64,000 bases of DNA from Aspidiotus rigidus. Its lineage: Eukaryota; Arthropoda; Insecta; Hemiptera; Diaspididae. The translations under genes and the position numbers were made by a program. The stretch spans positions 12,772,001 to 12,836,000 of the forward strand of contig JAVHKY010000052.1 in NCBI GenBank assembly GCA_035079385.1, given 5' to 3'. How positions within the stretch are numbered: the first letter of the stretch is position 1; each line of letters starts with the position of its first letter. Under the pieces are notes generated by a model, which worked only from the letters and a program-made list of their open reading frames with translations, did not search any database and was not told where the DNA came from. Below are positions 1 to 64,000 of this stretch, in pieces.

Positions 1-1188
1 AACATTCTGTATCAGATAATGCTGTGAGTACTAGTGGTATCGCTCCATCCATTCCTGATTTGTTTGTTGATTTGACTAACGATGACGAGGACATGGATAA
101 AGCTCATTCTGAATTGGGGACATCAGTTGAGGCGGAAGAATTTATATCAAATGCAAGTCCCAATGATGTCACAGCCATTCATTTTGAGCCCTCAGTTGAA
201 GTAGACGTGCCTTCAGAAAAAATGTTGTTGCCACCTTTCAAACTCACCCAATCAAATGTATGTTCAACTGCAGCAGTTTCTCCAAACTCACCGGCTACGT
301 CACCAGTTTCCAATCTAGCAAAACCAACTTCTTCCTGGTCAACGTCCATAAATTCACCTAGATCATCGCCTTGTTCAAGTTGTTCTTCTCCTGAACCAAA
401 CACTAATGATGAAGGTCTTTATCAGTTTTCAGTATTTCAGTATTCTGTATCCTTGTTCATAAAAATATTATATTTGTTTGGTTCATACTCAGATGGATTG
501 CAGACCGATTTGTCTTTAGATACTACAGTTCCATCACCTCTGTCTGTACCAATGGTAAATGTACCTTCAAATTTGATTATTTCGTCTCCTCACTCAGTGA
601 ATTTATCTTCAAATCCAGGTATGTTCTCCTCTAATCAACACATTACTTCACCAGTAAGTATGCCGGTAAAGTAGAAAAAATGACTAATTTCTTCATATGT
701 TAGCATCGCCAGAGCAGCCCCCTTCAGATGTAGAAACACCTGAAAGAACACGTCGATCACCTTCAATCTCACAATCCAATCCAAAGATCATACCTCAAGA
801 TATACCACCTCTGTGTGAAATAGACAACAACGAAACAAACAAAGATTTGATTAAAATTTTAAGCGTTCACTCACATAACAAAGATAGCTCTTTGGAAAAA
901 ATATGTGAAGATATAACAATGACCAATGTCTCTTCAGAGCCGTCTATTGGATTTTGTGAGTCATCCAGAAATTCAATTGAGAATGCCCTGCCCACAGTTT
1001 TAGTATTGAACTCAGACTTGGACAAAAATGTACCAATGGTAGAAGGCCTGGTCGAGAACATCAATGTATTGAATACATCGGTGAAGGAGAGTACAACTGA
1101 TGAGGATTCTACTCCAGCTGTGTTATTATGGGATAATTTACCAAATCCCATACCCAGTGAAATGGCCAGACTTAATTTAGGTGATTAA
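1..1188 (+). CDS. Ser/Pro-rich protein, C-terminal part (5' truncated by window)
   Basis: Open from base 3 with no start codon needed, so the gene begins upstream of the window. My model is exon 1-414, intron 415-492 (78 nt, ends CTCAG), exon 493-618, intron 619-703 (GTATGT...GTTAG, both boundaries phase 1) and a last exon 704-1188 ending in TAA. The 78-nt intron has no stop and keeps frame, so it may be retained; read through, it gives an uncharacteristic hydrophobic stretch. The protein is rich in Ser, Pro and Asn with no folded domain I recognise. A hydrophobic core followed by acidic residues (FVDLTNDDEDMD, near base 60) resembles a SUMO-interacting motif. The last residues, LLWDNLPNPIPSEMARLNLGD, look conserved rather than random, but I cannot assign a family. 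Function unknown. Confidence 0.6.
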
Positions 1189-1460
1189 GTGACTGGTTAA
1201 CTCAAAAAAAGAATTGAATATTTTTTCATTTTTTGAATGATATGTGAGATCAAGTATGCAAGCAAGTATACGCTATTGTGTACACTACATTTTTCTTTGG
1301 AAAGCCTTATTGCAATCAATTTGTCTCAGGCTACTAACCCTAACATTTTGCTTTACTTTTTTCTTTCTTTTCCTCTATTTTTTTTTTTTCTTATTTTTCT
1401 TTGTTGATTTGTTTTTTTTTTTTATTCTTTTGTGGATAATTTGAAAAATATGTAAATAAA
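1189..1460 (+). terminator. Likely 3' UTR with poly(A) signal AATAAA at 1455-1460
   Basis: Downstream of the stop codon lies a very T-rich stretch (about 1335-1430) and then AATAAA at 1455-1460. This is consistent with the 3' end of the gene at 1-1188. No other coding signal is visible here. Confidence 0.4.
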
Positions 1461-2105
1461 CTATTTTTAAGAAAAAATATAAACTTGTGATACTAGATGG
1501 TAGGTACATTTCATTAGGGCAAATTTTGAGTAGATTTTTGTCGGATTATTTTATATTCCATTTATTTGATAAGCAAAACTTATTATGGATCGTTCCAGAT
1601 AAAAGAACTGGTTGCATCAACTATTGTATTGAGCCAATGAATCATGATCATACACCAAAGACAGAACACTAAAAAGTTGAACAGCCTACAGCAAATAATA
1701 TGAAGATGTGAATTTCGACGTAATCATATCCTAATGGAATTTAGAATTTTACCTATAAGAAAAAAGCTATTTATATTGAAGTTTACGCTGCGCCAATGGT
1801 GGCGACTGTTAATCTTGTTCTAGCGCACTCGGAGAGATCTTGATCTTTTCAGTTTTCTCAACTCCTCATGACTTTTAAAGGTCCAAAAATTTCAATAAAA
1901 ATTGACAAAGAATTCGGAAACTTGATGGTTTTGATTAATTTTGGATGTTATTTGAAATTCTTATATTAATTGTATAATTGAACCCTTCTTTTCAAGAATG
2001 GCGTATCTCTTATGGGAAGAGAAGGGCTCGAGTTATGTAATACCTCCTCATTTGTGTACCTTCAATATGAACATTTTTTATAATAACAAATTACAGCAGA
2101 CGGCA
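1461..2105. other. No gene seen
   Basis: AT-rich sequence with only short chance ORFs. No splice-supported exon, repeat pair or RNA gene was recognised. Confidence 0.5.
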
Positions 2106-2370
2106 GAATTGAGGTATCTTCTCGTTTTGATCAGGTTCTGTAGAGATTCAAAAATAATTATCATTCATAGAAATAATCTCGTACAGCTTTATTTGTTGAG
2201 AGACCTTTTGAGATTGGACTTGAAGCACAGTGGACAGGAAAATTGAGAGATATTCTCCTTTGAATCAGGTTTCGTATAGATTCAAAAATAATGATAATTA
2301 ATTATAGAAATTATTTGATACAGCTTTGTGTGTCGAAAGCCCTTCTGTAATCGGCTTTCCTCATTCAAAT
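2106..2370. repeat. Imperfect tandem duplication, unit about 130 bp
   Basis: The block around 2146-2230 (GATTCAAAAATAAT then ATTATAGAAAT-like sequence and ACAGCTTT) recurs around 2277-2360 with substitutions and small indels. The preceding TCTC...GATCAGGTT also recurs. It has no coding potential and looks like an old local duplication. Confidence 0.4.
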
Positions 2371-2593
2371 GTACGAAAAATTTAGCTCTTTCAGGTTCCT
2401 AATAATGAAGAATTGAAAATTGAAATGATACAAGTTAGTAAACTCATTAGAGTAAGGGTCCTTTGGATTGACGAATGAATGAAAACGAATATTTTATCAT
2501 TAGAAGGAGGATAATGAAGATGAACGTTCTTTGCAAACGTCTAATAAAAACTCATTCTGAATAGAAAGATTTTTCCGTGGTTAAAATTATAAT

Positions 2594-2738
2594 AATAAAG
2601 TACAAGACTGGCACTATTAACCACAGTTTTTTTATTGAGAAATGAAAACTGCAAACGTTTCGGTAGACTAGCTACCATCATCAGTGCAGAAACGAAACTC
2701 TCAAACTGTGGTCAATAGTGCCAGTCTTGTACTTTATT
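2594..2738. repeat. 145-bp foldback with 36-bp arms and a hammerhead-like core
   Basis: Arms 2594-2629 and 2703-2738 are reverse complements with one mismatch (AATAAAGTACAAGACTGGCA against its complement). The loop holds the hammerhead-like motif listed separately at 2649-2684 on the minus strand. No protein is encoded. Either a MITE or a remnant of a Penelope-like or retrozyme-like element is possible. Confidence 0.7.
2649..2684 (-). other. Hammerhead-ribozyme-like core
   Basis: On the minus strand the order is CTGATGA (2684-2678), one extra T, a 5-bp hairpin GGTAG/CTACC (2676-2662), then GAAAC (2661-2657) and GTTTGC. CUGANGA, stem II and GAAA are the conserved hammerhead boxes. The unpaired U and the lack of a clear NUH cleavage triplet with stem III argue for a variant or degenerate copy. 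Hammerheads are known in Penelope-like elements and retrozymes. Activity is not claimed. Confidence 0.45.
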
Positions 2739-4312
2739 GAAAACTCATTCGGCAATTTAAACAAAGAAATATTGAAAAAAAAAAAGATTGATTGATGCAA
2801 CCGAACTGCATTATTTCAATACGCCCATCTGTATAGAAAAAGTCAAAAATCTAACACCTCTGGCAGGAAGATTACCATAATTACACTCGTATTGAACCTA
2901 CCATTTCTGTTGACAGGCCTGTTTGTATCACAGAACATGTAAATTTTTCTACTCTTTTTATTTCAGATTTCTTAACTAGGTACGTGAAATGAAAAGAAAA
3001 CAAAGATCAATTCTATGCCCTGTAATATTTCAACTAGAGAAATTATAGACCGGAAATTGCTAGGCGAAAAGGAGCCGTTACTCATTTGAGTACAGCCCTT
3101 TGTCAGAAAAAAATCAATAGAATTACTCGTTATTTTGAACGTATGGACACTCATTCGATACCGCTCTCCGTACTTAATTTAATTAATGTAAATGTTATCG
3201 AGAATAGGAAGTCGAGGGAGAGGTCATAGTTCTCTTCTACAACATGCGTAGAATTTGAATTGATACACCTGAAGTTTACTCAAAATACCGAAATCAAAAT
3301 GAATATTTATTCACTTGTTCTAATTTTCCATTTTTTTATCCTGTCTGTAAAACCGACGGTGAGTAAATCTTCAAATCAGAGCTTGATATCTATTTTAGTC
3401 TTTTCTACTTTTTACAAAAAAACTTTCGACCAAATTGGTGAGCTGTGAATAACTCGGATTTGTTGACAAGGCTCTAGTTTTTCGTCATTAAGTAAGATCA
3501 AATGAGTGTTAAAGCTACTGTACCACATTTAAGACAGGTGAAAGCCTGAGTTTTACAAATGTATATATCTATAAGGTTGGTTCTTGAGTAAGCCTATCAA
3601 GATTTGGGGTGACATACGGGAAACATTATATATCTACAGACTGGACCTCGATTTCTCTCAAAAAATTGAAATTGAATCATACAATTAGTAGGCTGCAGAA
3701 AATCAAAGAACATAATCGCTAATTTTCGCACTATTCGCTCGAAAACCATTCTGACTCCTAATTTACACTTTTTTATTTCGTGTGTGTGTTGTTCCGAATT
3801 GCTCGGTCGACTTGCCACTAGCGTACTGAATTGTTTGGCGGCTGACGGTTTCTCTTTGTAAGAAGGGGGAGAAAACAATAGATTTGGTCGAGATAATATG
3901 ATAATCTTCAATACTCCTCGTTTATTCTGAATTGATTATGTAGGCATAAATTCCCATCTTACAACAGTTGCGAGCGCAAACGTTGTCTGCGAGTATTGCG
4001 GTTATAGAATGCGGGCATTATTCTTCTAATTGGTTTTATATTCTTTTTACTCTTATTTGAAATGTATAGCGGGTTGCCTGGAAGGTGCTCAAAGGAAAAA
4101 TCGCAAATTCGCGGAGCTACCTCCAAACTCCGGAGTGCTAAAGTGAGGATTTAAGCCGAGGTGTTGGAGTCTGGAGCATTTTGCCTCCGGAGGTACCTTG
4201 CTTCCACCAAAAGGCTTGGAGATGCCTCCAAGGACCCTTTCAGGGGCATTTTTTTTCAAGAGTATTAAATTCCTTGAACCTCATTCAGCCACTTTGATGC
4301 TAGCGCTGCTTG
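2739..4312. other. No gene seen
   Basis: Intergenic AT-rich sequence. The ORFs here (up to 104 codons on the minus strand at 3597-3911) have no motif, no supporting splice sites and biased composition, and I treat them as chance. From about 4060 the sequence becomes rich in GGAGGC/GCCTCC words. Confidence 0.45.
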
Positions 4313-5817
4313 GTTCAAATAAAAACTACACCTTCTGAGTATCATCTGTCATCTGGCAACACTTATCAACATTACAAATGCCTCCAGAGACGTCTTTGGA
4401 GGCATTTTCTCCAATTTCAGTAATTGCGCTGGAGGCACTTGGAGGTGCCTCCAGAAACACACTTTGAACTTTAGAGGTCACAAGGCGCTTCCAAACCGAG
4501 TCCATTGGAGGAAACCGGAGTCGGAGGGTCATTTTCTGTATTTGTTCCACAGGCAGTGTCGGAGACGCCACTGGAGGTACTTGGAACGTTGATCAGTATC
4601 ACCAGACATGCCCATCTCTAGTATCAGGCCAAAATATTAGATCTGGCAATGTCGCGATGACGAAAAATACGGGGCCGAGTTTTATACAGACTCTTAACCT
4701 GGCTTTAATCATTGACTTGCGAACAGTATTTTGATTACGCGGCGAAAAAGTTTATAAATACTGTATATTATGGAAAGAGTAAACGATTCTTAATTTTTTG
4801 AACTCGGTCTCGTTAAGATTTATCCACCACGAAGCGAGTTATTCACGTTTTAAAATAAACAGTCAGACAGAGGGCAAAGCGCCGTACATTCGCCCTCTGT
4901 CGGACTTTTTATTTTAAAATGTGAATAACTCGGTTTGTAGTTGATCAATCTTAATGAGACCATGCTCAAAATATTGAAAAACGCCGTCTCTTTAAATGAC
5001 GTTCTTTGCATTTTCTTCAAAAACTTCATCATATTTGTGTAAAATGAAGTTTTTCAATGTTCTCCCATAAGGTACTATACAAATTTTAGCCCCGTGCACG
5101 TTGTCAAGTTTCGAAGATTCCGGCCTGATTCTAGAGACGACCATGGACCAGATGTAGCACCGTGGGATGTAGTATGGCCGTCTCTAGTTACAGGCCGTAA
5201 TATTCGAAACATGACAACGTTCCACGGGGCTAACATTTGTACAGTCTCTTATGGGAGAACATCAAAAAATACTATTTGACACACGTACAGTGAAGTTTTT
5301 GAGAAAAATGAAGAGAACGTGAGTTGAAGAACAAACGATTCTCGATTTTTTGAGCTAGGTCTCGTTAAGATTGATCAACTACGAAGCGAGTTATTCACGT
5401 TTAAAAAAAAAAGTCAGATAGAGGGCGAAGCGCGGTACATGTACTGCACTTCGCCCTCTGTCCGACTTTTTTTTTTTAAAAGTGAATAACTCGCTTCGTA
5501 GTTGATCAATATTAACGAGACCTAGCTCAAAAAATCGAGAATTGTTTACTCTTTCGATATAATCATAAACTTTTTCCCTTCGGAATTGAATACTATGCGC
5601 AAATCAACAATTAACGTGTTTTTCGAAGATTTTCCCATAAGAGCGTGTATAAAACTCGGCCCCTATTTTTCGTCACCGCGACGTTGCCAGCTTTAATATT
5701 CCGGCCTGTAACTAGAGACGGCCATGGATGTAGTATATTGGCCTATCAGTGTTGCCAGACGACAGAATGATGATGATACTCAGAAGGTGTAATAAAAACT
5801 TCAATTTTTATTTGAAT
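4313..5817. repeat. Nested foldback cluster (about 1.5 kb)
   Basis: The outer arms share TTCAAATAAAAA...ACACCTTCTGAGTATCATC (4315-4370) inverted at 5743-5815. Inside, a second pair has GGGGCCGAGTTTTATACA (about 4671-4690) inverted at about 5645-5665, continuing to CTCTAG/AGGCC words at both ends. A third palindrome at about 5052-5265 carries the same CTCCCATAAG and CTAGAGACG ends. Two further hairpins at about 4800-4975 and 5335-5530 share GAAGCGAGTTATTCACG and GCCCTCTGT. This looks like repeated insertion of one foldback family into itself. There is no ORF of substance. Confidence 0.65.
4377..4590. repeat. Clustered GCCTCC/GGAGGC words
   Basis: Within the left arm of the nested cluster, GCCTCCAG, TGGAGGCA and related words recur in both orientations roughly every 20-40 bp. 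The same words occur at about 4150-4240. It may be a separate small palindromic repeat inserted here. The 81-codon minus-strand ORF over it is low complexity and not a gene. Confidence 0.35.
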
Positions 5818-5927
5818 CGGCAACAGTGAACTCAATTTCTGGCTGGAACGTGTAAGTGCTGAACGAAAAAAGAGAGAGAAAGAAGATATTCCGTTCAACT
5901 GGGCTTTGTCGTTTCATGCGCGGGAGA

Positions 5928-6595
5928 ACGTAAACTCCGCACACGTTGGTGTAAATTCCGCACACAGGTATTTTCCGCACACTTTGAGAGTATGTAAATT
6001 CCGCACACAGATATTTTTGAGGTCATAGCAGCCCATAAGTACGGCGGAAAGTTCGCGTTGTCGGAAATATAATTACGAACGAGATAGTCGGAAAATTGTC
6101 GTAATTTTTCCTCGTCGGGTCGAATATTTAGTAAATCAGAAAAGAAAGCTGAACGTACTTCGTTAGGATTCAGGAATGCTTCCTGACGATTGCATTTTGC
6201 CACATCCACACTGTGTCTGTGAACTCCGATCTCCTTCAACACTTCGTCATCTTGAATGAGTACACAGGCTGTACACGATTTTTGAGTACATCTATACGTC
6301 ACATATTCCTGCTTTGTACCTCGCGAACTGTCAACAAACGTTAGCGCCATTGTACTCGTGAATTAAAGTGACTATCAAGTATTGTAAAAAGTGATTGACG
6401 AACACCTATCAGTTATGAGTAACGTACAAGTTTCCTCTTGAATGGTAGATAAGGGATGCCGATACACACTATTTATTTTCACCTGTGCGCAAATTACATG
6501 ACACCGTTTCGTGTGCTAAACGCCACTGTGCGGAGTTTACCCAAACCCTGACTGCGCTCCTCTTCGTTCTCTCGGCCAACGTGTGCGGAGTTTAC
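5928..6595. mobile_element. Short-TIR insertion carrying a FLYWCH-type fragment
   Basis: The ends read GTAAACTCCGCACACGTTGG (about 5930) and its complement (about 6574-6595), with extra copies of GTAAATTCCGCACACA just inside the left end. The unit interrupts the CAGTGAAC MITE. It contains the zinc-finger ORF fragment at 6020-6350, so it is probably a shortened MULE-type element. The ends show no convincing target duplication. Confidence 0.5.
6020..6350 (-). pseudogene. FLYWCH-like zinc-finger N-terminus of a MULE transposase (fragment)
   Basis: The 110 codons contain YRCTQKSCTACV (residues 19-30) followed by EIGVHRHSVD (40-49), a C-x4-C...H-x-H pattern typical of FLYWCH zinc fingers. A later PPYLWAAM (102-109) resembles the short motif that follows this finger in many insect MULE proteins. 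In those transposons the FLYWCH domain binds DNA near the element ends. No catalytic DDE region follows: past residue 112 the frame runs into the element's own terminal repeat. The start ATG at 6348-6350 gives the first plausible residue. I read this as a decayed fragment inside the 5928-6595 insertion. A domesticated single-finger protein is possible but less likely. Confidence 0.5.
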
Positions 6596-6698
6596 ATGCG
6601 CCCTCATGCGCGCTCAACAGAAAAAAGAGAGAGAAAAAGCAGGGCTGAGAACACTTATTTTCTTTTTGAACGGTTCCGGTTATGAAGGTTCTTGAATT

Positions 6699-6840
6699 GA
6701 ATTGTGGGATCCAGCTCCTTTCGGTTCCGGTTCCAGAACCCGATAGCGAGATCCGGTTCCTTTCGGTTCCGGTTCCAGAACCCAATAGTGAGATCCGGTT
6801 CCTTTCGGTTCCGGTTTTAGAATCCTAGAAATACGGGAGG
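6699..6840. repeat. Minisatellite, 42-bp unit, about 3 copies
   Basis: The unit contains GATCCGGTTCCTTTCGGTTC and CCAGAACCC(A/G)ATAG. Copies follow head to tail, with decay at both ends. A long ORF through it on the minus strand only reflects the 14-codon repeat (EPEPKGTGSRYRV). Confidence 0.7.
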
Positions 6841-7284
6841 AGAACCGCTTTCTCAACCGGTATTTGGTTCCGGTTCTCACCCCTGAGAAAAAGGATATTC
6901 TGTACCTTGTTTCACGTTTTTTACTGGGTGGCAAATACCACATAATTAAAAAGAAAATAAACAAAGCACAGCATGTAGCTGGTACCAAATGTGATGTCAC
7001 TGAAAAACATTCACATTTATTGGACAGTCGATTAGGTAATCAACAAACAAGATCTTTCAGCCACATGGAAATGATATCTCTCTACAGATCATGTTTGAAT
7101 GGTATGGTGAGGTTATGTGTACTTACTACCTACTTAGCACAAATCACTAGTTCTCTATTTTCCCACTACCTTTCGTCTGTATTTGAAATACCACTAAATT
7201 CAAGAGAGGTTGACTATTTAGAGTAAGAACTTTGATTATCAACAAGGAATCAAAAATCTTTCTTTGTTATCATTATATCAACAG

Positions 7285-10200
7285 ATTGCCGAAACTCATT
7301 ACTACAAAGTTACAGATGAAGTGTTCTTTGATGTAACCATTGATGGTAAAAACATTGGAAGGATAGTTATTGGATTATTTGGTGAAGATGTGCCCAAAAC
7401 TGTGAAGAATTTCATAATTATAGCAACAGAAGGCATTAATGGGAAAACTTATGCTGGTACCAGATTCCATCGGATCATTCCCAAATTTGTGATTCAGGGT
7501 TAGTTTCAAAATGAAAAATAAAAAGAAATCAATTTTTGACGTGCATACACCCTTTCTTAATTTTAGAATATTCAAGACTCTGAAGATTTATTTGTCATAT
7601 TTCCTCTTCCTTTCTTTGATTTCCCATATATGAACAGCGGCACCTCTTTTTTTGCCTTAATATTTACTGACCTGACAAATAAGGCTTTCACACTATTGCG
7701 GATAGTATAGCGTTCACCTGATTCCTTATCTCGCCAAACGTAATAAACAAAACTTTTGGTTTCTGAATTTTTGTATTATAACTCTCTTTTCATTGGTTTG
7801 TAAATTATTTGAACACATATCACAATAGGTATTTCTCAATGCAATCGATTAAGATGTAAAATATTGGAATAAAAACGTTTAGCGAGATAAGGAATCAGGA
7901 AAACGCTGTAGGTACTATCCGCAATAGTGTAGAAGCCTTATATGTATACAAATTAACGAGGATAAACTCCAAATTTAAAGACTAATATCTGAGAGAACAA
8001 ATAATTTACATATAATATAAGTTTCAATATTATGGACATGAATGTGCAACAATATGTATCACAGATCAAGAGTATTGTTAGGCAAGTTATTTACAAGACT
8101 GTATCTCTGCGACAAATTGCGCTACTAATAGAAAATACCCAGCACAAATTCAATGAAGTAAGCACCCTGAAGCATTGGATTCTCAAAAATAAGTTCTCTT
8201 GAGCTGTAGCCATGGGTAAACTGTTTGACAATCAACTGTTCAACTACAGAGCTGTCTCAGAAGAGAGCTCATTGAACTGTATTTAAAAATGTGACATGCG
8301 ATGAGAGAAGGATGCTCATTACCCATTGGCAGGAACATTATTTCTGTCAGGTCGGATACGGCATTTGACTGGACAGAAACTGTGTTCCTGTCAGTAGGTA
8401 ATGAGCATCCTTTTCTCATCACAGGCCATATATTGTGATGACTACTCACAATTTTTTACTTTGGAAATGATAATCTTATATAAAAGAAAATGGACCCTTT
8501 TTAGCCAAACCCAACCAAGCGACATAAGAACGATCTCGCGAAAAGGAGAATCTCCGCTTATAGTATAGGAACATTTCTCTAGATTGTTATCATGTCGCTT
8601 GGTTGGGTTTGGCTAAATAGGGTCCAAATAATAATGTAATCAAGCACAGTTTGTCAAAATTAGTATAATATTATCATAAAATTGAAGCGATGGATGGAAG
8701 AACCATCCATCGCTTCAATTGTTATCAGTATTAAGTCAGTGACAATAATTTAACTAGCTGCGTCAGGTCAACAAAACAAGAACAAAAAATTACCAAAATT
8801 CCCTCTTATTCAGAACTCATATAAATAATACACAATGTAGCACGCCTTGCAACACAATTTTGTTTTACCAAGCTAGAAATTCAAAAACTCCCTTTTGAAT
8901 TGTCAAACACATTACCTATGTATTGTTGACAAGGAGTTGACCTCTCCTCTAGCCTTGATTACAACTGACTGGCAAGTAAGAGAGCTTGTTGAGTTTGGTT
9001 GCATTGAGCCACATTTTGAGATTTTGCATTGCAACCTCCGCATGCTGCCTTATAAAATCCAAGAGAGATGAAACTTGGCAAATATGTTGGGGACGACTTG
9101 GTAAAAAACATAGTAAAAGTCAGGACCCTCCGATGTACGCTTCACCCCCCAGCGCCTCTGCGACTCGAATCAGTTTTTTGATAATATCTCAGTAATTTTT
9201 TGATTTATAAAAAAATTGTTCAAAGGAAGCCTATAGGAAATAAAATTATCTACAAAAAATATTCCTACATATTTTACTGTAAGACGTATAGTTTACAAGT
9301 ATATGATACAGTTTATAACTGCAACAAAGGAGGGATGCTGTCCAAAACGCAATCGCGGCAACTTCTTTCATATGAACTTGATTACTAGCAATTTAGCGGA
9401 ATGAGTGTGCAAAAATTAATATGTTTTAACACACAGGACTCTATATACAGATGTTTTTCCTTAACCAAGTTCAAATTCTCTAGATACAGGCGTACATTTG
9501 AGTTCACTCAATTTTATCGACTGGTTTCTCTACAGTCGACAGTTGACACATATATGTTACAAACAATACACCAATGTCTTAGTTGATTCTTTGGAGTAGT
9601 GTTTTTTAGACATTTTTTGAGTTTCAATTTTATATATTAGATTAGGTGACAAAAATTATCAGAAAGCTAAAATAAATTTACAGTGTTGTTCAATTATCCA
9701 TAATATTTTTCTTACAGGTGGTGATGTTGTCAACAATGATGGAACTGGTTCTATAAGTATCTATGGTAATTATTTCTCCGATGAAAATTTTAAAATAAAT
9801 CACACTTCTGCGGGATTCTTGAGTATGGCAAATTTTGGTAAATGAAAAATTTCCCACATGTTCTTGTAGACCCTTCTATTGGTCAACTGTGACGTGGTTA
9901 TTACCTAACAAAAATACTTTCATCTTATAGGTAAGAACACTAACGGATGTCAATTCTTCATCACCACATTTGAAGTTCCATCATTGAATAAACGATACGT
10001 AGTGTTTGGAAAAGTAATGAAATTCTAAAATAATTCAATAGGTAATAGACTGATTCCCTGATGACGTCAATGAATCAAATACGCGCAAATGAGTCTTGGA
10101 CCATTAAAAGAAATAGACCGCCAATATTTACAAAATGCTGTGACCATCATCCTATACCTAGAGTTGCGATGTTTCAAACGAATTTGTTTCAAACAGTGTT

Positions 10201-13200
10201 TCAAACATTTGAATTTGAGGAAAAAAAAAGTTTTAAACATGGACGGCAGGTCATGAATTTAACGTCACACGTATTCATGCACAAGAAAGCGTAAGTGTCT
10301 AAATCTAAGGAAAAAACCTGGAGAAACACAGCAATAAGCGTTAGATCAGTATGTTTAAAACAATAAAATATACAAATTTTGTAGAGAAATGCCGTTTTGA
10401 ACTTTCAAGAAAATAATATCAATTTTCAACATGTTTTAAATAAAAAAAAAAACGTTTAAAATTAAAAAAACACGTTTTTTATTCTTTTTTTTTAAAAAAA
10501 AACTTGATTCTTTGCAACCCTGCCTATACCTAATACATGGGAACAGCTGATTATAAGGGGAATTTATCCGTAAGCGCGCGTGTATTTGATGTTGGTCACA
10601 CTCTGTAACACGGGCTCTTATGAAGCGGTAGCCGTCTACTTCTCTTGATGGTCTAAGAAAAAGAAATGAGTTGCGAACTAAGCAGGTTAGATACTGCAGC
10701 TGTCTCCCTTCAAAGATGTGAACAAACTTTTTGCGTGTTGATCACGTGTTGATTCTCATTTGGATCTTAACGTGAAGAAGGCGCTCTCTACATGTACTGT
10801 GACGGCAAACTGTTGAAGCTTGAATGAAGGAGGTGATTTCAAAAAAGTTACTTGAATAACCTGAAAATAGATTTGTCTAAAAGAAGATTAAAAGAGCTAC
10901 AACTTTTGTTCCTTTCATTTTTTGCAAAAAGTAACTATTTTGAGTGGTACAATCAATTTTATTAACATTGCGCCTCATGGCCAAACAAAATTATCCCCCT
11001 GCTTTACATCGTGCGACACTTACGGCGGTTAAGATGAAAATAAGAATCACTAAGCGTTTGCAAAAACGTCAATATTTCAAAAATAAACAATATGTGACCT
11101 GTCACAAGAGAACCCCCCTTAGCGTCCCAAAAATCGTTTTTGAGGTTTTTAGTGATTTTTATCAATTGAAACCAGCTCTTTTACTCGGTGGCATCAATAA
11201 AATTTCAAAAATTTGGACGCTAAGGGGGGTTCTCTTGTGACAGGTCACATATGTTAATGATGGATGATCTTAAAATACAAAGTGAAAGGTTTGTGTTTCA
11301 TGAAACAAGACCACTTGAACAAATTGTTCATTTTCAAAATATTTGCGTTTTAGTGGGAAAAACACTCAAAAAGTTTGTTTACTTAAAAGTTTGTTTACTT
11401 TTTGAAGGGAGATGGCTGCAGCAGACAGGTCTGTTCTTAATACAAATTGAACAAAATCACTGTCATTTTCAATGTTTGCAAGTATATTGTCACAGGGAAT
11501 TGGTCTATACAGTACAATATGTAATTCTAGAAAATAATGAAAAGGAATGAGCTAGATAGAGAGGGACAGTCAAACACGCAGACAGAAGGAAAAAACATTC
11601 GACACCCATAGGGTCCGCCAAAAAGATGTTTTTGGATTAAATTTGTTGTAGCTTAAAAAGGCAAAACGTTACATGTATAGTTCAAATGTACAAAATTTGT
11701 ATCCTAATTTTATCTTTAATTTGCGTCAGATACAAAGTTTCCATGTCTTCTCTAAGCCGCGTTACGGACCAAAATGTGCCAAAAATTGACAAATTTGCCA
11801 AGTTTGCCAAATAATAATAGCTGAAAATTCCCCCATTTTCAAGTGTCATAATAGGGAAATATACTCCGAAGAGTAAAGAACACAAATACACGAACCGCAA
11901 TAAAATCAAACAATCCGAGCGCTTTCGGCTAAACAGCCATTCTCACGGTATAGAAAGCGACTGAACCCAACACCAACAAGAACGAGTAACAACGAACGAG
12001 GAGGTCATGACTGAACCAGCGAGTTATCAAAATAAAAACGCATTGATTCTTCATAATAGGGTTATTTGGAATCGGCGTTAAATTTCACTTTCAAATCAAG
12101 TATAATATGGATGAACTATACATCTAGCGTTTTCATTTTTTCAGCTGCAACAAATTTAATCCAAATCCCCATTCAATAGTTAACATCTTTTGGGCGGACC
12201 CTATATAGGACGTGTAACTTGATAGAAAATTAACGAATTATAATCTATAATATCATATCCAAACAATATACCCTCCGACAGAGTCCAAGAAGGTTGTACT
12301 TTCAGACCCTGAAGATTACAGGATGCCTTCATCATTGTGAAATGAAGTGAACATACAACAAGGACTGGTAGGTGGGTCGGCTAATATTTTCTCTTGAATC
12401 TTGATTAGTGATTACAATTTACAAGCTCTTTCATGAAAGAAACAAACGCCTAACAAAGATGTGTCACCAAAAGCGCCACCGGTTGCTCACCTCACACAAA
12501 CAGGCATCTCGTCAGCATTTTGTCCATCCAGTAAACAGCACAGAATTGTTTCTCTTGTGATATACTACTTCAGTTCTTTCCAAGAGAATGAATAGCAATT
12601 TAAACTGAGTTTTACAGTAGAACTCAAGGTCTCAAGTAATTACAAAATGGATTAATTCGCAAATTTCAATCTTGATGGATCCCAAATTCTAAATATTGAC
12701 TATAGAAAATTAATAGGCAGTATTTCAGATTGGTTGTTTCAAGGACCCACAACCAAAGCTTGACAGAAAGTCATATCAACGGCTAGTTTGTTCGAGTACG
12801 TCCAAATGCTGTTTGGTCTTCAAAATGCCCATATCGGACGTCGGTGTTGTGACATCAGCGTGAATAACCATATTCTCATTCCCATAGCATGGCGGCTATT
12901 GGTCATTATCATTAGTCAATTAACCGGTTGATTCTTGCACAAAATTAACCTTAATACTTCACGGTTCCGGCCAATTGCTAAAATTTGAATTTTCTTACCC
13001 ATCATTGCAATTCACTGAATTCAGAATTGAAAACTTGACAAAATTCTTAATTATTAACATATAAAAGGTCTTCTCTCGCTCTCTCTCTCTTTTTTTCAAT
13101 GCTTGCTTTTTTGACCGAAAAGTAATTTTTAGAGAACTAAAATCGATTTGATTAGTTACAAGTTGACCAATTAACGAGTTTATTTTGTGGTTCTTAACCA

Positions 13201-13935
13201 ATTAACCGGTTACAATGATTTTCAATACACCATTTAACCAGTATATAAATAACCCATAACCACCCATCATTATATTCCAAATGTGTGCTAGTATTGCTTC
13301 TTAAAATGGGGACCCGTACAAGTTGACTTAGCTATATCTAGAACTGTTTTGTGATCACAGTGATGGGGACTCTCGGAATCAGAGAATTTCTAACTGTCCA
13401 ATACGAAGAACAAAAACCCAACAATTAATTATTAACAATTGGCTATCATTTTAAATTTCCTTGTAAGAATTACTTACACTACCTACTTTATCTGCGAGTA
13501 CCAGCGAGCAAAAGACAAGAAAGATAAAAAAGCAAATAAAACTTGTTTTTCTTGTCTAGAATGATAGGTACGCATTAAGGATGTTGACAAATAATTTCAT
13601 TTATATATAGGTTGTGGATGGACAGAATTTAGTTCATAAAATTGAATATACAAAAAGGGATTATTACAATGAGAGACCTGTTCAAAACATAATGATTGCA
13701 TCTTGCGGGCTCTTACCAAAGAGGAGACCTTATTATGTGCCTAGTCATCCTTATACGTGAGTATCATATTTTAGTAGCCTGACAATTTACAACACTCACT
13801 GTATAAACCCATCTTCTGTTTAGATTTTGGGCCTATGTCAAAGCAATTGTGCCACCATTGTCAATGTCTCTAATGATTTTAGGGACTTTTCAGTGGATTA
13901 TGAATTGTTTGGATGCTGGCTGTAGATACAGATGA
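7285..13935 (+). CDS. Cyclophilin-type peptidyl-prolyl isomerase with C-terminal membrane anchor (first exon not found)
   Basis: Five exons join in frame: 7285-7498, 9718-9837, 9931-10013, 13611-13756 and 13824-13935 (224 codons plus TGA), all with GT-AG borders. The order of cyclophilin motifs is complete: [26 protein letters not shown] (catalytic Arg, Phe and Gln kept), [16 protein letters not shown] and VVFGKV. At the positions of cyclophilin A Trp121 and His126 I read S/L and Y, so cyclosporin binding and full activity are doubtful. The last exon encodes a hydrophobic segment ([20 protein letters not shown]) that should anchor the protein in a membrane, as in secretory cyclophilins such as ninaA. 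Cyclophilins isomerise Xaa-Pro bonds in client proteins. The exon at 7285 begins after an acceptor, so an upstream exon, presumably with the signal peptide, is missing. Orthology to ninaA is a guess, so no symbol is given. Confidence 0.85.
7679..7941. mobile_element. 263-bp MITE in cyclophilin intron
   Basis: Terminal inverted repeats of about 65 bp: ATAAGGCTTTCACACTATTG at the left, complement with few changes at the right (ending GCCTTAT). The arms share GGATAGTA and CTGATTCCTTATCTCGC. Non-coding. Confidence 0.75.
8291..8428. mobile_element. About 138-bp foldback in cyclophilin intron
   Basis: GATGAGAGAAGGATGCTCAT at the left is matched by its complement at about 8395-8422. The central part GGCAGGAACA...CTGTCAG is also inverted. 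Non-coding MITE. Confidence 0.65.
8491..8626. mobile_element. 136-bp MITE in cyclophilin intron
   Basis: TGGACCCTTTTTAGCCAAAC at the left end and its complement (ending AGGGTCCA) at the right. The arms continue CCAACCAAGCGACAT. A single-end relative (TTTAGCCAAACCCAACCAAG) lies at about 47766-47785. Confidence 0.75.
8627..9717. other. Remainder of cyclophilin intron, no gene seen
   Basis: Contains a small perfect hairpin at about 8687-8719 (GAAGCGATGGATGG and complement) and short chance ORFs. No exon or RNA gene recognised. Confidence 0.45.
10690..11425. mobile_element. Foldback element with a nested MITE, in cyclophilin intron
   Basis: The arm near 10694-10738 (TCTCCCTTCAAAGATGTGAA then CAAACTTTTTG) is inverted at about 11370-11425, where the arm also has a duplicated GTTTGTTTACTT. 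A second, younger palindrome (11093-11252) sits inside it. Confidence 0.5.
11093..11252. mobile_element. 160-bp palindromic MITE, TGTGACCTGTCACAAG termini
   Basis: Arms ATGTGACCTGTCACAAGAGA plus CCCCCCTTAGCGTCC are near-perfect complements, and the flanks read TA. Other palindromes here share TA-TGTGACC ends (46365-46507, 47471-47608), suggesting one superfamily with TA target sites. Confidence 0.75.
11609..12205. mobile_element. About 600-bp foldback with hammerhead-like core
   Basis: The ends read ATAGGGTCCGCCAAAAAGAT and its complement. After a short indel the arms continue TTTGGATTAAATTTGTTG. At the centre lies GGCTAAACAGCC followed on the minus strand by GAAAGCGCTCGG (11914-11926) and preceded by GTGAGAAT, a degenerate hammerhead-like arrangement. 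The following 110 bp resemble the centre of the element at 15555-15840. Confidence 0.65.
12206..13610. other. Remainder of cyclophilin intron, no gene seen
   Basis: AT-rich. TTAACCGGTTA-type words recur at about 12915-12930 and 13190-13215, probably a worn repeat. There is a short CT-rich run at about 13074-13095. No exon supported. Confidence 0.4.
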
Positions 13936-13996
13936 AGAATGGCTCTTTTTGTTTCAAATCTTTCATATTGACCTACCTTGTTCAGTTTTTCCAGTA

Positions 13997-14002
13997 AATA
14001 AA
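13997..14002 (+). terminator. Poly(A) signal AATAAA for the cyclophilin gene
   Basis: First AATAAA after the TGA at 13933-13935, about 60 bp downstream. Confidence 0.5.
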
Positions 14003-14589
14003 AATACCTTTGTACTTCTGTATATATATAAGCTAAATTATTTATGTTCGCATTCTCAGGGAATTTTTGCGTTGGATCACAAGATACCTCCTGCGCAACG
14101 CAACATGTATGAGCGGTAGCTTGTTCAACAACTAAGAAACCAAATCAAATCAGAGAATCAAACAAACAATGTACTTTAAATATCTTGTGGTGGGTATCAC
14201 AATAATCAATGGATTTTTCAGTAATTTTAAGATGGAATAACCGAATAAGAATACGCAAATACAGTACATACCTACAATTCACATGTTTTTTAATTCCACT
14301 CAAAAGTTCTTTATTTCGGATAGACAATATCAAATACGTACTATAAACGGTAATACCGGAAACTCCTTCCTAAGAAACACCACTACTCTTGAATCCGAGA
14401 CACAATTAATTTATAATCAATATCCAAAGTAGCTTCATTCCATACCCCTAGTCATTTATAACCATTGGGTATACTCGTAACCATCAACCCGGACGATAGT
14501 TTCCAGTATTATTTGTTTAAATACATAGTAGATACTTGACTATATCACAATGTAAAATCTCTCATGTAGTTTTAAGAGTATGCTCTACC
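14003..14589. other. No gene seen
   Basis: AT-rich, without recognisable repeats or exons. The 62-68 codon ORFs here look like chance. Confidence 0.45.
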
Positions 14590-14753
14590 CAGTGAACTCA
14601 ATTTGTAGAATGAGACTAGCTGGAACGCGCGCTGAACGAAGAAAAGAGAGAGAAAGAAGATATTCTGATCAACCGGGCTCCGTCGTTTCATGCACGCTTA
14701 ACGAAAAAAGAGAGAAAAAAGAGATATTCTGTTATTTCGTTTCATGTTTTTAG
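14590..14753. mobile_element. Truncated copy of the CAGTGAACTCAATT hAT MITE
   Basis: Starts CAGTGAACTCAATTTGTAGA and is closely similar to the complete copy at 14828-15038 through GTTATTTCGTTTCA, then breaks off at TTTTTAGGTTCATGCC. The right terminal repeat is missing. Confidence 0.7.
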
Positions 14754-14827
14754 GTTCATGCCACGTCCTAGGAGGCATGAACCACTTGCAATCGCTTTGT
14801 TTTTAGGTTCATGCCTCTTCTGGCGGG

Positions 14828-15038
14828 CAGTGAACTCAATTCGTAGTATGAGACTAGCTGGAACGCGCGCTGAACGAAGAAAAGAGAGAGAAAGAAGATA
14901 TTCTGGTCAACGGGGCTCCGTCGTTTCATGCACGCTTAACGAAAAAAGAGAGAGAAAAGAGATATTCTGTTATTTCGTTTCACGTTTTCTGTTCAGCGCG
15001 CATTCCAGCTAGTCTCATACTACGAATTGAGTTCACTG
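14828..15038. mobile_element. Complete 211-bp hAT-type MITE with 8-bp target duplication
   Basis: The ends CAGTGAACTCAATTCGTAGT and complement extend about 48 bp (to GCGCGCTGAAC). Both flanks read CTGGCGGG (14820-14827 and 15039-15046), an 8-bp target duplication. CA...TG ends with an 8-bp duplication are the hAT signature. Related pieces occur at 5827, 14590 and at about 34975. Confidence 0.85.
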
Positions 15039-15046
15039 CTGGCGGG

Positions 15047-15210
15047 GCATGAACCACTTGCAATCGCTATTATTTTTTTTTCTTCAGTTTTTCGATTGTT
15101 GTTCTCTGACCTTTCAATTTCGATGTGCGATATAGTACATCGTCTCGATTGTTTCACTACAAAGAGAAAGGCAGTTTTTGTGTACGGATGTAAAGGAGGT
15201 GGTGATCGTG
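15047..15210. repeat. Dispersed repeat also found at 19290-19458
   Basis: GCATGAACCACTTGCAATCG, then TTCGATGTGCGATATAGTAC and GCAGTTTTTGTGTA, match about 19293-19455 in the same orientation. A shorter relative (AGGCATGAACCTCTTACAAC) is at about 34811-34831. The match ends at GGATGTA, exactly where the large inverted-repeat unit starts at the second copy. Confidence 0.65.
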
Positions 15211-15554
15211 TTTTCTTTTTCGACGTGATATTGATCGTTCATGATATCGTCTATCGAGTGATGTTTATTGGAGATTTTAATAATAATAGCCGCTGCAGTC
15301 TGCTGACGTCAATTATTGTCATCTTACCTCAATAGTGGAGTATTATCAAAAAAATATATGTGATTAGATCGACACGTTAATTGCGTTGAATAATTATTTT
15401 GCAGTTCAAGAGTTTAACAGTATTTCTGTTGAATTAGCAGATAAATTAGGTTTTACTATTCGGCTGGATTTGGACAAAGTAAGTGTTTGAGTAATAGATT
15501 GTTTTGTAGAGATATCACATACTTAGTTTTATGTATGTAGGCAATGTGCCATAC

Positions 15555-15840
15555 ATAATAAACGCGAAAGAGGAATACTCAGAAGGGAGAGTAAAGCATG
15601 CCAATTGCAGAAAAACTATAAGACAACGAGCGCTTTCGGTTGATAAACCATCTTCAAGCCTGAAATGAAAGCAACTGATGAACAAATGAGAAGAACGAGG
15701 TCAAAATCGCGGTGTGAATCATGAACCAGTTCGATCAAGCCATCTTCTGGAATGTACGAGTTGAGTACAGTGATACCGTCAGTTTTGAGGTTTGCATGCT
15801 TTACTCTCCCTTCTGAGTATTTGTCTTTCGCGTTTATTAT
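15555..15840. mobile_element. 286-bp foldback with hammerhead-like core
   Basis: Arms ATAATAAACGCGAAAGA and GAAGGGAGAGTAAAGCATGC are inverted at 15795-15840. The centre holds GGTTGATAAACC (15638-15649), with GAAAGCGCTCG after it and TTGAAGATGG before it on the minus strand. Non-coding. Confidence 0.75.
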
Positions 15841-15897
15841 GGATAGCTGTAACTAGAAGGAACGTATTCGTTTAATTGAGCCATGCGTACAAAGTCA

Positions 15898-16148
15898 TAT
15901 GTGACGCGATTTATCAAAAGGGACCACTTTGCGCAAAATCAAATTTTACAGGAGAAGCCAAAATAGGTCAAAAAAACTTAATCTCGAGAAATTTGAAAAA
16001 TTGATGGAAAATGTATACTAACATTTTCCATCAATTTTTCAAATTTCGTGAGATTGTGTTTTTTCACCTACTTTGGCCGCCAAAATAAATGAAAAACATG
16101 ATTTTTATTTTGCGCAAAGTGGTCCCTTTTCATAAATCGCGTCACATA
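15898..16148. mobile_element. About 250-bp palindromic MITE
   Basis: GTGACGCGATTTATCAAAAG and CCACTTTGCGCAAAAT at the left are repeated as complement at about 16110-16145. The inner part AAATTTGAAAAATTGATGGAA is also palindromic. TAT/ATA flanks. Confidence 0.8.
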
Positions 16149-16290
16149 TATATTACTAACGTAACAAGTTGTGCATCTTCCTATATACGCAATGAATACA
16201 AAAAAATGTAACGAAATTGATCACTATAGGCGCGCAGCGTCGCATTGCTTATGCTCTTATGGGAGAAATAACGTAAATAGTATGTTACAC

Positions 16291-16414
16291 AACAAGCCGT
16301 GAAAACGAGCGTTTTCACTCGGAGTTTCAGTGCAACCGAGTATCACGCGAGCGTAGCGAGCGTGATTGGTTGCTCTGAAACTCCGAGTGAAACGCAAGTT
16401 CTCACCGCTTGTCG
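16291..16414. repeat. Imperfect palindrome
   Basis: ACAAGC...GTGAAAAC and CACTCGGAGTTTCAG are inverted at about 16370-16414, centred on GCGAGCGTAGCGAGCG. It is immediately followed by the next foldback. Confidence 0.6.
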
Positions 16415-16430
16415 AGTATTATATTTTTTA

Positions 16431-16830
16431 CAACACTGACGGTGAAACCGCAACTTTTTGTCACGAAAACGATGGCGAAAACGATAAAATAATAGGAACC
16501 TGGCTGCACTGAAGAATAATGGAAGTTCACAGCGTTTTTTTGGAAGTTCTTACAACCTTGTTCATCGTACCATCGTACCTACCTCAGAGAGAATGGAGTT
16601 CACTGACCTCAGTTTTCACTACAGTTTCATCTCTACGTTTTCACCACTGTTCTCTTACTTTTCACTACAGTTTTACGTTTTCGCCACGCCTTCACTTACT
16701 TTTCACAACAGTTCTTCGTTTTTCACTACAGTTTTTATTTTTCACCACAGTTCTACGGACTACTTGTGATAAAACCCATTTTCGCCATCGTTTTAAGTGG
16801 CGAAAAGTTGCGTTTTCACCGTTAGTGTTG
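16431..16830. mobile_element. 400-bp foldback MITE
   Basis: AACACTGACGGTGAAACCGC at the left matches the complement of the sequence ending at 16830 (CACCGTTAGTGTT). The arms include AAAACGATGGCGAAAA, about 50 bp in all. The 104-codon ORF inside is a TTTTCAC repeat artefact. Confidence 0.75.
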
Positions 16831-17197
16831 TGAAAAAGTATGTTTAGAAACTGCGTGTTATCTCCGAAAATCGATCGACACCTACCTATTTTTTCTTTTG
16901 AATATTAAAGACGAGGCTTCCAGCTTTTTTTTAAGCCATACATGAATATAAACGGTTCATTAGAATTTTAGAAATTAAAATTTGAAAAATACGTTTTCTC
17001 CATCGTCAGCCAGCTATTTCCAAAAAACTTGTGAGCAATCCTACGCCAGCGCTCAACATTCATGTTCTGTGGCAACAACATGAAACTGCGCGAGTTACTC
17101 AACTTGGTATTCTATACGACTTTGCATTCGTAGTTGAATTGATGTGATATGCAAGTGTATGATAAATTTTAATGTTTATTTTTGTACATCTGTTTCA

Positions 17198-17990
17198 GGC
17201 TCGGAAGGTTGTTGCTCGGTATTCAATCGCTGAAGGCTTATCGCTGTGCCTTTCTCCATTGACTGAAGATGAAACAGCGGCTCGGCATTCAAACGCCGAA
17301 GGTTTATTGCTGTGCCTGTCTTCCGATGAAACAGCATACACAACACGCATACACGCAACACGCATACACGAAAAACTGCTAAATGATAAACTGCTAGCTG
17401 ATGAACGATTAATTGAAAATAGAATTACGAATATTAGCGAATATGTAAATAGAGATACGAATGAACAGATAAATTCTGAACGCGATGTTTGTGATAATAT
17501 TGTGTCTTATTATAGTACACGTGATAGAACTTTGGAACGAAAACGGCGATATTATTTAAAGAATAAAGAGGAACTTCGTTTGAAACGGCGAATACGTTAT
17601 GAGATGAACCGTGAAACTATTTGTATGAAAAAACGAAAATTATACCACGAGGAATGCGATGTAACCAATAGTGAGTATTATGAAACGAATCAGAAACAAG
17701 TAGTTGATCAAAAAGCCCAAGATTGTGTCCTAGATCCAAAACGTATCTATGCCATAAATGCAAAGTATGGTATTCAATTTCAAAGCCTACTGTTATTATG
17801 AAACGAGAAGTGAATGCAATAAAAATAAATGCTTATAATAAAAAAATTTTGGAACTGTTTGGAGCTAATATGGATATACAATTCATTGTGGATGTATATA
17901 GTAAGTTGTGCACATTATGTTATAAATTATATAAGTAAAAGTCGAGGGGAATCATCAAAGCTTTTGCAAGATATTACAAAAAAACACTTC
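17198..17990 (+). pseudogene. Helitron helicase-like protein remnant
   Basis: The best evidence is near the 3' end: NAYNKKILELFGANMDIQFI (about 17827-17886), then after a frameshift YVINYISKSRGESSKLL (about 17917-17967). This matches the conserved Helitron block in which N-x-YN precedes a (W)-x-ANMDIQ-(F/Y) motif and a YI-K-RG motif. Upstream, CHKCKVWYSISKPT resembles the Cys-rich (C)RFxFP segment before it. The first ORF (17172-17801) has repeated IAEGL/NAEGL...CLS units and a basic stretch ERKRRYYLKNKEELRLKRR, as at the N-terminus of some Helitron proteins. The HUH replication initiator and the helicase proper are missing and the frame changes at least twice. Helitrons move by rolling-circle replication; this copy is dead. 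Confidence 0.6.
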
Positions 17991-18060
17991 TTTTTTGTGA
18001 CTTTGAATAACATGCTACAAAATCAGCTAAACATATATTTTCCAAATTTTTAACACCCTC

Positions 18061-18546
18061 TCTCCTCTTCTTAGTCGTTTTCAATCTTAAAGAAACAGTT
18101 AACACGTGAGTTTACCTGAGCAACGCTATCTATCACGCCTGCGAGAGTACTACTATTTCTGCCTCTCCATTACTATTCATACTCAAAGATTGACGTAGGT
18201 TAATTCATAATTCGGGCCCTACAACCGCTAGGTTCGCTGTAGTCGCGAAAATGGAACCGGGGTAAAGGAGGAAATTCCATTTGTCTCAATGTAATTTAAA
18301 TTTGAAATATCTTTGGAAACAAGCAATATTTTGAAAAAACTAACAGAACTAAATTTGTTGATCATAAAATTTCCTTTCAAATGGAATTATCAGTTTTGAA
18401 ATACATTGAAATTTTATGAAAACGGTTACTGCCCGCTCACCTCAATACTCGCAATGTCTATTATGTACCCGGTTGCGTTATCAGCGAAGCTAGCGCTGTT
18501 GGGTTCGAATATAATAATATTAACAGAGAGAAAATAGTCTTCCTTC
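18061..18546. other. No gene seen
   Basis: Intergenic sequence. GCTAGCGCTG followed by GGGTTCGAATA at about 18490 resembles the outer flank of the 4.3-kb nested cluster, perhaps another end of that family. Confidence 0.35.
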
Positions 18547-19197
18547 ATTGGGATGTTAACCTATGTTTGGCAGCGCTAGAATCGCCTTCCTCTCTCGCCG
18601 CACTCGCTTGAATTTCTGGGTGACGATTTTACGTTCAATGTATTTGGCCATAAGAATCGTGATTTTCAATTAGTCGTAGATGACTCAATACTTCATTAAT
18701 AGAATTGCTTCTTTCAGTTATCAATTCTCTTGAAGTATTTAAACGATTTATAGGATATAATTTTTCGACAATACGAATTGTAATAATTTAAATCGAATTG
18801 TAATAATTTAAATCGTATTTGAAAATTGCAAATTCTGCATCGTGAAGCATGGTACGTTAAAATTATCCCCATGTTCAAACACGGCTACCAACCATTGACT
18901 ATATATTACTTCGTAACCCAGACGTACAGTCCTATTGTTATAAACGGTGTCGTTTTCTTGGATTACGTTGGATACAAATAACAGATCGCGCCAGATGTCA
19001 AGACGTAGGTGTAACAGAGAGGGAACGATGTTCAGCGATGATTTTTCTCTTTTACTCTACTGGTTAACACGCAGCGCACTCACGTTGTCGTTTCCAGCAA
19101 AACGACACCGTTCATAACAATAGGACTGTACGTCTGGGTTACGAAGTAATATATAGTCAATGCTACCAACTTAGGTAACTTAGGTTAACATCCCAAT
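18547..19197. mobile_element. Foldback element with nested MITE
   Basis: The outer ends ATTGGGATGTTAACCTA (18547) and complement (19181-19197) enclose a second, better preserved palindrome at 18893-19162. Confidence 0.5.
18893..19162. mobile_element. 270-bp MITE, about 68-bp terminal repeats
   Basis: CATTGACTATATATTACTTC then GTAACCCAGACGTACAGTCC and AACGGTGTCGTTTTC are mirrored at 19096-19162 with two or three differences. Confidence 0.8.
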
Positions 19198-19289
19198 TGT
19201 CCAAGAGATACAATTTGCCTGAACGTCAGTTTCAATGTACCCTAAGTATGTAGGTATGTCAAGTCATCAATTCTACAAAACGTAAACAG

Positions 19290-19458
19290 CGCCGCAAGGC
19301 ATGAACCTCTTCCAACCTCCTGTGAGGTTGCTTGTTTTTTTTTCAGTCTCACGATGTTGTTCTCCGACTTTTCGATTTCGATGTGCGATGTGCGATATAG
19401 TACATCGAGTCGATTGTTTTACTACAACGAGAAAAGCAGTTTTTGTGTAGGAATGTAT
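19290..19458. repeat. Dispersed repeat, second copy
   Basis: Same family as 15047-15210 (see there). It carries a short tandem GATGTGCGATGTGCGATATA. Its similarity stops at about 19457, one hint for the left limit of the large unit that follows. Confidence 0.6.
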
Positions 19459-19480
19459 AGTACGCCAAAATAGAAGTGAG

Positions 19481-19746
19481 TGGTGGAAATGATTCCTATA
19501 AAGCTAGTTTTCGATACATTTGTTCATTAGGTAGTACTTATCAACATACTAAAAATCCCCTCCCCTCTGACCCGTGCATCGTGATCCAAACGTCCCAATT
19601 TTCAGACTTTTTTTCATAACTCGCTTAATACGCATCAGATCGAAAAATGTTTCAAACAAAAGTTGAAGCCCATAAAATTTTCTTGAAAAATGGTTCCTAT
19701 CATTCTTTCGTTCCGAGCAACAGAAGCGGAGATAAATGACGCTGAA
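19481..19746. repeat. Left inverted repeat of the nuclease-CXC unit
   Basis: Begins TGGTGGAAATGATTCC and ends GATAAATGACGCTGAA. It is the complement of the right arm at 32709-33277 apart from small indels and the MITE there. Confidence 0.8.
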
Positions 19747-20342
19747 ATTGCCAAGTTCTTTTATACAGTATAGAGTACCTACCTATAGCATGGCGCGTAG
19801 AATACAACACAGTGGACGTACAACATGTAGTGGTGTAGTTTCTTGAAAAGTCGTATACAAATACAGTATGTACGTACATTATTATCAGAATTAAAGAGGA
19901 TAAATTAACATATTTATATTATAATTATTTTTTTTAAATGAATTATTCATTCTTGGTATAATATATAGGTAATTAATAATTATTTTTATGTAATTAAATT
20001 GGTTAATTAAATTAATAAATATACTTAGGCCCAATTATTATAATGTTTATTTCAAATAGGTCTATTTTTATTAAAATTCATTTTAGATTAAGTATGATTA
20101 TGAAAGGTAGTAAAATTAAGTTGAATATTCGACAACACATTAGTGTACATACATGGCGTACACATATTACCAATCAATGTATAGAATGATTTCTTCAATG
20201 TTTTCATCATCATGTTCACCGTCGTCTTCTGTATTTAGGCTTAGATAATCATTTTTATTAAAGCAAGATTTTCCTATAAGAACATAGGTACAAGCATAAA
20301 TAATTCGGTGGTAAATAATTATTAAGTTTTTTAGATGGAAAA
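19747..20342. other. 3' flank of the nuclease-CXC gene, no further gene
   Basis: Very AT-rich between the left arm and the stop codon. No second ORF is seen, so the unit seems to encode one protein. Confidence 0.45.
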
Positions 20343-21614
20343 TCAAAGAAGGTACTTATCATTACCTTCACAATGGGAACATATTACGGAACATTTTAAT
20401 CCGGCTTTTCGACAGCCACAGCTCCGCAAGCAGCCTTTTTTGCAAGCACATGCAATGTTATTAAGGAGAGCTTGCGGAGCAGGCAACAATGTGCTTTGTA
20501 TAGGCTCTAAAGGAAAACCTTGCCATCCCCATTCCTGCGGCGACAGGGCGCAGTTATTCCAAGTCGCAATTTGGTGGTATACTCTCAGTGAATGGTAATG
20601 CGCTGCGTCCTCTGTAGGAGGAAGTTTCTCAAAGGTCGTGGGCTTCATACTTTTTGCGACCTTCCTTTTGAAGAACACAAAGCGGAACTCATTCAACGAT
20701 ATTTCTCGTTCGCACTTATACAATGACAGTATAAGTCTACTACCCATTGAAATGACCTCCTCTTGGGTTAGATTTTTTTGCTGAAAACGAGCTGCCAAAC
20801 CCTGAGCTTTTTCGTCGTTTTTCAGCCACGTGAAAATCGTGCTCTTGCCTTTTGTAAAAAAAACCGAAGTCGAATCACAGCCTGAAATGGGGAAAAACAC
20901 TGTAAAAAATGAAATGACGTCAGAGCTAGCTACTTCGGGGAAAATTATTCCTTTTTGTACCTGAGAAGGCGTGCATGAAGAGAATATAATTCTCAATGTT
21001 CGGATAGGAAGTACGAATAGCTTCTGGACAATATACCACAGAATCCGTTCTTCCTTTCCCTGTTCTTCTGCCCGGCTTGAAAAGTTTTACGTCCACTTTC
21101 AAAAAGGAAGAATGAAAGAGAAGGAGGACGAGAAGATCCACATCTTCTCCAACAATGTACACTCGACGAGATTTTTTTTTCGCTACACTGATGGCTGTTT
21201 GAACTATGAGTACATCCGCATCCCCTTCCGATTGCTCTACCGCAATGCCCTCATTTACAAACCGATCTTTCAGGGCTTCGATGAATCGGATCTTGTTCTT
21301 CATATTAGCCAGAAATACTTCACGACTCACAGTGACTTCCATAGAATCAGTAAACAAAATTTCATTCGTTTCGACTTTTGCATAGCGTCTTCTTTGTTCG
21401 GCCACCTTTGTGCTATCCAAAGCATGTGCGTAACCATCAAAAACTACAGTCGAGTCAGAAAAATTTCTCTTCACATAGGCAATGTAAGCGTCCTGAATAC
21501 TGCTATAAGTGGATGCTTGAGGCCAGAAAACTTTGTGTAGTAGGAAACCACCGTCAATAACGTGGCAAGCGCATCCATTAGTAGCATCTTCTGAGTATGT
21601 TGTAAACATACTAT

Positions 21615-23443
21615 GGGTGATTCTCAAAATTAGGGCATATTTCAAGTGAATAAAATTTTTTTTGCTGAAGAGCTATTTTTCAGGATTTTTTTCTGTAGGT
21701 TGTTAGTAGACAGGTCCCTGATACTAGTACACGCCTTTAGCTTAATTCATTCCAAGAAGGGGCGGGGGTAGAGGGTATTCAAAAATATTGATCCATTACG
21801 TAGGAATTTCCATCGTAATGGCAACCATGGTGTAAGAATTTCCATCGTAGTGGCAACCAAAATGTAAGAATTTCTTTGGTAATGGCTAGACTGGATGGCT
21901 GATTTTCAAGTATCTAGATATCATAACGTTGATATTGCAAGGTGAGTTGACCAACAGCATAATTATGTACGTTTGTTACACTTTAATGAGTGCCTAAATT
22001 CCCTTAATTTCAGGTGAATATTGTCATTTGTAGAATACAAAATAATGGTCCATTCTGTTTTTTGGCTGACATGAAGCTAGCAACACAAGAGGAATATCAC
22101 ATGTAAGGATTTAAACTATACTCATTTTACTATTTAGTAATAAGAAAATATAATTGAACAATATAATTGAACTCACAAAGGAGAAACAAAAAACATGACT
22201 AAAAAAAGTAACGTCATCGGCTGCTGAAAACATAAAGAACACAAAATGTGAACAAGTAATATTCTCTAGGATTTCTTCATACTCCTGAATCCAAATGTTG
22301 TAAATAGATGAACCATGAATTTAACTTACAAAATAAACTTACAAAAAAGAAAAAAAAAAAAAGAACTAAAACAGGTAACTTCTGTCTGAACAAGTAACAT
22401 TCTCTAGGATTTCTTTATACTCCTGAATCCAAATGTTGTAAATAGATGAACCATGAATTTAACTTTTCTTACGTCGGAGTCGTTCCTTTTGTGATAGGAC
22501 CGTGACAGAACATGAAGCTTCGAGTAGGTAGTTGACAAAACCTGCAAGAATTCTAAATTATCATTTCAGATAAAGAATATTATCCAGAAACTTGAAAAGG
22601 GTACACTGGTAGAAAAATCTCACAGCCTCAATCCATCGTAGTGGTCAAAATTATTTTACTGCCACTACGAAAGATAAGCAAAAATGTCCACGGCCAAGGA
22701 AAACGTGTCGATAAATCAAATTTAAAGCCTCATACAATAGTTTTTTCAGCTATTATTGACAATTTAATTACAATATACTTACCAATTTTTTATAATGCTT
22801 CTTCTTTTCTAGGATTCTCTTCCATGCAGGCGAGATTTGACGAGCCACTACAAAAGAACCGCGAAATTGTAAATACGACACTTCTCAGACACTTTTGATA
22901 ATAAAACCTGGATGATGTTATTTGAATTGATAATCTAAGCTGTAAGTTATTCTCTACCTGAGCCGACAAGCAAACAGCCAGCTCGCGACATGAAAATAAT
23001 ATTCAACCAGTGTGACCGGAAGAGCCACTTCAAAATTATGAAAAAATAGCCACGGCGATGGAACTACAAACTGTTACCAAACTTTGAGTTTAACCTGAGG
23101 AAGTGTGATGTACTCACAGTCACTATTCTTGGCATTAATAGTTACTTTCACTCCTGCTAGTGAATTTCTGTCAACGTTTTCCGAGGAAAAACAGATTTAT
23201 TACATCATTTTACCAAACTCAAGATTTGAATCTATTTGAGGTTACAGCCACTACGATGGAACATTTTGTATATTTTGATTCATTTTGAGGTACATGAAGG
23301 GGTGGGGGCACGAATCTATGTGGCTATACAGGTTGGGGGGATACTATATTATCTATATTCACAAAAGAAAGAAGGAAAATGGACGCATTTTAGTCCTTAA
23401 AAAGTGGAGTTACAAGAATATGCCCTAATTCTGAGAATCACCC
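21615..23443. mobile_element. 1,829-bp non-autonomous DNA element inside exon 4 of the nuclease gene
   Basis: The ends read GGGTGATTCTCAAAATTAGG and, inverted, GGGTGATTCTCAGAATTAGG (about 27 bp, GGGCATATT inside). CTAT flanks both sides (21611-21614 and 23444-23447). Removing the element and one CTAT restores the reading frame through the site exactly. It has no long ORF. A 4-bp duplication with GGG-type ends might suggest a Sola-like element, but that is only a guess. Confidence 0.85.
22250..22465. repeat. Direct repeat pair of about 77 bp inside the 1.83-kb element
   Basis: GAACAAGTAATATTCTCTAG...CCATGAATTTAACTT at 22250-22326 recurs at 22388-22465 with two changes, separated by an A-rich spacer. 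The CCATCGTA(A/G)TGGCAACCA words at about 21810-21860 are also locally repeated. Confidence 0.75.
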
Positions 23444-25856
23444 CTATATAAAGACGATTTCGCAGTTTTAAGCATTCCAGATTGGTCGAAAAGCGATGGA
23501 GGGAATGGTGCCAGCTCATGTGAGAAACATTCGCGTAATTCTTCCTCGTCGGTAGTGAAACAAAGAATTCTTTGGAAAAGTTGATTAGTATCCACCACGT
23601 TTGTCTTATCTCGGATTTTCACCGACGAATTTTTGTTCAATAATGTAGTAACCCTATTACTCCTCTTAAATTTTACATCATCAAAATCTTCCCCAATGAT
23701 GTTTTCTAAATTTTGAGAACCAATTTCAAATGCTTTTTACAGAACTGTCGCCGACGGTACCGTTTGAAATGTTGATGACGTTGTCTGCGATGGGAAACGG
23801 GGGATGCTCGTTAAACCATGCTAAGACTTTTCGAACGTCTTCTGTATCTCTTTGTATTCTGGAAGATCGGAGCTCTACATGCTGTTCGCTGGTATGGGAA
23901 TGGATTGATGCATATTTCTCAATGTTCTCACACAAATCATAAGTCGTTGGTATGGTGAGAATGAATTTGTGAATAACGTCTTCTTTGAAACCACGACCTA
24001 TAAATAAGAAAAATTGGAAACGACCGTTTTTCCGAAAAATGGAAATGCAGAATAGGTATTGTATACCTAAATGAGAAACTCCAACCCTCCCTCCCTCAAC
24101 ATTCTTTTCTTTTTTTTCCAGTTCCATTTTTATTAGGAAATGTGCTCAAGAATACTTACCTATGAGACCTCCTCGAGACTTGATCATTCGCATGAGACTT
24201 TGCTCAATCGTGAGATCTGACCAGAGGCCACTCCAAAATTTTTCAGATCTGCTTATAGTGAAAAAACCTTCGGTAGTCCATTTGTTGTATTTGTCTGGAG
24301 GCATACGTTGCGCCAACATGTACATATCTTGGAGGTAAATGTGAGCGCTCTTAGCGTAATGAAGATGACCCGAGGCGTGAAAGAAAGGCAACATGTTATG
24401 AATAGTTTGTAAATGTAGATCCCAGTTACCTACGAGATTCAGTTTTCATTATTTACAATACTCTGTACACCAGTAAAAAAGGGTAGTACGTACTCACCAG
24501 AACGTTCCGCCTCTATGAAATTTCTTATTAGATTAACTAAATGGAAATATTGAACCCATAAGGCTGCCGTGTGCCCACGTTCACAAAAATTTTTCGGTTG
24601 TTCGCGTAGAATATTTTTACAGTTGACTACTACTTCTTTCAGGTTATCGTTGTCATCAAGATTCAAGTCATCGTCGAAAGCAGAGGCTGCACTGAATTTT
24701 TCCAAGAATTCTATTATCTCTGGATCCCCTGCATCCAAGTTGCATTCTTCAAAAATAAGTGTGGCGATGGCTAACTGGGTGATAAAATGCGCTCTCAGGG
24801 TTCGTGAGAACGGATGCCCAGTCATCATCTGAGATGCCACATTTGGGGCGTACATGGTGGTCCAAACTTCTTGTAATCCACTTCCTGTCATGATATAACC
24901 TATGGCACCCATGAACGACATCAGGAGGTGGAACCCTCCTAAACGAATTATTACGTTTGCAAATTCATCGGATGCACTAGCCAAGCATTGTAACATATCA
25001 TGTGCCTTTGCAAACAGAGGTTGGTCAAACGTGAGGAAGACGCATGTCTGTTTCAGAGTACCAGATTTCAGTGAATTCGCAGCGTGTTTCAAGACAGTGA
25101 AAATAGCATCGTACAAACTCGGAGGCAAATTTATGAAAGGTAGACAGGTGATTTTAGACGTTTCATATTTTCTTGAAGCAGTCATTTTGGACATAAAACC
25201 GCTCCACGAAGGAAAATTATTTTTCTTCTTCGAACTAGCTAACATCCATAGGAGAGAAAGGTCGGTGGGCATTGTTTCACCTCCATCACAATAATGCGGC
25301 TTCATTTTTTTTAAATCAGCAACTTTCAAATTATTTTTATTTGATACAAAATCCCAATGATGAATAGGAATTTTGGTTTCTTTGAAGTACTTCCTACAGT
25401 CGACAATTCGTTGTTTCGGAAAAGTTTCACTGGGAAATTTTGTACCAGGGGTATCACATTTAATACCTCCCATCTGGTGAAAAGTATTAAGGCCATCAAG
25501 AGTATTGACATTAAAATCGGCGTTATCAAAGACATACTGACTGTAGCTGCTATCATTTTCAGATGTTTTCAATGCGAGAGAAGAAAATTCATATGTAAGA
25601 GTATCGTGATACGCTGAACATAGACCCAAGTTTGATAGCATATCAATCAGTAGTTGTGACCCAAATTTTCGATGCAGATATACAGTAACACCTACAAGAA
25701 ATGTTCATAAAAAAACCAAAAATGTATTACTTCAAATGAATGCATGAATAAATAAATAAATGAATAATTAAAAACATAAATAATGTCTTAGTACATACAA
25801 TGCTGCTGAATAAATTAGAAAAATTGTTTCTTTTCTGACATAAAATCAAATGACTC

Positions 25857-26057
25857 TGTAAAGGGAGTCGGAAAAGTATAAGACTCGAAAATATTAAATG
25901 GTAACTTTTATTCACTATAAAGGTACTGGCGAGAGAGCCGCGGTCGAATTACAAAGCATATAGATAGACACACAACTGAGAATAGGTATGAAGATAAACA
26001 ATGACAGATAGCAAGATTAAGTAGGTATTGTGTGGCGATGCCGGACGAGCCGTTACA
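25857..26057 (-). repeat. 3' LTR of the Gypsy element
   Basis: On the plus strand it runs TGTAAAGGGAGTCGG...GAGCCGTTACA. It differs from the other LTR by one indel and a few substitutions (GCAAGATT/GCAGATT, GTGTGGCGATG/GTGCGGCGTTG). Confidence 0.9.
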
Positions 26058-26493
26058 AGGCCCCCCCTTTTTGAGAGGGGAGCTCAAACAATCGAAAAAA
26101 GAAAAAAAAAAAGATTTACATGAAAATTACAACACAAAATATCGAACGTCAATGTCGTAAGTACGATCAGAATACAAAGTGTGGGTAAAAACATTTGGCT
26201 AAAATGCTCAAACCCTTACAACAAAACGAACTACGTCAATCATTTTGAATATCGATTAATGGAGAACACCTCGGAAAAGGAAAAAAAACGACAATTTATA
26301 ATCTTCCTCGCGAGTAGTTGGAAATGTATCCAAAAACCCAAAAAAACTTGGACTTCTCACATGAGTAACTTCCAGTCAAAATGAAACCTATGTACGAACT
26401 ACTAAAAATGAGAAAATGACAATTCAAACTAGTCTCAACGCGTTATATTTTGGTTATTTACAAAATCTGGCAGGCGGTTTGCCCTTGTTTAAT

Positions 26494-29400
26494 CTATTTG
26501 ATCGACGGTTCCGCGATTCGAACCTTTTTAGCGGGTGCAACGTTTTCAGGAATGGGAATTGAGGAAATAGCAGGAGGAGGATCATTATTATACGGTAGTT
26601 CGTGGAAGTAATGTTTTCTATGCTTTTTTAATATGCTCGCCGGTTCACTTGGTTCCTCCTTCCCTTGTATGCAGTCCGGCGGATCGTTGTCATTGGGATT
26701 GTTGTCATGTGATGGGGCCGCATCAATTAATTTGTAAGCTGGCTTCAGCCTCGTTATATGAACAGTGTCTTCCTTGTCGTTTTTAAGGATTTTGAAGTAG
26801 TTTTTCGATCCGTGTAACACTGTATAGGGACCTTCATATGGGGGTTCCAAAGATACTCGTACTCTATCTACGCGAAGGTATACCTTGTCTGTTTTGTATA
26901 AATCTTTGTGAATGAAGAGTTTGTTGGTGGTCCTCGTTCTTCCACCTTTTGGTCTCACAGCGCGTAGAGTTGCTCTGAGCTCTTTTACAAAATCCGTCTT
27001 GTCGGCTATTTCTGTTCCATCTTCGAAAAATTCTCCAGGCAGCCTAACTTTTTCTCCGTACGCCATTTCAGCAGCGGTGATTCCGGAGTCGTCACGTGGA
27101 GCAGCTCGTAGGCCTAGTAAAATCATAGGGAGGTGCCAAAACCATTTCGCTTGGTGACATTCCAAATTCTCTTCAAGTTTTTTATGCACCCGTTCAACTT
27201 TGCCGTTGCTCATTGGGTGATAAGCTGTAGTAGTAATATGGTGGACTCCTAATAGCTTAGTGAGTTCATCAAAAAGTTCTGAAGTAAATTGTGAGCCTCG
27301 GTCGGAAGTCAAATTTAGAGGAACGCCAAACCGTGCGACCCATTCATGCACAAGCACTTGTGCCACTTTTTCGGCTGTGACTTCGCGTAACGGCTTGACT
27401 TCCATCCAGTTGGTTGCGCAGTCTATCATGGAACAAGCGAATGTGTGACCATTTGAAGGCTTTAACAGACCAATCAAATCAATGTGTACATGTTTGAATC
27501 TTTTGGAGTGTGGAAAACTTTCAACTGGTACTTTGACGTGGTGGTAAATTTTTGTTTTTTGACAATTCCCGCACGCTCGTGTGTATTCTCGAAGCTCTTT
27601 GCTCATCTTGGGCCAGAAATATTTCGCTTTTATCAGTTGTGTTGTCGCCTTAATTCCTGGGTGAGCTAAATCGTGGATTTGCCTGAAAATTTGGAAACGT
27701 AATTTTTTTGGAACAATTGGTCAGTCACCTACACAAAATAACGTGATGTCTTCCTTTGCTTCTACCTTGCGAACTTTTTCGTTATTTTTGTCTATCCATT
27801 TTTGGATTTCGTCGTCTTTTATTTGTTCTTCGGCAATTTTCACATGATCAACTATTACAATAGATGCTACTTCAGGTCGACTCAGAGCGTCTGCAACTAT
27901 ATTTGAGGATCCTGCGATGTGCACAATGTTTGTTGCAAATTGAGCGATATATTCTGCAAAACGGGCTCTGCGGTCAATTTTTCCTCTTTTCTTGGTAGTG
28001 AAAAGGTGCGTGAGCGCTCGGTGATCTGTTAGTATGACAAAATTCCGTCCTTCGAGAATATATTCAAAATGTTGAATGGCCATATACACGGCGTACAATT
28101 CTTGATCGTATGGTGGCCAGTGGGATTGTTGCTCAGTTAGTTTGTGTGAATAGAACCCGATTGGTTCGCGCTTCCCATCTTCGTCCAGTTGTTCTAAAAC
28201 GGCGCCTACGGCAATACTAGAAGCGTCACATGTTAGGTATAGTTGTGCCTTTTCGCGCGGGTAATGTAACAAAGTATAATTTGAAAATGAAATACGCATT
28301 TTTTCAAAATTTTCTATTAGTTCGCTAGTCCATTTGATTTTTGTAGTGTCATTCTTCCTAGGATGTCCTTTCAGCAACTCGTTGAATGGGGATAAATTCT
28401 GCGCTGCTTCTTTATTAAACTGTCTATAAAAATTAAATATTCTTATTACTTTGCGTAACGCTTTGATGGTAGTTGGGCGCTGCATGGATTTAAAAAATTT
28501 GACTCGGTCTTCCGTGGGTCAAAAACCTTCTGGTGAAAGGTGGTAACCTAGAAATATCAGTTCCGGAACACAAAACACCGATTTCGAAATATTGATTGAC
28601 AGCCTAGCTTCCTCTAATCGCTGAAATAGGATGCGTAAATGCGCGATATGTTCTTTGGGAGAATCAGAAAATACGTGTCATCAATGTAACAGAAAAGGAA
28701 AGGTAGGTCGGACAGGGTAGAGTCCATAAATCTCTGATATGTTGCAGCCGCATTTTTTAAACCGAAAGGCATTCTTAAATAATGAAAAAGGCCTGCGGGG
28801 CAAATTACAGCAGTTTTTGGAACGTGTTCTGGGTACACCGGAACTCTATAATAAGCTCTAACCATATCTATTTTAGAAAAATATTTTTTATCTCTAAGAT
28901 TTACCGTACAATTTTGTAATAGTGGTAGCGGGTATCTGTCGGGAATCGTAACGCTATTCAAAGACTTGTAATCTCCGATGAGTCGCGTAGTTCCATCTCC
29001 TTTTTTCCGCGCCACAAGTGGTGCTGCCCACTGCGAATTGGATCGTTCACAAATACCTTTTTCCACCAAATCATTAAATTCGCGTTTGACTATGTTCGAG
29101 AGGTGTGGATTGAGTTTACGTACCTTGTCGTGTTGCGGTGGGCCTGTTGTTTCAATGTAGTGCATTACGGATGATGTCGATTCGTCGGACTCCTTGTGAT
29201 ATTGAGCAGGTAACATGAGGCTCTTGAACTCCGTTAATAATTCCGCGATTGCTGGGTTAGAAAGGTTTCCCGGTGCTATTGCTTTGATCGATAATTGCGT
29301 ACATTCTTTCCAATTTCCAAATGAGCTGCATAAAGTTTTCCCGTTGATCAGTTTCCGTTTGTTCAAATCGAGTAATAAATGATAATACGCTAGGAAATCG

Positions 29401-29705
29401 GCTCCTAAAATTGGACAGCTTACGTCGGCGATTATGAAATTCCACTTGAATTTTTTCGGTAGTCCCACGTCGATTTCGATCATACCGTGTATGTTGATTT
29501 TGGAACCATTGGCTGCGTATAGTGTGTAGTTGAGGTCTATTTCCGCGCCTTTTAGGAATCCTTTGGGTAGCGCGGATACGTCGGAGCCACTGTCGGTGAG
29601 GAAATCAATTTCGTTAATTCTGTCGTGAACAAAAAGTCAGTACGACGCAAATTGGATATCTGAGAGCTGCTGCGTCGCGGAAACAGTCCTCAGTTGTCGT
29701 TTCCC
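26494..29705 (-). pseudogene. Pol of the Gypsy element (protease, RT, RNase H, integrase), broken
   Basis: Domains in order are a protease with LTDSGSDVSA (about 29610), RT with WAAPLVARKKGDGTTRL and FCYIDD (about 28690), RNase H with LYLTCDASSIAVGAVLEQ and LTDHRALT, integrase with an HHCC finger (HDLAHPG...CGNC, about 27670-27560), then HIDLIGL, TSDRGSQF and GKVERVHKKL (D, D and E of the catalytic triad), and a C-terminal tail ending at 26494. Damage is in-frame TGA at 29637-29639, 28519-28521 and 27721-27723, plus a frameshift near 28675 just after YIDD. The rest keeps one frame, so the decay is slight. Pol copies the RNA to DNA and inserts it. This copy should be inactive without helper proteins unless the stops are read through. 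Confidence 0.85.
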
Positions 29706-30616
29706 TTTCCCCATCGTTTACAACCTCTGTAACACTTGTTAGCTTTATCGGCGAAGGTGTGATGATACCAACATTGATTCTCGAAAAGTTGCGGTTCGGG
29801 TTCGGATTCTCGTTTACTTTTGTATGGGGTAGCGCTTCGCGATCTATCTCTTTGATAATTCCTATCCCCTCGGTTGAAATTTCTTCCACTTCGCTGCGTG
29901 GTGTCCAGGTTTAATTTGTCCACGGAGGCTGTCAACGCGGCTACTTGTCCGTTTAGTAGGATCATTAATTTTGCCAACTGTTCAGTGAGTGAGGACGTTG
30001 TGTTTACGCATGGAGCCGGGTTAAATTTTTCGAGCGCGCATGAATGCTGGGTGATATTTGCAGAATCGGATTTTTCAACTTTGTGTAATCGGTCAGCTAT
30101 TTTTGCTAATTTTTCTGTTGCGACATCTTCGCTCGTTGCCAGCGCCTTTTCAATGTCTGTGGGTAGCCGATTTATCCAGATTCTTCTAATGACATTATCT
30201 GCTTGTGTCGTTCCCGCACGTCTTTTGAGTAAATTTAAAATAGCCGACGGTTTTGATCCCACCGGTATATCTGTACCTGCAAGTAATTTATCTAGCTTGG
30301 CGTCTTCTGATTCTCCAAACGTTTGAATTAATCGGTTTTTCGCTGCCGTGAAACGGTCGTTTATGTTTTGTGCATTCATGATAATGTCTTCAATATTCTC
30401 GGCCTGGGTTGTTGATAAAGCTTGCATCAGGAATGAGAATTTCTTCTCTTCAGTTTCGACTTCGTTAGTAGAGAAAATTATATCCACCATGTTAAACCAT
30501 AATTCAGGGTTTTTCATAGCGAAATCGGGCAAGGTAAAACGTTTCACGTTTTGACCGGTCATCGTTGACACTCGAGTGATTTTGCAGCCAAATTTACCTG
30601 GCCAGAAATTTTGCAT
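29690..30616 (-). CDS. Gag of the Gypsy element
   Basis: 308 codons from ATG at 30616. The capsid-like region includes LPDFAMKNPELWFNMVDIIF (about residues 29-48) and QADNVIRRIWINRLP, typical of insect Gypsy Gag. The C-terminus is basic and carries a zinc knuckle of the C-x2-H-x9-C-x3-C kind (CWYHHTFADKANKCYRGC), the CHCC form seen in the CsRn1 group. Gag forms the particle and binds the RNA genome. Just before the stop, the minus strand reads the heptamer G GGA AAC in the gag frame (29705-29699), a classical -1 slippery site, and pol lies in the -1 frame. Gag itself has no visible damage. Confidence 0.8.
   Translation of the reverse strand: MQNFWPGKFGCKITRVSTMTGQNVKRFTLPDFAMKNPELWFNMVDIIFSTNEVETEEKKFSFLMQALSTTQAENIEDIIMNAQNINDRFTAAKNRLIQTFGESEDAKLDKLLAGTDIPVGSKPSAILNLLKRRAGTTQADNVIRRIWINRLPTDIEKALATSEDVATEKLAKIADRLHKVEKSDSANITQHSCALEKFNPAPCVNTTSSLTEQLAKLMILLNGQVAALTASVDKLNLDTTQRSGRNFNRGDRNYQRDRSRSATPYKSKRESEPEPQLFENQCWYHHTFADKANKCYRGCKRWGKGNDN
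29699..29705 (-). promoter_or_regulatory. Putative -1 ribosomal frameshift site (GGGAAAC)
   Basis: Heptamer in X XXY YYZ register with the gag frame, two codons before the gag stop (29690-29692). The downstream pol frame is -1 relative to gag. No pseudoknot was worked out. Confidence 0.55.
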
Positions 30617-30691
30617 GCACCTTTGTATTGCACTTAACTAAATTAATCAATGTAACACCAATTGCGATTCGGATTTGTCACGGTCGCCACT

Positions 30692-30891
30692 TGTAAAGGG
30701 AGTCGGAAAAGTATAAGACTCGAAAATATTAAATGGTAACTTTTATTCACTATAAAGGTACTGGCGAGAGAGCCGCGGTCGAATTACAAAGCATATAGAT
30801 AGACACACAACTGAGAATAGGTATGAAGATAAACAATGACAGATAGCAGATTAAGTAGGTATTGTGCGGCGTTGCCGGACGAGCCGTTACA
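30692..30891 (-). repeat. 5' LTR of the Gypsy element
   Basis: Partner of 25857-26057. It is followed on the minus strand by two bases and then the primer binding site at 30689-30674. Confidence 0.9.
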
Positions 30892-32708
30892 ACTCGCTAG
30901 GAGTATGTACTAATAATAAATTAGGCTACATCATTACAAATCAATATCCTTGTTAATTTTTTAACATAAAATTTAGCAACTCGCTAGGAGTACTGATGAT
31001 AAATAACACGATTATAATAATCATCCTTTAATTTTCTAGCATAAAATTGAGCGACTCGCTAGGAGTACCTACATACCGATAGTACATAACACGATTGAAA
31101 ATAAATTATCTGTAAAGTTCGTAACTATACGAAAAAAATTTGATGATTGTAAAAAGTGTACCGTTAAATAAAAACAATTTGGTTATCAGAAGAATTCATG
31201 AACAAGAATACGAACCTCTGGTTACATAATTTCTGATGATTCAAGTGATCGAAGTACCGTTTAAGCCAAAGTAGGAATTATCTTACCTGTTAGTACCGAG
31301 GAATTGAAGCTTCGAGGACGTGTAGCTGCAATAATCGCATGAGCAATTGTAATGCATTTTCTGTCGTAATCTTCTGGAGTCCTTTTATTCTTCGAAATGA
31401 TGTCCTTCAGCAAACACAGTAACGTTTCAGGTACTTCACTCACAGCCGAAGACATAAGAGTATTTGGGCACGGATAATTCGCCGTATCATATATTCTTCC
31501 TCATATGTCTTCTCGGATGATTTCGGCAGCAGTTCGAACAAGTCGTAATCTTTCCAAATTTTCATCGGCTTCTCTTTGATTGTACCAATTCTGAAGAAAG
31601 ATTTTGTTTCCAAAATTCCGGAGTGTCACAACACAACCGACACCTTTCAGCGAGCTGAAAAGTATATCGTGACCATATCTTTCAGTGAGTTTCTGTTTCA
31701 TATACTTTTCACAGTATGCATCCTCACCCGCTACACTCATGAGCTCTTTCATCGTGTACTGGCAATCGTCGTCATTTTCTATATATTGACATACCTTCTC
31801 GAATGCTTCTAGACTACTCATATTCTGGGAACCACCAACCTTTGAAGTAGAAAGAGTCATGTTACGGAACTGATCCATACACTGTTTGTGGTACCTGGCT
31901 TCCTCGGCAAACAGACACAGGACACCTTGTACCCGCCTTTCAACGATTTTGGCTTTCACATCCCGTCTGCTTTGGCACACTTCCAGTAAGGATTCTCTGA
32001 GCTTTGTACTCTGGACTTGATGAATAGTTCGACACCTCTCTTTGTGGAGCTTCCTTTCGATTTCCTCGGAACATGTTTCGCCGCAAATTAAACAATCGAT
32101 TCTATAATTGAACGCAGAAGCTGCACACCTAAGTTTCTTCTTTACAGGTGATAAGGATTCAGCAGAAGCCGGTAACGATGATGCGGAAGCTTTGAGGTCA
32201 GCTTTGATGGAATTTTCACGCGTATATCTCTTCCGACATTCTTCGTGCACATTAATTGCAGTCTTACCGTCAAGATTTTCCGCGACGTCGTCTCCTCTCC
32301 TGCGACTAACAGTTATAAGAGTTGATAAACCTTTCTGACCAACGGACACAACTTTACCTTTCGAAACGCTATCATTGCATAATATACACAAAGAATCCAT
32401 TCCTATGAACCTAGAGAATAGAGCCGTGTAATAGAATCACCTTTTCCTTCTTTTTCTTTGTAAATAAATACGAGTATACTCACCATTCAGACTGTAATTA
32501 TATTGTAAATGAACTGTTGCAATCACGTTAACTGGAGTGAAATCATCAATTTCAAAAAGTAGAAAAATGAAAATTATCACGAACGTCGAACGCCGAGCAT
32601 TGATAACAACCGGTGTATTGATAAATATTGATATCGAATGTACAGTAGGTAGCGCGACGGCCATGGTAGCCCTCATGTAAATCTGAATTTATGGTACTCA
32701 ACCTCAAC

Positions 32709-33277
32709 TTCAGCGTCATTTATCTCCGCTTCTGTTGCTCGGAACGAAAGAATGATAGTAACCATTTTTCAAGAAAATTTTATGGGCTTCAACTTTTGTT
32801 TAAAACATTTTTCGATCTGATGCGTATTAAGCGAGTTATGAAAAAAAGTCTGAAAATTGGGACGTTCCGCCCTCTGTGGATCACGATGCACGGGTCAGAG
32901 GGGAGGGGATTTTTAGTATGTTGATAAGTAGTACCTAATGAACAATAATGTACCGAAAACTAGCTTTATTCGCATGAGGACACAACTGTAGGTGCGCTAG
33001 AGTCTTGCCCGAAAAGAGGATTCGGCAAAAATTGCCATAAACCTGTATAAAACTAAAACGGGCTGTATCTTTGTCAATATTGAAAAATACAAAAAAGTAG
33101 TAAGAGCATTTTTTTATTATTTTCATTCATAGAATAACCTAAAAGAAGAAAAAATTAGGATTTCAACAATTTTCTGTAACATCCCCTTTTCAGGCAGCTT
33201 CCAAAAATGGCCACCACAGTTTTCATAGAGGGCGCCTACTTTGTGTCCTCATGCGAATAGGAATCATTTTTCCACCA
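32709..33277. repeat. Right inverted repeat of the nuclease-CXC unit (interrupted)
   Basis: Starts TTCAGCGTCATTTATCTCCG and ends CATTTTTCCACCACC. It is split by the MITE at 32969-33257. Outside the MITE it aligns with the complement of 19481-19746, with an extra CGCCCTCTGT-like insert at about 32866. Confidence 0.8.
32969..33257. mobile_element. 289-bp MITE inside the right inverted repeat
   Basis: Ends TTCGCATGAGGACACAA and complement, next to GTAGGTGCGC/GGCGCCTAC, with TA on both sides. The left arm of the large unit lacks it, so it arrived after the arms were formed. Confidence 0.85.
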
Positions 33278-33279
33278 CC

Positions 33280-33594
33280 AACCAATTTTAGTTCTTATAA
33301 CGCATAATTTAATTTTACGTGCCTACTTTCGTCTTCCATACAATTATACCTATAGTAGTTTTTCTGATTTGAATTTCCAAGTAAAAAGATTACGTATTGA
33401 ATATATTAGGTAAATACACTTTATTGGTTGAGTCGTCAGAAAGCGAGGAACGTGTACAGGAGAAACGAGTAAACGAGAAAGTGATGCAGAATAGAATTCC
33501 TCCACTATCGTTAGCTCGCGAAGAATTACGTTATCCTGAAATATACTACCTGAACGATAGCCGATTTAAAAGAGAGGTATTCGTTTGATTATGT
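33280..33594. other. No gene recognised
   Basis: A 63-codon ORF (33397-33588; ESEERVQEKRV, EELRYPEIYYLNDSRFKR) has a protein-like look but no start context, splice support or known family. It could be a fragment of a transposase N-terminus. Confidence 0.3.
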
Positions 33595-33990
33595 TATACG
33601 GAATAGAATTCAAGTGATGAGATCAATTGACATTGTTGCAATTGGTCAGGAAATATGAATAATAAAAGTAGAGTATTGGAGAAAAACGAATAACTGATTG
33701 TATAGGGTAATATCTTAATACTTGAACATGAAATCAATATAGAACTAAGATAATTGTGTCTGTTTCAATCTCGCGTTCATAGATCGTTATTGTTTCCTGG
33801 AATACATACTATTTTATTTTCGTATCATATTTTTTCATACTCGCCTATGCGATCAGTATATCAGTTTGTCATGGGTTCATGTTTGGCAAAGTAGGTTACA
33901 TCATAACACATTTCCATCATTTCATGCGTCATATTCGAAGGATGTACTCCATTGTTTTACCAACGAGAAAACGAGAAAAGTTATTTTTGC
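33595..33990 (+). repeat. Dispersed repeat (copy 1), shared with 45058-45560
   Basis: TACGGAATAGAATTCAAGTG, ATTGACATTGTTG, TGATTGTATAG, CTTGAA(C/T)ATGAAATC and TTTTCATACTCGC/TTTTCATGTTCGC words follow in the same order in both copies, with drift and indels. Type unknown; non-coding. Confidence 0.6.
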
Positions 33991-34076
33991 GTTCGAATCG
34001 AATGTGAACGAGTTCTCTTTCACGTTTTGCGTGCGATTATTATTCTCCTGAACTGCGTACCTCCAAAAGGCTTTTC

Positions 34077-34386
34077 CAGCGTTCCATATTGCATAATTAT
34101 TTGCCTGATTCTTATCCGTGGCTTCCGCAAATAGAATGGGTCACATAAACCAACCCGCGACCCGCTTTCATGAAAAAAAAATTGATTACGATGCGAGGAA
34201 GCGGTTCGCGGGTTTGTTTACATGACCCATTCTATTTGCGGACAGCATTGATCTTATGGCAGGATAACACCGGAATGAAAATGAGTATGCAACCTAGCAA
34301 TACCCATGAGAATAATGTTAGAAAGCCCACCGTATTGATAAAAATGAGGCGAATAAGTATGCAATATGGAACGCTAGAAAAGCCTT
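34077..34386. mobile_element. Foldback of the AGGGCTTTTCC family split by a MITE
   Basis: AAGGCTTTTCCAGCGTTCCA and ATTGCATA at the left match the complement of TATGCAATATGGAACGCTAG at the right. The MITE at 34122-34242 sits in it. The family is seen uninterrupted at 50851-51063. Confidence 0.65.
34122..34242. mobile_element. About 120-bp palindromic MITE (TCCGCAAATAGAATGGGTCA)
   Basis: Arms TCCGCAAATAGAATGGGTCA and GCGACCCGCTTTC are mirrored at the right end. It is a close relative of 34834-34971. Confidence 0.75.
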
Positions 34387-34833
34387 ATAATCCTCCCTGA
34401 TTATTATGTATCAAGCAGAGTTGATAAGTTGGTTAGCTGAAAGCTGAACGTCTGAAGCCGAAGCCACATAATTTTGGGAAACGGGCTGAAATTTGTTAAT
34501 CAGAGAGAAATAGAAGGTGAGAAATGGAAAATACATTCTCAAATACTTGAGATCTTCCAGATCTTGAATATCAATGTTGAATTCCTTATTTATTTCTCAT
34601 TTTGAAATACTAACACATGCTCGAAATGTTCCCCGTGTATTCTTATGGGAGTCGATAATGTTCTCAGCACCATCCCATGATACTATCGCAGAATATCGCG
34701 CACTATCGATCAAAATCGCTCGATGTTAGCAGTTGATGACGTCATGTGAACAAAGAGAATTGCGATTTATGTGAGGTCATCAATTCTACTTCGTACAAAA
34801 CAAAACTGCGAGGCATGAACCTCTTACAACCTC

Positions 34834-34971
34834 TATAGTCTGTCCGCAAATAGAATGGGTCACGTAAACAAACCCGCGAACCGCTTCCTCGCATTGTAAT
34901 CAATTTTTTTTTGTATGAAAGCGGGTCGCGGGTTTGTTTACATGACCCATACTATTTGCGGACAGACTATA
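34834..34971. mobile_element. 138-bp palindromic MITE, TATAGTCTGTCCGC ends
   Basis: Near-perfect arms (TATAGTCTGTCCGCAAATAG, GTTTGTTTAC, CGCGAACCGC), with the middle TTGATTACAATGCGAGG. It is inserted in a copy of the GGCATGAACCTCTTACAAC repeat. The element at 39448-39638 shares TATAGTCTGT(T)CC ends. Confidence 0.8.
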
Positions 34972-35714
34972 CAAATTGAGTTCACTGGCTCTACCTAGTC
35001 ACTCACGTAGACTCACACAAAATATGTATCACATGTGGCGATTTTTGCCCCGCGATAACTGATTAAATAAAGCATGAAATATCTTGAAACTTTGTATTCA
35101 TTCGGGCCGTGCATCTGCAAGAGAGCGCCACCGTCAAGCCCTCGTTATCAAAACATCATAGGGTGAACATTTTGTCGCATGAGCGAATTCCCCATTGATT
35201 TGTACAGGAACGAGTTTTCAAAAATTCATAGAAAATTAAGAAAGATTCCTCAGGTTCTGAATTCAAGGTATTGTATTTGAGTGGGTGTGATCTTTATGAA
35301 TTAGAAAAATCATCCATTTTCAACACGCGGTTTTGGAGAAATTACAAGTTGAAGATTTTTGCCCGTGTATTAAGATACCCCATGGTACGGATGTTCACCC
35401 ATGGGTTTGTGTGAGTGCGCGTCACGCCCGAATGTAGACAAAACTTAGGAAAATACGGCTAATTGGTTCACACGAACTAATTTTGTTCATTAATTGGAAT
35501 TCAACGATTCAAAGATGGCCCTTTCAGATGTAAGTTTAAATGTTTCCTGAAGATCATTCAGAATATTTTGCGATCTGTCAACTAATTGGCCGTATTTTCC
35601 TCAACTTCAAGAATAAATTACACCACGTTCCTAATCATTTCCTAGATTATTCGGTACATTATATGTGGGCAAAAATGACTACCCGCAAGACACCATTTTG
35701 TGTAATATACGTGT
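34972..35714. other. No gene seen
   Basis: Starts with a scrap of the CAGTGAAC MITE end (ATTGAGTTCACTGG, about 34976). GGGTGAACAT (35162) and ATGTTCACCC (35391) may be worn ends of another foldback. No exon supported. Confidence 0.35.
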
Positions 35715-35996
35715 ATAGACCATTTTTGTATGACGTCATAATTTTCATATTGTTTATGAAACTATCGGGTATACGTACCCTGCTGTTCACTGAATCTCCA
35801 GATGTTTCATACAAAAAATGTTCATCATTAGTTCTACTTTTGTTAAAAATATCGCAAAAGCTTAACATTCGAAGGGTTCTTCTAATACTGATCAAAGTCT
35901 GCAAAATCCTATGTAAACGAGCACTGTGCGCGCCAGCAGAGTAGCAGCTTTCAAATGTAAATTTCCCATACATACGTCATCACAAAAATAGTCTAT
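35715..35996. mobile_element. About 282-bp MITE, ATAGACCATTTTTGT ends
   Basis: ATAGACCATTTTTGTATGACGT at the left, complement with a few changes ending GTCTAT at the right. The ORFs through it on both strands (134 and 104 codons) are products of this AT-rich repeat. Confidence 0.6.
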
Positions 35997-36603
35997 TTTC
36001 TGTGTGTGAGTGGCTAGGTAGAGCATACCCTTAAATGTAGTGGGTAATAGTGCTTTACAATTTTATAGTCAGTTAATGCAGTCACCATATTTAAGAGCGC
36101 TGCTTGCAACTTATCTTGCCCATTACTTGGTCGACCTGCTACCAGAGCTTAAAAGTTATATGAAAGTTGAATGTTCTAAGTCAGAAGTTCAAAATTTTGT
36201 CTAATCTAGAAGTTGAAAGCAAAATTTGGAAGCTGAAGTTGAACTGTTTTGAAGGAAACAAGCTTGTTTATTTGAGCCCACAAACTAATTTATGGCCGCC
36301 TTAAATTAACAGGCCGGAATACTGAAAATTGACAACGCTGTTGAAGAGGGCGATATTATGTGGGTAATTCTCAGAAAAACATAATACTCTAGTCATAATT
36401 ATATGTATATTTTTTCTTTTGAATTGCGTTGTAAATTTGTCGCGGTAGCAATATCTGTAGTGAGGGTTGTACTGAAAGCATTTGAAGACGTCTTGCGCGC
36501 ACCAAATTCATGAACAAAACTTTCTTGCTGTAACACCTTGGACAATAGACCAATTCCCCAATGACGTCACAGTGTTGATAACAGTGAGCGATAGTGAGTC
36601 AAA

Positions 36604-37001
36604 GTACCCAGGGATGTCCAGCCAATCATCATTGACTTAAACTTAGCTTATGGTTTTTAGCTCTTTCCTCGCATTGGCTTAAGCTAAAAGCCAATGGTTC
36701 TCAATTTCATCGGCTGACTTACCATTGGCTAATAACTTATTCATTTATCGTTCCGGAGTCGCGTGATATCGTTCCGGAGTTGCTTGATAACGTTTTGGAG
36801 TCACTTTATACCGTTCTGGAGCCGGTTTATATCGTTCCAAAGCCGATATCCAATTTTTTGATGATTGTCTGACTTTGGGCTGATAGCCAAACAGGGCGCA
36901 TTTCATTAGCTGACTCCTAGCTTCCGCAAAAACGGTCACAACATTGGCTTAAGCTTTTGGCTTACGTTTAGCTGGCTTTAGCTGGACATCCCTGAAAGTA
37001 C
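36604..37001. mobile_element. About 398-bp MITE containing a minisatellite
   Basis: Ends GTACCCAGGGATGTCCAGC and complement (GCTGGACATCCCTGAAAGTAC). The subterminal parts repeat ATTGGCTTAAGC in both directions. It carries the 21-bp tandem repeat at 36749-36855. Confidence 0.7.
36749..36855. repeat. Minisatellite, 21-bp unit, about 5 copies
   Basis: Unit like ATCGTTCCGGAGTCGCGTGAT with increasing drift. On the minus strand it reads as a 7-residue repeat (PERYKVT). Confidence 0.7.
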
Positions 37002-37147
37002 CCTTGTAATTGATATTACAATTATTGGGCCAATCATGATATTGATTTTCATAAGAATACACAGAGACCAATTTGATCACATACAGATATTCAAAAACAA
37101 GATGTTACTAATTGTATTAGGTATAGATCTCTATCCAGAATTTAGAA

Positions 37148-37459
37148 GTAGAGCCCTATAAATACGAGTGAGAACATGATCCGCCATATTTAGTTGTTAC
37201 ATTGTCATTTATCGCCATAGCTCCCTATTTAGATGAGGAATTTGTGTGATTAGTGAAGTTATTTTGCATTTCTCAGTAGTGTTGAGTCTTGCATTTTGAT
37301 TTGGCACTTATTCTAGTATATTGTTCTCTTATCATTTTCAAATCATGATAAACTGTTATCAACCATTAAAAAAATGGGAGACTGTGAAAATAATGATGAC
37401 GTAACGACTGAATATGGCGGTCCATGTCCTCAGCCTCACTTGTATTTATAGGGCTCTAC
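37148..37459. mobile_element. 312-bp MITE, GTAGAGCCCTATAAATAC ends
   Basis: GTAGAGCCCTATAAATACGA at the left and its complement ending GGGCTCTAC at the right, about 26 bp. Non-coding interior. Confidence 0.75.
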
Positions 37460-37555
37460 TAGAAGTTCTCTAGAATTTAAATATGTAGCTTTGATTGTTA
37501 ACGTACTTCTTGTTTTTGAATAGGGTATGATTTTAGGGCACGATATAATAGGGTC

Positions 37556-38702
37556 AATGAACGATAAATTTTCGATGAAAATCTTTAAAAAAGCATCATG
37601 AAGTATATTTGATGCGACAAACGATAAAAAAAGAATTGAACGATAAAAATTAACTTCAAAGAATCAAAAAATGTAATGCACTTCAAAAAAATTTGGAAAC
37701 CATGAACAATTTGTTCAAACGATATTACATGCATATCAAATTAGCCACTCAAGGCAGCAAAAAAAAAAAAATAATAAAAATAGCATTCATTGCACAATCA
37801 AAGTACGTCTAGCTAGTTGGGGCCTTCCCCGCTTTCGTTTTTTGCCGAGTGGCACATTCTTAGCCTCTGGAGGCACATTCACTAATTTCATTCGGATAAG
37901 TAGGCCAAGAACGTGTTTACACATAATGTTTTCAAGAAAACCGGGCACGAACACGTTGATTGATAGACAGATGAATCATCAATGTCTACCTGCCACAAAC
38001 CGTGGTACATCCTCAAGAAATTTTCGATCGTCTTCCATTTATTGTGACGTTTTTTGAATTCTGCATGGGTTGCAGGCGTAATATCTTCCGCCCGGGTTGA
38101 CGAATGCACATACAAAGTGCTCTCTTCTTTTATTACTTTCTTATTTAATGAGGCTCATTGGAAAGCGTCGGTCCACTGCTTCAACGAGATGCCAGGAGTA
38201 TGTGCAAACTTGATTCAATTAACGGACTCCGGCTTCCTCAGTTCTGACCATTCAACCAATAACTGGAAGACACCATTTAGAAACTGTCCCACAGGTAGTC
38301 TTTCACGTAGGCCGTGACCACTTTTGATGGCGGCATTTGTGGCCTCAATGCCGTTGTTAATGCTGGGATATCAGACCGCTGCTCCTTCAAACCAAGAAGG
38401 GTACTTCACTAACCACTGCGCATTAAAGTACTCAATGAAATCTTTCACTCTGACATCTGTCGACGACCGCCATTTTTTTAAGAATAACTTCGACGCTACT
38501 TTGAAAGTAGAAACGTCACCGCAAGGATGCCCCCTCATAGCTTTTTCCTTTTTTGATGCTTAACCATCATGAAAATTATCGCTTATTCTGCCTAAAACAT
38601 CGCTCATGAGTCATCGTAAATGTATACATTAATTATCGTTCACTTGCACATTTTTACTTGTCATTTTGTCCATCGTAAAAAGTGATTTATTTATCGTTCA
38701 TT
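37556..38702 (-). mobile_element. MULE-type element remnant (about 1.15 kb)
   Basis: AATGAACGATAAAT at 37556-37569 and its complement at 38689-38702 bracket the transposase fragment on the minus strand. Extra ACGATAAA/TTTATCGT words lie just inside both ends. It is much shorter than an intact MULE, so most of the coding region has been lost. Confidence 0.55.
37888..38520 (-). pseudogene. MULE transposase C-terminal fragment with SWIM zinc finger
   Basis: Read on the minus strand in one frame, it gives FIEYFNAQWLVKYPSWFEGA, INNGIEATNAAIKSGHGLRE then RLPVGQFL, and after a gap KWKTIENFLRMYHGLWQVD followed by STCSCPVFLKTLCVNTFLAY. The TNN-like/ATN...LRERLP block is the end of the MULE transposase domain, and C-x-C...C-x-(N for H) is a SWIM finger with its His apparently replaced. 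Three in-frame TGA codons (in AV*YP, VN*IK and FQ*AS) show that it is dead. The aspartates of the catalytic core are not present in this fragment. MULE transposases cut and move DNA. A FLYWCH N-terminal piece of the same broad group is at 6020-6350. Confidence 0.65.
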
Positions 38703-38956
38703 TTATTACTCCCCTTTTGAATACTAGTGAATGATCGAAACGTTCCGTGTATTCTTATGGGATTAAAAATTGGCTGCCCCAAAGCCAGCAGTAGAGAACA
38801 GGCATTCAATCACGATTGAAGATGTTGACGTCACAGGGAATAGGTCTACACCCAAGGTGTATAAAATGGGAAGAGGTGTGATCATCAGCGTAGTATTGGT
38901 CAGGGGCTATCAACGTTGCTGTGACGTCATGTGAATGTGTCAATATGATACTATGT
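38703..38956. other. No gene seen
   Basis: Contains GTGTATTCTTATGGGA (about 38749), a word also at about 34636 and 16250 and in the 4.3-5.8 kb cluster, probably an end of that foldback family. Confidence 0.35.
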
Positions 38957-39045
38957 ATAGGGCTTATCCATGTTATGTTAGAAATACTACTATTTCAATA
39001 ACACGTAGGAGAATACGTATGCAATGCGCCGACATGGATAAGCCC
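38957..39045. mobile_element. Shortened foldback of the TAGGGCTTTTCC family
   Basis: TAGGGCTTATCCATG at the left, GACATGGATAAGCCC at the right. The interior ATAACACGTAGGAGAATACG matches 50851-51063, which is the full-length form. Confidence 0.7.
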
Positions 39046-39447
39046 GAGTACACAAACACAACGCTATGGATAGTACAGCATTTTATTGATTTACGCGAAA
39101 TATATCAATTTTATTGAAAAAATGTAGGGAGCTAAATTTATTCTCCTTGTAATTTCCGATTAAGTGGTACCATTTTTTAAATTTTTTGTGTCAATAATTT
39201 GAAACTCATCTAAAACTTATTTTATCGGATAGGAAATTTCATGAAAAATGATTTTTGTTCCCTTCAATATTTTTCATAAAAATCCTTAGTTTCGAGATAA
39301 TCAATAAAATAGAATATTGTCCATAAAATGCAGTACAGAGCTACAGACTACAGAGCAAACATTCATGTGACGTAACTCATGCGGGTTGCGTTTGTTTACA
39401 TGCTAAAGGGACCCTAATAAGCAAAACTCGACCAAACGACAATCATG

Positions 39448-39638
39448 TATAGTCTGTTCCAAGTAAGACCAGCAAAAACCTACGGGCAGACCACACTGAA
39501 AAATCTTCCACGCGTCGTTCTTACAACCAATCACAGATGCCTGCGCTAAGCGTTTGGTGTGAATTTCGGACTTCTCTCTTCCCCTGTGATACCGCATTGT
39601 CCACAGGTTTTTGCTGGTCTTACTTGGAACAGACTATA
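39448..39638. mobile_element. 191-bp MITE, TATAGTCTGTTCCAAGTAAG ends
   Basis: Left TATAGTCTGTTCCAAGTAAG and ACCAGCAAAAACCT, mirrored at 39602-39638 with no or one change. Inserted at TA. Confidence 0.85.
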
Positions 39639-39908
39639 GTTTTGTGATATTCAGACTTGAAGGAAATTGGTTGTTTAAAAATAGATGGAGGTATATTTTC
39701 AATTCATAATTATTCTTATTCGACGAGTATTGCGTTTCCAGTTTCTCAATCAGCACTGTTGGAAAGTGCTTCTTAAGCTCTTTCTAAAGGTGTATATAAC
39801 TCTAAAATCTCAAAAATGTCACTGGATGAAGTTCTCAATGTTGAACATTGATCGATACAACTGATTCACTGTTGGAAAAAGTACCCAAAATATATCCTTC
39901 AGATATAA

Positions 39909-40110
39909 TGGCTCCCATAAGAAATACATGCGGAGCAAAGATCATCATGTCACCAATGAAAAATGATGAATACTTAAAGAATGAAACGAATATATTTCAG
40001 TGATTCTGATCATAAGTATTTCAAAAGCAAATTTTCATTTCTTAATTTTCTCTTGTTTTCAATTAGTAACATGATGATCTTTGCTCCGCACGTATTTCTT
40101 ATGGGAGCCA
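39909..40110. mobile_element. 202-bp palindromic MITE
   Basis: TGGCTCCCATAAGAAATACA then GCGGAGCAAAGATCATCATG, mirrored at 40069-40110 with one or two changes. Confidence 0.85.
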
Positions 40111-40237
40111 TTAGGATATATTTCGCAGATGTATCGATCAACGTTCCACATCGAAAACATGATCCCTTGGTCGAGTAACGAGTTTTGCTTATTGGGGTCC
40201 AAGTGATCACTGATCACACCTCTCCATTTTATACACC

Positions 40238-40853
40238 TTGGACGATGCGATTATTCACCGCGTATCGATTTTGTTCACAATCATAATCCTCGGAACGCGT
40301 GGCAGAATGCAGATACTCGGAGTAAGAGTGATGCCGCGGGACTTCGAAATATTTTCGTACTTCTTGGACATGTAAAGTTTTTCATTTTCAATTCTTGGAC
40401 TTTGAAATATTTTCAAGTGTTGGACTTGGAATTATTTTTGAATTGTGGGACTTTGAAATATTTTCAACTGTTGGACTCGTGAAATTTTTCATTTTCAATA
40501 ATATTTTCAACTGTTGGACTTGAAATTATTTTTCAATTGTTGGACTTTGAAATTTGCATACTTCTTGGACTTGTAAAATTTTTCATTTTTGATTGTCTCC
40601 CACAGTTGAAAATATTTCAAAGTCCCACAATTTGAAAATAATTCCAAGTCCAACACTTGAAAATATTTCGAAGTCCGACAGTTGAAAATATTTCCAAGTC
40701 CAAGAATTGAAAATGAAAAATTTTAAAAGTCCAAGAATTACGAAAATATTTCGAAGTCCCGCGGCATCACTCTTACTCCGAGTATCCGCCACGCGATTGG
40801 AGGATTATAATTGTGAACGAAATCGATACGCCGTGAATAATCGCTTGGACGAT
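40238..40853. repeat. 616-bp palindrome built on a minisatellite
   Basis: Outer arms GCGATTATTCACCGCGTATC and GCATCACTCTTACTCCGAGT words are inverted across the unit. The interior is a run of drifted copies of GGACTTTGAAATATTTTCAA and GTTGGACTT (left half) and their complements (right half), so both arms carry the tandem repeat. The 69-codon minus-strand ORF is only this repeat. Confidence 0.75.
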
Positions 40854-41106
40854 ATCGTCCTGCAAAGAGCAAACTGATAAGTAAAAATGTAAACATTGTA
40901 AAACCTTTATAATAGGTAATTATTTAGTAATATAGATTGTGGACGCTTCTCTAACTTTTCATTTTGTCCTAAACTCCTCAATTAAATCTGTCTACTCGTG
41001 TCTTGTTAGTGAATAAATTGAAGTATAAGTAAACTTAAGAAGCATCTGACCACACGAAGGTTCTCTTTTTTCTAACGGTTCTACTTCGTCTGAAAATTTA
41101 GTAGAT

Positions 41107-43313
41107 ATGGGTGATCGAGTGTATCTTGTGGAAAAACTTTTGAAAAAACGTATGCGAAAGGTAAATATTTTATCGTATGTCAATTATTGTGTCATGCTAT
41201 TTGTACATGCATCGAATGATTTTACTCTCAAATGTTAATCGTTTCAAATCGCATTATTGTTTCAGGGTAAAATCGAATATTTTGTCAAATGGAAAAATTG
41301 GGGTGATCGGTGAGTCATTCAGTCTTATAAATTAATATTCTAAATTTCCTTCATCACTGACAATGAGTGCTCTTTTTCAGGCACAATACTTGGGAGCCTG
41401 AAGAGAATATTCTGGATCATCGCTTAATCGACCAGTTTAATGAAAAGTAAACGTTTTGTATGCTCACTCAATTTTAATGTCACTAATTTTTCGAAAGGAA
41501 AGTCTTAAATTCAATGAAATTTGGAAGATTATAAGTGAAGAACGGAAGGAAAATAAATGTGGGAGCAACCTTGAACTTGCTTGAATGAAAATATAAATGT
41601 AGGTAAAAGAAGGAGCAAAATGAAAAGAAGATGTGAGAGAAAAAGTCTAAGTATATAGCTTTTCATTTTGTGGGAATCATCTCGTGCTAATTCCCAATAT
41701 TCGAAATGTGTAATCAAAATATTTTCCAGACAAAAGAATGATCCACACTCGAGTAGGAGAGGTCGTAAAAAATCATTACGTGTGAGTATTATTTATGATA
41801 AGCAGTGCGTTAAATTAAATTTGAAATTCTAAAATCTCCGTCAAATATTATAGCTTGTTCTGAGTCATGGGCCGTCCGAATCAAACCGTAGTGACATGGA
41901 GGATACTGTAGATGCTGATGACAGTGATAGCAGCGAAGACTCGATTCCGCTTGCCAAAAGAAAAGAAAGTAACAAAATCAAACGAAAACCATTCCTGTGA
42001 GTACCATTTATTTTGATTTTATACTATGTGTCAAACTATGCCCTTCATTTTTGTATTCATTTTCAGGGGTAGCTCACAAGATTCTTTGAAAACCATGTTT
42101 GATGAGCCTTCTCAGTAAGTCATTTCCATACGGTTTGTAATGATACTCTGGTTAGGATTTCTTGCGATATTGTCTTCATTGAAAGAAAACCTTGTGTGCC
42201 TATGAATAATATGCTGACGAAAAAATCCGACCACTCTGAACAAATCATCATCTTCTTTGTTATGAAATTTTTAGAACGTTCCTCCAATAGTATTAAACAT
42301 CAATTCGTTTTTAGAATCCTCACATTTCTGCTGACGCGATAAAATTCGTTTTACGCAAATTTGTTTCATTTTTTCATTAGGAATTGTGTACAAGATACCG
42401 TAGAAGGTGATCTCGATTCTCCTTCACAGTGAGTATTTAGTTGATTATGAGTTATCTTTTAAATCAGTCATATACAACTAACTTATTGAAATTAATTTTC
42501 TTATTAGACAGAAGAATGATAGTTTACAACAGAAGAAAGGTCGGAGAAAATCTCATCAAGTTTCGGTAGGTTTTAATTCAATTTCCATCGTTTTGAAGAG
42601 GAAATTTCTGATGAATTTGAGCTCTCTATTTTAATTGAATTTTTTTTTTTTTGTGCAGCTTGACACAAACGATTCAACAGAACCTACCAATGATGCCGAT
42701 TCAAAAGTTGTTGAAAACTCCAACAGTGAAAACAGTTCGCGAGTCGTTCTTGGGACAGTAAACGACTTTGTAAGCAGTCAAAACGAGAAACAGTTGTGCG
42801 AAACTGGTAAATTGATTTTGTTTGAGCATTTGAAACGATCCTGCAAAAATCAATCAAATTTGATGTGTTTTAGTGAGCGAAAAAAAAATACCTAAACCGA
42901 TAAAGAAAGAAAAACTGAAACTGAATACATTGGAAGATGCTACGTTAGTGTCCAAACGGAAAGAGTCGCATAGCGTGAAACGAAAAGCCGAAGTGTCTTC
43001 TAAATTATTTTCTGAAGAATCAGGGAAGATAGGAGTGAAGATTACGACGAGTCCATCGGAGAATGGATCCAAAGTGTCGAAACTCACTTCACCTTCTCTC
43101 GAACCGAAGCCAGTTTCGACGACTGAGATGAAGACGGTATGGATTAATCCTAGTCATGAGTATTGGCGAAAGAAAAACCCGGTAGCCGATCAGATGTTCA
43201 TAACCGATGTACAAGTTGATTTGAATATGGTCACTGTACGAGAATGTCCGACAGACAAGGGATTCTTTCGTGAACGTGAAGAGAAACCTAAGGACGTGAA
43301 CACACTTACGTGA
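41107..43313 (+). CDS. Pc: Polycomb chromobox protein (366 aa, ten exons)
   Basis: Exons 41107-41160, 41266-41309, 41381-41446, 41730-41781, 41854-41996, 42067-42114, 42381-42428, 42508-42565, 42659-42806 and 42874-43313 join in phase to 366 codons. Residues 4-54 form a chromodomain of Polycomb type: VYLVEKLLKKRMRKGKIEYF, then [20 protein letters not shown] and DHRLIDQFN; the aromatic cage residues (Y, W, W) are present. The C-terminal ITDVQVDLNMVTVRECPTD then KGFF is the Pc box that binds RING1/Sce in PRC1. The linker is basic and Ser/Asp-rich with RRGRKK and KKGRRK, AT-hook-like. Polycomb reads H3K27me3 and silences developmental genes in the nucleus. The start ATG is the first in frame. 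The linker contains apparent exon duplications (exons 4/8 and 6/7). Gene identity is firm. Confidence 0.92.
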
Positions 43314-43690
43314 GATAACCTGTCATTGTTTTGAAATCAAATGGAAGAAGTTATCATAAAGTTCGTGTTGTTGTTTGTGGTGGAGTTTTTTCCTCCGTTT
43401 TGAAAATTCCAGCATCTATGTAGGACTATCCTTGATATTATTTTGTATCAATTCACAATTTCTGTCATAAATTGATTATATCTCGACCCTCAAGAATGAG
43501 ATAACTTGCATCGATTATTCATCTTTTGTAAAATTAAATTTCTCATACTTATCATTCGAAATTTCTTTTTTTTTCATTGATTGAATTATTGAATACATAA
43601 TTTAAAATTCAAAAAATGCTACTGCAATATTGAAATTAGTACGCGAACCCCTCTTATCTTCTGGCTAGGTTTTTGGATTACCGGTACAAG
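43314..43690 (+). other. Probable 3' UTR of Pc; no other gene
   Basis: AT-rich sequence after the TGA at 43311-43313. I see no clean AATAAA in the first 300 bp. Confidence 0.4.
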
Positions 43691-43694
43691 TCCT

Positions 43695-43898
43695 GTGTTG
43701 ATTTCTTACCCCTTCCCCTATTCCGTCAAGAACTCACTTGACCTAGTTGAGAAGATTAAGGATATAACCTCGCCTCCCGGTTCTATCTCGACATCCTTTG
43801 ATGTCACTCATATACCTTTCCAACCTACTCTTGAGAGAATTAAAGTGAAACTGGAGGACGCCGAAGTTTCTCTTATTGAACGACTGTTTCGCCCCTAA
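43695..43898 (+). pseudogene. Penelope-like element reverse transcriptase fragment
   Basis: The 67-codon stretch contains SVKNSLDLVEKIKDI, then SISTSFDVTHIPFQPTLERI and KVKLEDAEVSLIERLF. In Penelope-like RTs the segment (Y)-(V/I)-KNS-(L/F)-D-(L/F)-(V)-(E/K)-K precedes an (V/L)-SFDV-(T/V)-(S)-LF-(T)-N-(V/I)-P block at the first catalytic aspartate; here SFDVT keeps that Asp. No YxDD region follows. Upstream codons in the same area are broken by stops. Penelope-like elements copy themselves through an RT with a GIY-YIG endonuclease and often carry hammerhead ribozymes; a hammerhead-like hairpin lies about 80 bp downstream. This is a short dead fragment. Confidence 0.5.
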
Positions 43899-43975
43899 TT
43901 TCTGCAAATTCAACGAGAAAATGTTGGTCTTCCCTGATGGCGTTAGGATCCCAATTAGGGTCCCTTAAGAAAAAA

Positions 43976-44007
43976 CTTGGTGGTGGCAATTGCCGAAAGC
44001 GCTCTCG
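43976..44007 (+). other. Degenerate hammerhead-like hairpin
   Basis: TTGGTGGTGGCAATTGCCGAAAGCGCTC: a GGCAATTGCC stem followed by GAAAGCGCTC, the same layout as the cores at 11909-11948 and 15625-15660. The CUGANGA box is not kept. Confidence 0.35.
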
Positions 44008-44699
44008 CGTTATAATTCTAATTTTAATTTTGCGATCGTATTTTTTGAATTTATTCATTCTGATAAATATGAATCACCTATGGTTTATAAGTTGGTACGG
44101 TTTCACGGTGTTGAATGTAGATGGGCGTGGCATGGCTTACATCCTCTTGCCTCGCGTATACCAAACTGTTCATATAAAACCTTACCGACTTAACAGCAAG
44201 CCTTCTATGTTGCGACGACTGATAATGCCATTTACCCAGGCTATCGCATCGGCGGTCTATATACTATATCGTCTAAACAGAAAACACTTGGAGTTAATTA
44301 TATATTCCCCACGTAGCAAAAACCCAGGAGCCACTTCACAAACTTTAATAGAAAGACACCAAGTTCATATGATCTAAGGAGTGCAAGGTTACATTTGGGA
44401 GGGTAAAAGAATACTTCAGCATCATCGCCAGCGTTAACCATTTATGACCCTTAATTACCAATCCAGACCCACACTGATGCCAAGGCATGGGGCCCGTCTC
44501 AAAACAAACTCAGGAAAATGGCGAAGAAGGACTGTAGCTTACTTCTCTAAAAAGTTGAGCACCCATAATCCTATAAGGAAATCTGAATTTTATTATTATT
44601 CTTCTCTTTAGGCTAGGAGTAATCTAAAACCTACAAAAAGTATCAAGAAAATTCATTCCCGGGTGACTTGTGGATTATTTTAATCACGATTACCGTCCT
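44008..44699. other. No gene assigned
   Basis: ORFs of 146 codons (43937-44377) and 67 codons (43990-44193) overlap here. I see no conserved motif; they may be further decayed retroelement sequence linked to the Penelope-like fragment. Confidence 0.3.
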
Positions 44700-44976
44700 A
44701 TAAGGCAATGTCGGGAACGCGATAATATGTTACTTCACTGGGTGGCTTATGTTATCAGTCCCATTCGAGAACACTTGGATTCAAAGTTATATTTTCAAAA
44801 TAACTCATCAAATAAACATTTCAGTGGAAAATCATGAGAATAAAAGTGATACAGGTTGAAATTATCTTTAATTTGAGCCCACTTCCAAACATTTTTGTGC
44901 AATTTGTTTTTTTATCAACTCCCGTAAAGAAATGTACAGGGGCATTACACCCAATGAGAGTTCCCGACATCGCCTC
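44700..44976. mobile_element. About 277-bp MITE, AAGGC(A/G)ATGTCGGGAAC ends
   Basis: AAGGCAATGTCGGGAAC at the left and GTTCCCGACATCGCCT at the right. A relative with GTCGC(A/G)AAC ends is at 46953-47233. Confidence 0.55.
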
Positions 44977-45057
44977 AGTAATTACATTCGCCATTAAAAT
45001 TTTTATCTTCTGATGATGGATATCAGTTTTCAGATTACGTTAGTAGTGTGTTCAATT

Positions 45058-45560
45058 TTACGGAATAGAATTTAAGTGATAAGAGATAATTGACATTGTT
45101 GGAATCGGTCGGGGAAAAAAGGAGTAAAGTGAGAGAGTGTAAAATTTCGCGAGTATCGGAGCGAAATGAACGAATGATTGTATAGTACCCTAATACTTGA
45201 ATATGAAATCGATATCGAACTAATTATTATTGTATCTATTTGTCGCGTATATTGATTGTTATTCTTTCATTAGGTACTACATCTCGCAAGTCGTTGAGGG
45301 CTTATTAGTTCGTCAATCGTATTTAAGAAGTAGGAATCTGTTTTACAAAAGATCCAATCTGTCACAAAAATGTTTTATCGCGTACGGCATAGTTTGAGGA
45401 CCCGGCATACTATTTTCATATCGTATCTTTTCATGTTCGCGTTTGCGATACCTAGTTCTATGTTCTGCAGAATAGATTTCATCGTAACTCATTTTCATGC
45501 GTTATACGTTATTACCGTATTTCATAACCGAAGAAAACAACCAAGAAAAAGATGAAAATT
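45058..45560 (+). repeat. Dispersed repeat (copy 2), see 33595-33990
   Basis: Same orientation and order of shared words as copy 1. This copy has an extra segment at about 45290-45390. Confidence 0.6.
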
Positions 45561-45677
45561 CGAAGAAGTCAAGGAATGATATGAATGATGTAAAAATTGT
45601 TTAAATATGTCCCGGCGAAATCAAAAGCAAATTGTGATAATATTATTCATTAAAGAATGATATTCAATAGAAGGTGA

Positions 45678-46883
45678 TAGTCCAGTAAAATTAGCCATTG
45701 TAATAAACAATAAATGGTACAGAAGCGAAATTTGGAAAAGTTGTTAGGAATCTTCTCGTGAGTCTTTTCCGAAGTTTCCCCAACATTCCGAGTAGAGCTT
45801 TTGCCCCCAGGGGGCTGCAAAGGGAAAATTTTTTAGTTTTCCAGCTCTAATTCGCGAACAAATGATTTTAGAGGAAAAATGTTCAAATAAAAATTGTTCA
45901 TCGTAAAATTTCCCATAAAAAAGGTCTCTACATAATATTTTCTCTATAAATGCACTGTTACGCCACTACAGCGCGTGACAAGTGAACACCTCTTGCTACT
46001 CCGTATGTGAGAATGTAGATCAGGTATACCACGCGACGCGAGTCACTTATTACATTGTTTTCGTTGGTACTAGTAAGTCGTAGATAGGAATTATTGTAAA
46101 AAAATAAATAATGATAAGTAAGAAAAGATAAATTTAATTTTAATCCTTTATAAACTCAAAAATTTTCAATTTTACATGCTTTTGTAACTGACTGTTTCTA
46201 CTTGTAAGTATTGAAAAGAAAAAGATTAGAAAATGAAAAATAAATTATGGTATTGATTATAAAGTGTTGATGTCCTCTTAAAATAGTAGATGTAGAATCT
46301 ATACCCAACCACATTAATTTGTTCCCAGGCCACTCGACGCGCAGAAACAATAACTCGCATTTTTATATGTGACCTGGTTCCAAGAAAGGGACCGGAGCGT
46401 CCAAATATCAATCTGGAGATATGGGTCTTCTTGCGTCTTCAGGCAGACTCTTATCTCCGGGTTCATATTTGAACGTTTTCAGTCCTTCCTGAAACCAGGT
46501 CACATATGGTAGAACGCAATGTGCTGCGTAAATCAATGTCAATGATACAGAGTAGTAAGAGGTGTTCACTTGTCACGCGCTGTAGCGGCGTAACAGTGCA
46601 TTTACAGAAAAAATATGTGGAGACCTTTTTTATAGAAAATTTTACGAGGAACAATTTTTGTTTGAACTTTTTTTCTCTAAAATCGTTTGTTTGCGAATTA
46701 GAGCTAGAAAACTAAAAAAATCCTTCCTTGTACCCCCCCCCCCTGGGGGAAAAGCTCCACTCGGAATGTTGGGGAAACTTGGGAAAAGACTCATGAGAAA
46801 GTTCCCAACAACTTTTCCAAGTTCCGCTTCTGTACCATTTATTGTTTTTTTTGATCTTTAAAATGGCTAATTTTACTGGACTA
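45678..46883. mobile_element. 1.2-kb foldback with about 320-bp inverted repeats
   Basis: The left arm starts TAGTCCAGTAAAATTAGCCA (45678) and the right arm ends with its complement at 46883. The arms also share ATAAATGGTACAGAAGCGAA and, at the inner end, GCGTGACAAGTGAACACCTC. A separate 143-bp MITE is inserted in the spacer. No ORF. Confidence 0.85.
46365..46507. mobile_element. 143-bp MITE, ATATGTGACCTGGTT ends
   Basis: ATATGTGACCTGGTTCCAAG at the left, complement with drift at 46485-46507. It is nested in the spacer of the 1.2-kb foldback. Confidence 0.7.
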
Positions 46884-46952
46884 TGAGTATTATTAGGAAA
46901 AAATTAAGATTGGGTGTTCTTTTATTGTTATTCATTACCTACTTAGCATTGT

Positions 46953-47233
46953 CTATGAGACAATGTCGCAAACGCTCACTGGGGGCTCCATCCAATGCAT
47001 TTGTTTGTGGATGATGATCAGAAAATATTTTCAACAAAGTAGATATTTGACAGTGGACTAAAATTAAAGAAAATTTTGATCGCTACCACTTTCATTCTTA
47101 TGATTTTTTTGTAGAAATACCTTTTAAGAAGTTATTTGAAGATAGAAAACTTCAAATTGTAATGTTGTGTAAATGCACCTGATAACACAAGCCCTCAGTG
47201 AGTGTTCGCGTCGGTTCGCGACATCGCCCTATA
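46953..47233. mobile_element. About 281-bp MITE, second copy of the GACAATGTCGC family
   Basis: TATGAGACAATGTCGCAAACGC at the left, GTTCGCGACATCGCCCTATA at the right. CACTGGGGG/CTCAGTG is also mirrored. Confidence 0.6.
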
Positions 47234-47264
47234 GAATTTGCATCAAAATTGAAAATTAACATGT

Positions 47265-47687
47265 TGTGACCTGTCACGAAGAAATTGACCTTATAAGATT
47301 TATGCAGTAGAGCTACATTTTCTGCAGTACCCACTGAACTATATTTGTACTGCAGAGATTTGCCATACAAAGATGAATTGACGTCGTAGGTATATGCAAA
47401 TTATGAATTTGAGAAAAAGAGGCTATATCAAGTCTACCCATAACCCCTTTTCCTCGTATTCATTATCTGCATATGTGACCCCCGTCTACAGAAATCCGGC
47501 TTAGTGTTCAATTACAATCAAGAGAAAAGGACCTTCCTCGGTAAAAGATCCTTTCCTCCTGATAGATATTCAACGCTAAGCCGGGTTTCTGTAGACGGGG
47601 TTACATATACGTCAATTCAACTTTGTGCGGCAGAGATGTAGCAGGGGTATGAATCTCATAAGGTCGATTTCTTTGTGACAGGTCACA
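47265..47687. mobile_element. Foldback with TGTGACCTGTCAC ends and a nested MITE
   Basis: TGTGACCTGTCACGAAGAAA (47265) and its complement (47668-47687); GACCTTAT and TACAAAGATGAATTGACGT are also mirrored. The MITE at 47471-47608 sits in the centre. Confidence 0.7.
47471..47608. mobile_element. 138-bp MITE, ATATGTGACCCCGTCTACAG ends
   Basis: ATATGTGACCCCCGTCTACA and AATCCGGCTTAG are mirrored at the right as GTAGACGGGGTTACATAT. Confidence 0.75.
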
Positions 47688-47754
47688 GTTTATTGTTGAC
47701 TCTTGACTGCTTGTTTTTCCTTGTAGAAGGCAGATAACCGTTATTTAGGTGAGA

Positions 47755-48374
47755 GTTGGACTCCGTTTAGCCAAACCCAACCAAGGGAAAAGGACAGGTG
47801 GATAGCGGTAGAAAATAGTATATCAGGATGAGAGAGCGAGTTTTTACGTTTCAAGTGCGAATGTTTACCAAACGAGCCGAAGGCGAAGGAAGTAAACGCA
47901 CGAAAAACGTAATCGCTGACCATCCTGATAAATAGTAAACTATTTTTTTTAAAAAGGTACTCGGAAAATCGTGATTGATAAGAAAACTGAGTAATGATTT
48001 CATTACTGTTCAGTTTTTGAACATTGATCAACTAATTAGTGAATGAGGTTCTTCCAACCTAATAAATGTTTGTTTACAGTTGACTTTCCGAGTACCTGTT
48101 TAAAAAAACAATTTACCTCCCGCGAAAACGTTTTCCGCTCATCTTTCATTAAAATACAGTACACGACAGTATCGGAAAGTAATGTGATTCTCTCGTGCGT
48201 TTACGTCACTCGGCTCCGCCTTCAATAAACTTCTCACTCGGGAATCACATTTCCTCTATTGTCGCGTAATATACTAATAAATTTTTACAAAAGGACCCCT
48301 ATAAGATTGTGATGATTTTTGCTCCAATTCAGTGAAGATAATATTTGAAATGTATGAATATAAGAGAAGAAAAA
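47755..48374. other. No gene seen; scraps of foldback ends
   Basis: TTTAGCCAAACCCAACCAAG at about 47766 is a single end of the 8491-8626 MITE. GGTACTCGGAAA (about 47958) and TTTCCGAGTACC (about 48085) form a further imperfect palindrome over about 47800-48260. Confidence 0.45.
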
Positions 48375-48652
48375 GAGGGGGGTTGTTGGTAAATGAAAAA
48401 CTCAAGCGAAAAATTTAGTCACCTTGTCGGGATCCGAACCCGAGATACACTTGGTGAGTGTTCGTCGTCGTTGCGGGCAGTGACGTACTAGTTCTCGTCG
48501 TTGGTAATTGGAAAAATTCGTGGAAGACTTGATCGCCCTCGTAGCTCAGCGGTTAGAGCAGTCGCCCGGCAAGCGAAAGGTCTCGAGTTCGGATCCCGAC
48601 GAGGTGATCAAATTTTTCGCCTGAGTTTTTCATTTACCAACAACCCCCCTCC
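48375..48652. mobile_element. Head-to-head tRNA-like SINE foldback, 278 bp
   Basis: Arms of about 70 bp (GAGGGGGGTTGTTGGTAAAT, GAAAAACTCAAGCGAAAAAT, CGGGATCCGAACCCGAGA) are mirrored. The right half contains a nearly complete tRNA-like sequence, the left half only its T-arm and tail. This is consistent with two tRNA-derived SINE copies joined in opposite orientation. Confidence 0.65.
48535..48606 (+). other. tRNA-like (Ala, GGC) sequence, not a functional tRNA
   Basis: Cloverleaf layout: GTAGCTCAGCGGTTAGAGCA D-arm (A box), anticodon loop CCGGCAA (GGC), and T-arm with GGTCTCGAGTTCGGATCCC (B box). Acceptor pairs 1 and 2 mismatch, base 33 is C instead of U, and the anticodon and T stems each have a mismatch. 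It looks like the head of a SINE with RNA polymerase III promoter boxes. Confidence 0.55.
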
Positions 48653-49499
48653 TTTAATATTACCCCCGCACGTAAGTATTGTGTCTTTCATAAGAGTCTT
48701 TCGTCATCATTGTAAATAAATTTCAATATCATGATTGGCGACTCTAGTAACCTGTATGTTTTTGTGTATTTTGTAAATAAATTTCAAATTAGTTGCATCA
48801 ATTGGGATGATACGAATAAAATTAGCATTATTTCTCAAAAATAAAATCCTAAATTTTCATAGGATTGAAACAATAATACACAATCAATTCCCTCATATCT
48901 TCCCCTTGAGAAAATCTGCTCTAAAATTTTTCAATTTTCATTTGTAATACTAACAATATTAACACAAACTGGAACTACTCGCAAAATTCACTTCTTCACT
49001 AAAACAAATGTGTTTATACAATGAGATATCTATTATATCATATTCAGAACTTTTTCTAACAGAATATATTATTTTTCTGATCTAAAAAATCACTAAATAA
49101 ATGAATATTTGAAAATTTCAATCCGTTTTGGTGAGTGATTAATGTCAGTAGTAGCATAGCTTTTCTACTTCCACTAGTGCCTATTGTAATACGTTTAAAT
49201 GATAGAGAATGTTTGTAGGAATTTTTCTTCTCATTTTCCATAAATACTTCTGAGAAAGAAGTTTGTTCATTCTTATTACCAATAGGAATTTCAATTTTGA
49301 TTTGTTTGAATTCAAAGTCCAAGAGCAATTGAGCGTAGATAGATAGATATAAATACTCTACTGGTAAAAGAAGAAAAAAAGTATTTAAATACACAAGCAC
49401 TAAGTCCGTTTCCTTATTTATACTAAAAATGGGGAAAGAAAAAAGTGTATATAAAGGGAGAGGCCTCATCAATCCATTTTTCAATCACATATTGATACG
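48653..49499. other. No gene assigned
   Basis: Very AT-rich. A 142-codon minus-strand ORF (49056-49484) has no recognisable motif and lies opposite the start of the viral-like segment that follows. Confidence 0.35.
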
Positions 49500-49815
49500 G
49501 CTAAACTCATTGGCTACAAGTGGCTTGGTCCTGGTACGCCAGTAAAAGAAAAAATTTCAACTAATATTTCTCCTGTAGATTAACTTAATTATTACGCTCA
49601 ATTACATGATTTAGGATATATTCAAAATCAAAAAATATTGGTGAATGAAGTAAATTGGACAACAATTTAGAATTGAAAGTTTGGTCAGTTCCAAAAAATT
49701 CTTCTAAAATATTTTCAGAACGCGCACTTGCTTATTTGACAACAAACCTGATACAAACAGACCAATACATGCAGGGAGGAGGATATAAGTTCAAACCTAA
49801 AAAGAAAAAAAAAAT
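49500..49815 (+). pseudogene. Phospholipase A2-like viral fragment (densovirus-type endogenous element)
   Basis: In one frame the sequence reads IGYKWLGPGTP followed some 20 codons later by AQLHDLGY. G-Y-x-(Y/W)-LGPG and (A)-x-x-HD-x-x-Y are the calcium loop and the His-Asp catalytic site of the phospholipase A2 domain in parvovirus/densovirus VP1, also found in some Polinton-like and adintovirus genomes. A TAA stop lies between the two motifs (about 49578-49580) and another ends the frame near 49667. Downstream, another frame gives a basic tail (GGGYKFKPKKKKKIIK, about 49774-49820). In viruses this domain breaches the endosomal membrane. Here it is a broken genomic copy. Which virus group it came from is not settled. 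Confidence 0.5.
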
Positions 49816-50638
49816 AATAAAATGAAGGATGGAGGAAGTATTCCTATAACTCTCAAGAAATTGATTTCACATATGAAAAAAAATGTTGATAAAAATGGCT
49901 ACATTCAACAATATCTAAGAGAACTTCAAGTTGGTATAAGTAAAAGTTCAATATTACCTCGGTCAGAAGGTTCAATTTCCCTACTCCCAAGAGTCTTGGG
50001 TTTGGGATTAGCGGGACGAGAAGCCAGTTCAATTTCTGATGTATTTGTACAAGGACTTGCAGAAGTAATAGATATTAAAAGGATCTGGCTCCAAAAACAC
50101 CTACATCCAACCGTGAGCTTGTAAGGTCCTGATTGTAAAGTCACTGTTGAAGGAATTCTTTGGGTAGTCGCACATATTTTATTATTTTCAATACTGATAA
50201 TGGTTTGAGAAAAAATATTGTAGACTGTGTCGGCCATCCTTACAAGCTCCTGTGAGATTAGGTGTTCACTGGTGACGATATGGGTACGGATCACAGTACA
50301 ATATAGAGGTATTGACACTATACAAAATTCTTGTCACACAAATAATGTAGTTCATACATAATTTCGCTGCGCCGTTGTTAATGCCTTCCGCACCCCACCA
50401 GCGTTGTTATCTTACCAGAGGTACCCTAATACTGACAAATTTCCAAAGGTTATAATTATAAAAAATCAAGAAATTTAGACATGAGAATTATTTTTTTTTG
50501 AAATATGTAGAGCATAATGAGTAGTATATTCCCACTCTTCTACATTTTTTTTTTTAAATAGTGAATTTATATAAGACTATGTATAACCGGGGAACTGATC
50601 ATCGGCGCTACATAGTGGCAAAACACTCAAGTACATCA
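49816..50638. other. No gene assigned; possible continuation of viral fragment
   Basis: A 100-codon plus-strand ORF (49822-50124, starting MKDGGSIPITLKK) follows the basic tail and ends in sequence (GGATCTGGCTCCAAAAACAC, about 50080) that is found inverted at about 51320. GTACAATA(T)AGAGGTATTGAC (50298) is likewise inverted at 51266. So the right part belongs to a repeat. Confidence 0.35.
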
Positions 50639-51223
50639 TTGCCGTACAAAGTTAAATTGACGTATGTATACAACGATCACCGAGACGAGGCGTTCGGATC
50701 AATGGGCTGTATGTGTGTTGGTAACGAAGCTTCGTATTCACACACCACTACTATCACAGTCGATTGCATATCAGTGCATATACGTCTCTTTTTTGGACAT
50801 ATATGCATCCCAAGGTGAAAAATGTACCGTATCTGAAGATTGAGCACTTATAGGGCTTTTCCATGTCGGCGCATTGCATATGTATTCTCCTACGTGTTAT
50901 CGAAATGGTAGTATTTCTAAAACATTGCTCTTATGGCAAACTACTCCACAATGAAAATGAGTATGCAATCCAGCAACACCCATAAGAGCAATGTTAGAAA
51001 TACTACCATTTTGATAACACGTAGGAGAATACGTATGCAATGCGCCGATATGGAAAAGCCCTATTGAAGAAAATTATTATAATCATCGAATTCTGTATTG
51101 AAAATTGCTATGAGTGAGCAACTTATGCGATCTTAATATCTTTCGAATACATTTTTATATTCTTTTTGATACTTTTCCGTGATCGTTGTTTTCGCCTATA
51201 CGTCAATTCAACTTTGTACGGCA
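50639..51223. mobile_element. 585-bp foldback, TGCCGTACAAAGTT ends, with nested MITE
   Basis: TTGCCGTACAAAGTTAAATT at the left and AATTCAACTTTGTACGGCAG at the right. The palindrome 50851-51063 lies inside. The same end motif occurs at about 47345, 47615 and 53637. Confidence 0.65.
50851..51063. mobile_element. 213-bp palindromic MITE, full-length TAGGGCTTTTCC family
   Basis: TAGGGCTTTTCCATGTCGGC and ATTCTCCTACGTGTTATC are mirrored at the right. The inner TTGCTCTTATGG...CCATAAGAGCAA is also mirrored. Shortened relatives are at 34077-34386 and 38957-39045. Confidence 0.85.
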
Positions 51224-51711
51224 GATCATTTCTCGTGACAGCATTAGTAATGGTGAACATAGGCAACTGTCAATACCTCTTTATTGTACCGTGGTACAGA
51301 TGGATGTAGGCAGTTTTTGGAGCCGTATCCTTTTGATAAAGTCATGTCCGGGACTTATCCCTTCTGTCAGTCTTTGTACATGGTCTAATACAAGAGAGGT
51401 TTTGTCTGTACGTCGATTTGAGTGCCGTTTGGGAGTTGCTCTTTCTTTTTAGCCGATTGAGCGTAGAGATCTAATAAAATCTGTTTTGCATTAGTGAATA
51501 GTGTCGTTTCATGTGGGTTCAACATAATGGAATGGAGATGAGTCAATCCAGTAGAGTCGAGATGCTCCAGAAGCGTTGAAAATTTTTGCGGGTGCAAAGG
51601 TGACATTGTGGCTTGTGAAAATGACATCACCAGTGGCAAACCATTCTTCCAAATTTTTGTAATTAAAATTTTGGAGTCGAAATTTCCCAGGCAAGGCAGT
51701 TCAATAATATA
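51224..51711. other. No gene assigned
   Basis: The 118-codon minus-strand ORF (51385-51741) contains PGKFRLQNFNYKNLEEWFAT-like residues in an alternative frame, faintly like an LTR-element Gag N-terminus, but too short to call. It may be a Gag scrap. Confidence 0.3.
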
Positions 51712-51889
51712 TAAAGAACCAAGAAATTTGTTTAGCCGCAATAAAAGTCATCAACGAGCACAGAAAACAAAATAAGAATTTAAAAAACAAAAATTCTTTT
51801 TATTCTATTTTTTGTGCCCGTTGGTGACTATTCAGTCGAAACGCGTTGCAACAATATAATTTTTCTCATGCAAATTTGTTGGTTCTTTA
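51712..51889. repeat. 178-bp foldback with hammerhead-like core
   Basis: AAAGAACCAAGAAATTTG at the left and CAAATTTGTTGGTTCTTT at the right. Within, GTCATCAACGAGCACA and TGTGCCCGTTGGTGAC form a second pairing. On the plus strand TTGGTGACTATTCAGTCGAA then ACGCGTTGC (51821-51849) gives a GACT/AGTC stem followed by GAAAC. Confidence 0.55.
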
Positions 51890-53706
51890 TTATTAGCGTT
51901 ATAATGCACTATAAAATAGAAATTTTAATCAAACATATTATTGTGGACTTTTTTCATGAAATGAAATTTGTAAATCTAAAGTAAACATCTGCAACATCCC
52001 TTTCCTTTCAAATTTAATATAGTGTAACCAAAAAGCGGTAAACAAAACAAGAAGATGTCGGCTTGCGGTGCATTTGCAGATCAATAAATTCTCATAGTTT
52101 AAAAACAGAAGGTACCATTCACCCTTTTTTTGTTTTTCGAGGGTAGCAAAAAGACAACGACAATTTAAATTTAGAGATTTTAATTTGGTATGAGAAAAAT
52201 ATTGCGGTAATTCAATTTAAAACGTGAATAATTCGCGTCGTCTAACAATTTGTAGTTCAAGGCAATATTTTAGAATATTGTGGGCGACGCAGGGAAAGAC
52301 CGATAAGCTGAGAACCGCTATGTTGATTGAACATCAAATAAACACATGAAAGGCAAAAAGCGGAACAATAAGTGTATTAGAAATAGATTCTCTCGCTCTT
52401 CCTCTTTGTGAGTTAGTAAACCATCGTGTGGATAAATGAACGTATTTGCGCATTTTGTAGGATGATGCGTTGGTGTTCATCCTTCCATGCGCTGGGACAA
52501 AAAAGTAATAAATGATAAGTACTGTTGCAAAACATTTCAACGGAGTCGTAGAAGTCCCTTCAGTGGAGTGTGACGCGTTGTTGTCGGTACCGGCCGCCTT
52601 TTCTGCCGCAGCCGAAGAAAGATATCCAAGTTTAAATGTACACAAGCAATGAGCTAGAGCACGTTTGTTAGCGGGAATGAGACGCTCCACCCAACCAAGA
52701 GAGTTTTTCACATTCAAGCCTCCGTTGATTTGTTATTTAATCAAATTACTAATCGTACGACTAACGTTTCCCCAGTTACAAATATTACACTACGCCACCC
52801 TGCCAAATTACAGCCCCTGTCGCTCGTGGCTCGCTTACCATTATATGCGTGTTGTATTCATTATTTATGAGGGCAGTGCAGTGTCGAGTGAGAGGGCGCA
52901 ATTGAGAAAATTAAATAAAGGAATTCACCGAGATTTTCATTTGATTATAGCTTCCACCCCTTGTACCGCTCTAAACAATGACGATATTACAATGAAGATA
53001 AACACTCTAAGGATACTCTGTTCACGCCGCGCCGGTTACGCATTTCTAATTTTTTTTTTTTTTTTCCTTTCAAGTCCGTCTCCTCTTTTATTTTTTTTGT
53101 TGATATCAACATAATTTCAACAAAACAGTGTGTTGATCCAGAAACTTTTCCCTGAGTTGTTGCGTTTGTGGTAAATTTGTGATTTCAATATTCATATTGT
53201 ATTTTGTACGGTAGTTTTCCTTGACAGAGCCACAGACAAATTTACTGAAGGTACAACAATTTATTGTATTCGATATATGTATCTGCCGAGAATAATTGCT
53301 CAACTTGAAATGTCGCGTCAATAGAAATCAGAATACTAGGCCTACAGTAAATCTAGGTAGTTGGGATGGTACCTTCATCTAAAATGATGGAACAATACTA
53401 AACTGACCGTCTAAATCACGATCGATCGATCAATGCTACCGACTTGCAAGTCGAAATTCACGTATTTCAAAACTTCTTCCAAAACGAAAATAACCTCAAT
53501 GCTAGCGGCCTTCCAATCAAAATTTGTATTTTTCCGAATCGGAGAAAAGTGAACTTTTCCACAATAAACGTCGATGAGCAAAGAGCGTTATTTTCTTATT
53601 AATTTTTAAGACAGTTTTTTCCCCACTAGTGTACTGCCGTACAAAGTAGGACTGACGTATATCCAAATTGACGATCGCGAAGAAGTTCCATCTTCTTAAA
53701 ATAAGA
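51890..53706. other. No gene assigned
   Basis: A 127-codon minus-strand ORF (52334-52717; WVERLIPANKRALAHCLCTF, LGYLSSAAAEKAAG) and a 149-codon plus-strand ORF (52665-53114) overlap. Neither has a motif I recognise or splice support. A T-run occurs at about 53051-53066. Confidence 0.3.
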
Positions 53707-53708
53707 AT

Positions 53709-53736
53709 GTGACCGGGTTTTTGTAGACCGGGTCAC
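53709..53736. repeat. Small hairpin GTGACCGGGTTTTTGTAGACCG
   Basis: GTGACC(C)GGT...ACCGGGTCAC, a minimal relative of the TGTGACC-ended MITEs, perhaps an internal-deletion product. Confidence 0.5.
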
Positions 53737-54645
53737 AGATTGATACGGCTAATTGAGATACGTTGTGACGTTACAAGGAGCATGTTCTACTCCATAGTAG
53801 GCCACATAAAGCACAAGGTCGGCTCTCCAAAGAGGAACTCAATGTTCAGAAAACACCTCTCCGTATTGTAGTTTATAATTTTGAGGGTTGGTCTCCGGTT
53901 TGACCGGAACACACATTGTAATCAAAATTTGAGCTGCAGAGTCTAGCCTCAAGCAGAATGAGATCAACACTGAAAGACACGGAGGGGGAGGGTCGCGCTT
54001 GACCGTATCTCAGGGACTTCGATACTCATCTGAAATGGATAAAAAAGTAGGCTGAGTAGGAGAGATGTATGGATTGAGGCTCGGATAGACATTACAGTCA
54101 GGAGGGAGAGAGCAGAGAAAGAGACTTGTAGTTTACCTCAGGGAATGTGTGTTCGAGTTAGCACTGCAGAAACAGCGAGTGTATCGTGTCAGTACTAAGT
54201 TTTGTAGGCTTATCTAAGATAAATAAAAGCAAGGGGGGGGAGTCGACAATCGAATACCGGATCACGTAGTATAATTGAGATTATAGAAATCAGTCCGAAG
54301 CCGGGACTAAATAAAGAAAGTTTGAGCTTTACGACATACCCTATACGCCACTCACGACCCTGCCATGGGTGTTCACGCTAACACCATCTTTTCAAAACTT
54401 ATGAACTTTAAGAACAGAAACTGCTGTTCGGCGCAATATCGTTTTCATCCCATAGGTAGTATCGCATTCGAACGTAAAATCATAATAGTTGCGAGGGATT
54501 ATGGTTTAATGCGGAAAACGAAATAAATGAGTAAATAAAAATTGAATAATAAAGAAAAGAAAAAAAAAAAAACTAAACGATCATAAATCAAATAATATAA
54601 AGAAAGAAGAAAAAAAAAAGAAAAGTGAACTGAAAATCATACGAA

Positions 54646-54673
<28 letters not shown>
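54646..54673. repeat. (AAT)n microsatellite, about 9 units
   Basis: Uninterrupted AATAATAATAAT run in an A-rich context. Confidence 0.9.
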
Positions 54674-54677
<4 letters not shown>

Positions 54678-55989
54678 GAAAAGGAGCAAAATAATAAAAC
54701 CTGAAGCGCCAGCAGGTACTGATAAGGCTTTGACAAGCTCGTTGATTACGAGGATCTTTCTTTTTTTCGAATAAGGATTTCGATGTCAAGTCTCTGATCC
54801 ACCAAGGATTATAGATCGAGGACTAGATCTTGTCCGGCGTCGCAAACGAAGGATTGACGAATGAAGAAAATTTTCAGCGTCTGTCGTAAATGCGGTAAGA
54901 CGCGCAACAATGATCTTTACAGATATCGAAGAGAAAAAAAAAACTTTCGTTTCAAATTTGAAGCGGTAGGTCTGGACTGTACACTACAAACAGGAAAAAC
55001 AGAAGTAACCGGTGGCGGTAACTCGGGATCAACGCCGGTTACGGAGAAGGTAGAATAGGTACAGGAGAAAGGAAGGGGAAAGGATAAGAGGGAAGTACAG
55101 CTAGACGGTCCGCGCGAACGCCGAACGAAAAAGTACGGCTGCCTTCACACATCTTCGATGAAACCGAGAGTTCGTAACGCCACATTCGCCCCTGTTGAGA
55201 TGTGACAAAATCCCAAAGGACTTTGGACCATCTCAATACAGTACTTCAGAAGATTCGAACCCCAGGAACAGCGAAGAGTGATCCAACAGCGGAGGCCCAC
55301 ACCCAGATCCAGAACAGAAGGGACACCCACTAGCGAGTCACACCAACAGCTCTGCCGACGTTACAACAGAGATCCAGAAGAAAACAAAGCGTAAGTACTT
55401 CTATAAAATTACAATAATCGAGTAGTAAATCCTCGATAGTAAGATAGTAATGGTAGAAATTAAAGCAAAAGAGAAAGAAAAAAAGAGAATAATTTAAAAA
55501 AAAGAATTAAAAAAAAGGAAATTGGCAAAGTTACAAAAAAAAAGGTAATAACTTCCAATATCTCTTCGATATAGGTGGACAAATTTAACCAGAGAACTCA
55601 TCATATTCCGCCAATCAACGTGGTAAACCATTCTATAAGATCACTAACTTCGGAATCTTGCCTTATACTGTAAGGTAAGTCAATATATACATATAGATAT
55701 TAATAAAGTAGTCTTAGAATAAATAGCAGGATTGGTAACGGAATGACAAAACAAAGAAAGGATACAAAAGAAAAAAAAAAATTGAAACAAAACAAACAAA
55801 ATTTAAAAAAAAAAATAAAAAAAATAAAAAAAAATTTAAAAAAAAAATGAAGGAAAATAATAACAATAATGACTAAAAAATAAAACACAAGACATTAATA
55901 AGAAACAAAAAAGGTACAAAATCCGAGTCGAGCTAGGGAATTGAGTTCACTACTGGGTCCTTGTTTGAAGGCTTACTCTTTCTGGTCCG

Positions 55990-56090
55990 GGAAAATCAAA
56001 TTTTCCGGGACTAGTACTTGAAACGACTTTTTGCTGACAGTCCGGAAAATTGAACAATTTTCGGGACTAGTACTTCATAATCGAGTTCCC
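55990..56090. repeat. Two similar hairpins in tandem
   Basis: GGTCCGGGAAAATCAAATTT then TCCGGGACTAGTACTT (from 55991), and AGTCCGGAAAATTGAACAAT then TTTCGGGACTAGTACTTC (from 56039). Each is a stem-loop of about 26 nt followed by the same GACTAGTACTT. It could be a regulatory structure in the retroelement 3' end. Confidence 0.55.
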
Positions 56091-56400
56091 GATATATCTT
56101 CTGGCACCTTTCCAATTCACAGCTATTTTGCGAGGAAAGAAATATTTAGGACGAAGACACGGATATTATTTGAGCTCAGACGCTCGGAAAGAGAGGAAAC
56201 CCCTCGCGGAGTTATAATGGGAAGCAGCTACAGAAAAAGTTATAGGATAACGGGAGAATTTAGGGATGCAAAATAACTGCTCATTGCTGACGTGAAAGAT
56301 GTCAAGAAGAAGACGACTAGACATTTACCCGAGTTTCAGATATATACAGAAATAGGATAATTATGGCGAAATGACTTTTCAGAATATATATACAACAATT

Positions 56401-59400
56401 TTACATATTTACATATTCCTTTCTTCCCCCTCTCATTCCTGAAATATTTGAAGTTTTTACCCTTCGATCCTCGGCCCTCCCGATTCCAGTTGTTACTGAC
56501 AGAATTGCTGCGATTATCTTATCGACTTGTTCATCTTTTATTCTTTCTACAGCAGCAGTGAGGGCGTTTTTCAGATTTTTCTTTAGATCACTATCTTCAT
56601 CTTTTGTTCTATTCGAATCTACAATTTTCTCGGCCTCAGCTAATGCTTTTCTCGCCAGTTCGTCAGCCGCTTCATTGCCCTCATCACCACTATGGGCTTT
56701 TACGAAGGCAAATGTGACAGCCTTCATTCTAGTCAGCGCTTCCTCTAGTTTTAGAAGTAAGAAATTATCGGTTCGCCTATATGTTAGTGATTTATTTGCT
56801 GCATATTCGCTAAGCCACTTATCACGGTACTCACTAAAGTATTTAATCACCCACATAGAATCTGTGCGAATTTCAAGTTCTTCCATGCGGTTTTGTTTTG
56901 CAATTTCTAATGCTCGCACGACAGCAATAATTTCGGCAGCGTTGTTATAGATATATTTCAAATTCGTGAATCTTTTAAAGTCGAATAATGGCTCCGAAAC
57001 ATTCAACTTACTTTCTGGAGCGAAGAATACACCTATACCGGCTCTTGATTCGGGCGTACCATTTTTGGCGCAAGCGCCATCAGTGTAGATTACGACTCGC
57101 TTCGCGTATTCACGAATATTATTTCTGATGATAGAGTATTTTTCACTACCATTTTCGATTTGTCTTACCCGATATTGTTTAGTCTTCCAGAAATCCGCTA
57201 GACGGTCAATTTGTGTTTGTTCAATCTCTTCACTAACACAAAATGCATATTGAGGTTTCTTTTTCTTTTCGTATTTTCTAGCATCACGATAATTTAAACC
57301 TTCCGTACGAGTAGTTGTAATGGGTCGGTCTTTTCTTTCGCTAGTATCAATTTGAATCCTCTTCATTGACGAACCATCATTTTTCATCACCTCGACTTCG
57401 TTATCAATTTTTTTGAACTCTGATTTTAAGTCCTCCTTTTGTGAACAAGTAGGAATTTTCGTGGATTTACTTGAATGAGGTCTTCCCCTTCTCTTCTTTT
57501 TCAAAGTGATTTCATTTTGAGAAGATTCTCCCTTCAATGTATCATCGTAATTTACGAAATCTCGAGGATTGGTACTATCAACGGTCTTTTCTGACTTCAA
57601 GTCTTTTTCCAACCTCATTTGCCTTTCTTTCGCAAATTTTTTCCACGCGGCGTATCGGCGCTGCACCGGATTAGGCTGAGTGATGTCATGTACTCTGACT
57701 AGATTTCTGATGTTCTCCCATCTAATGGTTTTGTCTTCCCCTAGGCTTCGAAGTTTGTATCTATTTTCAAACGTTGTAGCTATAACTTCAAACCTATCTG
57801 AAAATCTCGGAAGGAATTTCTTAATCCGTCCCTCACCTCTTTTAGTTTGAGGATGAAGTCTAAGTTTGACAATGTCACCTACAAGTATTCTAGATCTTTT
57901 ATCATCAGTGACTTTCGAATATACTTTCTTTAGACGATCTCTAACCTCGTTTATTATCTTATTTCTGACTAGTTTCGGGGGCGGGATTTTTAATATTTCA
58001 GGAATTTCATCTGGTACTGGTTCACCCGTAATTATTTCGTGAGGTGGTACCAATGTTACGCCATGCTCGACCTCGTTAATCGCGCATTCAATATCACGTA
58101 CCAATTCCCGCCAGCGATCATGAGATTTCTCTATTAAATGGATCCTCATCATATCGCCTACTCTGGACATAATCCGCTCAGCTAAATTGCACTGAGGATT
58201 ATAAAATGAAGTGTGAGTTACGTTAATCTTCATATTGTTCATAGCCTCATAAAATTCGTCCGACGTGAAGGCCCTACCGTTATCACTTAAAATATTCTCA
58301 GGTTTGTTAAAATTCGCTGAGTATTTTTCTAGTGCTCTAATTACCGACTTCGAGTCGGCATTTTCTATCGGTACAATTTTCACCATTTTGGAGAAGCCCT
58401 CGAGCATAACCAGGATATACTTATAACGCCCTGAGCTGATTAAGGGACCGAAGAAATCTAGGAACAGGAACTGATTTACCCGTTCAATTTCGATGTGTTT
58501 AATAGCTGCTTTCGCTCTTTTTGCGTGACATTTCATTTTTAAGCACGGTCTACATCGCCCTACATAATCGGCTACATCTTCAGCTAGCAACTTCCAGTGG
58601 AAATGTCTTCTTAGCACTGTGATTGTTTTTTGAATTGCTTGATGACCATAGAAACGATGATAATAGTCGATGAGGTCTCGTTGAAGTTTTTCCGGCACAA
58701 AAATTCTTTCAATTCCATCATATCCACGAAATCTATAATACTCTCCGTCAAATGTTACACGTGAATTATTTTTCTTTCGCTCTGTCGATATTATTTCGTC
58801 TTCTTCCTGAAGAGATTTCAAGTCTTTGAGTTGAGCTCTCATTTGCGGGGATATTTCTACGTCAAAATAATTGCAGTCGATCGTCTGATCATTTTTCTGA
58901 AAGTCTTCGATAGTACTTTCTTCTTCTTCTTCTGGGAGTTCATGATGGGGTTCTATAGGAAATCGATTCAAGTAATTAAACATCTTTTTCATTTTGGGCG
59001 ATATAGTCTTAACTTCAGCCTGAAATTCTCTCATTCTAACATTGGCCTTCTGTAGTCGCTTGCTCAAGAACGGCCACATGGTTGTTAATTCGGCCCATAC
59101 AAATTGGACGTGAAAATTAATTTTATGGCCATATAGGAGGTACGCATAGCGTTTTAATATGTCGGACATACAAGTGAATTCGAGTTCGACTGGGGAGTAT
59201 CTCGTTTCTACATCCCTGAATTTCCTGCCCGCAAATACCAAGGGGTAAAACCCTTCATTTTTGGTCTGCATAATGGCAGCTGAATATGATCTTTCTCTTA
59301 CAGACAGCACTATATCGATTTCTTTATTAGGATCGAGATGGTAATTATAGCACATTTCTTTCACGCTCTCTTTGATTGCTAGAAACGCTTTTTCCTGCTT

Positions 59401-62400
59401 TTCGGACCATTCGAACTTGGCATTTTTTCTTATCAACTCCGTCAGGCAAGCTGCGTATTCCGCATACGACGGTATGTGTCGCGAGAAATAGCCACAGGCG
59501 CCTAGAAATGAGCGTATGTCTCTTGGACATTTTGGTGCCTGAACTTTCTGCAGTTGTTCGACCTTTTCCGGATTAGGTCGAATTCCATTAGCGTTTATAA
59601 TGTAGCCCAGAAATTTTGTCTCAGGCTTTGCCCATTCGCATTTCTCGAATTTAATCGTCATACCATGCCTTTCCAATTTTTCAATTACTTTCGCTACCTG
59701 AATTTTATGTTCTTCAAATGTTTCCGACATTATGACAATATCATCAACATAAACCATGCAGAAGTCTTGGAATTCTTCTAGGAGGGGGGATGTAGCGGCG
59801 ATAAACGCTTGCATTGAGCAATTCATCCCAAATGCAACCCGTGTGAACCTATACATAGTTCCCTCGAAATCGAATGCGGTATAATCTCGTGAGTTTCGAT
59901 GCAGTGGGATCTGCATAAACGCCCATCGTAAATCCAAGCGTGAGAAGTGCGTATATTTCTTGCCCACAAACTTTTGGGTGATGCTCTCTATATTGGGTGC
60001 GAGATTTTGTGGTGGCTTTAGGTATTTGTTCAGGAGCCGAAAATCGTTACAGATTCTGTATTCAGGCTTGGAGCCAGGGTCTGTCTTTTTCTTTACGATG
60101 ACAATATTATTAATATGTGGAGACATACATTTTTCGAGTATGCCATTCTCAATCCATTCATCAATTACTGACCGAACAGCTTTCATTTTTTCTCTCGAGT
60201 AAGAGTAACGTTTATTTTTTATGATGACCTTTTCGTCAGGATTGCGAAACTGCAACTCGTATACAAAATTCAGTAATTTGCCTATTCTTTTCTCAAAGGC
60301 CACTGGAAATTTTTCTAGTAATTTTTTTTCCCAGTCTTGAGTTGACGGACCTGGTTCTTTTTCTACATTCAAGACTGTGAAGACTTCAGCTCTTCGTATG
60401 AAATCTTTTTTTTCCAACTTTCGTCGTCTATCAAGGAGATTTTCCTGTTGATATATTTGCTGCAATTTCGTAAAAATGTCTGATACCGAGGCGAGAGGAT
60501 CACCCTTTGCGCCTACAAATGAGATGATAGTCGAAGGCATCTCACCTAAGAATACTAGAGCTTCCCCAGGCATGTCTACTAGGAGTTTCTGTTCGATGGC
60601 TAGTTCACCTCCAAATAAACACTCACAAGGTAGGTCTTCGACGATATAAAAATACGTTTCTATTTCCACGAAATTTTTGGGTCTTCTTGAACATACTACC
60701 TTTGTTCTTAGTTTAACTTTACCTAATATTTTCATAAAATCGCCTGATGCTGATTTCATGCGAACACCGTACGCTGGTTCAATAATGAATTTAGTGTTTG
60801 GGTTTTTGATCGTCAGGTCATCAAAGAATTTTTTCGATATTATTGATACGCTGCAACCCGTGTCGAAAATTGCAACAATTAATATTCCCAGAAAATTCAT
60901 TAGTAACTGGAAAAGCGATCCTTTTTTGATTCGCTCTTCGATATCAATTTCGTAGTCAGGTATATCAATGACTCTAGCGACTACGTTCTCTTCAGATTTC
61001 TTTTCAAATCTCACCATAGACGAGTACGAATCTAGTCTTTTCGCAATCTCTTCCCTTGCGTTCAGGGACCATTCGTGTCCGTCTCCTCGCGACATAGCGT
61101 TATACATCAGCGGAGAGTATTGAATATCTGTAAAGTTCTCGATATGTCGTGATTGTATAGAACGAGCGTTTGGATGAAATACCGACAGTATGGAGAATGT
61201 ACGAATTTTGTCTCCAAATGGCAGCCTTTTCAGATCATCTATAGCTCGATTAATTATCTTTACATTTCGGAAAATCGTAGAATTCATTTTTCTGGGAAAA
61301 GAAAGCTGCATAAAAATTAGCCTTTCCGTACCTTTCGATTTTATAAAGACTTCGGCTATATCGGTAAACCACCTCTTTACCTGAGTGGCTCGTAGATCTT
61401 CTTCATCGATAATTTCTGAGCCTATATTTACAATAACATTTGAAAATTTTTCTTGCTCCGGTTTATCGGAGAGCTTCAAGGCCAATGCCAAATTCTTAGG
61501 CGTGAAACCTTTATTTAGCCATAGTTTTGCGCCCTGCTTAAGAAAATGGTAAGTAGACATATTTTCAGCCAGTGCTACCATGGAGGAGTCCCCACATATG
61601 AGGAAATCATTCCATATTAATTTCGAATTGTCGTTCACCTCATCCTCCTTAATTGCGTAGCTTACGTTAATACTTGTATCTTTACCTAAGCTCGACTCGT
61701 CATTACTACCATTAATTAGAGACTCACCTGTTTCACGAGGACTTGAGTCTTCGTCAGCGCGTGAATCATTTTCCACTTTGACATGGAGAGTTGACGTGGT
61801 TTTTGAAGCGCCTGATGCTTTCTTCGGAAACTGTCGATATTTCGAAGGAGGCTTCTCGGGAAATTCGTTGGAACTCGAATGTCTTGTGACGTCGTCACCG
61901 AATTTTCGATGATAATACTGGACAAACTCGACCATCTGTTCGGAATCGCGAGGAGTACCAGGCATGCGGCTACGAATGGTCTCTGGAAGTTTTTTCCAGA
62001 CCCTTTTCAGTGGCTGGTCGATCCTCAGTTTCGTACAGCTGTCCAATTGTCGTACCCACTCCTCCAACCAATCGCACATATTATCGCGTTTGAGATCGAT
62101 CGACGCGTTCTCGAATTCTTGAAAAACTCGCTTTTGGGCGAACAGATCCCAGTGACGGTCTAGAAACATAGTTTCTACCGTCACCCACTTGCATCGCGAG
62201 CTCTTGCATTTCTCGCGAATGGACTGTGCTATTCCCTTAGTCAAAGGTGATCGATTGAGTAGATGGGCAAATCGTTGAATCCGCATCTTCTCATCCTTCA
62301 CAAAGGTCCCAATCTGACTATTGAATTCTTGTAAGAATTCAATGGGTGTCCTTGTCTCACCAGCCTCTCTCGATGTGAACGGAGTACATCTCTTTTCATC

Positions 62401-63138
62401 TAATGTGAAGTCAGGCAATTTCAAGGGTTGAGTATGTGAACTGTTGGCCCACGGATCCGATGTAATGTTCAATATTTTTGATGTTCTATGCCTGCGACGT
62501 TTTTCTTTTTCACTTGAGCGATTGTTATGTGGTTTATTTCGTCGGTCGCGTCTACTATCTTCGCTGCTCGACGAACTTGAGTCGGATCTTGAATTATCCG
62601 AACTATCCGGAGGAGAAGAAGAAGGAGGGCTTCCTTGATTTTGATTTCGAATAGTCGAACCTTCGAATTCAATCTCAGCCTCAGAGGCGACTTGTTTTTC
62701 AAACTTTTGAGTTGATCGAGCAACTTTGGATTGGCCTTTCTTCTCTTTCTTGTTTCTAGCCGATGACCTAGGCTTTTCCGAAGCTCTGTCAGAAATGAAG
62801 GCATGGAGAGATTCAATCTCATTGGCCAGCGACTGTAACCTAAGATCCTTCTGCTCCAGCTCTTTACGGTGGATCTCATTCCGGAGTTCCTCAATGGCGG
62901 GAGTAATTTCCATAAAATTGCTAGCATTTCTTTGGGAAATTAGTTCCGCTAGTTTTTCTTCTAACGTCGGTTCAGGGTTGTCTTGACTGTTTTCATCCCC
63001 GCTCACCAGATTATTTTCGTGATCGGTCATTTCTACTACTGATCTAGGTCGATAAGTCTGAGGTATTAGTTGGCTCGAAATTGACAGCTGCAGACCAGTT
63101 TGTTGGGGGTCTAGGATATTTACTGCAAAAATCTTCAA
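56401..63138 (-). CDS. ORF2: Gag-like, SGNH-like, protease, RT, RNase H, integrase, second RNase H
   Basis: 2,245 codons, or about 2,209 from the Met at 63030, which lies 14 nt after the ORF1 stop and may be the true start. Regions: coiled coil (60-115); RS/acidic linker (160-220); Gag capsid-like (230-420, LPDFTLDEKR...); SGNH-hydrolase-like (508-705: GDSS 516-519, VIVNIGSE 568-575, RGDGHEWSLNAREEIA 684-699); protease DTG 759-761; RT 975-1200 with YVDD 1130-1133; Ty3-type RNase H (1262-1355) that lacks both aspartates but keeps YSPVELEF; integrase with H1494, H1499, C1529, C1532 and D1561, D1619, E1654; basic linker; and a complete second RNase H with D2020, E2069, D2093, H2149 and D2159. 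No zinc knuckle was seen. It makes and inserts the element's DNA. The SGNH call is the weakest. Confidence 0.85.
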   Translation of the reverse strand: MKIFAVNILDPQQTGLQLSISSQLIPQTYRPRSVVEMTDHENNLVSGDENSQDNPEPTLEEKLAELISQRNASNFMEITPAIEELRNEIHRKELEQKDLRLQSLANEIESLHAFISDRASEKPRSSARNKKEKKGQSKVARSTQKFEKQVASEAEIEFEGSTIRNQNQGSPPSSSPPDSSDNSRSDSSSSSSEDSRRDRRNKPHNNRSSEKEKRRRHRTSKILNITSDPWANSSHTQPLKLPDFTLDEKRCTPFTSREAGETRTPIEFLQEFNSQIGTFVKDEKMRIQRFAHLLNRSPLTKGIAQSIREKCKSSRCKWVTVETMFLDRHWDLFAQKRVFQEFENASIDLKRDNMCDWLEEWVRQLDSCTKLRIDQPLKRVWKKLPETIRSRMPGTPRDSEQMVEFVQYYHRKFGDDVTRHSSSNEFPEKPPSKYRQFPKKASGASKTTSTLHVKVENDSRADEDSSPRETGESLINGSNDESSLGKDTSINVSYAIKEDEVNDNSKLIWNDFLICGDSSMVALAENMSTYHFLKQGAKLWLNKGFTPKNLALALKLSDKPEQEKFSNVIVNIGSEIIDEEDLRATQVKRWFTDIAEVFIKSKGTERLIFMQLSFPRKMNSTIFRNVKIINRAIDDLKRLPFGDKIRTFSILSVFHPNARSIQSRHIENFTDIQYSPLMYNAMSRGDGHEWSLNAREEIAKRLDSYSSMVRFEKKSEENVVARVIDIPDYEIDIEERIKKGSLFQLLMNFLGILIVAIFDTGCSVSIISKKFFDDLTIKNPNTKFIIEPAYGVRMKSASGDFMKILGKVKLRTKVVCSRRPKNFVEIETYFYIVEDLPCECLFGGELAIEQKLLVDMPGEALVFLGEMPSTIISFVGAKGDPLASVSDIFTKLQQIYQQENLLDRRRKLEKKDFIRRAEVFTVLNVEKEPGPSTQDWEKKLLEKFPVAFEKRIGKLLNFVYELQFRNPDEKVIIKNKRYSYSREKMKAVRSVIDEWIENGILEKCMSPHINNIVIVKKKTDPGSKPEYRICNDFRLLNKYLKPPQNLAPNIESITQKFVGKKYTHFSRLDLRWAFMQIPLHRNSRDYTAFDFEGTMYRFTRVAFGMNCSMQAFIAATSPLLEEFQDFCMVYVDDIVIMSETFEEHKIQVAKVIEKLERHGMTIKFEKCEWAKPETKFLGYIINANGIRPNPEKVEQLQKVQAPKCPRDIRSFLGACGYFSRHIPSYAEYAACLTELIRKNAKFEWSEKQEKAFLAIKESVKEMCYNYHLDPNKEIDIVLSVRERSYSAAIMQTKNEGFYPLVFAGRKFRDVETRYSPVELEFTCMSDILKRYAYLLYGHKINFHVQFVWAELTTMWPFLSKRLQKANVRMREFQAEVKTISPKMKKMFNYLNRFPIEPHHELPEEEEESTIEDFQKNDQTIDCNYFDVEISPQMRAQLKDLKSLQEEDEIISTERKKNNSRVTFDGEYYRFRGYDGIERIFVPEKLQRDLIDYYHRFYGHQAIQKTITVLRRHFHWKLLAEDVADYVGRCRPCLKMKCHAKRAKAAIKHIEIERVNQFLFLDFFGPLISSGRYKYILVMLEGFSKMVKIVPIENADSKSVIRALEKYSANFNKPENILSDNGRAFTSDEFYEAMNNMKINVTHTSFYNPQCNLAERIMSRVGDMMRIHLIEKSHDRWRELVRDIECAINEVEHGVTLVPPHEIITGEPVPDEIPEILKIPPPKLVRNKIINEVRDRLKKVYSKVTDDKRSRILVGDIVKLRLHPQTKRGEGRIKKFLPRFSDRFEVIATTFENRYKLRSLGEDKTIRWENIRNLVRVHDITQPNPVQRRYAAWKKFAKERQMRLEKDLKSEKTVDSTNPRDFVNYDDTLKGESSQNEITLKKKRRGRPHSSKSTKIPTCSQKEDLKSEFKKIDNEVEVMKNDGSSMKRIQIDTSERKDRPITTTRTEGLNYRDARKYEKKKKPQYAFCVSEEIEQTQIDRLADFWKTKQYRVRQIENGSEKYSIIRNNIREYAKRVVIYTDGACAKNGTPESRAGIGVFFAPESKLNVSEPLFDFKRFTNLKYIYNNAAEIIAVVRALEIAKQNRMEELEIRTDSMWVIKYFSEYRDKWLSEYAANKSLTYRRTDNFLLLKLEEALTRMKAVTFAFVKAHSGDEGNEAADELARKALAEAEKIVDSNRTKDEDSDLKKNLKNALTAAVERIKDEQVDKIIAAILSVTTGIGRAEDRRVKTSNISGMRGGRKEYVNM

Positions 63139-63943
63139 GACCTGTATTGGGAAGCAAATTGTTTAAAGACATGGAACGTGATTGCGTCATCATCTCCTCT
63201 GTAGTGGAATCATTAGGAGTTTGTTCCACTAAAGAGGTTTGCCTGCTTAAATTTTGTAATATGGCCTTTTTTCTCAACCCTACCCGTTCCGGATGAAAGG
63301 TATCGCGCGCTTGCGTGATAGGTCTGTTTTCGATACCTATAGTTCTCTCATATGCATTACTTTCATCAAAAACGTTCTCATTTAAATACGAAATATTATC
63401 GAAGGAATTACTAATTTCGCTACCAGTGGATAGACAGGGTGTCACACTCACATTGTCTTTCACAATACCAGATGCTGGAATTTGCTTTGAGAGAGGGGGA
63501 GGTGTTGACGAAGTCTTATTAGGCTCACCTAATTTTTGAGGTGTAACTAGTGGATGTAGGAATTCGTTTATCGAAACTGGGTTTCCGGCAATCAATTTCA
63601 TTGCCGGAGGTGACAATTTCGCGACTGTGTTTGCTACACTACGAATGACACCGCTCACAGTGCCTGCCCCTGCCCCAGGTTCCACAAGTTCTTGATTGCT
63701 CAAAGATGTTTTCGACCCTGCTGAACGCGTACTCGAAACCGAACCAGTTGAGCTTTTGCGTGATTTTAATTTAGGTTTGAAGATTCCTTCGGGTATTTCA
63801 TACGCTTTTTTCTTCCTACTCGGCTTGCCTATTCTTTTCTCAACCAATTTACCAGGATCTGGCCTCGCATTTCGATGTGGATTTTTACGTTTCTCAATAT
63901 CCTTCTTTTCAACACCATCTGATGCTGCATTATTGGATGACAT
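63044..63943 (-). CDS. ORF1: basic, Ser/Thr-rich protein of the large retroelement
   Basis: 299 codons, ATG at 63943, stop 63046-63044. The N-terminus is strongly basic (EKRKNPHRNARPDPGKLVEK, IGKPSRKKKAYEIPEG), followed by a Ser-rich stretch (KSRKSSTGSVSSTRSAGSKT), one hydrophobic, Ala/Val-rich segment (TVSGVIRSVANTVAKLSPP) and a polar tail. There is no zinc knuckle or coiled coil I can recognise. The position just upstream of and overlapping ORF2, in another frame, suggests an accessory nucleic-acid-binding or Gag-associated protein made before the polyprotein; a +1 shift or reinitiation would be needed to make ORF2. The second (ATG 63030) fits reinitiation. The start could lie upstream if a leader intron exists. 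Function not known. Confidence 0.6.
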   Translation of the reverse strand: MSSNNAASDGVEKKDIEKRKNPHRNARPDPGKLVEKRIGKPSRKKKAYEIPEGIFKPKLKSRKSSTGSVSSTRSAGSKTSLSNQELVEPGAGAGTVSGVIRSVANTVAKLSPPAMKLIAGNPVSINEFLHPLVTPQKLGEPNKTSSTPPPLSKQIPASGIVKDNVSVTPCLSTGSEISNSFDNISYLNENVFDESNAYERTIGIENRPITQARDTFHPERVGLRKKAILQNLSRQTSLVEQTPNDSTTEEMMTQSRSMSLNNLLPNTGLEDFCSKYPRPPTNWSAAVNFEPTNTSDLST

Positions 63944-64000
63944 GATGTCGAGAGGGTAGGATTATAAGATTTCAATCGATAAGTACTGTTTCAGGCAGAT

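Follow-up and report, generated by a model that had tools for sequence, protein, structure and literature searches.

A decayed copy of a probable AcademX-type DNA transposon with a flap-nuclease-like domain in Aspidiotus rigidus

One nuclease-CXC gene of Aspidiotus rigidus is part of a DNA transposon, relatives of which have exact ends and 3-bp target duplications. In animal genomes, multi-copy proteins of the nuclease-CXC kind can readily be mistaken for host genes during annotation. The locus lies in a stretch of 64,000 nt, here called the window, taken from a 441-Mb genome (GCA_035079385.1, contig JAVHKY010000052.1, positions 12,772,001-12,836,000). It is most probably a decayed copy of an autonomous AcademX-type element, whose single gene has the layout described, and would have the mechanism proposed, below.

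Results

A single interrupted gene on the minus strand lies between inverted arms at 19458-19750 and 32705 to about 33297, and the unit holds three younger insertions. The left arm (plus strand) lies on the 3' side of the gene and has the outer end TAGTACG; the right arm (minus strand) lies on the 5' side and contains the 32969-33257 insert. Positions 19498-19750 align in inverted pairing with 32969-32705 at 93.6% identity, rising to 98-99% in two gap-free blocks (162 and 69 nt), and the local alignment score is 459 against a best of 31 among 200 single-base shuffles. The near-identical inverted arms enclosing the gene that a first-pass annotation of this DNA had described are therefore real, whereas the ends that it placed at 19481 and 33277 have had to be moved. 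When the left arm is aligned with six arms taken from four other flanks, its end falls at 19458, 23 bp outside 19481; the right end is degenerate and was read by eye at about 33297 (TAAGAAC). The flanks of this copy are GTA and TAA, with no target duplication.

The arm recurs across the genome. In five different flanks its first base is the same (TAGTACG), as foreseen for a mobile unit. At C21 and C24 (9.4 Mb) the gene is kept together with one arm, in copies about 98% identical to that in the window and free of two of its insertions. Both copies are truncated, and they represent a single insertion that was duplicated together with its flanks. The expectation that other gene copies would be flanked by the same arms is thus borne out for one arm in these copies and not for both. 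Two more distant, 40%-identical relatives, which are near-identical to each other, are found at C25 and C35. These elements, of 6,556 and 6,551 bp, are bounded as the window element is by terminal inverted repeats (about 400 bp, 94-95% identical), and the 6.55-kb relative carries a 1,160-codon frame with the layout of the window gene. An nhmmer profile of the window-family arm matches their arms at its positions 84-244 (E-values of 4e-11 and 1e-8 over 16 kb), and the two elements lie in different flanks with duplications TTA/TTA and TAA/TAA.

Could the gene instead belong to a host family of multi-copy nuclease-CXC proteins, with unrelated repeats flanking it by chance? The protein family is certainly abundant: the core has 105 matches in its own genome, itself included, seven of which fall within open frames 890 codons long or longer, and among the 105 the surroundings are wide enough to show arms for the three close copies and for C25 and C35. 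Arms also occur without the gene, both in gene-less elements and at C54, where tblastn (E ≤ 1) found no gene piece in the surrounding 20 kb; this is an observation of the kind that would have counted against a mobile unit. Yet arm and gene stand together at C21, C24, C25 and C35, and the gene-less elements look as non-autonomous derivatives would. Both-ended elements stop at their arms, and their 3-bp duplications lie in flanks that differ from site to site; a host gene family is for this reason rejected as very improbable.

Two further elements add to the record of target sites. The window itself holds a second, gene-less element with arm-related inverted repeats (45678-46883), which is flanked by TGA/TGA provided that its ends are placed at TAG like those of the others. 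A short arm-related element at C27 and C52 (12.65 Mb) has the duplication ATT/ATT (ATT/AAT); because the flanks are shared, the two copies were counted as one event, which lies in a shared repeat. A 3-bp duplication is thus seen in four of the six insertion events with both ends found (TTA, TAA, TGA and ATT), the exceptions being the window copy and that at C4, whose flanks are TAT and CCT; the anticipated constant length holds for the former and fails for the latter two. The count was confined to both-ended events and so leaves aside the one-ended copies (C54; C52 at 7.6 Mb; C24 at 0.4 and 0.55 Mb; C21 with C24 at 9.4 Mb; C28, C11, C29, C34 and C52 at 5.3 Mb) and partial arm matches (C24 at 2.66 Mb and C78). 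The AT-rich duplications TTA and TAA might suggest an element of PIF/Harbinger type, but TGA and ATT are seen too, the tested frames have no Pfam transposase match, and the PIF/Harbinger protein has a different layout from that of the window gene. The protein and the TGA duplication led us to reject this extremely improbable assignment. The proposal of a mobile unit is upheld by the recurrence of gene with arm (one insertion, at C21/C24), the common end base, the terminal repeats at C25 and C35, and the duplications.

The three later insertions previously recognized in the element were all confirmed. A Ty3/Gypsy-type LTR retrotransposon (25857-30892, minus strand; 4-bp duplication ACTC) has LTRs identical at 199 of 201 aligned bases, with one gap. 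A 1.83-kb insertion with the ends GGGTGATTCTCA lies inside the nuclease exon (21615-23443; 4-bp duplication CTAT), and a 289-bp insertion with 17-bp terminal repeats TTCGCATGAGGACACAA lies in the right arm (32969-33257; TA duplication). The sites of the Ty3/Gypsy-type and 1.83-kb insertions are empty in the C21 copy. Subtraction of the insertions leaves about 6.7 kb, close to the earlier estimate of about 6.6 kb, as compared with the 6,556 and 6,551 bp of the two both-ended relatives.

On the minus strand the gene extends from about 32400 down to 20343. Its exon 1 region (31501-32400, 299 aa) specifies N-terminal cysteine modules. A diverged homologue of this region (63-75% amino acid identity) occurs in rearranged order at C52 (7.63 Mb) and C24 (0.42 Mb), where an 80% arm is 4.5-10 kb away. 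A core piece of 400 aa (24439-25641) contains FDNxD (first D at 25525-25527) and TFDQ (D at 25024-25026), and the core continues at 24146-24394 with DLTIEQ (E at 24203-24205). A linker piece (23726-24127), which in the C21 copy is joined to the nuclease exon as a 464-aa frame, precedes the flap-nuclease-like domain (20926-21645), with VIDGG (D codon 21553-21555), VFDGY (D codon 21436-21438), EGDAD (21220-21228) and GEDVD (21136-21144). The last piece (20343-20996) holds a GCD motif in the next exon, the C-terminal part and the start of the CXC cysteine cluster. The acidic motifs and C-terminal CXC cluster claimed for the gene are therefore located, the cysteines forming its C-terminus. Judging from the sequence, GCD would be reached past an intron, and an intron CEG/gtaatg...ttatag/GKSCFN would place the CXC cluster in the last exon.

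The core is long and keeps invariant acidic residues across relatives that are only 27-40% identical. All four relatives keep the D and E of DxxxEQ unchanged, and the aspartates of FDN and FDQ (FDL in one) are invariant in all three compared. In Pfam, no described transposase family matches the core significantly. DUF6589 gives weak matches to it in three proteins (E-values of 0.11, 0.027 and 0.0001), which overlap in their profile positions; none of the three reaches the curated 27-bit cut-off, and the C25 protein has no such match. A search of the genome for the DUF6589 family gave no match at E ≤ 0.001, its 14 control genomes being likewise empty.

In the nuclease-like domain D20, D59, D157, D159 and GCD are invariant in all four relatives, while the four-sequence alignment shows variation at the EGDAD position. 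With that position varying, the acidic residues stand in the order of the FEN/XPG family, which we take to be VxD, VFDG..K..E..R, E/D-D-A and xDxD, with GCD in the window against GxDY. The domain thus resembles the FEN/XPG/EXO1 nucleases in motif order and differs in lacking a significant family match. The best related Pfam match of the window nuclease is to 5_3_exonuc_N, and is weak (E = 0.055). Four nuclease segments gave weak matches to seven Pfam families among noise, those to 5_3_exonuc_N and NYN_YacP being nuclease-like, and six window pieces gave nothing beyond weak matches. In a PDB sequence search, exonuclease 1 accounted for four of 22 matches (E-values of 0.9-1.3), ranked below unrelated chains; other PDB searches gave no match or two weak, unrelated ones.

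The profile alignment to XPG/FEN structures that the first-pass annotation called for gave a divided result. A two-sequence profile aligned locally with archaeal FEN-1 by hhalign scored 31.7, above the 22.0 that was the best of 60 shuffles (probability 20%, E = 0.0012), and paired EGDAD and GEDVD with SEGEA and SQDYD of FEN-1, but this setting was picked after the four-sequence result, which lay within its shuffles in two local settings (20.1 against 22.5 in 100 shuffles; 16.4 against 23.5 in 60). Two global settings, run without shuffles, scored 4.3 and 2.9, and the unrelated core profile scored 15.8 against FEN-1. No significant profile or structural match to the FEN/XPG superfamily was found with Pfam, PDB or four-sequence hhalign. 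Structure modelling of the nuclease piece from a single sequence gave an unusable model (mean pLDDT 33). No relatives came to light when viral_contigs was scanned with the core and nuclease, or genome_contigs with the nuclease exon, at six peptide patterns per scan. The motifs and one weak profile match suggest that the domain may be a nuclease.

Discussion

The favoured reading is that the single gene encodes a protein with N-terminal cysteine modules, a catalytic core, an XPG/FEN-like flap-nuclease-like domain and a putative C-terminal CXC DNA-binding cluster. Binding of this protein to the TAG...CTA ends of the long terminal inverted repeats, probably by way of the cysteine modules, would let it move the element and leave a 3-bp duplication. 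Strand transfer would be performed by the core, with the aspartates of FDN and FDQ and the glutamate of EQ as a candidate DDE-type triad, whilst the nuclease may trim or process the ends.

A different division of labour, in which the element forms a lineage apart from Academ, the flap-type nuclease is the transposase and the core is non-catalytic, is unlikely. The invariance of several nuclease acidic residues in all four relatives fits it, as does a core that lacks a significant Pfam transposase match, Academ being known here by description. Against it stand the preservation of the long core with its acidic residues in such divergent relatives, and the agreement of the 3-bp duplication and candidate nuclease with AcademX as reported in the passage of PMC10045372 on these elements. 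We think that the 400-residue core with its conserved acidic residues is the likelier transposase. It is distinctly unlikely that the element represents a superfamily distinct from Academ in which the nuclease cleaves DNA in transposition and the CXC cluster serves as the end-binding module.

The two near-identical both-ended relatives, with their long open frame, offer a good place to study a flap-type nuclease in cut-and-paste transposition. No study testing such a role was found in the literature searched, in which the primary Academ papers were not covered.

Academ elements have terminal inverted repeats, and the nuclease of AcademX is of the XPG type. The idea that a nuclease-bearing superfamily would be new is not supported, since the passage of PMC10045372 on Academ already reports AcademX with 3-4 bp target duplications and a nuclease; the Academ passages of PMC10799480 and PMC9783078 make no mention of a nuclease. 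AcademH, which would belong to the same superfamily as the window element if the Academ assignment is right, differs in that the same passage of PMC10045372 gives it a helicase and 9-10 bp duplications, whereas here the duplications are of 3 bp and a Pfam search at E ≤ 10 of the window pieces and of the C21, C25 and C52 frames matched no helicase. The window family has terminal inverted repeats in common with Academ elements and, with AcademX as that passage describes it, a candidate nuclease and a 3-bp duplication, the latter present in relatives (four of six events) and absent from the window and C4 copies. This likeness is one of anatomy, the comparison being with the description of Academ and not with the sequence of its transposase, CXC cluster or termini. 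On that anatomy, we infer that the element is a new member of the described, little-studied Academ-type group rather than a new superfamily.

Inverted arms and gene in related copies

The long inverted arms that the first-pass annotation placed around the minus-strand nuclease gene are real. Positions 19498-19750 pair in inverted orientation with 32969-32705 at 93.6% identity with gaps, two blocks of 162 and 69 nt being 98-99% identical, and the alignment scores 459, the highest of 200 shuffles reaching 31. The window occupies C52:12772001-12836000 (C numbers denote contigs of this genome) in an assembly of 441.1 Mb and 102 contigs. There the right arm finds 18 places: both arms of the window, a pair of matches at 98%, four more near 80% and ten that are weaker. 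When these are aligned outwards, TAGTACG forms the beginning of the arm, at the identical base, in five different flanks: that of the window; that common to C21 and C24 at 9.4 Mb; C54; C52 at 7.6 Mb; and that common to C24 at 0.42 and 0.55 Mb. The left end is thus set at 19458. The right end of the window element is degenerate, near 33297.

At C21 and C24 (9.4 Mb), core, nuclease and C-terminal CXC cysteine-cluster pieces adjoin the arm with 96-99% amino-acid identity to the window, except for a single 34-residue piece in C24 (88%), so that arm and gene occur together in the copies read. Both copies are truncated at window position 31596; in C24 an extra interruption separates the nuclease from the CXC pieces, whilst in C21 linker and nuclease form a continuous frame of 464 residues. 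In long blocks they are 98.8-99.7% identical, and the two are a single insertion, duplicated together with its flanks. Two of the approximately 80% arms have a diverged exon 1 (63-75% identical) 4.5-10 kb away in rearranged order, and at C54 the 20 kb read contained no gene piece that could be found.

The C21 and C24 (9.4 Mb) copies are free of two insertions that interrupt the element in the window. One is a young Ty3/Gypsy-type LTR retrotransposon (25857-30892), with LTRs identical at 199 of 201 aligned bases plus one gap; the other, of 1.83 kb (21615-23443), has 12-bp ends GGGTGATTCTCA and no stop-to-stop frame of at least 110 aa wholly within it. The empty sites in C21 give their duplications as ACTC and the 4-bp CTAT, respectively.

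Other features of the window include, by eye, a 2,253-codon retrotransposon polyprotein-like open frame (56401-63162) with reverse transcriptase, integrase and RNase H, and a minus-strand ORF resembling a FLYWCH-type zinc finger protein (5895-6362). Clustered, nested direct and inverted repeats with the motif CCGCAAATAGAATGGGTCA (34067-34978) are perhaps another short mobile element.

Two-ended relatives and target duplications

The 400-aa core protein has at least 105 matches in its own genome, window copy included, where one locus may yield two matches. Among the core matches listed, seven lie in open frames that reach 890 codons or more, and two of these, in C25 and C35, were read with both ends. 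They are 40%-identical relatives and are 99.7% identical to each other over 6.5 kb; blastn shows no match between their right flanks (E <= 1e-5), and the 20 bases compared on the left are also different. The elements, of 6,556 and 6,551 bp, have inverted repeats of about 400 bp (94-95% identical), termini TAGCCGAGG...CCTCGGCTA and flanks TTA/TTA and TAA/TAA. Their arms match the window-family arm profile at positions 84-244 (E 4e-11 and 1e-8), and the frame (1163 or 1160 codons) contains the core, VVFDGY, SDAD, GEDVD, GCD and the start of the C-terminal cysteine cluster.

A scan of the window and of the loci read, made with the arm profile, found further, short two-ended elements. Those in C27 (ATT/ATT) and C52 at 12.65 Mb (AAT/AAT) lie in the same surrounding repeat in opposite orientation and are one insertion event. 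A gene-less 1.2-kb element in the window (45678-46883), with arm-related inverted repeats of about 330 bp each and ends TAGTCCAG...CTGGACTA, has TGA on both sides when TAG is taken as its terminus, as elsewhere; the inverted repeat extends one base beyond. The 1.9-kb C4 element has no duplication (flanks TAT and CCT), nor has the main window copy, since its flanking triplets are GTA and TAA. Counting C25, C35 and the main window copy, both ends were found for six insertion events; four of them have a 3-bp duplication, and the main copy and C4 do not. The inference of a mobile unit was right: arm and gene recur together, and the C25 and C35 elements are two-ended with 3-bp duplications.

Encoded protein

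Two further relatives were read as frames: a 756-codon part in C2 and 1405 codons in C52 at 2.56 Mb (C52:2563001-2567700, 360-4577 within it; core 27% identical). Within its frame the latter lacks a clear CXC cluster at the C-terminus; the frame could continue in another exon, or the cluster may not be universal in the family.

Across four aligned nuclease parts, D20, F58-D59, K69, E72, R76, D157, D159 and G218-C219-D220 are invariant, in the order expected of FEN/XPG enzymes; the EGDAD site is not among the invariant ones. Pfam gives a weak match to 5_3_exonuc_N (E 0.055), and exonuclease 1 accounts for 4 of 22 PDB matches (E 0.9-1.3), ranked below unrelated chains. Against archaeal FEN-1 (53 loci, 52 examined, 50 frames long enough for alignment), the two closest nuclease sequences score 31.7 in hhalign versus at most 22.0 in 60 shuffles, and the four-sequence profile scores 20.1 and 16.4, within the shuffles. 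Statistical support for a putative FEN/XPG-like identity is thin.

Core alignments keep the aspartates of FDN and FDQ invariant in three of three relatives, and the D and E of DxxxEQ in four of four; acidic residues of the core may form a DDE-type triad. Core proteins match DUF6589 weakly; Pfam gives no DUF6589 match in the C25 protein, and a search for the family across this genome was empty.

Relation to known transposons

AcademX nucleases are reportedly XPG-like, as Kapitonov and Jurka are said to have described in 2010 and Kojima in 2020. The suggestion of a new superfamily with a nuclease as transposase is not supported, though it keeps a low probability; the best fit for the window element is an AcademX-like DNA transposon, argued from anatomy and not from sequence homology to Academ. 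According to PMC10045372, AcademX duplications are 3 or 4 bp and those of AcademH 9 or 10 bp, a difference that seems tied to the encoded helicase and nuclease.
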